From Cymbomonas tetramitiformis (taxonomy: Eukaryota > Chlorophyta > Pyramimonadophyceae > Pyramimonadales > Pyramimonadaceae), in assembly GCA_001247695.2 (NCBI GenBank), contig LGRX02025851.1, positions 1 to 64,000 on the forward strand: a DNA stretch of 64,000 bases, given 5' to 3'. This document shows positions 1-64,000 of the stretch, in pieces; position 1 is the first letter of the stretch; every line of letters starts with the position of its first letter. The translations under genes and the position numbers were made by a program. Below the pieces are notes generated by a model. The model saw only the letters and a program-made list of their open reading frames with translations, was not told where the DNA came from and did no database searches.

Positions 1-824
1 CCCAGTTCTGGTGCGGTGGCGTCAGGTGCCTCTTTAGCCTACCTGTTGGTGAGACCCTGGGAGGAGGAGTTTGAGAACCCCACCGACGAATGCCTTCCTT
101 GGGAACAACGTGGAATGACGAGAGAGGGCGAGGTCACATATGTCACTACCCTCGCTGCACTTGATACTCGGCCAGTACGGATATTGGTATTGTTCAGTGG
201 ACCAGGCTCCGTGGAAAAGGAGTTTGCCCGCTGCTTCCCAGCCTCGAGATCGGTAACTCTGGACGCTGACCCGCTTTGGCGGCCGACTCACGTGACGGCC
301 ATTGAGAGCTGGGATTATTGGAGGTATCCCCCAGGGTACTTCGACGTGGTATGGGCAAGCCCCCTTTGTACCCAGTACAGTCAGGCCCGCACCACTGGAG
401 GTCCGCCCGATTTCGTTACAGCGGACGCGTGCGTACAACGCACCCTAGACATCATCGAGTATCTCCGTCCTCAACACTGGTTTGTGGAGAACCGATGGGC
501 CGTTACCCTGACGCCCTGCGTTTCAGGCCAGTAATGAGCCATTTACCGGCGCCCCTCACTTGCACCTACTGCATGTATGGGAAACGATACATGAAACCTA
601 CGTGTATATGGGCGAGCTCGCCTCCGCCCGAACCCTTACTGCAATGCTCTGCAGCGACTCCTTGTTCGCATCGACGTGCAACAGGGGTTCACCCTGATAC
701 TGCACAACTGGGACCGAGTGGTCATCGGAAGGGGATGCAGAAGTCACACGCAGTGTATCCAGTTCCAGAGGGTCTACTGCGGCATCTGTTCCAGCACTTG
801 ACTTTTGGAGGCACAGGAAAGTAA
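1..824 (+). pseudogene. C5 cytosine DNA methyltransferase domain, partial, frameshifted
   Basis: The frame is open from the left edge, so the N-terminus is missing. The first frame (to about 493) shows a SAM-binding start (VLFSGPGSVEKEF), an acidic residue after a strand (TLDADP), and the catalytic-loop region WASPLCTQYSQART, where the Cys is the likely nucleophile. It is followed by WFVEN. At about 493 one base appears to be missing. The other forward frame then continues with PMGRYPDALRFRP, CMYGKRYMKP and a basic tail ending in a stop at 822-824. Motif VI therefore reads ENP, as in phage-type and many retroelement cytosine methylases, not ENV. The family transfers methyl from SAM to C5 of cytosine. 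No integrase or RT is attached inside the window, so a retroelement origin is inference from the neighbourhood. It is clearly broken. Confidence 0.6.
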
Positions 825-2600
825 ACGATGTTACGGTCATAACCCTTGGACCGAGTGCAACCGATCTATGGCAAGCGGAGTTTCGAAGGAGAAGACGAAG
901 ACTGAAGACCTGCCTTAGATATCGGTTGTGTGCGGTTGGGTGAATCCGGGATGAGCGTTGGCAGCGTGATCCTTGGTGAAGCCCTTCTGCTACGCTGATG
1001 AGCAGAGGAATCACGCGACCCCTGTACGCTATTGTATGTGTGATTATGCTTTAGTCGTGGTTTCAGGGGAAAGTCCACTCCTAACGGGGGAGAGTTGTGC
1101 CAGGAGGCACGACGTACCTGCTGAGACACCCATAGTAGGGGGGTCTGATTTCGATGAGAATAAGAGTAGCGAACTATTAGGGAAATTAGTGAGTGGATGT
1201 GACATTGCCTGAGCGAACAGTTGGGGAAAATAATATGTGAGCTCAGAGGAGAGAATAAAGAGAGGTAACAGAGTTGGTCTCTTGGACTTGGACAGCAAAT
1301 GATATAACTCTTGCTGTCTGGGTTTATGTTAAATAGTATATCTGAATATATGATATGATTCCTCAAGATAATAGAGGATAATAGTTTACTCCTGGGAATT
1401 CCCCTGGGACACAACAACTGTGACAGTGGATTAATGCATTTTACACATCTAGCGAGGGTACGATTGTTGAACTCTGGGATGTTGCCGTTTTTGCGTGAAG
1501 GGTTTTGGAACAATCGTGAAGATACAACCTTCTTATCATGCCAATTTTCGTTAGTTGCTTTATGTACACGTACAATTATAAAAAGGAGCAGGTGAACACT
1601 CGCACGGAAAATGTTCGTATTTTTCCACCCGAGGCCTGCACCAAGACTCTTGGTCAGGGCTGTCGGGGAAATTAGCCGGATTACAACATAATTGCCGCAA
1701 CCACTCTGTTAGGCAATTTCTACACCTCAATAATAACGCAGCAAAGCTGCCCGTTCTTGACTCATGCAAAACCTTATAAGGCAATTCTTACACCTCAGCA
1801 ATACTAACGCAGCGGAACCGCCCCTTCTTGACTCGCACGTAAGACTTTCCTGTCGAGTTCCGTGTTCAAAACATTCAACCACGGCTGATTACTTGGGACA
1901 AACTAGTGCTGCTCCAAAAGGTGTGTTGCACAGCTCTCCATCCTTTAGGACCTTCCCGTTTACGCGTCGTCAGTTTTAAAGATACCTTCGCATTCACGGA
2001 ATGTCAACGCGCCGGACTTGATCTTTAGCTCTGCGGTCAACTGCACATCAGGGTGCAATTGGATGTCCGTGGGCTTTGGAGAAATTTGTACGTACCGGGG
2101 CATTACACGGGTGCAACAGGCATGTGTCACGCAGAACTGGAACTTGCACTTGTGCCATTTGCCATTTGCCGCTTACCTCCCGCCTCCCTTGAACCGCCAC
2201 CCTGGGTGCACCCGCTTCCAGGATGGCTTGCTTCGGTTTATTGCATGTCGCTCGTTCATGTGCCCTTTGCGTACCACAGCCTTGCACCGCCATGGCAGCG
2301 GCACAGGATGCCGAGCGACCAGAGCCTGGAACCAGCATCAACTCGCCCTGCTGCAATCCAACGCCACCCGCACCCATCGTTGACGAAGGAGATATCTTGA
2401 TCTAAGCCAATTGATCCAGAATGTACTCCACTTCCAGGATGGTGAACCTGGCTTAGATGTAAGAAGTGTGTCCCGTAGAAAAATATGCTTCCATCAGCAC
2501 GAAGCAAATGTGCATACACCAGTGCACCGCCGTACTGCGTCCGTGCCTCCCCATCAAATCCCCCCATGATGTGCAACTGCAAGAGACGCGCTGCTTCGGA
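825..2600. other. No gene recognised, 0.8-2.6 kb
   Basis: Only short frames without family resemblance were seen. The stretch holds a small direct duplication (annotated separately) and otherwise unremarkable mixed-composition DNA. A minus-strand frame around 2440-2580 looks exon-like but could not be tied to a family. Confidence 0.4.
1706..1842. repeat. Direct duplication, two ~68-bp units
   Basis: Two adjacent diverged copies share the order: AGGCAATT, TACACCTCA, AACGCAGC, then TTCTTGACTC. The second copy begins near 1776. Copies differ by several substitutions and small indels, so the duplication is not recent. Confidence 0.7.
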
Positions 2601-3588
2601 GCTTGGGGCTCGCCGGCCTCATCAGCACCCCGAGTGTGGGTGCCGCGCTCCGCGCTCGGCGGCGGGGCATGCGTGCGCGGTGTGCCGCTCCCAGGCACGC
2701 GCATCAACCTCTGCAAGGAGGCCCGATGCGCCTGGACGCAGCCCGAGACAGCGCAGCGAGAGCCGCCGCCTCATGGCGGTGCGCCTGGCGCGCTCGCGGT
2801 GGCTGCCATCTGCCACTCGCGGCGCGCTCTCTCCCCCCCAAAAGAAAAGCGGTCCGCTCCCGGACGCTTCACTCTCGGTGGCCCTAAGGGGAGGGCGCGG
2901 GTGAGCACCTCGGTGTGCTCACCTCGTGGCGACACGCATGCAAGGGTGGACCTCCTTGCACGCGCGTGACGATGCGTCCCGTCGAGATGGGTGCACTCGC
3001 CCGGAGCTTGGGGCTCGCCGGCCTCATCAGCACCCCGAGTGTGGGTGCCGCGCTCCGCGCTCGGCGGCGGGGCATGCGTGCGCGGTGTGCCGCTCCCAGG
3101 CACGCGCATCAACCTCTGCAAGGAGGCCCGATGCGCCTGGACGCAGCCCGAGACAGCGCAGCGAGAGCTGCTGCCTCATGGCGGTGCGTCTGGCGCGCTC
3201 GCGGTGGCTGTCATCTGCCACTCGCGGCGCGCTCTCTCCTCCCCAAAAGAAAAGCGGTCCGCTCCCGGACGCTTCACTCTCGGTGGCCCTTGCTAAGGGG
3301 AGGGCACGGGTGAGCACCTCGGTGTGCTCACCTCGTGGCGACACGCATGCAAGGGTGGACCTCCTTGCACGCGCGTGACGATGCATCCCGTCGAGACGGG
3401 TGCACTCGCCCGGAGCTTGGGGCTCGCCGGCCTCATCAGCACCCCGAGTGTGGGTGCCGCGCTCCGCGCTCGGCGGCGGGGCATGCGTGCGCGGTGTGCC
3501 GCTCCCAGGCACGCGCATCAACCTCTGCAAGGAGGCCCGATGCGCCTGGACGCAGCCCGAGACAGCGCAGCGAGAGCTGCTGCCTCAT
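2601..3588. repeat. GC-rich tandem repeat, ~405-bp unit, 2.4 copies
   Basis: Copies begin with GCTTGGGGCTCGCCGG at 2601, 3005 and 3415. The first two are about 404 and 410 bp, and the third stops near 3588. There the sequence switches abruptly into a gypsy reading frame. The unit is GC-rich and open in several frames on both strands, so long open frames here are a composition effect. Copies are nearly identical, which suggests recent amplification. Confidence 0.9.
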
Positions 3589-4779
3589 GAAGGGGGCTCT
3601 ATTGCTCGTACCTGACGCCTTGTCTCGCCGACCGGACTATGTGGCCAAGTCGCCACGAGAAGGGTTGAAGGAGGCGGGGGTACTGGACGACAAATCCGAT
3701 TTGCCCAAGACTTCGCTCGCTGCGATGGACACCTTCCACATCTTCGAAGAGGGGCCCTCGAAGAGCTATCCTGCGTGGCATGCAGAGCAGCAGGCCTATC
3801 TTCACGCGGTGGACACTTTGCAGATAGCGGAGAAAGCTATGGAGGCTACCCTGGCCTTTAAAAGTCGGGGAAAGTATCTGAGACCCAAGACGCTGGACAA
3901 GCGCATCACTTCTAAAGTGAAGGGGGTATCAGATAAAGTCGCGAAGGTGAGCAGCCGCGCCGAGGACACCCAGACGACTCAGCAGAAGTCGGGTGAACCG
4001 GAACGCACATTGAGGAGGAGTACCCGCTCCCAAGTGTTGCGAGCGAAGGAGGATGTAAAAACTCCTTTGCGGGATGTCGCCTCGGAAGGGGGCGAAGTGA
4101 ACACCAAGACCAAGGTGTCCAAGCAGGGTGATACGCAGGACAGGCGTTCTGTGCCCTCCGCCCTGAAAGGGGACGTGAAGGAAGACCAGTGCTCGGAAGC
4201 GCAGGAACAGTCTGCAGAAGCTCCACTGCCATCACAGAGACAGCCAAGGAAGTCTGTACGATTCCAGGCAGTTGGCTGGCACGGCATGCGTGTGCGGCAG
4301 GAGGTATTTGACCGTATCCAGGCTAAATCCATGGCAACTTCGACGTCGACGCCTGCTGCGATGAGCATGGCAACAATCGGCGTGTCAAGCGGTTCTGGCA
4401 CAACTGCTTACAGGAGAAGTGGAGAGGGTTACATGTGTGGTGCGAACCCTCGTTCTCGGACAAACACTTGACAGTGGTGGCCTTGCTGCGTAAATACGTG
4501 CTGGAGTGGCGATGCGACCCCGAGAACACTTCTGCGGTGTTTCTACTGCCTGATATTCAGTCCAGAATGCCGCAGTGGAGATCCCTGTTCAGGCGGGCGG
4601 GAATGTGTATTGAGGAGGTGATTCCCACGCATGATGCGCAAGGTGAACCAGTGCAATTGATGGAAGGTTCCAATGGGAAACTAGTGGATTTACAGCAGCC
4701 TATGCTGGTGGTGTATGCGCCTCCATCGAAGCAGCGGGTACAAAGAGTACGTCAACCCAGATTCATCGGAGGCAACTGA
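3589..4779 (+). pseudogene. Ty3/gypsy pol fragment: end of RNase H, linker, NPPF-like domain
   Basis: The fragment opens with PDALSRRPDYV, the conserved ADALSR end of a gypsy RNase H domain. A long charged linker rich in Lys, Ser and Thr follows. Near 4360 the frame shifts by one; the other frame carries NNRRVKRFWHN and then VWCEPSFSDKHL. The latter resembles the 'cNPPFs' segment of methyltransferase-like domains found in algal retroelements; that resemblance is tentative. It ends at a stop at 4777-4779, immediately before a virus-like sequence. RT and integrase are absent. The left junction to the tandem repeat and the right junction to viral DNA both look like rearrangement or truncation points. 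Confidence 0.65.
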
Positions 4780-5063
4780 TCAGCATCAAGTTTCATCGTG
4801 CCCACGGTATATTTACCCACAATGGTTCCCTTTTTTAAATCAACTCTTGCAAATCCACCTTGACCTGAGTCGGGTATAGTACTCTCTTGTATATTAACTT
4901 GTCTATGCGCCCAACACATTGGTGACCATTTGCATGTCATATTCTTACATCGTTGTCCATTCTTTTTGATAGCGACACATCGCTCACAAGGTGTGCGTTT
5001 CATCTTAATATAACGAAAACTATAAATGTTGCCAAAACACTGATATATTATATATGTTCTCAT
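4780..5063 (-). pseudogene. Virus-like SET-domain protein, 5' fragment
   Basis: The likely start is the internal Met in MKRTPCERC. The N-terminus has paired cysteines (CERC, RCKNMTC, PMCWAH), a small zinc-binding module. It is followed by STIPDSGQGGFA and DLKKGTIVGKYT. The last two match the opening of SET domains (SxIpnaGlGvFA, then kGdvIgeYtG), which methylate lysines on proteins. The rest of the SET domain is missing because the gypsy fragment abuts at about 4780. Short SET proteins of this kind are common in large algal DNA viruses and Polinton-like viruses. AT-rich composition differs from both neighbours. Not functional as it stands. Confidence 0.55.
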
Positions 5064-5067
5064 TCTG

Positions 5068-6095
5068 TCAACAATTACCGCTTTTCAGAAATTGTTTAAT
5101 AGCCGGAATAAAATGATTCCACTTTCGTGTATGGACATATTTATCAACGATCTTATTACTTCCGGGAAGACGTACTCGAACACGTTTACCATTGGCATCC
5201 CCGCGATCGACCGAGTAGACATCGGTTTCAAAATAGGCATTCAATGCTTTACAAATAACACTTGGGTATATATTTGTACCCGTGAAGCTTATCATAAAAA
5301 AGTCTTTGAATTTTTCAATGTCCATGTCCCAATATGGATTGTTTGGTAACTCTAAGGTATCAATCGCCCCATTTTGATTAAACGAACTCCAAAGTATATG
5401 ATCTTCGTTATGGTAAAACATTTTGAATTTCCGAACAAAGTTTATCAATTTCCTATTACACAAATCCTTGGCAAAATGCTCGGGTATGTCTTCTTCAAAT
5501 TGATTTTGAAAATGATACTTTGCGATTTGTAACTTGTCTCCCATGGATGATTTATTACTATATACCAATGGATTAAGCTTTTCATGTATATCTACAATAT
5601 CGGTATTTTCTATGTTTCCATATTCAAAGTACGCCGTCGTATTGAACTCGTCCAGTTTATTCCAAACGATTTTCTTTGAGCCATTGTACATCTCAAAATT
5701 GTTATAACCACATTTTTCAAAAAAGTAACTATACACCGAGTCGTTCCTCGCGAAGTATTCCTCTTGGTATATCAAAGCGAGTTGACGATATATCGGACAA
5801 TCGGGTGCGTTATGTGGCATCGTAAATCCTTTTATCTTTTCATATTTTCTATAATAGAGGTGTAATTCATTAGTACGATATTGTCTTACTCTTCCAAGGT
5901 TTTGGGAGAAGTCTCTTGGCTCTACGGTATTTGGATCAAGGAACGCGAACTTCTTGTGAAAATGCAATCGCTCATAATTGACACCGACGGCGATCGAGAC
6001 GTTTGATATAATTAATCGTTTTGTTGACCAAACGGTATCCACATCACAGGTCGTTTGTTTATCGTTACAATGACCAGAATCGCGACAATGACATT
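5068..6095 (-). pseudogene. Virus-like replication helicase / origin-binding protein, C-terminal fragment
   Basis: An open frame of about 340 codons, cut off at the 5' side near 6093 by unrelated DNA. Near its start it has IISNVSIAVGVNYE, and 30 residues later RDFSQNLGRVRQ. This pair matches helicase motifs V and VI (GvsF... and ..D..Q..GRvR) of herpes-type origin-binding and related viral superfamily 2 helicases. The remaining ~270 residues are a Lys/Asn/Phe-rich C-terminal region with no motif I recognise. The Walker A and DExx motifs would lie upstream and are absent. It lies just upstream of the SET-like fragment on the same strand, so the two probably come from one viral insertion. The exact virus group cannot be told from this piece. 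Confidence 0.55.
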
Positions 6096-6386
6096 AATTG
6101 TCTCCCAGTGGAGGCTGTTCTAGCTTAAAAAGAAATTGTTTGGAAGAGCTGTGTCTCACCCTGTTACCATACTGGTCAATCTTTCCTGCCATAAAGATAT
6201 TGCAATTGTTCAATTGTAGCCTTGTTCACATGTGGCTCGATTTCTACGCTTCATTCACGATGCCGATGTTAGCATGGGTAAATTTCACGAGGTTTGAGCT
6301 ATTGTTACCACTTCCAGTCAATACTTCGCTAGAAAAATGTAAATATATCCCCGCATAGCTAAAATATCGCAATTTTTGCCCTTGTC

Positions 6387-6443
6387 CATGGTACCATGGT
6401 TTCCGGTACTTTACATACCGTATCTATACGGTATGTAAAGTAC
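6387..6443. other. Palindrome and near-perfect hairpin
   Basis: CCATGGTACCATGG is a perfect palindrome at about 6387-6400. It is followed at 6406-6443 by two perfect 18-bp inverted arms (starting GTACTTTACATACC) separated by only 2 bases. No gene lies beside it. Confidence 0.8.
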
Positions 6444-6551
6444 TTTTTGCAAGTCCATGCACTAATATAACCCCCAAGATGTGTCGAAAAGCATGGGTTT
6501 CCCCAAGTTGGCACGATATGCTAGCACTGACATGCGATTTTCGAATGCCTA

Positions 6552-6575
6552 TTACGGTGGGTTAACCCACCGTAA
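6552..6575. other. 24-bp perfect palindrome centred on GTTAAC
   Basis: TTACGGTGGGTT is followed directly by its reverse complement. It lies about 110 bp downstream of the 18-bp hairpin in a gene-free interval. Confidence 0.8.
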
Positions 6576-7240
6576 GGTCCGCCGAATCGAGCCATTATGG
6601 CAGCTGTCGTATCGCCTTCTATCCCACCTTCATATAGCTAGTCTATTTCAGGTTTCTCATCAGGTTATGGGGCCCTCTAACGCTTTCAATGTTCTTACAG
6701 ATTTCTGATTGCAAAATCTTGAGGATTTCTGACTTAGGCTAGCCAAATCTTACAGCCGGTATAGCTCTAGCGCATCTCCGTTGGCCCTCTCGGCCGCTGC
6801 GACCTCAAACAACAACGGCTCGACGGGGCCCAACCTCACCCATATCTGACAAGCAAACAATGAGGGAGAAAATGCGCGAGGTGGCGTGAAGTCGAGTTTC
6901 GAACTGCATTGTAAAAAATCCCATCAACCGACTATCTGACAGGCTCGAAGAAGATCGCATATATAGTCATGCTCATAAATTATGGAGCACTTTTTTATGG
7001 TTTCGAGCACGCACCCCTACACACACGGATCTTGCTTATATGCGACTGCCATGAAATCGGAATATGGAGGGAGTGTAGAAATGGCGACTACATGGTTAAA
7101 CTTCGTAGGGGGGGCGAGTCATGCAGTAGTACGCCGCCTTCCACGCCGACTATGTGTCAAGCACACATGTCTATTTTGAAGGGGTTATGCTGAGGAGGCT
7201 GAATGACGACTTTTCCCCCAAATCGGAAGTAGCTCCCAAG
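6576..7240. other. No gene recognised, 6.6-7.2 kb
   Basis: No convincing coding frame, repeat or RNA gene was seen between the palindromes and the MITE. Confidence 0.4.
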
Positions 7241-7243
7241 TGA

Positions 7244-7468
7244 TAGGGTGTCCAATTTCAAAAAAATGTCCCGGAAATCGTTTGGGGTTTTGACCCAAAG
7301 CCCAAAGCCCCCCACCCACCTTGAAAATGATCCAACAAGCCCATATAAGCCTTTTCAAAACATTTTGGCCTTCGGCCAAAGCCCAAAGCCCCCCCACCCG
7401 CCTTCGCGGGCCAAAGGCCCAAAGCCCCCCAAACGTTTTCCATTTTTTTTTTGAAATTCAACACCCTA
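7244..7468. mobile_element. MITE with TAGGGTGT termini and TGA target duplication
   Basis: The ends are inverted: TAGGGTGT..AATTTCAAAAA at the left and the complement TTTTTGAAATT..ACACCCTA at the right. A 3-bp TGA is present on both sides (7241-7243 and 7469-7471). The inside is full of short CCAAAGCCC-type repeats. The 225-bp length and lack of coding sequence make it non-autonomous. A 3-bp duplication fits PIF/Harbinger or CACTA superfamilies; I cannot choose between them. Confidence 0.65.
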
Positions 7469-7471
7469 TGA

Positions 7472-8716
7472 CGTCCTAAATCGAAAATTTGGGGACATAA
7501 AGTGGGCAGACGATAGGCATCGATAAGCCCCCTAAATGGGCTCTTTTATATTGACCCCCACAACATTTACCCAATTTCGATGAAAATGGGCTGAAATCAA
7601 TTCCGATTTTCAGAACTAAAAATATGGCAGTTTCCAGAAAATTCGCGAGTCACCTTATCGCGCGATTTTTGGGTGCCCCTCTTCATCGATGCAGGGTCCA
7701 TGGGGTGGCGGAAAGGCGAACAGGTCACTTGGCCAGTTGGGTCGCAGGTGACACCCCTACAGTGCCACTAGTCTACTTGACCACTTGAGCTGCTCGAGAC
7801 CTTGAGAATCCCTACCCAGTGACCGTCTACAAAGTTTATTGACATTGACGGTTCCGTTGCCTTATAAGAGCATATGGACCACCTCGCGCACTACCATGCA
7901 TTCTATGGAACCCTAGGTGACACGCGCGACCGACAGGTTCGCGGACAGACTTGGCAACACCAGGCCCGCTTTTCGTTGCTCTCGAATTTATGAGCAATAC
8001 GGTATGTGCCTTACAAACCATTCGCGCCATATACTATATACATACAGGAGAAGTTGTGGTTCAACATTTTCAACACCTGCACTTCCCTGCATGGACGCTT
8101 CCCCAGAAAGACGTCGTTGAGGGAGGGGGGACTTACCGAAAACGGGGGAGACTTGCCGAGAAATTCACGAATATTAATAGAAGACTAAAAATCCGACTGT
8201 TTGCATGACCCGAAACACGTCCGTTGACCGTGTGATCTGCAATTCATCAACGGATGTAAAGGCTACAATAATTATTGATGGAATTAGGACGCAGTACGTA
8301 TGATAGGAACACCACAATAGTCGACAAGAGTCGAAAGGAAGCTACGATGTCACCATCCTAGCACCATGACGTTGGCCTACCCAGGTATAATAGCAGGAGA
8401 CGACCTTGATGCCCGATCCAGTGATGACAGATGCAGATACACATACTTGTACATAGAACTGTGCATTATCCTCTGGACTGTCCCTTCCTATAAGGTTATC
8501 AAGTAATAATCACTACTGGATCAACCCTCCAAGGACTCAAAGATAAATCTGCCTCTCATCGATTGTGGGATTCGCTTCTAATCAATCCATTAATTGAAGA
8601 AGTAGTGCACTAGGCTTTGCATGCCGATTCCTTTTAAAGTCAAAGCATGCGTTGGCGTATATGCTCGAAAGTATGTTAAGCTCATAAGAATTTTCTCATG
8701 TTTTGTGAAAGCACAT
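7472..8716. other. No gene recognised, 7.5-8.7 kb
   Basis: Intergenic DNA downstream of the phosphatidylglycerophosphate synthase gene. No coding, RNA or repeat feature could be supported. Confidence 0.4.
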
Positions 8717-11700
8717 TTAGTCCATGTACTTCAAGATCGGCCCCATGTATACAGCCAATGACCACAAAGCTAAAATGGTAGAAGCAAGTAGTAACGCCAC
8801 ACCAAGATTTGCGCCCAACTCTGCTTCCCACCTCCAAGAGAGAGAGCAGTAAGAACATCTGAGCACTTACTTTCAGATTGTGATGTAGAAGCAGGTTGAA
8901 TGTCTTTAAAGAGGGCGCGAGTGAAGCTTTATCACCTTCAAACAAAAGACAGGGCGCAACCCTAAAGCTCCTTCCAGCAAGTGGCTTTCAAACATGTCAG
9001 AGAAAGAAGAGGGCGTCTAATCTACCATATTTGGATTCCAAGCCAACCTCAGCCAACCCCTGACACAAGCTCACAATTCCATGGCCGGATAAAAATGTTT
9101 CCACGTGGCTTGACTACAGGGCGAGCTTTGTTGGGGCAGAGTTACCGGGTACGAGTCCTTTGCCGCCTTCCTTGAAGAACAGCATCAGTGTCAGAGCCGC
9201 CATCTGTGTTGCAGTCTTCCACTTCCCCAGAGAGTTGACCGCCACAGCCTGCACAAACCGACCTACCTGAATGTTGAGCGCTCAAACAAAAACGAGAAAG
9301 CTGAGACGCATCGTTCCTCATTTCTATGCTTGACGTGATATGCATGGGGGCATCAAATTTCTATCTAGGCTGAAATTGTAGGGGGCAGTGCCGGCACAGG
9401 TAGTACCAGTACACCCTCATCTCCATCAAATTGCTCTCTCCAGTGACATTACTTTGCGAGCTCACAATGATTCAAGGCCAAGCACTCCGAAAACAGCCAA
9501 GTGCAGGATCAGCACCGTCAATAGACTGAAGCGCTCAGGTTGACGTTTTATCTGGGCTAGACCCTAAGACTCTGGGAACAAGGCGGTCATCCAGTGACAC
9601 TGACCTGTCAACCCTGTGAGAATCGTGAGAGCAGCTCATGCAGTCTATCGATCAGTGATGGAAAGGCTGAGATGTAACCCCTGCTCTTTATAAGGACGAA
9701 CCCGGGCAAATTACTTACTTACATAAATACCTAATCAAAGCTCGAATCCCAACGGGCGACACCAACGAAATTTCGATCTGACGACGGCCAAACGATAACG
9801 ATGACATCGCCACTTGCCAGTTCGCCAGTTTGCCACTGCATTCGCGTACGTGTGCCGCGACGCGACGCCACCCAGACGTTATGGCATGGCAGACGCGGTG
9901 TTCAGAGAGACAGAATTCGATCGTCAGAATAATAAAGCCCGGTTACTAATCGTATCGTGCCAGTGCCGTCCGATCGTAAAATGACGTCAAATATTCGGTC
10001 GCAGGCCTAGTGGAGATCTTTAGATCGACTGGCCTAGTATCAGATGTGGAAAGGCCGTGGTATATGTCTGAGAGATAATATCTGGCTTGCCTCGTGTGCC
10101 AGGTTGTTGAGGACGCAACTTCCTTGAAAGCCAACTCCAAGTTGCGCACGGCAACATGCTGCTGCGTCACGAAGGCCGCGCAAGAAACGGGCCAAACGAA
10201 GACAGGGGACCCTGCTACAAAGTGTAGATCATGGTACGGGATACCGCGGCAAGTTCGGGGACACCGCCGTAAGATCGGGGACGACACATGGGCGGCTGCG
10301 GCGAGGCAGTGGACACCACGATAAAGTAGGATACGCCGTGCCAAGTCGGAGACGCTTTGGCAAGGTAGGAGGCGCTACGGCAAGTTAGGGAACGGGGGTT
10401 ACCACTTTAGGGGACACTGCACCAAGGTCGGTTTGTTCTGCCGTGTTTCCTCCTTGCGACTGGAGCGTGTGACAGGGCTTCAGAGCCGGCCTTGCGACTG
10501 GGGCGTGTGACAGGGCTTCAGAGCCGGCCTTGCGACTGGAGTTTGTGGCAGGGCTTCAGAGCCGGCCTTGCGACTGGAGGGTGTGACAGGGCTTCAGAGA
10601 CGGCCTTGCGACTGGAGCGTGTGACAGGGCTTCAGAGCCGGCCGGAGAGCGCAGCGTACCTTATGAGCTTCCCCTCCAGCCGCGGCGGCCCACTCGCGGA
10701 GGGCGGACATGGTGATCTCCCGTGAGATGATGCACGTGGCGCACAGCGGAACAAGTGCAGGGTAGGTGGTCGCTGGGCCCACGGGTTGGATGGTGCAGAG
10801 CAAAATGAGGGTCGCCGCAACCATAAGCTGAAAGGAGTCATTCCCAGCAACTCTCAGCATTTTGTGCTATTGTGCCGTTGTTTGCATTCCCGTGCAACTG
10901 GCGTGTTGTGCTGTACCGGGACAATTATTGCGCCTTGCTTTGTGCTCGAAATAGGAGTTCCGAAATCTATGCAGCTTGATGCCCACCACGAGGCGCAGTC
11001 AATTGCATACCAAAATCGAGGCAAACTTGGCAAAGACTAAGAAACGAAGAGGCAGGGTTTGCGACTCCCCACGTAGTCAGACTTCAGGGGAAAGTGGGGA
11101 GCCAGGGCTTATGCTGGCCAAAGTAAGGCGCCTGCCCAGAAGGTTTGGGTCCTGTTCCCCTTTGTACTTTGCAAGCGGGTTTCACAGTGTAAAGAGCCTC
11201 AGCGTTTGCGAGGGCCACTGGAGTCCCGCAGATAAGTGAAAGCGTGGTGTCGCGCCCAGGCGAAGCCACGCCGTCCCGAGGGAAATCAAGAAATGATGCA
11301 TGTCAGACTCTACCTTGTCGGCAACTGGGTCTAAGAACGCTCCAAAAGCACTCGTCGAGTTCATCTGAGAGGTCCCCACCCCGCGCAAGAGTCTTTCACC
11401 ACGAGACGCACGTTTCGATTCAAAAGCAGAGATACCTCGCCGATAATACAAAACCTATAGAAACCACGAAATCTCCCTTGCAATCTCGGCCTATGATGCC
11501 TAGGATGCTCTTTGCCCGGCTCTCGGCGGGAGGTCCAGTCCTCGTAAAGTCTGCAATGGGATGTTGGGTAGGAGCTCGGGGCACCTTGCGAGCAAGATAT
11601 CCATCGAGCCAGTCCGTTATTGCGGCCACCAGGAAGATAGCGGAGCAGGTTGCTGCGGCCCAGGTGGTTTTCAAGAAATACACTGCGAAGGTCCGATGGA

Positions 11701-12272
11701 AGGAACTCATTTTTTACAACACACACTGTCGCGTTTCGAGGGCTCGCACAAGTTCCCCTTCCGAACTGCGACGACTTAGATGGCTTGCAAAGAGCGACTG
11801 GACAACAAGTTTCAAGGTGATAGTGATGTTTTTCGATGTCGACGAAGGTACGTACGCGGAAACGACGCGATATCAGGTTGACGAGTTGCAGTGGAAAAGA
11901 CTCCAGAGCCTTACCATAATAGATGGCAGGAATTAGGACGATTCGCCCAAGCGTCAAGATTGTTGGGAGTGTCAGTCCCTTCGCTTTGCTACCGCCCAGA
12001 TTGTAACGGTCTTCTGCCGAGATTTCTGGCTTGGCCTCACCGTCTGACGGCGTCGCAGCACTCGTGCAAATGCGTTGTCGTGGGTTGGAACGCCTGCTCG
12101 ACTCGGTTCTTCTACGCAAGCAGACCGAGAACGATCTTGACAGAGATGCTTCCTTCTTACAAAAGATTATTTCAGGACAACGCAATATTTGACGTCGTCT
12201 TGCCACAGGCTGCGCCGCTAGAGGTGGAACATAAGTGCGCGGCTGGAACCCTGCAGATGTCGGCGCGAGCAT
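8717..12272 (-). CDS. PGPS: Phosphatidylglycerophosphate synthase (CDP-DAG:glycerol-3-phosphate phosphatidyltransferase), six exons
   Basis: Exons on the minus strand: 12272-11915, 11682-11585, 11364-11314, 10827-10660, 9248-9146, 8820-8717. All introns are GT..AG and the phases join to give 293 residues. The enzyme makes PGP from CDP-diacylglycerol and glycerol-3-phosphate in plastid or mitochondrial membranes, the committed step to phosphatidylglycerol and cardiolipin. The catalytic CDP-alcohol phosphatidyltransferase motif DG-x2-AR-x8-G-x3-D-x3-D is complete and is split across exons 2 and 3 (DGYLARK, then GAFLDPVAD). Other family blocks are LPTILTLGRIVLIPA, IISREITMSALREW and NSLGKWKTATQ. 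About 95 N-terminal residues rich in Arg/Ser look like an organelle transit peptide. The start Met is the first in frame. The exon 2 donor (GTGCCC) is unusual. Intron 4 is 1.4 kb and holds a minisatellite. Identity is firm; plastid versus mitochondrial location is not. Confidence 0.93.
10450..10645. repeat. 38-bp minisatellite, five copies, inside PGPS intron 4
   Basis: The unit contains CTTGCGACTGGAG..GTGTGACAGGGCTTCAGAGCC, repeated five times at about 38-bp spacing with few changes. The array ends about 15 bp from the exon 4 splice donor (minus-strand donor at 10659-10658). Looser imperfect repeats (GGCAAG..GGGGACAC type) lie at 10230-10410 in the same intron. Confidence 0.9.
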
Positions 12273-12525
12273 GCTGCTTCACGCTGAGTCACCTGGCCGC
12301 TGAAAGGTTGACGTCTAGCGCTTCTGCGCTGTCCGCCTAACGGAATGACTTCAGTCGCACACGGAATTCCTTGCGTTGGTCGCACAAGTCTTGATCTGCA
12401 ACTTTATGATGCTACAGTTTGTGTCGCAACTTGTCGAACAAGCGATGGGGGGGGGGTTTATCGCATCGGACTTGAAACTGCCAATCTTCATTTATCTTGA
12501 TCTTCAATCTTTGGGTGATATAACT
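12273..12525. promoter_or_regulatory. Probable PGPS upstream region
   Basis: This 250-bp gap separates the PGPS start codon from the broken Helitron gene, so any promoter and 5' UTR of PGPS should lie here. A G9 run at 12447 is the only notable element; no TATA box was recognised. Called by position only. Confidence 0.3.
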
Positions 12526-13330
12526 CTATGACGGTCCACCCCCCATGCATCTGTGAATTTGATTTGCGAGTTGCAGGCGACGATACCACACCTGTACAAG
12601 TTTTTGTCCCTGAGTTAGGGCTTCTTCAGATGTGTTTTCTCCATTAGGTTTACCATCCCAATTAGCTGAAGGTGTGAAATCTAATGGTTGGCCATTCATA
12701 TGCAAACTGAATTCGGTTTTGCATGGATGATATCTATCTTTGAAATAGTTTCTCCCGGGTAGCCAGGACTCGTGAGTTTCCAGTGATATATCCTCATGAG
12801 GATTTCCATCGTTAATGGTAGCATCATGGTCCTCTGAATTTCTTGGCATCAACTTGCAGGTTGCTACCTCTTCTACACACCGCTTGACTTGCTCTTGTTT
12901 TTCTGGATCATGGGAAGACGCATAATGCTTTGTAATCCTATCTAAGGTGTTGCTAATCCATAGTAAACTATGGCAATGGGGGGACCCTCTCATTTGAAAC
13001 TCAATGCGCCTCCACCAATCGACCACCTTACTACCAAATGGCTGGGATTTTGAATTAATGATCAGTTTTTTCCAAATACATTCTTGTTTTTTATGGAACA
13101 ACCTACACGCGAGGGCTGGATGGTCTCTTAACATTGCTGTTCTTTCAGTTTGATCATATTCTTCAGCGATGCTTTCTGCTTCAGTGATGTTCTCGTGATG
13201 GTTCTGTTGATCACGGGCTATTGTGGCGTATAGTCTATTATGATATCTATCTGCTGGCGCAAATGTTAGGAAATAGCGTAGAGCACCATTAACTTGCATC
13301 ATCTTGCTGCTTACCATTGAGAGGAGTTTG
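12526..13330 (-). pseudogene. Helitron Rep/helicase-like protein, middle part (3' of Copia insertion)
   Basis: This segment continues the Helitron protein interrupted by the Copia element. It starts at the GTTTG target duplication and reads LSMVSSKMMQVNGALRYFLTFAPADRY, broken here as LSMVSSKM and FLTFAPADRY. Then come HPALACRLFHKK and the rolling-circle motif MRGSPHCHSLLWI (family pattern RGxPHxHxLxW, the HUH metal site of Rep). The catalytic Tyr region and SF1 helicase domain, normally further downstream, are absent, and the frame ends at 12526. Helitrons transpose by rolling-circle replication; Rep nicks and joins DNA. This copy lacks the helicase and is dead. Confidence 0.8.
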
Positions 13331-13622
13331 TGCTGGATTTGGCACGCCGACAGTGTCATCATCATCTGTGTCATCACCGATACGGTTCGACTACTATGAC
13401 TTCTTCACTGTCATCAGCGCCATCTCCGATATCGACTTCGGTAGTCAGACAGTTCATAGCATCTGTCATTTCACATCTGACACCTTAGGGGCTGTCATCA
13501 CATTCTTTCGGCGGAAGCTATAACACTTCGTATTATCTTGTGTATAGCTTCACAGTTTCACGGTTGACATATGTGAGTGTTGCACTTGACTTGTAGTGCT
13601 TGACTGCGTGTTTGTTCTCACG
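13331..13622 (+). repeat. Copia 5' LTR
   Basis: Begins TGCTGGATTTGGCACGCC and ends GTTTGTTCTCACG. It matches the 3' LTR base for base as far as I can read, except for the last position. The sequence just inside (GGTTTGCGCCC) should contain the primer-binding site, but no standard initiator-Met complement was recognised. Confidence 0.93.
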
Positions 13623-14095
13623 GGTTTGCGCCCACCACCGGCCTAAGGTGGTTTGTTAGAACCGCCAATTATGGCTGGCTAAAGCTCTTATAGGGGCTTG
13701 GGGCTGAGATCCGGGCATGAGGTTCTAAACGCACTAGTCACGGAAGGGGTAGAGTGAGAGAGAGGATGAATTTCCGTTCGTGAGCACAATTGCCTAGGGC
13801 TCAGGCGGACCGGTCTAGCTAGCCGCAGCCTCCGAAGCAGTACGCGCGTCATCACCAAGCCTCACGACACGATCGCCACCCTCTCTTACCCTACCCTCTC
13901 CGCGGCTGTAAAATTTGAACCTTTGAACCCGCATTTTGAGCCCCTGCCCTTATTTTTTATAGATTGTTCAAGTGTAAATTTGTTTTCTCTTGCTGAGATC
14001 TTTTTAGTACAATTTTTAGAACCTTGATCACCGAACATTTTGATTTATTGGATTTTCTAGACTAACGTTCGAACACCGCGACTGTAAATTTCACC

Positions 14096-16915
14096 ATGGC
14101 CTCTACACCGTACCAGTTGATGGCACCAGCGAGGTTAAGAGCACATCCGGCTGGTGCCTCAAAGAGGCAATTACAATTCGACCAACTGGTGGCCACACCA
14201 GTGGCTGCGCTTTCGCAACAATCAGCGGCTGAAAAGAAGTTTGATTCCGATTCCGCAGCTTTTCTGGATGACCACCAGAAGATTGAAGCACTTGTGAGGG
14301 GAATTAAATCGAAGCTGTGTGGCAAGGGGGATGCCATTGACGAGTGGAGGTTTTGTGGTGACGAGTCGAATGCTCGTTCACTACTTGACTCCCTCGTTGA
14401 GGAGCTAACCTCTCGTCTCACGCGGTTTAACCCCCTCTTCGCACATGCTTTCCGGCTGTCCGACGCGACCGCCACAGTGATGCCAACTCCAAACAAACTC
14501 CTAAAGGAGTTATTGGAGTATCTCTGTGGCGGGCCAGCGCTCGCTTCAGTGCGGGAAGCTCACCGTTACTTCCCTGACGACGGCAAAGTAATTCTTACCG
14601 CCTTAGTCAGGGACGTAATGCCCGACCTTGAAGACTTTGACAAGACAGACTTCATTTTCACACCCACAGTAGAGGTCCCGGCAGGTGTAAACCCCAAGCA
14701 GTTCATCAAAGCGTTCACTGACGCAGTCAGTAACGCTTCGACTGACTTGGGGCAACACTCTAGCCTCGACATCTCGAGGGAAGATGCGGTCCGTCTGTTT
14801 CTTCGTCGCACTTGTCCCGTCACCTACAAACAGGTGCACGAGGACTATGCGATTGAGAAGGTCAAAACACAAGCTGAGCTGACCCTGGTGAGCTGTGGAC
14901 TCGCGATTCAGCGAGTCTACAACACACTAGGGAAAACGAAGCAACTGACTAGCGCTTTCTATAATGATGCAGGACACCGCCACGGTGAACGTGGCGGTCT
15001 GGATTCCAGGGGAGCCCCTGACCTGCGCCCTCCCCGCCCGCGAGATGTATACTATCCTTCTCGGTCTTCCCACCCCTTTAAGGGGAAGGGGAAGAGTTTC
15101 CGATTCGCTGCCTCCCCCTTGCCGAAGGGGGGGAATTGGCCACAGGGAATCAGCAGGAAAGGCAAAGGCAAAGGCAAAGGCAAAGGCAAAGGCAAGAAGG
15201 GCAAGGGAAAATCGCAGAAGACCCGAGTCACCTTCCACCCGGGTTCCAAGCAGTTCATGGGCAACTGTTGGTCCTGTGGTGGGAGGCACCGCCAGGCAGA
15301 CCGTACACACATGCAGCACCTGGCGGCACACTCCATGCGGCTTGACCCCGAGGCTCTAGCCGAAGGGGCCTTCACGGATGTTCTGACAGCTCGCTTTCAG
15401 GCAGCTTATGAGCATTCGGAGGAGGCCTTTCAGGCAGTCTGTTGGGAACACGGCACACCAGACATTTGTGACTCTTCGGAGTCGGTGTGCACGTACCCTG
15501 ACGACGGATCCCTGTCCTTTGCCGCCTACCTCACCCAGGGGGATGAGGACTCTCATGCACCCGCTTGGGCACCACAGGAGTGGACTGACTCTGAGTGGGA
15601 TGCTTGGGAGACTGACTCCTACACTCAGGAACAACATGAGGAGTGGGATCGGCTTCAGAGAAAAGCCTCCGCAAAATTCGAGGCCTTTTGCTTTGCAGGG
15701 GAGGAAGCGGACTACAATGAACAAGATCTTCAGGAGCCGTACTCTTCCCTTTCTCTAGGGAGAGTTCATTTCTACGGCTTCGGGGTGGGTGGTGTCGATC
15801 GTGACACCACGCACACCCCACCGGTCGTTGCCCGCATGGACTCTGCACCTGCCGTGGCACCGCTTGATTCTTCGTCGTTCTACCGTGCGGACCCGAGCAT
15901 CGCATGCTCACCGTGTGACCCACAGCCTGCGTCTATCCGATCACATCTCGACGCAGGTGTGATGTTATACGGGGCCGCTCAGACATTGGATCATGCCGCG
16001 GCTGTATCGGGTGACACACCGGACGATGCCGAGCATGGAGACACCTGTTTGCACCCCGTGTCAGCGCTCTTCGCACACGAGGCACCCCTGGAGCCTAGCT
16101 CCGGGTTGTTCGCTGACATGGTGTTGGCAGGTGACCTTCGGTTTCAGTCAATGACCGAACAACATCACAGTGAGACCCGGGAGGAAGGGGGGGCTTGGGG
16201 GCCGAGGTCTTGGAGTTCACAGCTGGAGTCTGTAACTGGACCGGAGCCCGGCCCTCCCGTGGAGCTGCGACTGTCCCTTCCCTCACGGGTTAAGGTGGCT
16301 ACTCCTCCCGGCCTCACCGACAGGGAGCAGGACCACTGGGACAGGCTGTGGTGTGAGGATCACACCCAGCCCACCCAGTGGCACGACACCCTGCCGGCTT
16401 CGGCCGCAACGACACCGAGGGTTCCACGAGTACCGCCTCCGGTGATGCCCTTCCCTCCCGGCCCTGGCCCGTGCTTTGTCACTGCAGGAGCGGGACTATA
16501 TGCCACGGCCACGGACCCCCCTGCCAGCGGGCACGGGGTGCCTGCGGGGTCCGTGGTCGAGGCCTCGGACGAGACCGACGGCCCTGAGCCCCGTGGCTCA
16601 GGGGAAGGACAGCACTATGACCCTCCACCCTCCGTCACTGGACCTACCCTGCGTAGGGGTGTAGGTAGGGGTGGTGTGCCATTCTACAGACATGCTCTCG
16701 TCTCCACGCTTGTTGTCCTCGGCTTCCTGGGCTGTGCCATGGCAGATGTAGACTTGCTTCAGGGACAGGAGGATGCCTCGGACAGATTGAGACTGCTGTC
16801 ACCTGGGGGCCCACGGGGAGGGGCCCAGGGGACGGGGACGGGGATACTGTATGACTGGGGCTCTGATGGTGGCACTTGGGCTAGTAACAATGGGAACAGT
16901 GGTTCTTGTGATTGA
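14096..16915 (+). CDS. gag: Copia Gag-like protein (939 aa)
   Basis: ATG at 14096 follows a ~470-bp leader after the LTR. Residues about 1-290 are a capsid-like helical region. At about 345-375 there is a basic Gly-Lys tract encoded by a GGCAAA hexamer run, followed by CWSCGGRHRQADRTHM. This resembles a CCHC nucleic-acid knuckle but lacks the last Cys. The remaining ~540 residues are acidic and Pro/Asp-rich, and a hydrophobic stretch (LVVLGFLGCAMA) lies near 865-880. The protein is much longer than a typical Copia Gag. The stop TGA at 16913-16915 is followed by an open frame in the same phase. Gag forms the virus-like particle in the cytoplasm. Confidence 0.8.
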   Translation: MASTPYQLMAPARLRAHPAGASKRQLQFDQLVATPVAALSQQSAAEKKFDSDSAAFLDDHQKIEALVRGIKSKLCGKGDAIDEWRFCGDESNARSLLDSLVEELTSRLTRFNPLFAHAFRLSDATATVMPTPNKLLKELLEYLCGGPALASVREAHRYFPDDGKVILTALVRDVMPDLEDFDKTDFIFTPTVEVPAGVNPKQFIKAFTDAVSNASTDLGQHSSLDISREDAVRLFLRRTCPVTYKQVHEDYAIEKVKTQAELTLVSCGLAIQRVYNTLGKTKQLTSAFYNDAGHRHGERGGLDSRGAPDLRPPRPRDVYYPSRSSHPFKGKGKSFRFAASPLPKGGNWPQGISRKGKGKGKGKGKGKKGKGKSQKTRVTFHPGSKQFMGNCWSCGGRHRQADRTHMQHLAAHSMRLDPEALAEGAFTDVLTARFQAAYEHSEEAFQAVCWEHGTPDICDSSESVCTYPDDGSLSFAAYLTQGDEDSHAPAWAPQEWTDSEWDAWETDSYTQEQHEEWDRLQRKASAKFEAFCFAGEEADYNEQDLQEPYSSLSLGRVHFYGFGVGGVDRDTTHTPPVVARMDSAPAVAPLDSSSFYRADPSIACSPCDPQPASIRSHLDAGVMLYGAAQTLDHAAAVSGDTPDDAEHGDTCLHPVSALFAHEAPLEPSSGLFADMVLAGDLRFQSMTEQHHSETREEGGAWGPRSWSSQLESVTGPEPGPPVELRLSLPSRVKVATPPGLTDREQDHWDRLWCEDHTQPTQWHDTLPASAATTPRVPRVPPPVMPFPPGPGPCFVTAGAGLYATATDPPASGHGVPAGSVVEASDETDGPEPRGSGEGQHYDPPPSVTGPTLRRGVGRGGVPFYRHALVSTLVVLGFLGCAMADVDLLQGQEDASDRLRLLSPGGPRGGAQGTGTGILYDWGSDGGTWASNNGNSGSCD

Positions 16916-17482
16916 GAATGGTCAGATTCTGGGACTGGACACTCCTCCTCTGGATCTGGCACAGGAGACTCTCACAGTGACCACGGCCAGTTCACCAGCT
17001 CGGGTATGCCGCCCGATGCCGCCTCACAAATACAACTGTTCCGGTCAACTATAACAGCAGACAGTGAGGACCGCCGCAGGCGGTCCCGACACCTCACGGC
17101 TCTAGCCTTGGCAACCTTTCTGGCTATTATCATTCAGTGCCTATTCCTATTCTTCATGGACTTCCAGTCAATATCAGGCGACAGTACAGTGGACAGAGGT
17201 GTCGGTGGTGTTGGCCCCGTGGCTTGGCAGCAGACTGGCAGTGTCCTCGAGACCACCTCACACCTGGCACACCTCATGATCACTGTCGGTGGTGCCGTGG
17301 TGCACATGTCTTGGTGGCTCGGCTTCACTTGGACGGCACACGGCACACCACCACCTGGGCTAGTGTTCACCTGTAGCCCTGTTGTCTCGGCCTATACACT
17401 ATCACGGGACGGCGATGGCATTGTGGTAGACTCTGGTGCCACTGGGAATATCACAGGCACCAATCCAGGATCTCGGCTCTAG
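16916..17482 (+). CDS. Copia protease segment, in gag frame after a TGA
   Basis: The frame continues without a break for 188 codons past the gag TGA. Near its end it has GIVVDSGATGNITG, the aspartic-protease active site of Copia elements (DSGAT). It ends at TAG 17480-17482. The next part of the protease (LDTSATIGFSTV and onward) is in the frame one base back, joined to pol. Expression therefore needs readthrough or reinitiation at the TGA and a -1 shift inside the protease domain, or the copy carries an indel. A hydrophobic segment (ALATFLAIIIQCLFLFF) lies about 35-50 codons after the TGA-distal Met at 17006. Confidence 0.7.
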   Translation, partial: EWSDSGTGHSSSGSGTGDSHSDHGQFTSSGMPPDAASQIQLFRSTITADSEDRRRRSRHLTALALATFLAIIIQCLFLFFMDFQSISGDSTVDRGVGGVGPVAWQQTGSVLETTSHLAHLMITVGGAVVHMSWWLGFTWTAHGTPPPGLVFTCSPVVSAYTLSRDGDGIVVDSGATGNITGTNPGSRL

Positions 17483-17511
17483 ACACCTCCGCCACTATTG
17501 GCTTCTCTACG

Positions 17512-20500
17512 GTGATGACAGGTCCCGTATCCCGAACTGACGGGACCTGTACACTACACCTCTATGGCCGCGAGATACTGTCAGGGGAGATAGACGAGTA
17601 CACTATACCTGGCTGCCACTTCAAGGAAGGCGCCAGGACACTCCTATCTACCTGGGTTATGCTCCGGCATGGCTTCAGTTCCCCAGACTTCATTACCATG
17701 ACCTATACCCACCTGGACTCAGGCAGAACATATCGTATCACAGACAATCAGGTGGATTACCTCTGGGATGAGCCGCAGCGCCCGCACTCTCACCACTTCG
17801 GCTCAGCAGCTGTCAGGACCCGCACAGGTGACTCATCAGACTGGCAGTGGAGTAATAGCGAGTACACTAAATGGGCTACTACTCACGGCTCTCCTACAGC
17901 TACAGCTAAACTTGGTACTCCGGCTTTTGATGTATCTATGTATGGGGACTCTCTGCCTGTTGGAGAGGGTAACAATCATCCGGCTCTTGAGCACTGGTCT
18001 ATCTCAGATGATTGTCACACCAAACAGTGGACGGGTCAGTTCTTCTATGGCAACATTCCCTTCAGTATCAGTATGATTGACAGAATGCTGACTAAGGGCA
18101 ACCATGACTTTCTCCTTGACCCGCATAATACCACCTACTTCTGGATTGTCCCGTATATGCCACAACACCAGTTATGGCACAAGACTTGTACTATGGAGGT
18201 ACTACACATCTATCCTAAAGGCAGTAAGAGGATATTCAGCTTCTCTCGGAAGCACACATATGCTTCCAGTCACCCACTGACACCGGCTGGCTCAGATGGC
18301 GGACCTGACAGAGTATTCATTGATGGCACTCCCTTTGAGATCTGTATCCTGTTCAGGAACAGAAACACACCTGTTCGGGTCAGTCCCTTTGTGGAGTTCC
18401 ATGCAGTCATGGGTCACGGCTCTACAGCCAGTCTGCTTAAGCTCTACGACCTGCCCGGTATCCAGCTCGGTCTGCCTCTGCTGTCTAGGCGAGCTATAGC
18501 AGCTATGCCGACCTGCTCTCAGTTCTGTGCAGTATGCTGTACCAGTAAGCTGAAGCAGAAGCCCTGTGGACACCATGACCAGTTGAGATCAGTGGCCATA
18601 CAGCCCGGCCAGAAGTGGGCTGCTGACTTGACAGGACCTATTACCCCAGCTGGCTACAATGGCCACCTGTACCGATGCCAGTTCATTGACTATGTCAGCA
18701 GATTCATATTTGTGTACACCTTCGTCCAGAAATCAGAATACTACACCTGTCTGGTTCACTTCTACGGCAGCTTACATGCTATGGGATATGCACCACAGTC
18801 CATAACACTCCGTACAGACTGTGCTCCGGAGATGGGTGACCCCCAGTGTGTGGCTTTCTATCAAAAACACCGTATATTACACCAGAAGTCATCTCCTACA
18901 GTACATACAGACAACCCTCATGCAGAAAATGCCATTGGCAAGATATCAGACATGGCTAAGGCATTACTTCTGGCGGCTGGCATGCCCGAGGACTACTGGC
19001 CTCTAGCTGCCACCCATGCTGGCTTCATATGGAATATCTCTACTCACAAGAACATCTCTACAACACCATTTCATCAGATCAGAGGCTATCACTATGGCTA
19101 TGCAAAACTGAAGGCCTTCGGCCAGAATTGCTATGTCATTATGTCTCAGCAACAGAGGAACTCCAGACAGCCTGGCATGTCTAGGAAGTCCCAGCGGGCG
19201 GCCTGGTCGGGCCGTCTTGTCGGTGTATCAGTCAGCTCCCTGGCATATAAAATACTGGATACTGAGACTAATATGATACACTATGTTGGTAAGCCTCACT
19301 GGATTCATAATCATCAGGACATGGGAGAGATATTGGGCTCCTTTCCAGACCCACATCAGGCAGAGCGGGAGTTTGATGCATCCTATGACAGACCACAGCC
19401 ATTCAGTGACAGCTTTGACACAGCAGGCTCGAGGGTTCATGGTATTGGCTCTTTCTTTGACGGAGAGGAGTCACACGCATGTGTTCAGCTTATTCAGACA
19501 GATGGCACAGTTACCTGGACTATGGCGGTCAGATATGTATTACGAACATCAGATGGTCGGCACTACCGGGACCTTCTACACTATCTGGACTGCTACAGAA
19601 AGCTAAATGGCATCAATGAACACTATCCTATCTGGACTATTGTGAAGGCTCGTCAGACAATCAGAGCACCTATCTACAGTGCTATTCTCATCTCCACCCA
19701 CAGAGGCGACAGGAGGCCCTACGGTGTCATCCTGGAACCCTGCACCGACGAGCCGGCTGGCTGGCACATTGATCTACCAGCCAACCTGATTATCTTTCCG
19801 TCCACACACTCAGCAGCTTACCTGCCCTTCTCTGACACCCTCAGCAGTGACCTCAGAGCAGAGTACATGTTTGGCAGTTTCAGCAGCATGGAGCAGTTTC
19901 TCTCTGATGCTCCTACCTCTACTATTACACATATGCTTGAGGTCTCGGCACCAGAGATTAAGCTACCTCACGGTGTCAGACAGGCCCTATCCTCACCACA
20001 GTCTGAAGACTGGCTGAAAGCTATGGATCAGGAGGTTGGTGATATGGTTAATCAGGAAAAGCTCAAGCTGGGGACACCTCCGGCTAATGCACAGTACCTT
20101 ACTACACTATTTGTACTGTCTATGCCATTCAAACCTGACCCTACTGGTGCAGGCAAGCCCTATCAGATATTTAAAGCCCGTATGGCTGGTGACGGCAGCA
20201 GAACTACAGGCTATCTTCCGTGGGAGACCTCTTCAGCTACCCCAGAGATATCAGCTTTCAGACTGCTATTCATATTTGCAGCTCTATTCCAGCTGGTGGT
20301 GTCACATGTGGATGTGTCTCAGGCCTTTATGCAATCTAAGCTTGAGTTCCCCGTGTGGATTCAGTTTCCCTCTGGCTATACCTTTAAGGGCTACAGCTAT
20401 GCCCTGCTCTCATATGCGCTGTACGGCCTCAAGATTGCCGGCGCATCATGGCAGAGGATGGTTAAACAGTTTATGCTCAGTTTCAAATACATGGGACAAT

Positions 20501-21912
20501 CATTCAGACAGTCTACACATGATGCCTGTATCTATTACATCTACACGCCTACGGTTAAGGCTATGTGTGTGGTATATGTGGATGACTTTGGTATGGCCTG
20601 TTCCACGGCTCTTGAGAGGGCCTTCTGGACCGCTTTCAGAGCAACTTTTAAGGCCAAACACCTGGGTCCTATATCCTCTATCCTTCAGATGACAATACAA
20701 CATGATGACCAGGGGGTGTACCTCAATCAGTCTCGACAGATTAAAGACCTTATGACAACTAACAACATACCCGAGAGACCCTTCCGTACACCTATGGACT
20801 CTAAACTGGTGATATCAAAACCAGTAGACCCTGATCTCACTCTGGTAAAACCCTACCGGTCTATCCTTGGGTCCCTGCTCTGGCACAGCAGGACGTCACG
20901 GCCAGATATCTACTATGCAGTTATCTACCTGTCACAGTTTGTGGCCTGTCCCTCAGAGGACTCAATGAAGGCCCTTATCAGAATTGCACAGTATCTGGAC
21001 TGCACAGCACACTACAGAATGGCCTTCTATTACCCTGAGAGGCCAGCACGGGTGCTCACACTGTTTGTGTACTCCGATGCTGACCTTGCCAGAGACCTGG
21101 AAAACTCAGCCAGATCATACTCTGGCATGGTGATATTCTTCTGTGGTATGATTCTACAGTACGGTACAGTCAGACAGACAATCACAGAAACATCTTCTAC
21201 GGGTTCAGAATATGTTGCAGCATCTACTGCAGCTCAGCGGGTGGTGTCTCTCATGTTTATGCTGACAGAAATATTCGGCTATATACAACACCCTATTCAG
21301 GGACAGCCACCCTCTACTACTGGACTTGATTCTGAGATCACTGAGGCCGAGAGGGTCGCCACTGACATTGCATTCAGCTACCCTGGATTACAGCCGGGGA
21401 CTCTCCTGACTAAACTCCTGGATTACACTACACCTACGGGTACAGGAGTCGGTGGTGTCAGGCCTGATGGCAAGTCCGTGACAGATGAGCTCGAGATTTA
21501 TTCAGATTCAGACCGCAGGCCAGTGGACTATCAGAATATGAGAAGCACAGAATACCTTCCAGCTTCAGCAACCTGCCCCAGATTGGAGCTTCCGGTTCCT
21601 CTTCTCCTGGATAATGATGCATGCAGGTCTATTGCTGAAAATATCCCACTGTCCCAGAAGATCAAGCATGTTCTGGTCAGATTCCATATGCTCAGAGACT
21701 TTGTCAGACTGGGCTGGATCATATGCTGGAGGGTGCCTTCGGAGAAGAACTTGGCTGACCCCTACACCAAGCCAGTTCCTCCCACCAAGAACACCGTGCC
21801 CTACTTCAACATGCTCTTTGACAGCTACATGGATATGCAAAAGGCAGTGATTCAGGCTGCCAGATCTTTTGGATTTTCGACATGGAGGCCTACTCAGAAA
21901 GCAGCAGCATGA
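17512..21912 (+). CDS. pol: Copia Pol: integrase, reverse transcriptase, RNase H (about 1466 aa)
   Basis: Residue positions count from 17512 (GTG; an ATG follows directly). The integrase zinc region (H..H..CSQFCAVC) is near 305-345, and the catalytic triad sits in ADLTGP (~370), LRTDCAPE (~435) and HAENAIG (~469). RT has HVDVSQAFMQS and the active site YVDDFGMAC (~1021). RNase H shows YSDADLARD, SYSG and TGSEYVAAS, and the closing LADPYTKP block. The domain order IN-RT-RH is diagnostic of Ty1/copia. The reading frame is uninterrupted over 4.4 kb, matching the young LTRs. An extra ~60 residues sit between the SEYVA block and the DNDACRSIAEN block of RNase H. Confidence 0.93.
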   Translation: MMTGPVSRTDGTCTLHLYGREILSGEIDEYTIPGCHFKEGARTLLSTWVMLRHGFSSPDFITMTYTHLDSGRTYRITDNQVDYLWDEPQRPHSHHFGSAAVRTRTGDSSDWQWSNSEYTKWATTHGSPTATAKLGTPAFDVSMYGDSLPVGEGNNHPALEHWSISDDCHTKQWTGQFFYGNIPFSISMIDRMLTKGNHDFLLDPHNTTYFWIVPYMPQHQLWHKTCTMEVLHIYPKGSKRIFSFSRKHTYASSHPLTPAGSDGGPDRVFIDGTPFEICILFRNRNTPVRVSPFVEFHAVMGHGSTASLLKLYDLPGIQLGLPLLSRRAIAAMPTCSQFCAVCCTSKLKQKPCGHHDQLRSVAIQPGQKWAADLTGPITPAGYNGHLYRCQFIDYVSRFIFVYTFVQKSEYYTCLVHFYGSLHAMGYAPQSITLRTDCAPEMGDPQCVAFYQKHRILHQKSSPTVHTDNPHAENAIGKISDMAKALLLAAGMPEDYWPLAATHAGFIWNISTHKNISTTPFHQIRGYHYGYAKLKAFGQNCYVIMSQQQRNSRQPGMSRKSQRAAWSGRLVGVSVSSLAYKILDTETNMIHYVGKPHWIHNHQDMGEILGSFPDPHQAEREFDASYDRPQPFSDSFDTAGSRVHGIGSFFDGEESHACVQLIQTDGTVTWTMAVRYVLRTSDGRHYRDLLHYLDCYRKLNGINEHYPIWTIVKARQTIRAPIYSAILISTHRGDRRPYGVILEPCTDEPAGWHIDLPANLIIFPSTHSAAYLPFSDTLSSDLRAEYMFGSFSSMEQFLSDAPTSTITHMLEVSAPEIKLPHGVRQALSSPQSEDWLKAMDQEVGDMVNQEKLKLGTPPANAQYLTTLFVLSMPFKPDPTGAGKPYQIFKARMAGDGSRTTGYLPWETSSATPEISAFRLLFIFAALFQLVVSHVDVSQAFMQSKLEFPVWIQFPSGYTFKGYSYALLSYALYGLKIAGASWQRMVKQFMLSFKYMGQSFRQSTHDACIYYIYTPTVKAMCVVYVDDFGMACSTALERAFWTAFRATFKAKHLGPISSILQMTIQHDDQGVYLNQSRQIKDLMTTNNIPERPFRTPMDSKLVISKPVDPDLTLVKPYRSILGSLLWHSRTSRPDIYYAVIYLSQFVACPSEDSMKALIRIAQYLDCTAHYRMAFYYPERPARVLTLFVYSDADLARDLENSARSYSGMVIFFCGMILQYGTVRQTITETSSTGSEYVAASTAAQRVVSLMFMLTEIFGYIQHPIQGQPPSTTGLDSEITEAERVATDIAFSYPGLQPGTLLTKLLDYTTPTGTGVGGVRPDGKSVTDELEIYSDSDRRPVDYQNMRSTEYLPASATCPRLELPVPLLLDNDACRSIAENIPLSQKIKHVLVRFHMLRDFVRLGWIICWRVPSEKNLADPYTKPVPPTKNTVPYFNMLFDSYMDMQKAVIQAARSFGFSTWRPTQKAAA

Positions 21913-22527
21913 TCTGACTGTGAGTACCCTCTGATTTGTCCTGTTTTGGGTTTTGTTTCTGAGTGTGCTTTGCAGGTACTTTGTTGCAGGTACTTTATGA
22001 TTTGGGTTTGAGAATATATGCAGAAAACATCCAACCGATAGAATGACAGTTAGCCTAGAGGTTTAGCAAGCATGCACAAGACCTGTTATGTGAATGTTGC
22101 ATGCCGTACCTTGACTCCTACGACCTTATGTACCCTTCGGGGAACCGTGACCGGCACCTGTCTCGTACGTGAGAGCCTCTGCCTCCACCCGCTGTGACCC
22201 TCCCTACATCTTCCTTTGTCTGTAAGTCTGACGGTGACGGGGTGACCTGGACCTGCCTTCGGGTACTCCTTGTCATATCCCTGACGAAGCATCCGGCTGC
22301 ATGACACCGCGGTGTGCGGACCTTCAGGGCACAGCAGCACTCTATTCCCCCGGTGGAGGATTGGCACTAGAGACAGGGAGCTGATAGGCCTGCCAGGACC
22401 GTGTGGACTTTGTCCAGCTTTTTGGGGTTTTCAGCCCTGGCAGGCATGATTGTGGTTTCTTCTGGTCTGGACTGGAGATTGGTATGAGTGTATTCATTCT
22501 GGTCTGCCCACCTCACTCGAGGTGGTG
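21913..22527 (+). other. Copia 3' untranslated region
   Basis: No coding frame. The last bases before the LTR (CTCGAGGTGGTG) are purine-rich and are the probable polypurine tract that primes plus-strand synthesis. Confidence 0.6.
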
Positions 22528-22819
22528 TGCTGGATTTGGCACGCCGACAGTGTCATCATCATCTGTGTCATCACCGATACGGTTCGACTACTATGACTTC
22601 TTCACTGTCATCAGCGCCATCTCCGATATCGACTTCGGTAGTCAGACAGTTCATAGCATCTGTCATTTCACATCTGACACCTTAGGGGCTGTCATCACAT
22701 TCTTTCGGCGGAAGCTATAACACTTCGTATTATCTTGTGTATAGCTTCACAGTTTCACGGTTGACATATGTGAGTGTTGCACTTGACTTGTAGTGCTTGA
22801 CTGCGTGTTTGTTCTCACA
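22528..22819 (+). repeat. Copia 3' LTR
   Basis: Starts TGCTGG, ends TTCTCACA, and is followed by the GTTTG duplication at 22820-22824. Confidence 0.93.
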
Positions 22820-22824
22820 GTTTG

Positions 22825-23595
22825 CGCCTTTCATGTTTAATAAAATATTGATGTGCCCGGCAATGACCGACCATATGCAACTAACCGATTTAGAACACGG
22901 TCTAAATGTTGTTGAAATACATTCTTTTTAGAAGTACCCTCCCGTGAAGTATCAGACTCTGTCCTAAGTGTATTGAGAGCGCCTATGATATCATCTACTG
23001 ATATATTTTCTCCGTCTGTAGGGTTAGGCAAGTCTGTATCTAGATGTGTGTTTGATGCTGTGGTTGTCACTCCACCTATCTTTCTACGCATAACATATGT
23101 GTAGAAGCAAAATATATAGTTGGCGCTTTTCTGGAATCTTCTGTCACCACCTCTCTCTAAAGTCAATCTGACAAAATCATTATTGTCTAAACCGTGTGTG
23201 TCGCTAGGACCGCCGCACCCATACGGAAATAAGTTTGGGAAGCATTTTTCGTAAAAAAAGCAATCATTGTATGCGTGGGCATATTCGAAGGTTGGGTCTG
23301 CCTTATGTATCACAAGCGTTGGTCTCTGGAGTACTACTTCTTTTAGATGGTTAAGTTCGTTTAATATGGGCGGGGGTGTCTGTAACAGAATATCCGGAAG
23401 ATCGTTGGTATCATGGGCGGGGTCTTTGTCAGCAGTGTCACTAGTTTCACGTATTAATTTGTCTTCTTCATCATTCATGTCGAATTGTGGTGCTAGTTTA
23501 GTTGTTTCCTCAGGGCCGTCCTTTTCTTTTACGAGCCCCATGGCCTCAATGGCAGAGGGGCCGTAACGGGTAGCTGATTCTCTCCGGTTCCACAT
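22825..23595 (-). pseudogene. Helitron Rep/helicase-like protein, N-terminal part (5' of Copia insertion)
   Basis: This open frame (Met at 23595) includes YNDCFFYEKCFPNLFPYG, FVRLTLERGGDRRF, and the LPGT block that precedes the Rep domain in Helitron proteins. The frame stops at 22837-22839, but one base over it continues into KHERRK and reaches the Copia target duplication. Across the element the frame then continues at 13330. So there is one +1 frameshift in a T-rich run about 20 bp before the insertion, probably after or independent of the Copia event. Together with 12526-13330 this makes one gene split by 9.5 kb. Confidence 0.75.
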
Positions 23596-23700
23596 GATCG
23601 GACTTGAGAGATTTAGTTACTTTGAGCATTTACTAATTACCTTTCAATTGGCCACCATTTGAATGGGGTTATATCTAGACCAATTGTGGACTTGAGCCAT

Positions 23701-24015
23701 CTACTTGTCACCTACCTCCCGACAAATCTTATTTAACACAAAATGTTTATTGTTTTCTAATAGCGGGTTGAACTTGGGTTCGGTATAATCTATAATCGGT
23801 TTGCCGTCGATTAGTATTCCGTCATCGAAATTCGGGACCGAAGGTGCATATCCGCCAGATTTTTGTGCAAACCTTTGTGTTTGTTTTAGCAATTTTTCAT
23901 GACTTATAGGTGTTATTCCAAGAGCATTTGCTTCCATTTGCCTACATAAAGCCGCGTTTTTACGTTTACTTAAAGTTGAACGTAGCATATGATTTGTATT
24001 ATTAATATATAGCAT
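23701..24015 (-). CDS. Unrecognised virus-like protein (about 95-104 aa)
   Basis: An AT-rich frame; the start may be the first Met (24015) or MLRSTLSKRKNA ten codons on. The product is basic at the N-terminus, then has FAQKSGGYAPSVPNFDDGILIDGKPIIDY. No domain was recognised. It is divergent from, and nearly adjacent to, another small frame at 24037 on the plus strand, and both share composition and codon style with the MYND gene at 26.6-27.7 kb. Compact, divergent small genes fit a viral insertion; this is inference. Confidence 0.4.
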   Translation of the reverse strand: MLYINNTNHMLRSTLSKRKNAALCRQMEANALGITPISHEKLLKQTQRFAQKSGGYAPSVPNFDDGILIDGKPIIDYTEPKFNPLLENNKHFVLNKICREVGDK

Positions 24016-24185
24016 AACATATTATATAACATTAAAATGGGCACCAGAAAGGAATGGATAGCGAAACTTAGCTCGTGTGCAAATGAGTATCAAAAAGGGA
24101 AAACTACTAAAACTGTCAACAAGTCTCCATCTCAACTAAAATTGCCTAGCATAAACAACATAAAAGCACCTATACGACCACAATA

Positions 24186-26135
24186 TGCTGGAAACAGCAG
24201 CTCAGGCAGTGGGGACCCGCTGCCGACGGTGAAACAACGGATCACTAAACTCGGATATACAAACGATATATACCCGAGATGAGTGACACAGGCTGACCAC
24301 CGAAGATGACATACAGGAATGACACTAGACTGTACGAACTAGTCGTAGTGTCAATTCCAGCACACCACCTCATCTGAGGTGGACCAGCTAGTGACACTCA
24401 CCACCCTAGCTACTAGAGTTTACAGATAAATGTCAGGATGTTAACTCTAGGGAGCTAGTCAAAGTCACAGGTGGCAAGATGAATGTACAGGCTAGCAAAA
24501 TAATACTGCTAAGCCTAGGAAATTTGCTAGGACCATTCCGGTCTGCTAAGATTAATGCTCTGCCAGCTAGTGGTGGGTGTTCCCACAAATCTCGCCTGTC
24601 TGCATGTGATGGAGAATGCTAAAAGAATTCCGCCTGTCGGTTTAGCTGTGATATCTCTGCGAACTGTAAGGTCTCTTGCCATAAAAAAAAATGTTCGTCT
24701 AAATCGGTAAAGCTGCCCGCCAGTGGTGGGAATTTCAACAACATCCTCTGCCCAAAACTACAGCAAGTGGTGGAGAAATGCCGAAAGGAACACCGCCTGT
24801 CTGTATAAAGAACTAATAGTAGCCATCACTAGAATCGTAACTAGCATCATCCTCATAATAAGAATCTTCATCATAAAATACTGCACCACCAGTTCCATCG
24901 GAATCGTGGGCTCCTGCCTCCCAGGCAGCCCACTCCTCTGCGGTGTACTCGATCTCATCGTCCGCAGTAGACTCATCTTCAAAAGAAACTGCGTCTACAT
25001 GAAACTCGCTTTGCGGTAAAAATTCCTCCCCAAGTGGGGGCTCCAAAACTCCGCCATAAGAGTCGCCCTGGAAACCTGTGTCCAGGGTTTCATCCTGTTC
25101 CAATCGATCGGACGAAAAATGCGGAGCGGCCAAGTGGCCATCTTGCTCCTCCTCTACTTCCTCACAGCTGTCGTTGGAATCATCGAAGTACCCAAGTGGA
25201 TACTCCGATTCATCTTCTTCTTCACTACTTAAATACTCCTCATAACTGCGAATAACCCCAGAGCCCATATAGGGAGGCACAATGGGAGGTGCATGGACAT
25301 AGTGAACTTCGGTTACCACAGGAGGGGCCTGTGGCACCATCTCGCTTGCCCTAGTGGCACTAGGCAAGGGTCTAGTGGTGGAAACTTGAGTAGAAATTGA
25401 TCGGACGCCCAAAACTGCATCGCCATCGCCAACGCCTTTCTCACAAAGTGAAGGTCTAGAATTCTCGGAATCTACGGTTGCAAGCTCAACGCCCTGGACA
25501 CCACCAACCGGTGTGCCAGTCTCTGAAACAATAATCTGCAGAGAAATTGGTGAAGAATCCGCTGAGGAAACTGCCGAAAAATCTGAACTCCGAAAATGTG
25601 ATAGAGCGCGCCCCATGGAGGCACACAATGACAACAGTTGCGAGCGTTTGAGGGTTGAGACCCTCTCCTGTAAACTATCAATAGTCGCCAAAAGAGCAAG
25701 AAGCTCCTCACTCGAAGAAAACTGCTGTGAATCCATCAAAGAAAACGAGATCTAACAATGAAACAACGAAACAAAAATCGTAGGAGTCCACCCCGTCGTA
25801 ATCGCCCAAAGCCGTAAGCAGTCGTCTCCAGAAAATACGCAGAATCTGTTCTAAAGCGTCCCACAAGGTGTGGAGACGCTTAACCGAAAGATAGGGCGGA
25901 AATAAAATAAAATTCTACACTAAAATTCAGTTCACGCAAGCGTGAGAAGGACCATAACCTGCTGGAAACAGCAACTCAGGCAGTGGGGACCCGAGAGCCG
26001 ACGGAACAAACGGATCACTAAACTCGGATATACAAACGATATATACCCGAGATGAGTGACACAGGCTGACCACCGAAGATGACATACAGGAATGACACTA
26101 GACTGTACGAACTAGTCGTAGTGTCAATTCCAGCA
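24186..26135 (-). mobile_element. Small LTR element (TRIM/LARD-like), 1.95 kb
   Basis: Direct repeats at 24186-24362 and 25960-26135 start TGCTGGAAACAGC and end CAATTCCAGCA. They are flanked by the 5-bp duplication CAATA (24181-24185 and 26136-26140). TG..CA ends and a 5-bp duplication are LTR-element hallmarks. LTRs differ by a handful of substitutions and indels. No RT, integrase or protease is encoded, so it must borrow these. The only long frame is on the minus strand, which suggests that orientation. Confidence 0.85.
24813..25739 (-). CDS. Acidic Gag-like protein of the small LTR element (308 aa)
   Basis: ATG at 25739 lies about 220 bp inside the LTR that would be the 5' LTR for this orientation. 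Residues 1-65 are predicted helical (EELLALLATIDSLQERVSTL), compatible with a coiled coil. The second half is very rich in Glu, Asp, Ser and Tyr. No zinc knuckle, protease or capsid signature was found. By position it is the element's only product and would be expected to act as Gag, but that is inference; the sequence itself matches no family I know. Confidence 0.5.
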   Translation of the reverse strand: MMDSQQFSSSEELLALLATIDSLQERVSTLKRSQLLSLCASMGRALSHFRSSDFSAVSSADSSPISLQIIVSETGTPVGGVQGVELATVDSENSRPSLCEKGVGDGDAVLGVRSISTQVSTTRPLPSATRASEMVPQAPPVVTEVHYVHAPPIVPPYMGSGVIRSYEEYLSSEEEDESEYPLGYFDDSNDSCEEVEEEQDGHLAAPHFSSDRLEQDETLDTGFQGDSYGGVLEPPLGEEFLPQSEFHVDAVSFEDESTADDEIEYTAEEWAAWEAGAHDSDGTGGAVFYDEDSYYEDDASYDSSDGYY

Positions 26136-26291
26136 CAATATAATTTGTTGCCGGATGGACAATCACGAGCGATTGCGAAGACAATATATTCCCTCGAGTC
26201 ACGAAGTTATTTGAGAAAACAAAAACAAATTTCAAATAGAATACGAGGAAAAAATAATCTAGTATAATATAATATAGACATATACTATAGA

Positions 26292-26378
26292 ATGAAATGC
26301 TCGTGTAAGAATAAGCAAAAGAAGGCTAAAAGCTTGAAGAAAAATGCATTATATCATAAACCCTTGTATCTTGTATAG
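26292..26378 (+). CDS. Possible small basic virus-like protein (28 aa)
   Basis: ATG to TAG, with MKCSCKNKQKKAKSLKKN then a hydrophobic end. It is short enough to occur by chance. It is listed because it follows 25 bp after the split viral-like gene on the same strand and shares its Lys-rich composition. Confidence 0.2.
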   Translation: MKCSCKNKQKKAKSLKKNALYHKPLYLV

Positions 26379-26591
26379 AAAGCGTTCAAAACATATCTAG
26401 CTTATAAGATATATGGATATTTTCAATAAGTCTTGCGATTTAAGCGTTCGGAAATGTGTTAGTAATGATAATCGCGGCAATCTTCGGTGGCATTCGAATG
26501 AATCGTTGCAAATATATTGAAACTCCGTGTTGGAAATGCCAAAGAGAATTGGTCAATGAATCGGAATTGGCAACAAATGTGTACTTTCAAT

Positions 26592-27744
26592 TTAGTTACA
26601 CTCTAACTTGTGTCTTTTATAATCCATTTTTTGACACTCTCTCGAACAATAATATATCTTTTTGCATTTTGCACAACATTTAACTTTAACCCCTTAGCTG
26701 CGACACGTTGAGAATTCTCAACAAGGCCTGGAAAATGAGAGCGTGGCTTACCATGAAACTGCATATGCGCGGTTGGCGCATCGAATATTGTAAGGTTTGT
26801 GGGTGCACTCATGATACATGGCTACAGGTTAACCAATAGTATAGCACATATACTAGTGCGATATATCTCTCACGTGTTAGTATTTCCAAACCCAAATTTG
26901 TCTATTTGTGTCATTTTGCGCTTAAATTTGGCTTTGAAAAGTAGCTAACCAAGCCATAAACATCCCGTATCGGTAAGCATATACGTGGCCATGTGGAAAT
27001 ATACGATAGAAATGGATCCCAACGCCAGTCTCGCATGCAACATGGGGTATTATATCACCACATAGTCTCATTTTATGAGCAAAATCACCTGAGTTTTAGC
27101 TTAAGTATGGAAAACATTTCTTAGGTGAGGAAAACATTTGAATCCAAGTGTTTTTACGGTGTTTTTTTTTTGCCATTTTTGGTATTTTTTGGCACATTGG
27201 GCGGTATTAATGCGTACTATGGATTAGGGATAGTCTAACATGTTAATTTCCGCGATAATTTACCATGATACAGGTCAATAAGACTGCAGTCACGCATCGT
27301 ACACAAGACGTATGCGTAATTTCTATGCTCAAAATACTCAAAATTTTGGTTGGATAATCCATATATCTCGAGATATACGATAGATATAGCTATACCATGA
27401 TTCGTTGTGGCTTATTTGATGGTCTCCTATAACATACATGATGTCGTATGCGTGCATGCGGCCATGATCACGCAATACTTTGAATTGTCCCCAAACCACA
27501 TATTTTTGCAAAAAATTCCAACCGTAACTAAGGGGTTAACATTGACATTGCTACAATGATTGGCACACACTCTTTTTTCATTTTCAAAACCATAATCTTG
27601 TTCTTGCCAATCGGGAATTTCTTTATTCAAATACTCTATTACTTCGTTCGGTGGTTTTATACCTCCTTTTAAGCCCAAAATGCCTCTTTGCCAAACATAC
27701 AATTGTTTTGCATATTTATTTTCAATGTCTCGCTCGGATTCCAT
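26592..27744 (-). pseudogene. Virus-like MYND zinc-finger protein split by a TTAA element
   Basis: The upstream part is 27744-27536 (MESERDIENKYAKQL to CANHCSNVNV) and the downstream part is 26685-26592 (ending HKLECN). Removing the insertion and one TTAA gives exactly 100 residues. The C-terminal half is then a full MYND finger: C60-x3-C64-x9-C74-x2-C77-x5-C83-x3-C87-x7-H95-x3-C99. MYND fingers bind proline-rich peptides in partner proteins. The insertion falls between the first and second metal-ligand pairs, so the present gene cannot fold the finger. Small MYND proteins are frequent in large algal DNA viruses. Confidence 0.8.
26690..27535. mobile_element. piggyBac-type non-autonomous element, 846 bp
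   Basis: Ends are CCCCTTAG at the left and CTAAGGGG at the right, exact inverted repeats. TTAA lies directly outside on both sides (26686-26689 and 27536-27539). TTAA target and C-rich ends are typical of piggyBac. No transposase frame is present. Excision at TTAA would be seamless, as is characteristic of the family. Confidence 0.8.
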
Positions 27745-27869
27745 ACTTGTTTTGTTTCAAGTTATGCTCATTGAAGAGCTCGTCTTAAAGCTAAAAAAAG
27801 GATATGAGAGAATGTGAGAGAATGTGAGAGAATGTGAGAGAATGACATAAATTAACATAAATTTATTTA

Positions 27870-28590
27870 AATAAAAGGTAATGAGTACGTAGTAATGGGT
27901 TGTTTATAAAAGTATATCAAAGGAAGAAAAGTGTTTTTGTATAATATGTTTTATGATTTAGAAAATGTTTTTTCAAATGCCCATTACTAGCTACCCAATA
28001 CCCTATTCGTTTATTAAATACGCATTTTTACCGAGATGACCGAGACGATGCTATTTCCGCGATTTATGACGTAATTCTCACGTAATGTCTTAGAACCCAA
28101 ACCCCAAACCCTTGACCTGCTGAAATTTTGGGGGGTCAACGTAGGGGACCCCCCATCGTCGATTAAATCGGCAAATTTTGATTTTTGTGACCCCTAGACA
28201 CCCCCACATACCCCACGCCGTTTAGGGGTTAACTTTATATATATATTTATCTATATAAAAAGTAAGTGGTAGTAGGGTAATGGGTTGTTTATAAAAGTGT
28301 ATCAAAGGAAGAAAAGTATTTTTGTATAATAAGTTTTATGATTTAGAAAATGTTTTTTTCAAATGCCCATTACTAGCTACCCAATACCCTATTTTATTAA
28401 ATACGCATTTGAACTAAATTACGATTTCTGACGTAATTCTCACGTAATTTCTCGAACCTAATCCCTAAACCTACTGAAAATTGGGGGGGTCGACAAAGGG
28501 GACCCCCACCGGCGATGAAATCGGCAAAATTTAATTTTTGTGACCCCTAGACACCCCCCTCAGACCCCCGCAGACCCCCGATGACAGGGC
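27870..28590. repeat. Diverged tandem duplication, ~370-bp units
   Basis: The units at about 27870-28225 and 28245-28590 both contain GGGTTGTTTATAAAAGT, TCAAATGCCCATTACTAG, then a G-run/C-run block (GGGGGGTC..GGGGACCCCC) and TTTTTGTGACCCCTAGACA. Copies are roughly 85-90 percent alike by eye. They are AT-rich with G/C-run islands; no gene. Confidence 0.8.
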
Positions 28591-28636
28591 TGTCATAATT
28601 TCAAATCGGATAGCCAAAGTTAGTCAATGATAGCCA

Positions 28637-29203
28637 ATAGAGAGGTTCCGCAAAAAGGCATCTTTTCATAATTCGGGACCAAATCCCGGTGCCACGTCGG
28701 ATTTTGTGTCGAGTCACTTCTTGGGTCCTGGCGTAATTCCAAAATGACGCCAGGGAATCTTTCAGTCTCGCAAAAAACGCGAAATCCATTTTTCGTGTGA
28801 AACAGTCCGCAGTCGCAAAGATTTCGAATGCTCTCGCGATATCGAATGTTGTAAATGGCAGCGACGGTCAATTCTCCGCAGTCTTTTGACTGCACTGCAG
28901 TAGCATGTGCACACCACATACAAACAAAAGAGCATCTTTTGGGAGCCAAAATCCGTCACATGCATGAAGCGCACGCGTGATTTTCAATTTATATAAACAA
29001 TTTTCATCCGAATTCGGGAGCGATTTCCCGAATTCGGACGATTTACAGTGTTAAGAAAAAACGGAGCCCTCAGTGTTAATTTTCATTTCACGCGTAAGAA
29101 TCTTTCCATAATTCGGAGCAAAATTACGCCAACGTCCGACGTGTCTGGTGAAATTGTCCACGTCACCCGTTTTTTGACCGAATTCGGCTTGCGGAACCTC
29201 TCT
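28637..29203. mobile_element. Mutator-like MITE, ~567 bp, 11-bp target duplication
   Basis: The terminal inverted repeat is AGAGAGGTTCCGCAA at the left and its exact complement at the right. AATGATAGCCA occurs directly outside both ends (28626-28636 and 29204-29214). Long duplications of 8-11 bp are typical of Mutator-like elements. Inside are further AATTCGG-type inverted motifs but no transposase. Confidence 0.7.
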
Positions 29204-29348
29204 AATGATAGCCAAACTAAACAGTACAGTACAGTGCCCACTGCGCTTGCGCTTCTGATGTTTTTCATCGGGTTCAAGCTCTCCGCACGACTCCTGCAGC
29301 ATCCGCAAACGATAGCTTCCCCCCGCAGGCATTCCAAAGTGGGGAAAT

Positions 29349-32097
29349 ATGCTGCGTCTGCGGGATGCCTTCTCACGTGCTTGTCGTGGAAATGTTTTGA
29401 AGGTGTTGCTGATACTCTTTAACTTTCTACTGTGTCGCATAGCTCTAACCTACAAAATTCGGCTTGACTTCGAATATCCTGGGCGCTTCGTGTTCACGTT
29501 TATTGGCTGGAAGTTGTCTGGCGCTTATCCAAGACTCGCAGCGTGCAAGCCGTTATCGCAGGGCCTGTTTTGACAGGAAGTTCTTGATGCTGTTCTTTTG
29601 AGTTTCCTTTAAACTAGGAGAGTCTCTGCCTCGCCACCCACCTGTCAACTCAAGCCGGATATTTGCGTGCGGGTTTATGTGTTCAGAAGGAAGTTCTGGC
29701 GGCAGCAGTCGGGAATCCGCTACCCGTAGCAACGCCGTGTGCCATTCCTTCAGTCGTGAAGCCTAGCTCTTCGAATGGGATGTGGACGGCTGCTTTTAGG
29801 GTACGCTCTTTCGCAGTGATTCTGTACTGCAACGGCGGGCACTGAGAATTCTTGTCATGCAGGCCAACAAAAATCTGGAGATCCCTAGCACGTTATGCCC
29901 CTCTATTCAAAAGGGCCTTCTCCAAGTTGGTTTCTCAAAGGTGATAACAACAGCAAAATCTGTCGATAGCATTTCCTCTAAAGATGTGTCTGGTTCTTAC
30001 TTCAGGCGATCTTTCGAGGAGTTGATTTTTATGATCTCGCAAGATATTTAAAAGCCTGAATATTTTTCTTAGTGCCATTGCCAGTTTCACACTTCTGCGA
30101 CACTCAATATGAGAGGCCCGGAACCTCGCGATGACACTCCTCCTCCTCCAAGACCGGTGCGTTCTTCTAGCCTTTTTTCTCAAAGATGTGATAGAAATGA
30201 TGCTGCTTGTGTCTCGTAGCAGCCTTGGCGAACTAGCCATTCATCTCAGTGTTGAACTGTAAGACTGTCGTGTAAGTAAATCTTGTACTGCATTTTGTCG
30301 ATTCAGCGGCCTGCGCTTCGTCACAACAGGCATCGATGAAAAGTGTACCCGGATATGGCTGCGCTGGCGGAGGTGCTCCGGCGTTTACACCTACTAGTCA
30401 ATTAGTGAAGCGCAAAGTGTACCGCAAGCGTTGCAGGTTTATGTTGAAGGTACTGCTTGAATCTAACGCTTCCCAGCATGCTGGATCTGGGATAACGAGC
30501 ATCCGCCCTATGCTTTATTGACGCAGCCGTTGGTGCAGCAGTGCATGATCAGTCTTAACTAGAGCTTTAGCTGACAACCTCGCTTTATCAGTCTTCGATG
30601 TGCGTCATGGCCAAAGTCCAAGACGTTAATAAGGCTACTTTGTTGCACCTAAGGATTTGCGTGTGTATGTTGGCCGAGCGACCTTTCGTGTACGTTTCTG
30701 CGAAAGCGAGCTGCTGTCCGCTATTCGTTCACTAGATGCTTCAGAAAGCAATGGGATGATCCGTTGCTCCGAGGTTAGGGGTTTGCCAAACTGGAAAGAT
30801 CAGCACGCCTTTGAGTCGTTTTTCACTCTTCACCCTATGTCAGTATTACGCAGGCCTGTCGCAAGTCTGTGCGGAATTGTTTCTCTCTTAGCTTGACCAA
30901 CTATTCAAATTTATGTTGCCTTTGCCATGCAGACCTTAGAATACGAAGAGTGTCTTCAGCGACGTGAGAGCAGACCCTTCAAGGTTCCCGAATTCCGAGC
31001 GGGAGATGTCATCGAAGTAAAGTTTGTAAGTATCTTCAGCTTTGCTAGAAAGTACGGTGTCTCCTGTCGGCCGCATTTCAACTTGGAAGTTCTGTGAATT
31101 GGAAGGATCCTCAAGGCTGTCCATCATATGATCCTCTCCACTCCGGCACTTTGGGACGTTCAAGACGCCACTTTCTTGACTCGCTTACAGATTTTTCTAT
31201 GCCTGTTTAAAGCGAGTCCGTGCAGAAGACTTGGGCACTTCTCTTCTAGGTGCTCTTGCACTTTCCAGGCTTGTGTGACGGTCTTTGCCTGTCGTACTAA
31301 GGCCTCTGTCTTTTCCGCGAGTCGTTTGATTTACATGCAAGTAGGCTGATTCTTCCTATAACTAAGTTGCGCTGGATATTGGATCGTGGGACCGCAGATG
31401 GTTCCTGAAAATCAAAATCGACCGGCCTCCTTCAAGGGGGTGTGCATTGCCCGGCGGAATAGGGGCGTCGTAAGTGCACCAGCTCCTCCCAGCTCTCGCT
31501 GCAGGCGACAACTCTGACTGCGCTGATACGTGCATTCGATGACCTTGAAGTGTGTTTGCAATACAATGAGGGATACTCAGTACCAGCGGTGGTATGGCAC
31601 AACGAAAGGAATTAACTCAACACGTCAATACGGCTTGGAGTTTGTTAGCGCGCACAAGAAATATTTGGAATCATGTTTTTGACGCATATGTTGGGAGGGA
31701 TTTGTATCTTCAGATGTCGTCTTTCTCTCTGCTGAACCACATCTATGGCGATCAGTTAGAACGCACCTTCCCTCTGTACGTCTCCTTTCCCATTCCGACG
31801 TCTCGCGTCTGGTTCTTGCACTCACGAGACCGCCCTGTGCCGCTGCTTGACAATCTCTTGAAATATTCATCGCCTTCTAGTGCGATTGACGAGCTGGTGA
31901 AATCCTTTGTGTTCACGCATCTATTAGGAGTGGTTGGTAGTGGTTGCCGTGTGTTTATGGCTATGTTGTGAGGTGAGGAGGGTCCATGCAGATACTCTCC
32001 TCATCTCTTGGACATGAAGATTTTAGAACGGCGAAAGAACCGACGATCCAAAATGTACTGGCTAAGGGATAGGAAGCCGAAGGAATATGCAGTCTGA
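29349..32097 (+). CDS. MRPL19: Ribosomal protein bL19, mitochondrial type, seven exons
   Basis: Exons: 29349-29402, 29687-29800, 30330-30449, 30933-31025, 31398-31469, 31714-31775, 31992-32097; they join in phase to 206 residues. bL19 lies at the subunit interface of bacterial-type ribosomes. Family landmarks are PEFRAGDVIEVKF, VPENQNRPASFKGVCIARR, the RG turn, ERTFPLYSPHL and MYWLRDRKPKE at the C-terminus. The first two exons are variable, and the first (MLRLRDAFSRACRG) has the Arg-rich amphipathic look of a mitochondrial presequence. Exons 3-7 are secure. Exons 1-2 are inferred from frame and splice sites; the exon 1 donor (GTGTTG) is weak. The PEF block is closer to mitochondrial than plastid L19. 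A MITE sits 145 bp upstream. Confidence 0.88.
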
Positions 32098-33828
32098 ATA
32101 TTATTTTCCAATCATGATTCACAGCTTTCCCTGGTGTGCTCCAAAGCACCTTCTTACAATTCAGTCATCATCAAGCGTGAAGCTTGTGGTGAAAGACTTT
32201 GCGATTCTTCGCGACAGATAGCCGCCGGGCATTGAACTTAACGTTGCAGACGGAAATTGGCTAGATGGAAGAGCCCCAAAAAGATTCTCAGTAAGTCTTT
32301 GTAACACAAGATCTCAAGGCCCTAACATTACTACCTGCTAAACTTGTTTTGATGTTAAGGCTGTTTAATCATGCAACAGATCACTCGCATTTGAACTGGA
32401 GAAAGGACTTACAGTAACTTTTGCAAGCACTTGCATAACCGAATCCAGAAGTTTTGCAACTGATTACTTGTGCATGAAATTCTGCACGTGGTAGTTTCTG
32501 CCCACTACGTTGACTGATCTACAACTATAACTCTAAGCTTGCTACACTCAAGTGTTCTTCACAAATTGCTTGCGGTACAATATGTAGATGCATCGTGTAT
32601 ATTTTTCATTACATGAGCATCCTGTGACACCTCATTCAGTGCAATAGGAGTACTATAGGAGCACCTATGATAAACAATTGGTCCAGGGATAAGATGTGAA
32701 CGCGATCACCATTGTGGGGGGATGCAATGCTGATAACTTAGAATGCTGGGGATTGAATGAGAAAGCCCGACACTAATGAACAACACCATGTGGGTATATA
32801 AGTACCTAAAGTATCGATGTGTCAATGTTGTTTCCACAAGAGTCCAAAATACCAAACATATATCATATGAAGTAAATATATGTGCGTCGCCTGACCGGCA
32901 CTTGGGAGGATGTTTGTACGCGAGGTTCAGTATTGGTTGGTCTGATATTTTGATAAGTCGTTGATTTGTCGGAATATCACAATTGATCGATCACCAACCG
33001 TAAGAAACCGGCATCAATCGATTGACGACAGCGTAAAAACAAAAATATTGACGGAGTAAGTGGCATGAAACATCGGTATCCATCGCCTAACAAGCGGGAA
33101 AATCATCATCGATCGATTATCCAACAAGAAACTGGATATCGATGATCGAAAAAAACATTGAAGACAATCGGGGGATCGATAGAGGTCTTATCGTATCGAT
33201 ATGCGTATTGATGCGGGGTTGCGGGTATTCATCTCGTGGCATAAACACAACCAGACAATATCCACACCGCCTCCGGGCACGATGTGACAAGTAGCTTTCA
33301 TCATGTTCACGATAACCACGGTATACATTGTTGGATAAGTGCATGCTAGGTTGGTATGCATGGGATAAAGTTGCGCGTGGTGTAGTGGTAATAATGTGCC
33401 ACGGTCCGACGGTATGAGGCATGCATATTGATTTTTGCCTTCGACGCTGAGAGCATATCTATCGCTATCTATTAGCCAAATGATGTGTTTACGCAAATGT
33501 ATGGTGCTTAAACCCTACTGATGCAGGGCATATCATCTCGTGGCTACGATACAATTTCCCAGGAGTCACCCCAAACCCTATTACGTGCCAGGGTGTAATT
33601 TCACGATTTTTTGTTTCATCATACATTTAGGGGGGAGGGTACCTCATAGCGAAACCCCATGGTATAAACCCTAAATATGGAGGTATCGGGCCGAAACATT
33701 TTAGGGTTTAGGCGGACCCCAAGGCAATTTGGATTACGGAGTTTCAGACCATTACGGTAAGTCGGCTGGGCTACTAACTATTCAATGTTAGCTCCCGCCT
33801 ATATGGGTCCCCCCGTTTTAAACGTATA
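32098..33828. other. No gene recognised, 32.1-33.8 kb
   Basis: Downstream of bL19m. Clusters of ATCGAT-containing words occur at 32980-33190. Nothing coding or RNA-like could be supported. Confidence 0.4.
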
Positions 33829-34396
33829 TGACAATTGTCAAGGTTGTTATTCAACCTTTCAGACTATGCGGCTGCTATTGAACTGTAGCAACTCGCAACA
33901 AGTATTTGGTGGGTATGAGTGCAGTCTCTGGTGTCCAGAATCATCTGCTTGAGCGCAATGCTCCTCATATACCTCAATGTCCTCACACCTCATAGGCGTT
34001 ACCACCATCGGGTTGTGAACCCGAGAACATTGGGTGCACTAACAGTATGGGCTGATCGAATTAGCCTGTTGATACCCGCATGTTGTTCAATTCATGCTTG
34101 AAGCGAAGACGCGTCCTCTCAGAACAGTTTGTTCTTCAAGAACTTGTCTTGCTTCATCATCGAGATGCCGTACTCGGCCTCTCGATGACAGATGTCACTC
34201 ATGGTGAGTGGATGACAGATATTATGACTGTACATGTCATAGTCGACCGTACTGACAATACTCGACGACTGTATGTCATTATAACACATGACATGACATG
34301 ACATGACATGATATGACATGACATGGTATGACATGTATGACAGGTATGACACGTATGACATGTATGACACGTATGTCATCGGCCATATCCCTGACA
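33829..34396 (-). repeat. Solo LTR-like repeat, TGTCAGGG family
   Basis: On the minus strand it starts TGTCAGGGATATGGCCGATG and ends CCTTGACAATTGTCA (TG..CA). It carries a dense array of the pentamer ATGAC/TGTCA near the 5' end. Partial relatives lie at 39363-39681, 42779-44186 and 59837-61756. No matching target duplication was found, so the exact ends are uncertain. Confidence 0.65.
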
Positions 34397-34576
34397 GATC
34401 TCCCCTCTTAGAAGAGTTGTGACCTCACAATATAGGGTGCATACCTTTGTATATGTCTTTGATGTCTTTGTTGTTGAGCTGGTACCAGTCTTCTTACACC
34501 GATGAGGCGTCCCTCAAGGTGTTTTTAGGATATTGGGGGGAACTGAGTCCACTTTAAACCCTCACCTTAGGCATTT

Positions 34577-34815
34577 AGCCTTACAGTTCTTAGGATGTAG
34601 CCCCCATGAATTGCGTATCGTATTTCAGAGTGACGTTTCAAGGTATCCATGAATTGCGTATCGTATTTCAGAGTGACGTTTCAAGGTTTACAGTTCTTAG
34701 GATGTAGCCCCCATGAATTGCGTATCGTATTTCAGAGTGACGTTTCAAGGTATCTTCCGAGGTTTACGTTACGGATAGATATTGCGCTGCCGTTCGTATC
34801 GTATTTCAGAGTGAC
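34577..34815. repeat. Short direct repeats with GCGTATCGTATTTCAGAGTGACG
   Basis: ATTGCGTATCGTATTTCAGA followed by GTGACGTTTCAAGG occurs three times (near 34616, 34648 and 34714). A fourth partial copy is near 34795. TTACAGTTCTTAGGATGTAG precedes two of them. Confidence 0.8.
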
Positions 34816-34910
34816 GAATTAAAAACGAATATGTTTTTACGGCTTTATATAATGCATCCACCTCTTCCTCCCTTCAGAGAGCTTACTCCCCCGAAGTTCA
34901 CAGGAATACT

Positions 34911-35192
34911 ATGGAGAGCCCGATTTTGGGGCTTGGTTTAATGCAAACGGAGTGGGCCCTGCTTAACGAGATATTGGAGGGTCTCTATGAGTCCACTTTA
35001 AATCCTTCACCCGATCTGCCCCAGTGCTCCTTTTATTTTTCGGTCCGGTACGCGCGCTTTGACGAACATTTCATAGAGTGGATTCGACAACGTACTAATG
35101 TGAAATTCGTTTTAGTCATGTGTGTCAATCATAACTCAGGATCACAACTCCGTCCACCTCAGTATCCGGTAGCCGCGGATTACTGGCCATAA
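34911..35192 (+). CDS. Unrecognised 93-aa frame
   Basis: ATG at 34911 with a possible TATA (CTTTATATAATG) 65 bp upstream. The product has RYARFDEHFIEWIRQRTNVK and no recognised domain. It may be an exon or a remnant of a mobile element; it may also be chance. Confidence 0.25.
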   Translation: MESPILGLGLMQTEWALLNEILEGLYESTLNPSPDLPQCSFYFSVRYARFDEHFIEWIRQRTNVKFVLVMCVNHNSGSQLRPPQYPVAADYWP

Positions 35193-35446
35193 GATCCGAA
35201 TGACAAACCACGGTCTTGGCAAAGGTAGCATAGCAGTTTTTATTTATCCACAGATATGGTACCCGCATGTATGCGTATCTGTGCAAGGGTATGATTTGGT
35301 ACAAGGCTCACTACACCTCAGCAAGGAAGGATCAATTTACTGCTCTTATGCAACATAATGACAGAACATTAAGAGCAAGGTATATAGATGATCGACATGT
35401 ATTAGTATATATTACAAGAAGTAAGGGTAATAGGCTTAGTATAATG

Positions 35447-38400
35447 TTAGCCTTCATAGGCAGCTATCATGTCTGCTGCATTGGTCAGCTCTGTGGCTTT
35501 GACCCAGGTGTCATGCTCAGGGCCGTAGCCTGCATATCGCACTAAATAGTACTTAACACCTCTAGTGATCTTATCTGAGAGTATGTGTGATATCTCAAAC
35601 AGTGGTTGCCCTTCTTCGGTGATCATCTGTGGCAGAGGCAAAGGTGCTTGGATTGAGTCATTGTACAGCTCTATTCTGGATACAGGCTGAACCGGATGGA
35701 TACGAATGTCGAGATCCCCGAAATCTAACTCATAAGCACGTCCATGGCTGAGCACTTTAGATATGATAAACGGCCCAATGTATGGCTGCTTAAAGTGTCT
35801 GCCTGCCTCTGTCAAACCAGTCCATTGAATAAACTCAGTCCGTAGAAGAACTTTCTGCCCTACTGCAAATTGTCGGGGCATGTGAGTCTTATTGAATCTG
35901 GCTCGGTTGATTTCTGCTGCTCGGGAAATGTTATCTACCGCGTTGGCATGTACAGCCGAGTACTGGTCAAAATGGTCTCGAATAGCATTCTGTATTGGAA
36001 CAGGAGCTTCTGGCGGAATAGTGATTGCCAGATCATGAGGCGAAAGTGGCTGCGCCATCGAGTCGAGATAAAATGGTGTATAACCAGTCGTAGCAGAAAC
36101 CGTGTTGTTAATTGCAAACCCCACCAGAGGCAACTTGTCCTCCCAAGAGTTGGCTGAAGTATCATTGCAACAACACCTGAGGAGAACAATACTATCTAAT
36201 CAGTTTATAAACCAGAGGATGGTGAATCATGCATCAAACAAAATGAAAGATACCTGAGGATGTCCTCAATGAAGGCATGGCTTCTCTCATTACTTGCATT
36301 CGACTGTGGATGGTGTGAAGACGTCATAGACAATCTCGTACCAGTAGATTTCCACAGTGTTTGCCAGAATGAAGAAGTAAATCTGGGGTCTCGATCTGAG
36401 ATGATGTTCCTCGGAAGACCATGGAGCTTGAAGATATGCTGCATATATATTGAAGCAGTATGCTGAGCAGTCCAGGTCATGTTGAAGGGAATGAGATGAC
36501 AGCGATGAGAGAATTGGCACATTACCACGAAAATACTGTCGTGTCCATTAGTGGTGATAGGCAGGTCAGTAATCCAGTCAAGAGATACATCAAGCCATTT
36601 TGTCTTAGGCACACAATATCGTATATGTGACTGACCATAAGGTTTGTGTCTCCTCGTTTTCTGGCGTTGACACACGGGGCACTCCCGAATGTACTGAATG
36701 GCTGCCTTCGTCATTCCTGGCCAGTAATATCGGCTACGCAATAAATGAAGCATGCGATTTTTGCCTACATGACCGGAAATAGTGGCTGAGTGGCACTCAT
36801 GAAGTAGAATGTGGCGAAGCTGAGTGATCTCACCGTCATCTGTAGGAACCTTGGCAGTAGGTGGAATGTAAAGCTGTCTGCCAAAAATGGTCTTGCGATA
36901 GATCAATCCCTGAATGAGCTCGAAATTGCTGACTGACTGTGATGATGTCGATGATGCCAGCTTAGATAATATAGTCTGTGCAAGTGTGTCACGATCATAC
37001 TGAGATATAATAATGTCGTGAAGCTGATGAGCTGATGAGGAAGATATAAGAGCAATGAATGTAGAATCTGTAGAGGGAATGTCTGTTGAATGTGATTCGC
37101 CGACGTCTATATGTTGCAGACAATCAGTGAGTTCAAAGAGTGTAGAAATACGGGTAAGTGCATCTGCAACCTTAATCTTCTCGCCAGAAATGTGCTCTAT
37201 TCGAAAGTTGTACTCGGAGAGCTCATCCAACCACCTCGCCTGTTTGGGGCTTAGTGTGGATTTGGACTGGAAATAAACCAGTGGTTGATGATCTGAGCGA
37301 ACAATAGTCTCTGGAGCTCCCAGCAAGATGTGGCGAAAGAATCGGAAGCCCTCCACAATGGCAAATAGTTCGATCTCAGGAATAGGCCAGCGTCTCTGTG
37401 TATCAGAAAGAGTGACGCTGTGATAGCCATAATATGGCTTCATACCTTTTCCTTGATCCTGCAATACTACTTGACCAACGTGTGTGCCTGATTCATCGAC
37501 CTCCATAATAGATGGCAGTTTCTGATCTGGAAGTTGTAGTACTGGAGCATGGCAGATGGCACTTTTGAGGTTATCAAATGCCTGCTGCTGCTCAGATTCC
37601 CAGACAAACTCTGCATTATCTTTAAGGAGACGATTGAGCGGCTCGGCAATCTTGGAGAACTTTGGTATAAATCTCCTGAACTGTCCGACCATGCCCAAGA
37701 ATGACCGAAGAGATGACTTGCCATCTTTAGCCATACGGCGTAGAGGCTGCTTACCAACGGTTGGACCATATGACACTGGAGGCTGGATAGCCATGACTGC
37801 ACGGATTCTGTCTTCGATGATTGATAGGCCTGCCTCAGAGATATGGTGTCCGATAAAATCGATGGATCTGACGAACAACTCAACCTTAGAAGGCCTGATG
37901 TAGAACTGATGATCTCTGCAGCGCTGTAAGAACTGTCGAACATGCTTCACGTGGCTGTCAAAATCTGGACTGTACACTATGGTGTCATCCATGAAAATGA
38001 CCAAGGACTGATCGATGAAGTCAAAGAATGCTCGATTTCCAACACGTAGAGCGGTCGCAGGAGCGTTAGTTAACCCGAAGGGCATCACTGTCCACTCGTA
38101 TGAACCATATCTAGTACGTATTGCTGTCTTATGGATGTCGTCTGGATGGATGGGTATCTGATGGAAAAACTGGTTGAAATCGAATCTGCTGAACCAGCGT
38201 GCCCCCTTAAGCTGTTCAAGAAGGGTATCATGAGGTGGCAATGGATACGTGTCCTTTATGGTGATGTTATTAAGGGCTCGATAATCACAGCACATCCTCC
38301 ACTTCCCCCCTGGCTTAGGAGCGAAAATGATTGGGCACCCATATGGTGATGATGATGGACGAAGGATACCCAGCTCGACATATTTGATGATCTGTCGTTT

Positions 38401-38742
38401 GAGCTCCTCCATCATAGGCACTGGAATGGTACGAACTGGCTGTGATGGTGGCTTATGCCCAGGTTCAATGTTGATGCGATGATATCCACCTTCAAACCGT
38501 TCTGGTCTATGGCCAGCTGGAAGATCCTCCTGGAAAATATCTGAAAAGTTTTCTCTGATTAGATCACGTGCTGCTGTGACCTTTGGGGCTTCCATGGTAG
38601 TGTCTGAGTCTGCTGCTGCCATGACCAATTCACCATCGACCTCTGAGAGAAAAAAGAGATAAGCTACGGCTTCTCCAGCCGACCCACTGGATCGTATACG
38701 TCGTAGGTGCTTCCTCATAGTGGTGGCACTGACCAATTCCAT
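35447..38742 (-). CDS. pol: Ty3/gypsy chromovirus Pol with an intron in integrase (RT-RNase H-integrase-chromodomain)
   Basis: Two exons, 38742-36254 and 36176-35447, joined over a 77-bp GT..AG intron to give 1072 residues. RT carries the active site FMDD (VIFMDDTIVYS), a variant of YxDD. RNase H has the DALTR end. Integrase has an HHCC module (HECHSATISGH, CPVCQRQ) and a DDE triad in SLDWITDLP, ISDRDPRF and NASNERSHAF. Exon 2 restores CCCNDTSANSWEDKLPLVGFA, the usual WEDxLPLvefaiN block, written here in parts: NSWEDKLPLVGFA. A chromodomain (HILSDK, YYLVRYAGY, DTWVKATEL) ends the protein and would target integration to marked chromatin. Gag and protease are missing upstream; the 5' boundary is near 38760. 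The copy is otherwise intact. Confidence 0.9.
36177..36253 (-). other. 77-bp spliceosomal intron inside chromovirus integrase
   Basis: Donor CTCAG|GTATCT and acceptor CTCCTCAG|GTGTT on the minus strand. Unspliced, it brings a stop and a frameshift. Spliced, the integrase frame continues exactly into its expected next block. TCCTCAGGT occurs at both boundaries as a 9-bp direct repeat. Confidence 0.8.
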
Positions 38743-38935
38743 TTCAGGAAGGTCATCTGGGTAGGCTATTTTTCGGGGAATAGATTGGTGCTAAATGGGG
38801 AATAGAAATTCCGACCATTTCTGGGGAATAGATTATATGTCACATGCAACCTCGCTTTATTCATTCGAGCGCCAAAAGAAATTACAACTGGTTCGCTCCC
38901 GGTTCTAGCACACTCCCGAACACTTCACTGGTGCC

Positions 38936-39362
38936 ATGGACCAGGAGGAGGAAAAATTGCAGTTCGCTAGCCCCGGGAAGGATGGACGAGAAATTTTTGA
39001 GGATTCCGATCCCGAGGATGAACTTGAGGAACTCTCTACGCGCAAGCGGACACGGACGCACGAGCGTAAAGAGTGGGTGGCCTTGCTCAGTGCTTCATCT
39101 TTCGATAGTTGTATGGAAAGAATTAAGGAGGCGTGTTCTAGTGGCTTCTCCAAGGCGGACAAACCTCACACAGCTAAGAGAACGGGCAATATTACATACA
39201 AGTATAAGTGCTCCTTGTACAAGTCCAGCGGTTGTAAAGTGTATTTCAACCTCATACGTACCTCGATCGACCGGGACAGTTGTGACTTGTTCCAGAGTGG
39301 AGAACACGATCACGAGGCTTTCTTCAACAAAGGCTTGAACCCTCGAGTAAAAACGAGGCTGA
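38936..39362 (+). pseudogene. Zinc-finger (FLYWCH/WRKY-GCM1-like) fragment, truncated by LTR sequence
   Basis: ATG at 38936 starts an acidic then basic N-terminus. From about residue 60 there is a folded-looking domain with YKYKCSLYKSSGCKVYF and GEHDHEAF. The C..C..H-x-H arrangement and aromatic strands resemble the DNA-binding domain at the N-terminus of Mutator-like transposases and FAR1-type proteins. The frame runs on past 39363, but from there the DNA is LTR sequence shared with 33829-34396, so the natural C-terminus is lost. No DDE transposase core follows. Confidence 0.5.
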
Positions 39363-39681
39363 GTACAGCAAGACAAGTTCTTGAAGAACAAACTGTTCTG
39401 AGAGGACGCGTCTTCGCTTTCACGCATGAATTGAACACCATGCGGGTATCAATAGGCAAATTCGACCAGCCGATACTGTTAGTTCACCCAATGTTCTCGG
39501 GTTCACAACCCGATGGTGGTAACGCTTATGAAGCGTGAGGACATTGAGGTATATGAGGAGCATTGTGCTCAAGCAGATGATTCTGGACACCAGAGACTGC
39601 ACTCATACCCACTAAATACTTGTTGCGCGTTGCTACAGTTCAATAGCAGCCGTAAAGTCTGAAAGGTTGAATATCAACCTT
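39363..39681 (+). repeat. 3' half of a TGTCAGGG-family LTR
   Basis: Matches the complement of 33829-34150, from AGCAAGACAAGTTCTTGAAG through TCTCGGGTTCACAACCCGAT to CCTTGACAATTG. Its left end abuts the zinc-finger fragment and its right end abuts a gypsy integrase in mid-domain. Confidence 0.75.
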
Positions 39682-41502
39682 GACAATTGCGACAGCGTTT
39701 CGCAGTCATGTGCTGGCTGTCTTTGGGGCGCCAGCCGAATGCTTGGTGGATGGAGGCAAGGAGTTCGAGGGCGAGTTTGAGCAGCTATGCAGGGATTGCC
39801 TGATAGACAGGAGGGTCACCTCACCAGACTCACCAGAAGGCAATGGGCTCACTGAGCGAGTAGTACGCACGATGAAGTTCTGCTTCAAGAAGCTCGCCTT
39901 GGAGAAGGGCCTCGACTACGAGTGGGACGAACAACTCTGGCCATTGGTGCTGAGTTCCAATGCAGCACGCCAAGAGTCCACAGGAGTGGCACCGTTCACC
40001 CTACTGTTTGCCCAGGAGGCAATGGTGCCGCCAGCATAAGGAACCTTATGATCTGAAGCAGGCGCCTAGCATGAACTTCAGTCCGGAGGTCAGTGACGAC
40101 AAGGACACCCGAGTCAAGGACCTTCTGCAGAGAGCACAGGTGGTGAGGCGGCTGATGGTGCATGCTGGCTGCAGTCTGGAGATCGCGCAGCACCGTGACA
40201 CTTTACACTATGAAGGAAGAAGGGGTGGTGGTTACGAGTCTAAGCCACATCAGTTCAAGGTGGGGGACTTCGTGTACATCAGATAGAAGCCCCGCAGTGG
40301 CATGGAGGTCGGCACCAAGTCCGCCATCCTCAAGCTGGTCAAGATACAGCGAGATGGTGTTGTGGTGCTCGAGGACGCCACCAAGATGAAAGAGAAGAGC
40401 ACTGTGCAGAGCATTGCACCGTGTCACCTACAGGTGAAGGATCAGTACGACTGCAGTGCAGCCGTGCCCAGCAGACATCTTGCATGCGAGGTGTGCAGGA
40501 AGGCTGATGGAGAAGCAGAGATGTTGTTGTGCGATACGTGCAACAAGGGGTACCATTTGTGGTGTCTTACCCCAGCACTGGATGAGGTACCAGAAGGCGA
40601 GTGGCTATGTCCTAGGTGCTCAGACACGAGGATGCAAGCTGCTAATGCTGAGGTGCAGACCCAGGAAACTAAGGGCTCTTGCGTCTTGGAGGACAGATTG
40701 GGGATGAAGGAGCAGCAATTGAACGAGAAGCTGTCCCCAGACATGCGCCTGCTGCCAGCGGACGTGGGTCCCCGTCGCGTGGTGAAGGGAGGTAATTTCC
40801 AGCCATGGCAGGCTATCTCGTCAAGGGAGATGATGCTGGAAGAGAAGGACCTGTTCCTTTACATGCCAGACCAGGTAGACTGGGGCAGACAGGACAAGCT
40901 CTCAGAGGCCGTGAAGATCTTCATGCCTGTGCATTGGAACGAGGGGCACCGCACCGTGCTGAGCAAGAAGTATCGAGAGCAGAAAGCGATGGCGAGGCAA
41001 CTGAGGGATGCACCTCTAGTGCCTGCCTTGGCTGAAGAAGAGATTGAAAAGCGAGGAGAATTAAGACATATGACCAGGGCCCAGGTGCGCGAGGCTAGCG
41101 CGCTACAGTGGGGACTTGAGCTTGTCATCACGGTGCCCTCTGAGGTGAGACGCCTGGCTACAGAGGTGGACTGGAAGTCCATCGATGGCGTGTGGGACCC
41201 ATGGGCAGGTACTGGGGTCATCAGTGAGGTGATGGTGGAGCAATGGCCACAAGTGAGATTTATGAACAATGATTGGAACCCTCAGCTGGGTTGGTCTGAG
41301 GCGCGTGATGCACTTCAGCCAGGTAACTATCGCATATGGAAGGAGAAGTATGGTGTCTGTGACGCTGTGGTGACCTCTCCTTGGTTCGCTGCGTTGGATA
41401 TCGCGTTTCCATTGGCAGTTATGGCCAGTCGCGTGGTGGCACGTGTGCATGCATGTTCCCTCTTATTATCTGACAGACATGACCGAGAGCAGAGCCGCGT
41501 AC
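39682..41502 (+). pseudogene. Gypsy methyltransferase/PHD family, second copy: integrase end, PHD finger, methyltransferase-like domain
   Basis: Starts within integrase (LVDGGKEFEG, then NGLTERVV) and is colinear with 49320-51080. A 16-bp inverted-repeat insertion at 40035-40050 breaks the frame. Then come the SH3-like integrase tail (HQFKVGDFVYIR), an in-frame TAG at 40285-40287 where the other copy has CAG, and the PHD finger (about 40480-40622). The methyltransferase-like domain follows: WDPWAGTGVISEV near 41190 as SAM-binding motif I, and VVTSPWFAALD near 41368 as the catalytic-type SPW block. Unlike the 44-51 kb copy, this domain is intact up to a 4-bp CATG insertion near 41445. The copy then ends at a junction with a different gypsy family. 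Confidence 0.8.
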
Positions 41503-42923
41503 CATCACAGCCAGTTCGTACCATTCCAGTGCCTATGATGGAGGAGCTCAAACGACAGATCATCAAATATGTCGAGCTGGGTATCCTTCGTCCGTCATCA
41601 TCACCATATGGATGTCCGATCATTTTCGCTCCTAAGCCAGGGGGGAAGTGGAGGATGTGCTGTGATTATCGAGCCCTTAATAACATCACTATAAAGGACA
41701 CGTATCCATTGCCACCTCACGACACCCTTCTTGAACAACTTAAAGGTGCACGATGGTTTAGCAGATTTGACTTCAATCAGTTCTTCCATCAGATTCATAT
41801 ACACCCAGATGACATTCACAAAACAGCAATACGTACCAGATACGGTTCATATGAGTGGACAGTGATGCCTTTCGGGTTAACTAACGCTCCTGCGACCGCT
41901 CCACGTGTTGGAAATCGAGCATTCTTTGACTTCATCGATCAGTTCTTGGTCATTTTCATGGATGACACCATAGTGTACAGTCCAGATTTTGACAGCCACG
42001 TGAAGCATGTTCGACAGTTCTTACAACGCTGCAGAGATCATCAGTTCTACATCAGGCCTTCTAAGGTTGAGTTGTTCGTCAAATCCATCGATTTTATCGG
42101 ACACCATATCTCTGAGGCAGGCCTATCCATCATCGAAGACAGAATCCGTGCAGTCATGGCTATCCAGCCTCCAGTGTCGTATGGTCCAACCGTTGGTAAA
42201 CAGCCTCTACGCCGTATGGCTAAAGATGGCAAGTCATCTCTTCGGTCATTCTTGGGCATGGTCGACCAGTTTAGGAGATTCATACCAAAGTTCTCCAAGA
42301 TTGCTGAGCCGCTCAATCGTCTCCTTAAAGATAATGCAGAGTTTGTCTGGGAATCTGAGCAGCAGCAGGCATTTGATAACCTCAAAAGTGCCATCTGCCA
42401 TGCTCCAGTACTACAGCTTCCAGATCAGAAACTGCCATCTATTATGGAGGTCGATGGATCAGGCACACACGTTGGTCAAGTGGTATTACAGGATCAAGGA
42501 AAAGGTATGAAGCCATGTGGCTATCACAGCGTCACTCTTTCTGATACACAGAGACGCTGGCCTATTCCTGAGATCGAGCTATTTGCCATTGTGGAGGGCT
42601 TCCGATTCTTTCGCCACATCTTGCTGGGAGCTCCTGAGACTATTGTTCGCTCAGATCATCAGCCACTGGTTTATTTCCGGTCCAAATCCACACTAAGCCC
42701 CAAACAGGCGAGGTGGTTGGATGAGCTCTCTGAGTACAACTTCCGAATAGAGCACATTTCTGGCGAGAAGAATAAGGTTGTCAGGGTTATGACCGATGAC
42801 ATATGTGTCATACATGTCATACGTGCCATACCTATCATACATGTCATACCATGTCATGTTATGTCATGTCGTGTCATGTCATATATTATAATGACAGACA
42901 GTCGTCAGTACGGTCGACTATGA
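40302..42923 (+). CDS. Chimeric 873-codon frame: PHD, methyltransferase-like, chromovirus RT and RNase H
   Basis: The first ~400 codons are the PHD and methyltransferase-like part of the first gypsy family. The rest, from about 41503, is the chromovirus RT/RNase H (VIFMDD, RSDHQPLVYF), almost identical to 36.2-38.4 kb. The two pieces share one open frame because a 4-bp CATG duplication near 41445 shifts the first part into phase with the second. The last ~50 codons (from 42779) are LTR sequence read by accident. Whether it is ever expressed is unknown. A structural recombination product is the simplest reading. Confidence 0.75.
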   Translation: MEVGTKSAILKLVKIQRDGVVVLEDATKMKEKSTVQSIAPCHLQVKDQYDCSAAVPSRHLACEVCRKADGEAEMLLCDTCNKGYHLWCLTPALDEVPEGEWLCPRCSDTRMQAANAEVQTQETKGSCVLEDRLGMKEQQLNEKLSPDMRLLPADVGPRRVVKGGNFQPWQAISSREMMLEEKDLFLYMPDQVDWGRQDKLSEAVKIFMPVHWNEGHRTVLSKKYREQKAMARQLRDAPLVPALAEEEIEKRGELRHMTRAQVREASALQWGLELVITVPSEVRRLATEVDWKSIDGVWDPWAGTGVISEVMVEQWPQVRFMNNDWNPQLGWSEARDALQPGNYRIWKEKYGVCDAVVTSPWFAALDIAFPLAVMASRVVARVHACSLLLSDRHDREQSRVPSQPVRTIPVPMMEELKRQIIKYVELGILRPSSSPYGCPIIFAPKPGGKWRMCCDYRALNNITIKDTYPLPPHDTLLEQLKGARWFSRFDFNQFFHQIHIHPDDIHKTAIRTRYGSYEWTVMPFGLTNAPATAPRVGNRAFFDFIDQFLVIFMDDTIVYSPDFDSHVKHVRQFLQRCRDHQFYIRPSKVELFVKSIDFIGHHISEAGLSIIEDRIRAVMAIQPPVSYGPTVGKQPLRRMAKDGKSSLRSFLGMVDQFRRFIPKFSKIAEPLNRLLKDNAEFVWESEQQQAFDNLKSAICHAPVLQLPDQKLPSIMEVDGSGTHVGQVVLQDQGKGMKPCGYHSVTLSDTQRRWPIPEIELFAIVEGFRFFRHILLGAPETIVRSDHQPLVYFRSKSTLSPKQARWLDELSEYNFRIEHISGEKNKVVRVMTDDICVIHVIRAIPIIHVIPCHVMSCRVMSYIIMTDSRQYGRL

Positions 42924-44186
42924 CATTAAGAGTGGTATTCTTTGACTCGTCAAGGCGACGAACGAGGACGCATCAAGTGTGAGTGCAGCAGTAGAGATAT
43001 TGTATTTTGTGTGTGCAGGTTCGCGGATCGCGTATATCATACAGGCGCCGCAGTCGCACATATCAACATATCTCGCATAATATCAACCGCTGCGGAATAA
43101 ACAGCGAAAGCAGTGCGCGAGGAGACATCGTCGCAATAGCATTGTTCGCACATACACCGTCAGTGGATAACAGCGCGACAAGGTGTGCATACAGCATGCG
43201 GATCGCACATATGCGCAGCTATCATTCGCAAAATTGTAAGATATGCGACAAGCTGACGCGAATATGATCAAATCATCAACAGAATATGATCCATGCGAGA
43301 AATGGCATTCGTATCATATGCCGTACATACTGCGACAGAGATATGCTCACCATTCGCAGCGCGCACATCAGCGATTCATCAAAGTCGCAATAAATTGCCC
43401 ATTAGCGCTATATCGCTCAGTGCAGTTTTGATGCGTACACTGATCTCGTCATCAAAATATCGTCATTTCAAATGGTTGCAAAAATCACTCATCTGCGCGC
43501 ATCATGATTTACTTTGACAGGATATGTACATACCTGCTAGATTTATCATGAACAGATGACGCGCGATGATGGTATAATGTGCAGCATGCTATACTAAGTC
43601 TGTGATGCTTGCACATAAGAGATGGTATTATCCATTCACTGTCAGATTCACACACATAGTATGACATCAGATAAGTTGTTGCTGTGCAGCAAATATCATA
43701 GAGTGTGCAGTAAATTTCATAGTGTGTACAATTAAATGGTGTGCAGTACTTACAATACATGCAGCACCACACACACACTTGCAGTATATACTATTCATTC
43801 AGTATATACCAAGTGCACGCAGCAAGATGTACCATGCATTATTATACTGTGCAACTATATCATGCAGTTTGATTCTACTTTGTTATACAGTGACATGTGC
43901 ATGCATTTATGCAGCCAGCTTGATCACGATAGCAGCTGGCATGCATAAACCAGCTTGACCACGATAGCAGCTGGCATGTATGGTCTCATATAACAATGCA
44001 TCAGACATTGCACATAGCATACCTGCTGTGCATGTAAACTATAAATGAACCCACATGGTGTAAGGTGCCTCTTCATGGTCTTAACACAATAATTAGCTCA
44101 GTATACCCTGACGCAAGATTTGGGATGGGTATACTGTTCTATTGTGGATCACTGAAAGGAATGCTCACCGGAACCATGTGTGAAAT
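42779..44186 (+). repeat. TGTCAGGG-family LTR-type repeat, 1.4 kb
   Basis: Starts TGTCAGGGTTATGACCGATG and cuts off the chromovirus RNase H. It is colinear with 59837-61756, including TTATA..ACCAGCTTG, GCATCAGACA, ACACAATAATTAGCTC and GGATCACTGAAAGGA. It lacks about 450 bp near 42925 that the other copy has. The shared part ends TGTGAAAT at 44186, where the methyltransferase-type gypsy begins. No coding frame. Confidence 0.75.
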
Positions 44187-45040
44187 TCTCGTTTGCAGGC
44201 AGTGCAGTGGTTTGGTGGTGGCTGGGACGAGGCCCCATGCCCATGGTCGCCGTTTGGGCGATGTTTGAAACAGTGGCGTGGCGCCTGTCGTGGTGCCCCT
44301 TTCAGGTCTGGTGGGGGCGCTGCGTGGCCTCGCTTTGGGACTCGCTGCCGATATGGTGGTCGATTGCTCGACGTTATCCCCGTCGTGCATGCTATGACGT
44401 TTGGGTCCTGTGGGCCCTCGCTTATGTCTGGTACGTTGGGCTCCTTATCGTACGCACCACAGGTGTCTATGCTGGCGTACACCGTGTTCGTACAGAAGGT
44501 TGGATGGTGGTACCCCTTCGGGGGGTGGTCGTTTCCCTGGCGTGCTGGTCGCAGTGTGCCGCAGCCCTTCTCCTCGTGGTCCTCGCCTGGCTCTGGGTCT
44601 GCGCTGGCGTTTATGCGGAGGATGGGGCGCACCACGCTTCTTGTGCCGTGGGTGTCCCTCTGGGCGTATGTGACGTCCGAGATCGCCGGGGGTGGACTGT
44701 CCCATCCTTGCGCTGGTCCCAAGTTTTCTTGCTGGGCCGCGTGCACCTGCCCGCTTTTCCGGCCAGGTTGGATAAGCCTCGCTTTGCAGCGCGTTGGGCG
44801 CAGCTTCGGCGGAATCTCCAGCTTCATCGTGTCGCGCAGGCCGCTCACCTAGTGATTGTCCTTGCGCTGGTGGTCTCCACTGCTGCTGGTGGGAGTTCTC
44901 GCTTGGCGCTCGGGGGGTGGAGATTAGTGGCGTGCTTCTTCGCCTCGAACTCGCCGGTAGCCGCAGTGCGGTTCAACAGAATTTTGCGATTTTTTCTGCT
45001 TTTGTGCGGAATCCTGTGGGTTGCTGGCGAGTTGACGGAG
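44187..45040 (+). other. GC-rich leader of the gypsy element, open in three frames
   Basis: Two plus-strand frames and one minus-strand frame are open for over 200 codons here. The plus frame continuous with pol is Trp/Val/Leu-rich and looks membrane-like. None resembles Gag or protease. Composition may explain the openness. The likely pol start is the ATG at 45044, or the frame may enter from upstream. Confidence 0.4.
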
Positions 45041-45043
45041 AAC

Positions 45044-47230
45044 ATGCCTGCGCATGGCGTCATGTCACCCACGCGGAGTGCCTGGAGTGCGTCACCCTGC
45101 ACTTCTTGGGAGGCTCAGCAATCGTCGAGGCAATGGGAGCCGGGTTGGCAGGCCAATGTCGCGGAGCAGGATGAGGTCTTGCCGTATACCGTGCTGGACG
45201 AGCTTCAACCTCTGGGTGACACGACTGTGACCAAGGACGAGGCAGCGTGGCTCGACACTGAGCTCAATGCCACGTTTGGAGGACATCCCGACTTCAAGGA
45301 GGAGCACTGGGAGGAAATGCGAGCTGTTCTTCGCAGATGCAAGAGCACTTTCGCCAACAGCCCTCACGACCTGACAGGCTACAAGGGCAAGGCGGAGCAC
45401 AACACGTTCTCCATCCCTTTTGTGGACGAGTCCAAGGCTGCTTACCAGAGACCCAGGAAGTACAGCCCGGGCGAACAGGAGATCATTGACATCCACTGCA
45501 AGGAATTGCTGGAGTACGGCTTCATAGAGCCTGCAGCCAAGCATTGCAGACATGCGAGCAACGTCGTCGTGGCCGGCAAGAAGGATCATGAGACTGGCCT
45601 GTGGACCCAAACGCGCTTCTGCGTGGATCTCAGGGGCGTCAATCGACACTCCCTCAAGGACAACACTCTGCCACATCGACCAGAGGAGCTCTACCAGAAG
45701 GTTGCGAAGGCCAAGTTCAAGACCACGCTGGATGCCACCAAAGCCTTCCATCAGATTCCCATGGCTACGGAAGAGGACAGGAGCAAGACGGCATTCTGGT
45801 GGAAGAACCAGTTGTACCAGTACACTTCGATGCCCTTTGGGGCTGCTGGAGCAACATCTGCGTTTGTGAGAATCATGGACTACGAGTTACGTCACCTGCA
45901 GCATTGCACGGTGGCATACGTCGATGACGTAGTGGTCTACACTGACTCCACGCCTGAGCAACATCTGAAGGACGTCGAGGACGTGTTGCGCACGTTGGGG
46001 GACGCTGGCATAAGACTGCACGCAGGCAAGAGCACCTTTGGGGCAGCTACGGTGGACTTTCTGGGTTACCGCATTGGGCATAACTCCATTGGCGCACAGG
46101 AAGCGAAGTGCAAGGCCATCCAGGAGCTTCCGAGGCCGCAGGACAAGACTGGGCTTCGTTCCATCTTGGGCATGATGAATTACTATAAGGGCTTGGTGGG
46201 TGAGCCAGGGGGGCCGAATTACTCCGAGATGGCCCGCCCTCTCAACGACCTGCTCAAGAAAGAGATTACCGATATCAAGGGAGCTTGGGGGAAGGATCAA
46301 GATCAAGCGCTTCAGGACCTGAAGGACGCGCTCTGCTCTGGGAGATGTCTGAGGCCTATCGATTACGACAGACCCCTCATATTGTACACCGATTGGAGCA
46401 CCTATGGCATTGGCGCAGTGCTGGGCCAGAAGGATGACGATGGGAAGGAGTACATCTGCATGGCAATCAGTCGATCCTTGAGCAAGACAGAGAGGCAGTA
46501 CGCCAGCTTCAAAGGTGAGATGCTTGCAGTGGTGTGGGCAGTGCGCACGCTGAGGCAGTATTTACATGGCATTCACTTCACGCTGGTGACTGACCACTCA
46601 CCGCTCACTACCTTGATGGAGAAGGCTGATCTTCAGGGACAGCACCTGCGCTGGGCAATCAGCTTGCAGGAGTTCGACTTCACGGTGCAGTATCGCCCAG
46701 GAGCCAAGAACAGCAACGCTGACGTGCCGTCTCGTTACCCGCTACCGTCTACGGCAGACGAGACTGGGGCAAGGCATGAGAGGGAAAAGGTGACTGCGCT
46801 CCACGCAGGCGTGGGGGAAGTTTGCACGAAGGACTTCTGCGACTACCTGTGCTTTATGTTGGCTGGGGATGTTTCCCCAGGGGAAGAGGCCACGCCAGAG
46901 GTGCAGGTTGCCAACTACTGCAAGAGGGCTGCCGTGGAGCAGCTGGGCACGGGACCAGTGCATCGTTTATTTGATTTGCACCACCAGGAGGAATTGGAGT
47001 GCAATCATGGGGACATGTTCGACACAGACCTACCCGAGCTGGTGACCGACTCTGGGAGGCTAGCGAGGGCGGCTTGGAAAGCGCTGAGCCTGGTGCGACC
47101 TACACGAGGCACGCATGGCGAAGGAAGCCCCGCTGTATACAGCAATGAGTACTTTGAAGGCGAACGCATCTTGAAGCCCGAGAAGGTGGACACCAGGGTG
47201 CTGGGCAGGCAGTTCTTCTCGCAAGCTCGA
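45044..47230 (+). CDS. pol: Gypsy reverse transcriptase and RNase H
   Basis: The frame from ATG 45044 contains the RT entry (RFCVDLRGVNRHS), TTLDATKAFHQIPM, the active site YVDD at 45917-45928 (AYVDDVVVYT), LGYRIGHN and the SILGMMNYYKGL thumb region. RNase H follows with LYTDWSTYGIGAVL, GEMLAVVWAV, VTDHSPLTTL and the closing NADVPSRYP. All expected residues of an active enzyme are visible. About 150 residues of linker then lead into the methyltransferase in the same frame. Confidence 0.9.
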
Positions 47231-48010
47231 GAGGAAGGCGTGGTGTGCTATGAGCCATGTGGAGGCCTCTGTGCTGGCCTGGAGATGTTGCTCCGCAATG
47301 GCATGAAGGTGGATCGGTACCTGTACCAGGACATATCACCGAGCAGTCGGACAGTGGCCAGAGCCAGGTGCACGGCGTTGCTGCGACGATATCCTGACCT
47401 CATCTCACCCAGTGCAATAGAATTTGGGGCCTTACCCCAAGATCTGCACGACACGACGAGCGCCGATTTCATACGGGCAGGAGCTCTTCAAGGACGCCAG
47501 TGGGTCATGGTGTGCGGGTTTCCATGCCAGGATCTCTCCCCTGCTGGAACGCTTACAGGCCTGGATGGCAGGCACAACAAATTATTTTATGAAGTGGTTC
47601 GGCTTCTGTCCACGCTGCAGCAGCTACAGTAGCAGAGGCCCCCAGGATACATCCTGGAGAACGTGTCCCCATTGTCGCACAGACCCGGGACCAAGATCAG
47701 GGACGAGGTGTTCCCGTACATTGCCAGCGTCATTGGCCGACCAGTGTCCTTTGACGCAGCACAAGCAGGCGCTTACGCACATCGATTGCGAGCGTACTGG
47801 AGTAACTTGTTCCAGATCCACCAGTTTCGCTCCGTGATGGGCAAGGTGGCGAGACCAGAAGGACGAGTTGTATCGTCAATCCTGTGCAAGGGCTGGCAGC
47901 CCAGACCAGTGATAAGAACAGACCGCGCGCCTCACTACGTGGTGAACGTGGTGGGAGAACCGCTGAGGGCTCTTCCCACCATCATGGCAACGCAAGGGTC
48001 GAGAGCATTC
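47231..48010 (+). pseudogene. C5 cytosine DNA methyltransferase domain inside gypsy Pol, one in-frame TAG
   Basis: Motif I-like CYEPCGGLCAGLEML starts near 47240, followed by YQDISPSS. Motif IV is CGFPCQDLSPAG, with catalytic Cys in PCQ at 47522-47530. GLDGRHNKLFYEVVRLL follows and motif VI ENV is at 47657-47665. A motif VIII-like segment AGAYAHRLRAYW is near 47760. TAG at 47630-47632 falls between motifs IV and VI in the context CTA CAG TAG CAG; the frame is otherwise continuous from RT to integrase. The domain would methylate C5 of cytosine. Retroelement-borne methyltransferases are known from dinoflagellates and charophytes, so the idea has precedent. Here the position is between RNase H and integrase. 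Confidence 0.85.
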
Positions 48011-48508
48011 AGAAGAGCAAGAATGGGCACCGTGGTGCGCAACCATGACGATGAGGACACTGAGGAAGAATCCCGAGAAGTGAACCTCGACGAGAAGGCG
48101 CGAGCCATGGGCTATAGCGCAAGTGAGCTACGCATGGCTGATGGCCTGAACGACGTAGAATTGGCGAGCATTCTGGGCCTGGCCATGGATCGCAGGGCTA
48201 TGGAACTGCTGATGGCAGTCGCAGAAGCAAGCAGGAAGGGGCTTCCTCACAGCGAAGAGTCCCCAGAGGCGGAGAATTCCCCAGGACAGCCTATCGTTGT
48301 AGACAACAACTGGGCAGACCACGCGAGGTCGGACCTTCAGCAGAGACAAGCTTTGATGGCGGAATGGGTTGAGAATTCGAACGCATATACTCAGCAGGTG
48401 GCGAAGACCATGAGCCACCGTGACTGGGAAGAGAAGCTGCAGATAATGTGCTCACAAGGGCAGAAAGGTGCAGAAGGAATTGGGGCTCAGCGGCAGAAGG
48501 CTGGAACC

Positions 48509-48571
48509 AAGAAGAAGAAGAAGAAGAAGAAGAAGAAGAAGAAGAAGAAGAAGAAGAAGAAGAAGAAGAAG
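48509..48571 (+). repeat. (AAG)21 trinucleotide run coding for polylysine
   Basis: Twenty-one AAG codons in the pol frame lie in the linker between methyltransferase and integrase. The purity of the run points to replication slippage. A long Lys run would be expected to slow or disturb translation. Confidence 0.95.
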
Positions 48572-48879
48572 GAGTGGCAGCTCTACGCCATCGAGCAGTA
48601 TCGCCAGAGGCACGAGAGCCACTTCGTGAAGGAGGGCGCAACTCCAGCAGCGCGCGTTGACGTGCCTGCTTGGAGTCCGCCTGGCAAAGATGCGGAGATG
48701 AGACTCCCCAGGTTGGCGTGTACCACTAGATTCGTGGACTTGATGGCCAGTGTGGCTGAACAGCAGGCCGACCGTGACAAGCATCGAGATGTGCATGACG
48801 ATGCATGGTGCCTCAGATGGTTGAAGTCCAATGGCAGCGTGAGATTGCCAGAGGATGAAGTTCGTCGTGTAAGGAGACG

Positions 48880-49744
48880 TGCAGCACGACATCGATGGGA
48901 TGAGGCTACGGACGAGATCTACATGATCACGCTGTCGGGCAAGGAGGTGAGAATACCCAAGCCTGCTGACCGTCTTGCATTGGTCAAGGAATACCACTCC
49001 AGAACTGGCCATTGGGGGATAAGACGTACGCAGCATCTTCTGTGGCAGCGCCATTGGTGGGCCGACTTGAAGAAGGACGTGGAGGCTGTGGTTACTCAGT
49101 GTGAGACTTGCCAGCGCGTGAAGACCCACTACGCAAGAGAGGAGGCGTGTTTGTCCCCCCTCGAGATCGTGTCGTTCATGTATCGCTGGTCGCTAGACTT
49201 GGCATGGCCTTCGAGGAGGGAGACCAAGGCTGGCAACAACAGGGTGCTCATCATGACCGAGCACTACACCAGATTCATAGTCTGTGTACCTATTCCCAAC
49301 AAGGAGGCAAGGACCATCGCGGCGGCATTTCGCAGTCATGTCCTGGCTGTGTTCGGTGCGCCAGCAGAGTGCTTGGTGGATGGAGGCAAGGAGTTCGAGG
49401 GTGAGTTCGAGCAGCTATGCAGAGACTGTCTGATAGACAGACGAGTCACCTCGCCAGACTCTCCAGAAGGCAACGGGCTCACCGAGCGAGTGGTGCGTAC
49501 AATGAAGTTTTGCTTCAAGAAGATCGCCTTGGAGAAGGGCCTCGACTATGAGTGGGATGAACAGCTCTGGCCGCTCGTGCTGAGCTACAATGCAGCACGC
49601 CAAGAGTCCACAGGAGTGGCGCCGTTCACCTTGCTGTTTGCCCAAGAAGCAGTGGTGCCGCCAGATCTGAAGCAAGCGCCCAGCATGGATTCAGTCCAGA
49701 GGTCAAAGATGACAAGGACGCCCGAGTCAAGGACCTCCTCCTGA
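48880..49744 (+). CDS. Gypsy integrase, C-terminus frameshifted
   Basis: The zinc module is YHSRTGHWGIRRTQH followed by CETCQRVK. The core has D in WSLDLAW, D in LVDGGKEFEG (about 49375) and E in NGLTERVVRTMK (about 49480), a complete DDE triad. After AQEAVVPPDLKQAPSM the frame loses one base near 49686 compared with the 39.7-kb copy (ATGGATTCAG versus ATGAACTTCAG). It stops at 49744, while the true continuation is in the next frame. Integrase inserts the cDNA into the genome. Confidence 0.88.
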
Positions 49745-50817
49745 GAGCACAGGTAGTGAGGCGACTGATGGTGCACGCTGGCTGCAGCCTGGAGGTTGCA
49801 CAGCATCGTGATACTTTACATTATGAAGGAAGAAGGGGTGGGGGCATTGAGCCTAAGCCACACCAGTTTAAAGTGGGTGACTTCGTCTACATCAGACAGA
49901 AGCCTCGCAGCGGCATGGAAGTCGCGACCAAGTCCGCCATTCTGAAGCTGGTCAAGATACAGCGAGATGGTGTTGTGGTGCTTGAGGACGCCACCAAGTT
50001 AAGGGAAAAGAGCACTGTGCAGAGCATCGCGCCATGTCACCTGCAGGTGAAGGACCAGTATGACTGCAGTGCAGCCGTGCCCAGCAGACACCTTGCATGT
50101 GAAGTGTGCAGGAAGACTGATGGGGAAGCAGAGATGTTGTTGTGCGACGCGTGCAACAAGGGGTACCATTTGTGGTGTCTTACCCCAGCATTGGATGAAG
50201 TACCAGAAGGCGAGTGGCTATGTCCTAGGTGCTCAGGCACGAGGATGCAAGCTGCTAGCGCTGAGGTACAGACCCAGGAAACCAAGAGTTCTTGTGTCCT
50301 GGAGGACAGATTGGGGATGAAGGAGCAGCAATTGAATGAGAAGCTGTCCTCAGACATGCGCCTGCTGCCAGCAGACGTGGGTCCCCGTCGTGTGGTGAAG
50401 GGAGACAGATTTCAGCCATGGCATGCTATCTCATCAAGGGAGATGCTATTGGAGGAGAAGGACATGTTCCTCTGCGTGCCAGATCAGATTGATTGGGGTA
50501 GACAGGACAAACTCTCCGAGGCTGTGCAGATCTTCATGCCAGGGCACTGGAATGAGGGCCATCGCACCGTGCCGAGCAAGAAGTACCGGGAACAGAAAGC
50601 AATGGCAAGGCAACTGAGGGATGCACCTCTCGTGCCTGCTTTGGCTGAAGAAAAAGTTGAAAAACGAGGAGAATTGAGACATATGACTAAGGCTCAGGTG
50701 CGCGAAGCTAGCGCACTGCAGTGGGGGCTTGAGCTGGTCATCACGGTGCCTTCCGAGGTGAGGCGCTTGGCGACAGAAGTGGACTGGAAGTCCATCGATG
50801 GCGTGTGGGACCCATAG
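49745..50817 (+). CDS. Integrase tail, PHD finger and linker of the gypsy Pol
   Basis: Begins with the SH3-like integrase tail (HQFKVGDFVYIRQKPRSG, then VKIQRDGVVVLEDATK). A complete C4-H-C3 PHD finger follows at about 50095-50235: CEVC, LLCDACNKGYHLWC, and WLCPRC, with the expected spacing and the Trp before the last pair. PHD fingers read histone H3 tails, so it could steer integration or recruit the complex to marked chromatin, much as the chromodomain does in chromoviruses; that role is inference. A ~190-residue linker leads to the methyltransferase-like domain, cut by TAG at 50815-50817, where the other copy has TGG (in WDPWAG). Confidence 0.88.
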
Positions 50818-51340
50818 GCAGGTACGTGGGGTCATCAGTGAGGTGATGGTGGAGCAATGGCCGCAATTGAGATTTATGAATAATGACTGGAATTCTCAGC
50901 TGGGTTGGTCTGAGGCGCATGACGCACTTCAGCCAGGTAACTATCGCATATGGAAGGAGAAGTATGGTGTCTGTGATGCCGTGGTGACTTCACCCTGGTT
51001 TGCAGCGCTGGATATCGCGTTTCCATTGGCAGTTATGGCCAGTCGTGTGGTGGCATGTGTCCATGTTCCTTTTTACTATTTGACAGACATGACCGAGAGC
51101 AGAGCTGCGTACTTCAGACGATTGAGTTAGTCTGGACGCTTGCATGTGATTGGACATCTAGAACATGGACCTATTGGCCGCAGATGCATGTGGGTTTTGG
51201 TGTTCAAGAACCCTCTGGTCAGAGCCAGGATGTTACAGGATGGAGAAGGTGAAGGCATTGGTATGTTCACTTTCAGTTTGGGCAAGTTCATGGCGGATGG
51301 TGATACGACCCAGTATGCTGAACAAGCCCACATTTGAGTC
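50818..51340 (+). pseudogene. Second methyltransferase-like domain, broken
   Basis: Continues after the TAG. One extra base (ACGTGGGG versus ACTGGGG) shifts the frame, which then runs through MNNDWNSQLGW, YGVCDAVVTSPWFAALD, PLAVMASRVVA and ESRAAYFRRLS. A TAG at 51127-51129 follows, and then SGRLHVIGHL, RCMWVLVFKN to 51337. Motif I (DPWAGTG, seen in the other copy), the TSPW block and the closing 'GRL..RC.WlvFK' pattern resemble phage-like DNA N6-adenine methyltransferases. The substrate is not proven. It is distinct from the upstream C5 enzyme. Dead in this copy. Confidence 0.65.
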
Positions 51341-51361
51341 TGTGCTACGGCAGGCAGCAGC

Positions 51362-52276
51362 TACAGATGGGGGATGTTGGAAATCTGGGCTTGCATATAA
51401 GAGCTTAGCGTTCGATCTCAGAATATCAGAATTTCAAAAATTTTGTAGCTCTACGATCTTGTGCTGTGTTAACACTTAAAGGGCGAATCGATGTAATAAT
51501 GCTCATACTGATATTGTTTTCAGGTTGGTGTCGCATACGTTTTGGGGCATATCTCGCGTTCTACTTATCCATTCGTGCCCCTACTTCGCGTGCCTAACAA
51601 AGCACACACGCCGAACTATCTACTTCACATCACGGCTTACACCTAGAGCACGCGAGCATACATGTATGCCGCTAGGTTGTAGTGCATACACGCATTCCTC
51701 CCTACCCTTTAGTATAGGGCACTCATACCCCTGCACTTTCCAATTAGTTTTTTGCTCAATATATTGAGTTTGGTGGCCTTTACGGGGTTGGGGGACCTTG
51801 CTCAACTCACAAATATGGATACCAATACTTCATACATCTCAAGTAGGTGACTAACGTAGAAGTTATGGCACTTTCCGCGCTCATACTGATCCTATACTGC
51901 AAAATCTGAATTCGCCCTTTAAGTGTTAAGACCGCCCTGGATGATTGCCGACACAAGTGAATGTTAAGAACGAGTTTATGTCCCGCGAGTGTTAAGATTG
52001 CTCGGACCCGATGTATTCGTACCATCATGTGCACGCGTTTGCGACAAGCTACAGATGGGGGATGTTAGAAATTTGGGCTTGTATATAAGAGCTTGGCATG
52101 TGATCTCAGAATTTCAAATTTTTTGTAGCTCTACGATCGTGTGTTGTGTTAAGATATGCCTGGATTATTACCGACACATGTGAATGTTAAAGATAAGTTG
52201 GATACATACGCGCGAGTGTCGAGGTTGCTCAGGGCTAGCAGTATTTGTCCCATCATATGCACGCGTTTGCGACAAC
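51362..52276. repeat. Tandem LTR-like repeat, ~230-bp units, first unit interrupted
   Basis: Each unit runs from CTACAGATGGGGGATGTT through ATATAAGAGCTT and TTTGTAGCTCTACGATC to CACGCGTTTGCGACAA. Unit 1 is 51362-51480 plus 51919-52047; unit 2 is 52048-52276. ATATAAGAG is TATA-like. It follows the gypsy element directly and may belong to its 3' LTR. Confidence 0.7.
51481..51918. mobile_element. TTAA-flanked non-autonomous element, ~438 bp
   Basis: The ends are GGGCGAAT and ATTCGCCC (inverted). TTAA lies at 51477-51480 and, one base off the right end, at 51919-51922. Removal restores continuity of the surrounding repeat unit. It is a second, different piggyBac-type (or other TTAA-specific) element in the window. 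No transposase. Confidence 0.65.
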
Positions 52277-53305
52277 CCCTCCACTCGCACCCGGCCATGG
52301 CCGGCTGCTTCTCCATCTTCTAGAGTTTTTTATTGCCTAGCACTTTGCTTTTTCTCTAGATGTCACCCCGCTGATAAGCGGGGTGAGCCCCTTTTGTGGG
52401 CGCGTTGTAGCAGAGGGAGTAGCCCCTGGTGTTTTCACTAGCCTGCTTTGCGGGGATACTGCACTCTCAGGACTTTGTCCCCTTTGCTAGCGTAAATGTT
52501 TTACTATTATTATTAAGCTCAATCTGCGTTACAACCCCGAAGTAATATTCGCGCTATTTCGGTCCGGAGACTCGGGTTCGGGAGTAGAACAAGAGTGATC
52601 TGAACTCTGAATTCCGATTCTGAATCTGAATTCAGAATTGCCAACCTTGAAAACGATACCTTAATGGGGAGGGGGTTATGGTTGCCGGGGGTGATGAGAC
52701 TTCAGTCTTGGGACTAGGTAACCAGGTGAGAGGTGTTTACGTGTTACAGTCAACGGAGTCAAATTAAATGCTGCTGACGTCGACAGGTTGATTGGATACC
52801 ATGCAACGACAGGACGTTTTCCGTTCTCCAGCCAAACAGATGCACGATCCAGTCGGAGTGATCGACTGGGAAGTGGGAACTCCAAGAGCCAAAAAACAAG
52901 GTTTATACTGGACTGCCGTGTGTGCTCCTAAACTGCTTCAAACGAGCACAGTTCGGCATTGAACGTTAAACAACGGAAGAGGTAATAGCAGCGATTCTGT
53001 TCAGAGCCTGGCATCTGTAACATTTTGCTGGTGATGAGAGATCCTTAACAAGAGATATCTTTCTCAGGGACCCAGCCTGTGTTTTATTGAGTTTTGTGAG
53101 TTACGTGAGCGATTGTTTGTTGCCTACTTCGCCTCTTGTTTGCTGGTTTTGTGTGAAGGAGTGTGGTATGCTTTCTAAATTGAATTGTGCCTCTAAATCA
53201 TTTTCGTTGGAGTTCCATTGTGCAGTTCTGCTGTGAGCATATGCGTGCGACAGGGATGTACTCTGAAATGGTTGACTTGTTCCTCTCGGCAGAAATATAA
53301 GAGTC
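52277..53305. other. No gene recognised; probable retroelement 3' sequence and MARVEL-gene upstream region
   Basis: 52320-52420 has CTAGCACTTTGC and a CCCCGCTGATAAGCGGGG hairpin, both LTR-like. The last few hundred bases before 53306 should hold the promoter of the MARVEL-like gene. No TATA box was recognised. Confidence 0.4.
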
Positions 53306-56300
53306 ATGGCGTTCGAAGACTTAGATCTAACTGTTACTCGGAGCCCGCGGTTCCTTTGCTATGCAGTCGGATGGGTAGGTCCTGCCGGCATTAATGCTAA
53401 ATATTTTCTGTTTGCTTTCGTGTGGGTAATATGAATATCGTGGTTCCCGTATGATGATGTTATACCCTAGTTTTATTCGAGCGTTTGTTGTGCGCACCTG
53501 GACAGTTATTCGCCATGATCGCGTTCTCCTGCATGTCCAGTCAACAAGATGGCCTGAAAGGGGTGGACAGTGACTGTGGTGAAGACGGCTGTGGCTTTGA
53601 CCAATATACAGAGTTCCAGTAATTCCCGATCTACAAACCTGGGTCTTTTTCTTACAACACCCAGCTTTGTTCTTACTTGTCTTGGGGCTTCGCAGGTATT
53701 TAGTGGCAGTCGGTGTATTGTACTGGATCCTGTCTTCATTCCTCATGATTGGTCATCTCTTGAAGAAGCGCACAACGGACTTTCAGGTGATTCGGTTTGT
53801 TCGAGTCTCGTGAGACCTGCAACTCGGTACACAAAAACATCATTTTGTCCCTCTTGATATTGCCGCTGGTTTGATAAGATCTTGGCAGTATTTTTCGCAA
53901 CGTATCGCAACGTGTTGCTGCTCTCCAGAGCGGCTTCGAGACCTCGCCCCAGCCTGGTGAATACTGCGCTACGACTTGCAAATTTGCAGGAACTCGTTAC
54001 TTGCAGCGCCGTTAATTTGCTTGTATTCGTCGCGTTCTGCGCGGGTGCCACTAAGTGCGAAGACGACTATGGCAAGACGGTCTGCGACGGCGCTACCAAC
54101 GCACAAGCGGCTGTTGTAAGAGCGATCTACCATTTTCCTCAGATTCCTCTCCGCTCACCCTTCCCAGCTGCACTCTCACGGTCTGCATCTTTACCGCACG
54201 CGTCCGTTAGTTGCCTAACCCGCTGAGAACCTTGGGACATAACTGCTCATGGACGGCCTGATTGAATGCCCCAAGAAAAGGCGCGTGCTGAGGCTTGGGC
54301 CATCTCAATATTGCGCCGGGCTTGACGAGCTTTCCGCGTCCTTCGAAGAACTGTTTGACGAAGGTGACTTCTAAACGCAGGCTTCAAATTAACCAGAGGC
54401 CTTTGACTTGAGTAATTCCGCGGTGATGGTTTTATAGGTATTCACGTTCTTCCTCTGGTTGGCGGCGACGGGCAGCTGCTTCTTCATCTTCAAGGACTGG
54501 TATGTCAAGTCGCCCGGCTTCCTGCGTGTTTCTTGACTGTAGGCAGCACGTCCGTGTAATGCAGAGGCCTTCCAGTTATTTGAGCACTTGCACCTTCGGC
54601 CCCTGTTTGTGGTTGTTGTCCGTCACTAAATATGGAGTTTTGGCGCGAATCTTGAAAATCATCCATCTCTGCGAGTGAAGCTGCCTATCTTGGTAGGTGA
54701 AGCTGTCCTAGAATCTCCTTCTGGGCTCCTTAATTCTTGATGTCACATGCCCCTGGGCTCGAAGCACATGTCCTTTGCGAGGTACGACAAGCATGCTGAT
54801 GGGTGGGAAGGACGCGCGAGAGCGCTCAGATGCTGAGCTTGGCGGACGGCCGTATGCTTGTCGTGGGCACTGCTGTGCATTATGTGAAATTAGGACAGGA
54901 TCCCGGCGGCTAAGACTCTGTGTTCTATGAAGTGCGGAAGCTTACCTGCAGGGATAATTCACTGCTCCCGGTATGATGGCTTCTGTGTGCGGCGCAGGCG
55001 AGAGGACCACTATGAAGGCATGCCTGAGGCATTTTCAGATGCTCTCAGCGCGGAAGGTGGAAAGGTCGGCGGCATGGGGGCCGGCTTCACCCCACCTCCC
55101 CCCGTGCCTACGGTGTCCGCCTCGACCCAGACATACGGTAAGTGGTGTCTTCCCCCGAGTCAGTGGCGTTCCGATGCACGAACGAAAAGTATACCCGCCA
55201 AAGCCCCGTCAGAGGCATGGCTTGCGAGCCGCATGTTGTTACTGCACAACTGATCGAAGTTACAGTGTGAGAAGTTAATCGGTGTCTCCGCTTCTTATGC
55301 CAACAGCTCTGCGTGGCCGCTTTTCAGTGTTTGATACTGCGCCGGCTCGATGTGTCCACATATCTATACTTGGTATTGCGCCGGCAAAAGGTGGACACGG
55401 GTCTGTGCTTGTATTGCGCCGGCAAAAGGTGGACACGGGTCTGTGCTTGTATTGCGCCGGCAAAAGGTTAAAAGGTGGACACGGGTCATGAAAAGGTGGA
55501 TCTGTGCCTTTCTGTGCTTGGTACTGCGCCGGCAAAAGGTGGACACGGGTCTGTGCTTGGTACTGCACCAGTTATTCATGAAGATGTGCCTTTGCTTAGT
55601 ATTGTGCCGGTAATGGACGAACGCGTGTTTGTGCTCGGTATTGCACCAAATATGGATGGACATGTGTCTCCGGTTGGTATTGCACCGGTTACGGATGGAC
55701 ACGGGTCTCTGCTTGGTACTGCACCAATTGTGGATGGACACGTGTCTGTGCTTGGTATCACACCATTTATGGATGGCTCTGTGTCTGTGCTTTGCGCTGT
55801 TTATGGGTGATCACATGTCCTTGCTTGGTATTGTGCCTTTTACGAGAAGACACTTGCTGGTCTCTGCTTAGTATTGCACTATTTTGGGGTGGATATGTGT
55901 CTATGCTTGCTATTACACTTCGCATGCGCGGACATGTGTCTCTGTTTGACACTACACCAGCTGTGGGTGGGCATGTATCTCTGCTTCCTATTGCACCAGC
56001 AATGGGCAGACGCGTGTTTCCGCTGGGTATTGCACCGGCTATGGGCAGACACGAGCCTCTTAGTATTATATCACCTCGATTAGGTTTACTCACAAGGTCA
56101 CAAGGTCATGCCGGAGAACGCCCCCTGTTAACCTCTCAACATAATCTGAAACACAACTGCTGAATCTCGTCCACCCAGTCTCAACTCTTTCCATTTGGCT
56201 TTTGTCCCAGGGACCACCGGACAACCTCAGCCTGGATTTCAGAGTGGTGGTGGCCCGCCACCACCTTTCGCAGCAGCATCTAATGCAGAGGCTCAGCCGT

Positions 56301-56341
56301 TTGCCCAACAAGCTGTCTTGCAAGCAGACTCTGCAAACTGA
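53306..56341 (+). CDS. Four-helix MARVEL/CASP-like membrane protein, seven exons
   Basis: Exons: 53306-53374, 53506-53618, 53696-53786, 53990-54115, 54438-54499, 54998-55137, 56211-56341; all introns are GT..AG and phases join to 243 residues ending in TGA. There are four hydrophobic segments: FLCYAVGWLFAMIAF (~16-30), YLVAVGVLYWILSSFLMI (~62-79), AVNLLVFVAFCAGA (~98-111) and VVFTFFLWLAATGSCFFIF (~133-151). Cys/Asp-rich loops lie between helices 1-2 and 3-4. The layout is that of MARVEL-domain tetraspan proteins, including plant CASP-like and synaptophysin/synaptogyrin types, which organise membrane domains or vesicle membranes. The ~90-residue tail is soluble and Pro/Gln/Gly-rich. The subfamily is uncertain; the gene model is strong. 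Confidence 0.85.
55365..56075. repeat. Minisatellite in intron 6 of the MARVEL-like gene
   Basis: Units of ~37-51 bp are built on GGTATTGCGCCGGCAAAAGG and GGACACGGGTCTGTGCTT, about 15 copies. They are almost perfect at 55370-55560 and increasingly diverged to 56075. Long open frames here come from the repeat and are not genes. Confidence 0.9.
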
Positions 56342-57287
56342 ACCCTTAAGGAGCAATTTCGATATAAAGTGGGGATGCAACATGAGGAGAGATGAGGTAC
56401 AAGCTTCTTCGTAGCCCTTGTATTTCTGTCTCAAGAATCTGTGTCCACCTGTAGTAAGAATTGTGTCAGAAGTTTTTAAGGTCTAGAACAATAACTACAT
56501 ACTACATAAGGGGAAAATATGTGTCCCATTTGAAAGATGGACATGGCCCGAAATAATTATTTGTTTAGATTTTCTGACATGGCAAGCTTTATGTTGACCA
56601 ATTTTGAGAGGAAGACTTTCAACATGCATGCATTTTTTTCATATGATGTAGATCACGACTGGATTTTTAACAACATTGTGGTGGGCATCAGTTTGGTTTC
56701 GTCAGCAAATTGCTTAAAGTATAAGTGATGACACACAGACTCAGTGGTTGCCGAAATAACTGCCTCACAGCAACATTTATCATAAATGCAATTATATCTA
56801 TCATGCTTTTTCTTGATACACACTGAAAAACACTGCGACAGAATAAGTGGAACAATGAAGGTCTTCCTCTTTCAATGAAACCATTGCATCCTGCCGTGCG
56901 GCCCTCGCACTTTGCTTAGCCATTGCGTACCGTACATCCAACATGTTTTACTTAGCTGGCCCAAACGCAGACTCCAATGAACAATGAACTTTGTGAGGTT
57001 GCCTTGACTCGTTTAAAGTTAGAACGCAGTAGTATACTACCGATTATAGCCTGCCCCCAAAACCCTAAAGACTAAAATAAATGATTACTAAATACAAGAG
57101 AAAGCCCTAAAGAAATAATTACATAATAAATAGGGAATAAATTACGTGATTAAATGTGAGTACAATAAAAAACAAAAATAAATAAATAAAAAATCTGCAA
57201 TAAAAAGATAAAGATAAAAATTGTAAGTAAATGAAAAGTGAATTAATTAAGTTTACAATAGACATATGTTAATTGTTCTTAAATCAT
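56342..57287. other. No gene recognised, 56.3-57.3 kb
   Basis: Moves from host-like to strongly AT-rich composition near 57000, where the next virus-like segment begins. Confidence 0.4.
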
Positions 57288-57683
57288 TTATGGAAGTTTT
57301 AAAAACCTTTCGAGTACTTCATGTTTTCTACCACTAACTTTTGAATTGTTAATTTTACATAAGATTTTTAATTTTTCCAATGTATAATAACATATATAAA
57401 AAATTGATTTTAGTATATCTCTATTCATACATCCGTTGACTTGTGATTTACCTCCTTCGACACGTAAATTATTATACCAATTGTTACAATAAACATGTTC
57501 TATATTATTTAATAATCCTATTTTATTTTTACGGTCGGGGATTATAGCTTTGTTTGCTATATATCCATCAACTCTAAATTTACCTTGTTGATGTTCACTT
57601 GTCAATTGATTCAATACCACCTTCATTTTCGATTGATGCTTCATAAAAATCTCAAGAGGAAGTTCTTTGAATGTGGTATTCAT
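57288..57683 (-). CDS. Virus-like protein with C-terminal SAP-like segment (131 aa)
   Basis: ATG at 57683. The N-terminus is MNTTFKELPLEIFMKHQ. The last 35 residues (LEKLKILCKINN, SGRKHEVLERFLKLP) resemble the helix-turn-helix pattern of SAP motifs, which bind DNA. The middle has no match I know. AT-rich, same strand as the two structural-type genes to its right; all three look like one viral cluster. Confidence 0.45.
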   Translation of the reverse strand: MNTTFKELPLEIFMKHQSKMKVVLNQLTSEHQQGKFRVDGYIANKAIIPDRKNKIGLLNNIEHVYCNNWYNNLRVEGGKSQVNGCMNRDILKSIFYICYYTLEKLKILCKINNSKVSGRKHEVLERFLKLP

Positions 57684-57934
57684 CTTGCTTTGTTTACACT
57701 ACTGAGTTACACTCTTTAAGTGGATTTTATTTTTTTGAGGTGTTTTGTCCCCCTGAAAAAACCGAAGAAATTCATTACTAAAATAACGGTATAGGTATCA
57801 ATTCCAATACAAAACGTAAAGTGTTATTTGCAAATTGTTCGCCGAAAAAGTCCATTATTCTTAACTCAACTTCGTTATCAGCTTCAATATAATTTACACT
57901 TGAATTTAATGTAGATTTTTTGCTTTTGTGGTAT

Positions 57935-59038
57935 TTACCGTTTTGTTGAACATCTCAAGAGATATTCCGTACCAATCTTTGGTTGAATTGAAGTATCGGC
58001 GTGTGTTATCTTAAACTTGATATCATCTGTACCATCACTAATTATAGTAGCAAAATCCAAGTAAATAATAAAACTATCATCAGGAAATTGAATGGTTCGT
58101 ATATTTTCATCTCCGGGTGCTGAAAGCGTCGTTACTCTTGAAATTCCTGCACAATTCAATTCTTTTTTTACTCTCAACTCATCGACATACAAGACAGGAG
58201 TTTGAACAACATCAGCTTCTATTAAATTAGCACCTTGGATATCACCTAACATGTTAATTCTAAAAAATTCATTTGCTGGTATAATAGGTCGTTTTTTAAA
58301 CTGCAAAGCATACACTGAATTAACTCCTGCTAAATCAACCAGTGATGTATTCAAATCTATAAATGTTGAATTAGCAGATTTTGGCCCTTGTAATTCTAAA
58401 TTTGTCTTGGAACCTGATTGTACAACGTTGACAATTCCACCATTAATTCTAATATTATTGCATTCTATATCATTACATTATATATCCCTGCGACCATTAA
58501 TATCACCCGACATGTTAATTCTGAAAAACCTATTTGTAGCTGCATCAGGTTTCCTTTGAAAATTTATGAAATATATCGTTGAAGCATTTGGTATGTCTAC
58601 ACCTGCGGTATTTGAATTTATGAAACTATCACCTGATGTTTTATTTCCAAATAAATCAATATTTGTGGTATTATCTGGTGCGACCAGTTCTGTTCTCCCA
58701 TTGATTTTTGCATCACCATTTACTATCAAACCGAAAGTTGTATTTACTTGCGGTTCACTGCCTGTAACAATTATAAGACTATTATCAGTTCCATCCTTCA
58801 GTTCAATTTGTGCAGTTCCATTATTTAAAATATTGTTCGAATATCGGAAGTTTATAATTGAAGTATTTAAAACGTCTCTGCCGTATAGATTGTTTACGTA
58901 TACGTCACCAACTGTCCTTTCTATATCATTAACACCGGGTAGGTTTTGCCACTTAGTTGACCCACCACTTGGGGCGTTTCCGTTTACCGTATCACATGGT
59001 ATATTTTTACAAACAATATCGTTTCCAAAAGAAGACAT
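57935..59038 (-). pseudogene. Virus-like fibre/structural protein with internal repeats, one in-frame TAA
   Basis: The frame runs from ATG 59038 to a stop at 57935, interrupted by a single TAA at 58478-58480; without it 367 residues. It is rich in Asn, Thr, Ile and short beta-strand-like stretches (DGTDNSLIIVTG, TTFGLIVNGDAKING). A module recurs: FFRINMSGDINGR in the first half and FFRINMLGDIQGA in the second, each preceded by a QFKKRP- or NFQRKP-type segment. This is typical of trimeric fibre or spike proteins, but no family was matched. ATG lies 15 bp from the stop of the upstream gene. Confidence 0.5.
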
Positions 59039-59053
59039 ATGATATATATTAAA

Positions 59054-59572
59054 TTACAATTTAAAATCAGGTTTGATCCAAACCAATATTCCCGAACCCG
59101 GAGTTGTTATAACTTTACTTTCCATACAAACACCGATAATTCCAACATTATTTGTAGTAATTTGTGAAGAATTGACTGAACCTCCCGGTGCACAACCTAA
59201 CATTTGACCTTTGACACAACTTCCATCAATAGCTTTGCAAGTTGTGAATCCCTTTGTACAAACAAAACACGAATTTCCGGTTGTTGAATTTTGAACACAA
59301 ACACCAATAGGCATACAATTTTGATTAGATTGACTTGCCGACGCTGAATATATTTTTACACCATTTACATCTGAAAAATCATCAGAAAATTGAACAATAT
59401 CTCCAGCACTTATTGTTCCTCCAGTATTATTTTCAAAAGTGAATACATCACCTGTATGAGGAACCGGACTTGTGGGTAATGTCGCCGTATATGCATTTGT
59501 CAAACCTGTCAAAGGAATTCCTGAGGTCGTCAATGATGATGTTGGCGTTGTATATGCACAGTCTAAACACAC
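59054..59572 (-). CDS. Virus-like Cys-containing structural protein (about 172 aa)
   Basis: Upstream of, and on the same strand as, the fibre-like gene. It has GDVFTFENNTGGTISAGDIVQF, shown here as GDVFTFENN and SAGDIVQF, a repeated 'GVCVQN..' and 'GVCMES..' pattern, KGFTTCKA and GSCVKGQMLG, ending ILVWIKPDF. The 'tAGDvV' plus 'GVa' strand pattern resembles phage head-decoration/DUF2190-like folds; this is a loose likeness. The start is uncertain (the first codon may not be ATG). Confidence 0.45.
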   Translation of the reverse strand: MCLDCAYTTPTSSLTTSGIPLTGLTNAYTATLPTSPVPHTGDVFTFENNTGGTISAGDIVQFSDDFSDVNGVKIYSASASQSNQNCMPIGVCVQNSTTGNSCFVCTKGFTTCKAIDGSCVKGQMLGCAPGGSVNSSQITTNNVGIIGVCMESKVITTPGSGILVWIKPDFKL

Positions 59573-59603
59573 TATTCGATGAAAATGACATTCTCATGTG
59601 AAA

Positions 59604-59717
59604 ATGATATTGCCTTATTTACCTCATGATAGGATTAAAAAGCCGCATTTTAACAGTCAAGAACATGCAAGTGCAGGTTGTGCATTAGATTTAATGGTTT
59701 TTATGATACAAAATTGA
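59604..59717 (+). CDS. Possible virus-like fragment (37 aa)
   Basis: MILPYLPHDRIKK, then ASAGCALDLMVFMIQN. Short, AT-rich, placed between the virus-like cluster and the LTR-type repeat. Could be chance. Confidence 0.2.
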   Translation: MILPYLPHDRIKKPHFNSQEHASAGCALDLMVFMIQN

Positions 59718-59836
59718 GGTCAAATGCACTTTTTCGAAATCTAGGAGGAGTGAAAACACAAAGAACTTTTGACTCGGAATCTATATACACGTTATACACA
59801 TATTATTTACATGTTTTTTTTCAGTCTTGCTTTACG

Positions 59837-61756
59837 TGTCAGGGTTATGACCGATGACATATGTGTCATACATGTCATACCTGTCATACCTGTCATACAT
59901 GTCATACCATGTCATGTCATGTCATGTCATATATTATTATGACAGTCGGTCGTGTCATATATTATTATGACAGTCGACAGTATGGTCGATCATGACTGTA
60001 CAGGTCGAGTCGCGTCATACATTTATGACAGTCGTCAGTACGGTCGACGATGACTGTACATGTCGCCAGATGATTATGTCATATCATCAGGCATCCCTGT
60101 CATCGAGAGTTCGTATGATTGAACTCGAAGATGGCAAAGCAAAGATACATCTTGGAAACAAACCAAGAACCATCTTTAGCTTTCAGCATGCGCGGAACTC
60201 GCATGTGCAGCATGAACGAACTAGTCGTTATTACCATGCTGGTCGTTCAACCTACGTCTCGGGTTCACAACCCAATGGCGGTACCATCTAAGATGATGGG
60301 TGACGTAGGTATAAAAGTGAGGAAGCGTTGTGCTTCAGCAGATCTTCTACGGAGACTGCACTCACAAAATTCCGCTTATACGTACACTTGCATTGCTGTT
60401 CAACTTTGCAGTGTTACTTTTGTATATTGATAATATATCGCGGCGCTTGTATGTTTAGCCGTAACAATGGTATTCTAAACTCGTCAAGGCACGAACACGA
60501 GAACTCAAGTGAGTGCAGCGTTAGATATTGTATATATCACATTGTTCGCAGGTTGCAGGTTCGCGCATACAAGCAACAGCGCTCGCAGTTATACTGAATA
60601 TCTGCAAACCGAATAATAAATACGCTCGAATATCGACAGCATACGGATTGCGCGAGGATTGATCATCGCGAACATATCCGCAGCTGACAGCATTCGCAGA
60701 GAAATCGTCTTAATACTATAAGCGACAAGGTGTGCGCACAGTATACGGATCGTATACATATGATGTCAAAATTCGCAGGATTGTCACGGTATGCGAGATG
60801 CAGATGCGCTAGTGAAAAATGACCGTCAGTACGTATGATTCGCATCAGCTGCGAATGGACGTACGAAATTTCGTTAAACAGCGCGATCGCATTCATTTAT
60901 GCGACAATACACCGGCGACAATGAGATACTTTGTGAAATAATTGGCAACATCGATTTTCGCAAATGATCTGCTTGAATCGTATACAATAATCCGCTCGTA
61001 CGATGATTTTTAGCTCGTCAGCGCGATGTGCACCTGTCATGATTTCATCGGATGCAATAAACGCACGATTTTAGGGCGCATGATTCCTGATGTATCTACA
61101 TGCAGCGAGACATTCATTTGTCTACAGTGTCCGCCATCCGTACATATGCCATGTTGCGCGCGTCAATATCCTCTGCAGAATAATTGTATACTCGCAGGGA
61201 TATTTTGGATGGATGCATGACGGACACATGATTACTATACTGCAGCATTTTACACCACATATTGATGACTGCAGAAATATTTCAAACCGTCAGCATTTGT
61301 ATGCTTATTGCAATATAGTGTGCAAAAGATGTATATACCGAGTTTGCAATGATTGCATTATATACCAACATGCAGCACATGAGTATATGCAGCACACACC
61401 AGCATGCAGCACGCACCAACATGCAGCATTACACCATGTATACATTCTATACTGAGTGACTGCAATATTGTAAGTTGTGTATGCATCACGTTAGCAGATG
61501 TTATGTATAAACCAGCTTGATCACGTTAGCAGCTGGAATATGTGACATTATATTACAATGCATCAGACATGCACATAAGCATACTTGCTGTGCATGTTAA
61601 CTATATTCGAACCCATATAGTGTAAGGTGCCTATTCAATGATCTCAACACAATAATTAGCTCGTTATGACCCGGTGGAGTCGAGATACTCTTCGGACCAC
61701 ATATCGTTCTATTGTGGATCACTGAAAGGATTGCTCACCGGAACTATATGTGAAAT
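59837..61756 (+). repeat. TGTCAGGG-family LTR-type repeat, 1.9 kb
   Basis: Starts TGTCAGGGTTATGACCGATG with an array of TGTCATAC units, contains GGTATAAAAGTGAGG (TATA-like, 60308) and AGACTGCACTCA, and ends TGTGAAAT. It is colinear with 42779-44186 and, over its first ~600 bp, with the solo repeat at 33829-34396. Inserted next to the virus-like cluster. No coding frame. Confidence 0.75.
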
Positions 61757-63684
61757 AAACCAGCAACGCATTATTGTGAATGAGATGATCTCAGGACTAC
61801 AACAACCCCTAACCTGATATATATCATGCTAGATTCATTCAGTACATGGTATGCTGATTATCATCCTGCATGATAAACTGTTTGGGAATGTTGAAATATC
61901 CAGAACTTATCTTCTTGTAAGTGTATAAAAGTGAACACACACACTAGGTACTAATCAGTAGTACCATACACTGCACATCACCAAGCATTCATCATACATG
62001 TTAAGATTCACTGACTCAAAGTGAATAAATTAACTATATTATGTATGATAATATGGATCCCACTTCCAAACACATGTGCGTGGAAGTGTCAGTGATGGCG
62101 ATACATAAGGGAACAGGATAAGAAACCATGCTGAAGGGCTGGATGGAGAATATCTCCAGACCCGAAGGCATTATACAATGCTCAAATAAGCAGCTGGTCA
62201 CTGCTGAGCATTGTCCACTCGTCTCACATATCAGCTGGAGCAACTACAACAAGTACATTGCATTATGATAGTTGATTCAGAATTGATCAGCTCAATTTGC
62301 ATGTAACATACAGATCAGTTTTCATATGATTTCTGACAATAGTATAAAGGACATTCACACACACATAAATGTGTTGTGTGAAGTTGCTGTGATTGTATCC
62401 AGCAAAGTCCAGATTTGTTCCAAATGAGATATATCACTTTGATAAATCTTAAGAGCACAGACCTATGCTCAAACAAATCATAGGTTGAGAAATATCACTA
62501 AAGTGGGTGTTTCCACTTAAGTTGATTAATATATACATAAACCAGAAAAGTACATTTGCTGTGCATGGGTTTAAATCAGTAAAACCCAGAATGCTGTCAA
62601 CTGTAAATGTTGATATACAGCACAACTCACTTATTTGCTATGAAAAAATGTCATATGCAAAAGTGAAGTTCCTTGTAATGATTCTGTACTTACATTTCAC
62701 ATTTACACTGAAATATGTCACCACAGCAATATTTCAGACAGCTTAAAAAAGCTATAAAATGGGTGAAAAAGCTCCACGTTTAAATTCAAAATGAAAAATG
62801 TGTGCCCATTTTATGTAAGATTATGATTTTATACCTATTAAGGTATCAGAAAATCATAATGACACATGTCATATCAGTGTGACACCCTAAAATATTAGGT
62901 GTTGAATATATATGGGTAACGCTATTGCTATGGCAATAAATCGCTCAAAATGCTCTACGTTAAATACGTAAAACAACATTTTGAAAATTTCGGATTGATT
63001 TTTTTTGCTAAAATGAATATTTATATATCAAATAACAATCCTTGATTTATGCAGCATGTGTAACGCCCTGTAACAACCCTAAAATTAAATGTGTGTAACA
63101 GGGGTGTAACGTACCTACTGGAATATCCTAGTTCACTAGATATCAGAACTCCCGAACTGTGTGGATAAACTCATAAGATAAATAAACCCTAAGCTAGATA
63201 TACCCGGAACGGTCTCGGACGGTTTCGGAGTCTAGCCTACCTGTGACACAGCGTGTGTCACAGCACGAACCTATAGATCAGTCAGCAGTCCAGTGTTGGT
63301 CCTAGGAGTCTGTCATAGGGGCCTGACCGGGACTCCCAGTCAGGGCTGCCTATACAGATTTCAGCACACCACCCCAGCACTGTGGGTGGTGACTGTCTAG
63401 GAGAGTCAGATAATGTAAGATAAGTTAGGGCAGGAGCCAGGTTGACAGACCTAACTGCTAATCCAACTGTGCAATTCTGAAACACAAATTGGAAACCCTC
63501 TAGCTAGCACAGGTGCAGAAACCTACGGGCATTGTGCACCCGCTAAACAACTGAAAGGCACCGAGCTAGCAAGCCAGAATGTAACTTGTAGATGTCAAAA
63601 GCAAAACATAAACCAGAAAAGTTGTTGAAGTCACCGGAGTTCCGCACACCACCATGTCGGTGTGCATCCAGAGTGAACAAGAAG
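61757..63684. other. No gene recognised, 61.8-63.7 kb
   Basis: AT-rich. CTGTGACACA and its complement form a short hairpin at 63240-63262. TGTAAC-rich direct and inverted words lie at 63060-63110. These might mark an LTR edge, but no partner copy is in the window. Confidence 0.4.
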
Positions 63685-64000
63685 TCAATCGACAGCACCA
63701 AAGTAGCCAGCTGTGGTCTCAATCAAGTCGGACCCGAAGGGAGGGTTCCCGAAAGGACCTCTCTCATGTAGAGCCACACCGTAGAAGAAGGCCATGTCGA
63801 AGCTCAAATCTGCCTGAGCAAGATCCTGAAAGATGTCAGGGGGCTCAGGCGGCTCAAGCGGTGGCACATTGTCAGCCACAAAGAAACCCTGAGCCGGGAT
63901 CACGGGTTCAACAAATTCATTCGTGGAGAAAATTGACGGAGTCTCCCAATCGAGATCACCACCAGGCGAGGGCAATCCCCAAGCCGACTGAGCATCGGGC
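63685..64000 (-). CDS. Unassigned acidic frame, open at the right edge
   Basis: About 105 codons, running off the window without an ATG being needed. Rich in Pro, Asp, Glu and Phe (PPLEPPEPPDIF, LSFDMAFFYG). It resembles in style, but not in sequence, the acidic product of the small LTR element at 24.8-25.7 kb. No family was recognised. Confidence 0.3.
   Translation of the reverse strand, partial: PDAQSAWGLPSPGGDLDWETPSIFSTNEFVEPVIPAQGFFVADNVPPLEPPEPPDIFQDLAQADLSFDMAFFYGVALHERGPFGNPPFGSDLIETTAGYFGAVD

What the first reader, a model, noticed from the sequence alone, without database searches (positions are those of the whole stretch)
44187..51340. Gypsy polyprotein carrying C5 DNA methyltransferase, PHD finger and a second methyltransferase-like domain
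Seen: one near-continuous frame with RT (YVDD), RNase H, PCQ/ENV cytosine methyltransferase and DDE integrase, then a C4HC3 PHD finger and a DPWAGTG/TSPW domain. Known: retroelements with C5 methyltransferases occur in dinoflagellates and charophytes, and chromoviruses use chromodomains to target insertion. I know of no described element with a PHD reader plus two different methyltransferase modules. Inference: the element may read host chromatin and write methyl marks on its own DNA to control silencing or target choice.
Basis: partly seen in the sequence, partly recalled or inferred. Interest (0 to 1): 0.88.

Follow-up and report, generated by a model that had tools for sequence, protein, structure and literature searches.

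The report
Retrotransposon carrying cytosine methyltransferase and PHD finger
A many-copy jumping element in the genome of what looks like a green-type alga makes one giant protein that copies and inserts it and also holds a DNA-methylating-type enzyme, a histone-reader-type finger and a third conserved part that looks methyltransferase-like, so it may mark its own DNA and choose where it lands.

Summary
The domains are real, but the window copy is dead: cut off at 44187 and broken by stops and frame changes. A second 3' fragment lies at 39682-41502. Four other loci of the same genome hold one 2,398-residue open frame: RT, RNase H, DNMT3-like methyltransferase, integrase, PHD finger and the DPWAGTG/TSPWF domain (for L009). 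So the domains belong together and are no capture seen only here. Each part is under purifying selection; PHD and last domain clearly more than the linkers, the DNMT only a little more. The element has DIRS-like split repeats (A-coding-B-A-B), yet 2 of 3 copies with both ends read show 4-bp target duplications, as a DDE integrase would leave. Closest known: KnitGypsy-Dnmt3 of a charophyte (PMC5890265). The PHD, where chromoviruses carry a chromodomain, and the last domain are not in the text I read; that paper's figures and supplements were not seen. That the last domain is a methyltransferase rests on motif order alone; no search matched it. The host has green-type light-harvesting genes; its lineage is open, charophyte included. 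Verdict: real, selected, new variant of a known kind.

The parts
44187..51374 (+). 5'-truncated, broken copy of the element's pol region (no gag-pro, no 5' repeat)
45647..46075 (+). reverse transcriptase (RVT_1; YVDD at 45917)
46286..46675 (+). RNase H (PF17919/PF17917)
47240..48200 (+). DNMT3-like C5 methyltransferase (PCQ 47522, LENV 47654), with a stop at 47630; outer limits approximate, by comparison with L009
48962..49126 (+). integrase zinc-binding domain H2C2
49184..49465 (+). integrase core (rve); LTERVVR, with the likely catalytic glutamate, at 49478
50098..50232 (+). PHD finger, C4HC3, after the integrase C-terminal region
   Evidence: E 6.3e-13; for the same finger in L009
50524..51337 (+). 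C-terminal DPWAGTG/TSPWF domain, broken here (stop at 50815 inside motif I, frame change after it, stop near 51130)
51364..51374 (+). purine-rich run before the 3' repeats (possible primer of plus-strand synthesis)
51375..52152 (+). degenerate 3' repeat region: the start of repeat B (51376-51472) occurs again at 52064-52152 (82%), as in the B-A-B tails of better copies
39682..41502 (+). second, 3'-terminal fragment of the same family (integrase end, PHD, DPWAG at 41196, TSPWF at 41373); 88% identical to 49312-51112; then runs into an unrelated Gypsy fragment

Best explanation
It is a dead copy of a high-copy Ty3/Gypsy-type retroelement; the one copy read from end to end in pieces (C1905) spans about 15.5 kb. 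Shown: better copies have a gag-pro frame and an overlapping pol frame encoding RT, RNase H, a DNMT3-like C5 methyltransferase, H2C2/DDE integrase, PHD finger and a conserved C-terminal domain; split repeats A-coding-B-A-B; ends TGTC...GACA; 4-bp target duplications in 2 of 3 copies; purifying selection on each domain. Inferred: the methyltransferase travels with RT and integrase and methylates CG sites of the new cDNA before or at insertion, so that the new copy is handled like host DNA. The PHD, fixed to the integrase tail where chromoviruses carry a chromodomain, binds the histone H3 tail and biases where the integrase inserts. The last domain has the motif order of an amino-methyltransferase (DPWAGTG, then NNDWN, then TSPWF) and most likely adds a second methyl mark, or has become a binding module of that fold.
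For: Open 2,398-residue frames at L009-L012; the 3' flanks of L009, L010 and L012 differ (L011 ends with its contig). RT, both DNMT motifs, integrase and DPWAG in one frame in 6 of the 7 loci fetched because their frames were long; integrase and DPWAG in one frame in 25 of 37 loci, the window's own fragment among the 37 (L045 and L046 hold other pieces and are left out). Pfam on L009 pol (its rve hit, E 1e-6, is below the curated cut-off). DNMT3A is the nearest solved relative of the methyltransferase, E 2.9e-5; the best bacterial enzyme has 0.005. PHD nearest CHD4, MLL3/4, KDM5, WSTF and BAZ2. pN/pS within subfamily A: RT+RNase H 0.08, integrase 0.09, DNMT 0.16, PHD 0.06, last-domain core 0.05, three linkers 0.18-0.23; between subfamilies 0.15, 0.23, 0.30, 0.24, 0.16 against linkers 0.39-0.49. 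Ends and duplications. B-A-B tails at 40 of 40 scored places of 1,762 candidates (the query spans the junction, which favours this). That the DNMT3 of another such element (SymbioDIRS-Dnmt3) methylates CG is from PMC5890265 (section 11).
Against: No biochemical or methylation data. The last domain has no detectable relative; a one-sequence model of the window fragment was useless (mean pLDDT 33.7). Its motif IV is TSPWF, not the usual (D/N/S)PP(Y/F/W) (recalled). One of three copies (C1237) shows no target duplication. The DNMT is little more constrained than the linkers: between subfamilies pN 0.222 (0.185-0.261) against 0.295 (0.247-0.348) for the linker before it, and within subfamily A pN/pS 0.16 against 0.18. 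Synonymous change between subfamilies is saturated, and in one pair the RNase H ratio is above 1 on very few changes. The within-family loci were chosen for open frames, which favours constraint. Zinc ligands do not prove histone binding.
Confidence: 0.6

Rival explanations
1. The C-terminal domain is not a working methyltransferase: it is a degenerate or unrelated nucleotide-binding module kept as a structural, DNA-binding or integrase-partner part.
For: No supporting hit in Pfam, NCBIfam, PHROGs, phages, PDB, viral or prokaryotic contigs; motif IV lacks the second proline (pattern recalled).
Against: Motif I, an acidic residue at the expected end of the second strand, and TSPWF are unchanged in the 8 sequences aligned (L009, L012, L016, L031, L032, L041, L047 and the window fragment). 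The core has the lowest or near-lowest pN/pS of the accessory parts (0.05 within, 0.16 between subfamilies).
Confidence: 0.35
2. The PHD and last domain are host genes caught next to one dead element, not parts of it.
For: In the window copy the frame is broken before and after the PHD.
Against: Uninterrupted integrase-to-DPWAG frames in 25 of 37 loci; 96 further copies of the stretch, 89-96% identical, scored of 6,478 candidates; two subfamilies share it.
Confidence: 0.02
3. It is the already described KnitGypsy-Dnmt3 family or a close kin of it in another green alga, whose figure may show the PHD and last domain without the text naming them; little is new.
For: Same class, DNMT3 in pol, and the same DIRS-like repeat layout (PMC5890265, sections 6 and 9). 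The host has chlorophyll a/b-type light-harvesting proteins, so a charophyte is possible.
Against: [quoted passage not shown] Figures and supplements could not be seen, and no KnitGypsy sequence was at hand.
Confidence: 0.27
4. The methyltransferase acts on the element's RNA or on host DNA, not on its own cDNA.
For: The paper suggests RNA methylation for SymbioLINE-Dnmt, whose tested enzyme did not methylate DNA in yeast (PMC5890265, section 11).
Against: Here the nearest solved relative is DNMT3A, a DNA enzyme, and the domain sits in pol between RNase H and integrase.
Confidence: 0.25

Closest known systems
KnitGypsy-Dnmt3 (Klebsormidium nitens; de Mendoza et al. 2018, PMC5890265)
   Same: Gypsy domain make-up, intronless DNMT3 in pol, purifying selection on it, DIRS-like arrangement of repeats (sections 6 and 9 read)
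   Different: PHD finger and C-terminal domain not mentioned in the text read; figures and supplement not seen, sequence not compared
SymbioDIRS-Dnmt3 (Symbiodinium; PMC5890265)
   Same: DNMT3 in the pol frame, A-coding-B-A-B repeats
   Different: has a tyrosine recombinase; ours has an H2C2/DDE integrase and 4-bp target duplications in 2 of 3 copies
Chromoviruses (Ty3/Gypsy with integrase chromodomain; recalled)
   Same: a histone-reader-type domain fused to the integrase C-terminus
   Different: PHD finger instead of chromodomain; plus DNMT and last domain
DIRS elements with Dam-like adenine methyltransferase (named in PMC5890265, section 6)
   Same: a retroelement with a possible amino-methyltransferase, and split repeats
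   Different: no tyrosine recombinase hit here; no Dam-family hit for the last domain

Membership tests
Ty3/Gypsy LTR retrotransposon | pol order RT, RNase H, integrase with H2C2 and DDE core | tested here: met
   (a DNMT lies between RNase H and integrase; rve in L009 below cut-off, in the window above it)
Ty3/Gypsy LTR retrotransposon | aspartic protease upstream of RT | tested here: inconclusive
   LLDTGANCN in the gag-pro frame; Pfam hits E 0.009-0.018, below cut-off
Ty3/Gypsy LTR retrotransposon | two identical terminal LTRs | tested here: not met
   5' end is A only, 3' end B-A-B; so a Gypsy-type pol with split repeats, not a standard LTR element
Ty3/Gypsy LTR retrotransposon | short target-site duplication, TG...CA ends | tested here: met
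   CCCT at C1905, TGCT at C24244, none at C1237: 2 of 3 copies; ends TGTC...GACA
Chromovirus | chromodomain after the integrase | tested here: not met
   PHD in that place; no chromodomain hit up to E 0.1 or E 1
DIRS-like | split or inverted terminal repeats | tested here: met
DIRS-like | tyrosine recombinase | tested here: not met
   none in the gag-pro pieces or pol by Pfam up to E 1; genome search for PF00589 not answered
KnitGypsy-Dnmt3 | DNMT3 in a Gypsy pol frame with DIRS-like repeats | tested here: met
KnitGypsy-Dnmt3 | common descent with the Klebsormidium family | not tested
   its sequence was not at hand; protein database switched off
DNMT3 | motifs PCQ, ENV and the motif AHR-R--W-NL shared with DNMT3A | tested here: met
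   alignment to DNMT3A covers these stretches (DNMT3A has PCN at the first); Pfam 1.7e-10; no tree made
PHD finger | C4HC3 zinc ligands | tested here: met
   Pfam 1.2e-10 in L009, 6.3e-13 in the window; solved relatives
N6-adenine / N4-cytosine DNA methyltransferase | sequence or structural relationship to a known family | tested here: not met
   no supporting hit; structure model failed
N6-adenine / N4-cytosine DNA methyltransferase | motif I then motif IV in amino-methyltransferase order | tested here: inconclusive
   DPWAGTG ... NNDWN ... TSPWF unchanged in the 8 sequences aligned; motif IV departs from the recalled pattern

The most novel reading that the evidence does not exclude
A retroelement of a green-type alga has built a reader-plus-two-writers kit into its integrase polyprotein: the PHD picks chromatin by the state of the H3 tail, the DNMT3-like enzyme writes 5mC on the new copy, and a methyltransferase of a family not yet described writes a second mark.
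Probability: 0.28. Interest if true: 0.88.

Novelty: new variant of a known kind. Interest (0 to 1): 0.7.

Why it matters
The paper read describes SymbioLINE-Dnmt, two forms of SymbioDIRS-Dnmt3 and KnitGypsy-Dnmt3 (PMC5890265, sections 6 and 9). This element adds, as far as that text goes, a PHD on the integrase and a selected domain with no relative found, and it is present in many near-identical copies. It makes two open questions testable in one system: why retroelements carry DNA methyltransferases, and whether a chromatin reader fused to integrase steers insertion. [quoted passage not shown] here one travels with a PHD in the same polyprotein.

Tried and rejected
Capture of host genes beside one dead copy: rejected by open frames elsewhere. 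Tyrosine-recombinase DIRS element: no recombinase hit and target duplications in 2 of 3 copies. Peridinin dinoflagellate host: spliced-leader 21-mer absent from the 305 kb then held (a weak test), no PCP match (no control rang), chlorophyll a/b-type light-harvesting protein. RuBisCO search: three weak fragments; the frame I looked at does not read like RuBisCO. Slippery site between gag-pro and pol: none of the canonical kind seen by eye in the overlap (sequence). Viral origin of the methyltransferase: no relative in viral contigs by the patterns used. MT-A70 for the last domain: motif order is wrong (recalled). Structure of the last domain: useless without relatives, so no fold search was run. 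Of five further contigs tried for both ends, C24244 gave both, C20827 both with a break inside A, C10495 the 3' end only, C163 and C23738 none at the places guessed.
Full report
1. What is in the window. Pfam finds RT, RNase H, the N-part of a C5 methyltransferase, integrase zinc finger and core, and a PHD finger in order between 45647 and 50232. The copy begins abruptly at 44187, where a repeat also found at 61485-61756 ends; no gag or 5' repeat of the element was matched before it. It is broken by a stop at 47630 between the PCQ and ENV motifs, a frame change near 49690, a stop at 50815 inside the DPWAGTG motif with a frame change after it, and a stop near 51130. A second fragment, 39682-41502, is 88% identical to 49312-51112 and keeps DPWAG and TSPWF, but its last 80 or so residues are lost and the frame runs on into an unrelated Gypsy RT.

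2. Other copies. The window lies in an 852-Mb, 25,745-contig assembly. DNA_methylase gives 124 matches, which include other methyltransferase genes as well as this element. The PHD-plus-domain stretch gives 97 matches: the window's own and 96 others of 89-96% identity, scored of 6,478 candidates. Both are lower bounds by the tool's statement. Four loci, L009-L012, have the same 2,398-residue open frame; L009 and L010 were read in full and L009 scanned with Pfam. L013 (2,242 residues) stops inside the last domain and L014 (2,161) runs off its contig. L047 (2,122 residues) represents the window's subfamily, whose members are 68-70% identical to L009 in the last domain. By motif patterns, RT, PCQ, ENV, integrase and DPWAG stand in one frame in 6 of the 7 loci picked for long frames (L014 is the exception), and integrase with DPWAG in 25 of 37 loci. 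The strict PHD pattern misses L010, where the finger is plainly present. L036 and L037 may be assembly duplicates.

3. Upstream frame. In C1905 a gag-pro frame of about 2,130 residues (two adjoining pieces, L045 from 1063 and L009 to 1458) carries LLDTGANCN, a protease-like motif with sub-threshold Pfam hits. The pol frame opens at L009:1371 and overlaps it by some 87 bases in another frame.

4. Ends. The 3' end of L009, L010 and L012 is B-A-B: a 225-bp repeat, about 386 bp, then the 225-bp repeat again. The 5' end is A alone, preceded by other DNA, at C1905, C1237 and C24244; C1905 thus spans about 15.5 kb. In the window's subfamily 13 of 18 loci with a readable junction show a repeat of about 220 bp some 750 bp on, one more shows 36 bp of it, four do not (32 loci examined, 14 lacked the junction string). 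A search with the junction gave 40 scored places of 1,762 candidates, 98-100% identical, each with both flanking B parts, though the query favours such places. In the six 3' ends of the first block and the ten of the window's subfamily printed, the end is GCGACA, except ACGACA in L034, followed by differing DNA. With ends TGTCAC and GCGACA, 4-bp duplications are seen at C1905 (CCCT) and C24244 (TGCT) and none at C1237. The B|A junction reads GACAGCTGTC, a perfect palindrome, in L009 and L010; L012 and the window's subfamily differ from it by one base. I infer insertion by the integrase of a DNA that had passed through joined ends; the route is open. The two B copies within an element are 99.6% identical in L010 and 97.3% in L012, so these insertions look young.

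5. Selection. Between subfamilies pN/pS is 0.15 for RT+RNase H, 0.23 integrase, 0.30 DNMT, 0.24 PHD, 0.28 last domain (0.16 its core), against 0.39-0.49 for three linkers; synonymous sites are saturated. Within subfamily A (six loci, all pairs) the values are 0.08, 0.09, 0.16, 0.06, 0.11 (0.05), linkers 0.18-0.23. The DNMT is thus only slightly more constrained than the linkers, and its interval overlaps that of the linker before it. In one pair (L009, L012) RNase H has a ratio above 1 on very few changes. The loci were chosen for long frames. The PHD and the core of the last domain are kept about as tightly as RT and integrase.

6. Domains. The methyltransferase's nearest solved relatives are DNMT3A (E 2.9e-5) and DNMT3B, then bacterial enzymes (0.005 and up); the alignment covers the PCQ and ENV stretches and AHR-R--W-NL. 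The PHD's nearest are CHD4, MLL3/4, KDM5, WSTF and BAZ2; several of these bind the unmodified H3 tail (recalled). It follows the integrase C-terminal region, the place of the chromodomain in chromoviruses (recalled). The last domain, about 265 residues, has DPWAGTG, NNDWN and TSPWF unchanged in the 8 sequences aligned, the order of amino-methyltransferases (recalled), but no search found a relative, and the structure model failed. Calling it a methyltransferase is inference.

7. Host. No PCP match (no control rang). Chlorophyll-binding light-harvesting proteins gave 78 matches. One of them, L062, scores best per stretch against green LHCII chains (289 bits), ahead of LHC polyprotein chains of PDB 9vfj (at most 204 bits per repeat; their totals, 379 and 322, are sums). 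So the host has a green-type (chlorophyll a/b) antenna, judged from one protein; whether it is a chlorophyte, a charophyte or an alga with a secondary green plastid is open.

8. Literature. Searches answered. Read: PMC5890265 abstract, sections 6, 9 and 11 in full, and passages; passages only of PMC6338049, PMC12344493, PMC11453091 and PMC9998398. What I read does not describe a PHD or a second methyltransferase-like domain in a DNMT-bearing retroelement. Figures, supplements and most subscription papers were not seen. KnitGypsy-Dnmt3 is the closest: Gypsy pol, DNMT3, DIRS-like repeats. The 2025 paper (PMC12344493) speaks of LTR Copia and DIRS elements in streptophytes and dinoflagellates, the 2018 paper of Gypsy in the charophyte.

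9. Mechanism. Shown: anatomy, copy number, selection, ends, target duplications. From the literature: the DNMT3 of SymbioDIRS-Dnmt3 methylates CG sites (PMC5890265, section 11). Inferred: methylation of the new cDNA by the DNMT; insertion bias by the PHD; a second mark, or a binding role, for the last domain.

Noticed in passing
L007, L008 and hits C8, C6, C2041, C154, C16883: A second set of at least seven full-length intronless DNMT frames of 383-401 residues. In L007 and L008 a similar neighbour protein lies beside the DNMT, and L007 also has a peptidase M24. Looks like a repeated island, perhaps of endogenous DNA-virus origin; no relative in viral contigs by the patterns used.
   Followed up: partly
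L009 pol residues 1-290; window 44180-45050: The pol frame begins with a hydrophobic stretch: membrane-span-like windows at 204-233 and 254-280 in L009 and near 73-92, 115-148, 215-244 and 265-286 in the window copy; 107 of 1000 shuffled controls had any such window. Weakly conserved (38% over the 48 residues compared); no PDB relative.
   Followed up: partly
window 48509-48571: A run of 21 lysines between DNMT and integrase in the window copy, 7 in L047, none in L009: a codon-repeat expansion in one subfamily.
   Followed up: partly
window 17512-21912: A 1,466-residue Copia-type pol frame (RVT_2, rve, SH3).
   Followed up: no
window 12526-13377: Helitron-like N-terminal domain on the minus strand.
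   Followed up: no
window 5068-6042: Minus-strand frame matching Herpes_ori_bp (origin-binding protein), E 1e-6.
   Followed up: no
window 37164-38449 and 41501-42784: Two inverted pieces of another Gypsy element, 95.6% identical over 1,287 bases.
   Followed up: no
window 2597-3589: Direct repeat of 588 bases, 98% identical, the two copies overlapping.
   Followed up: no
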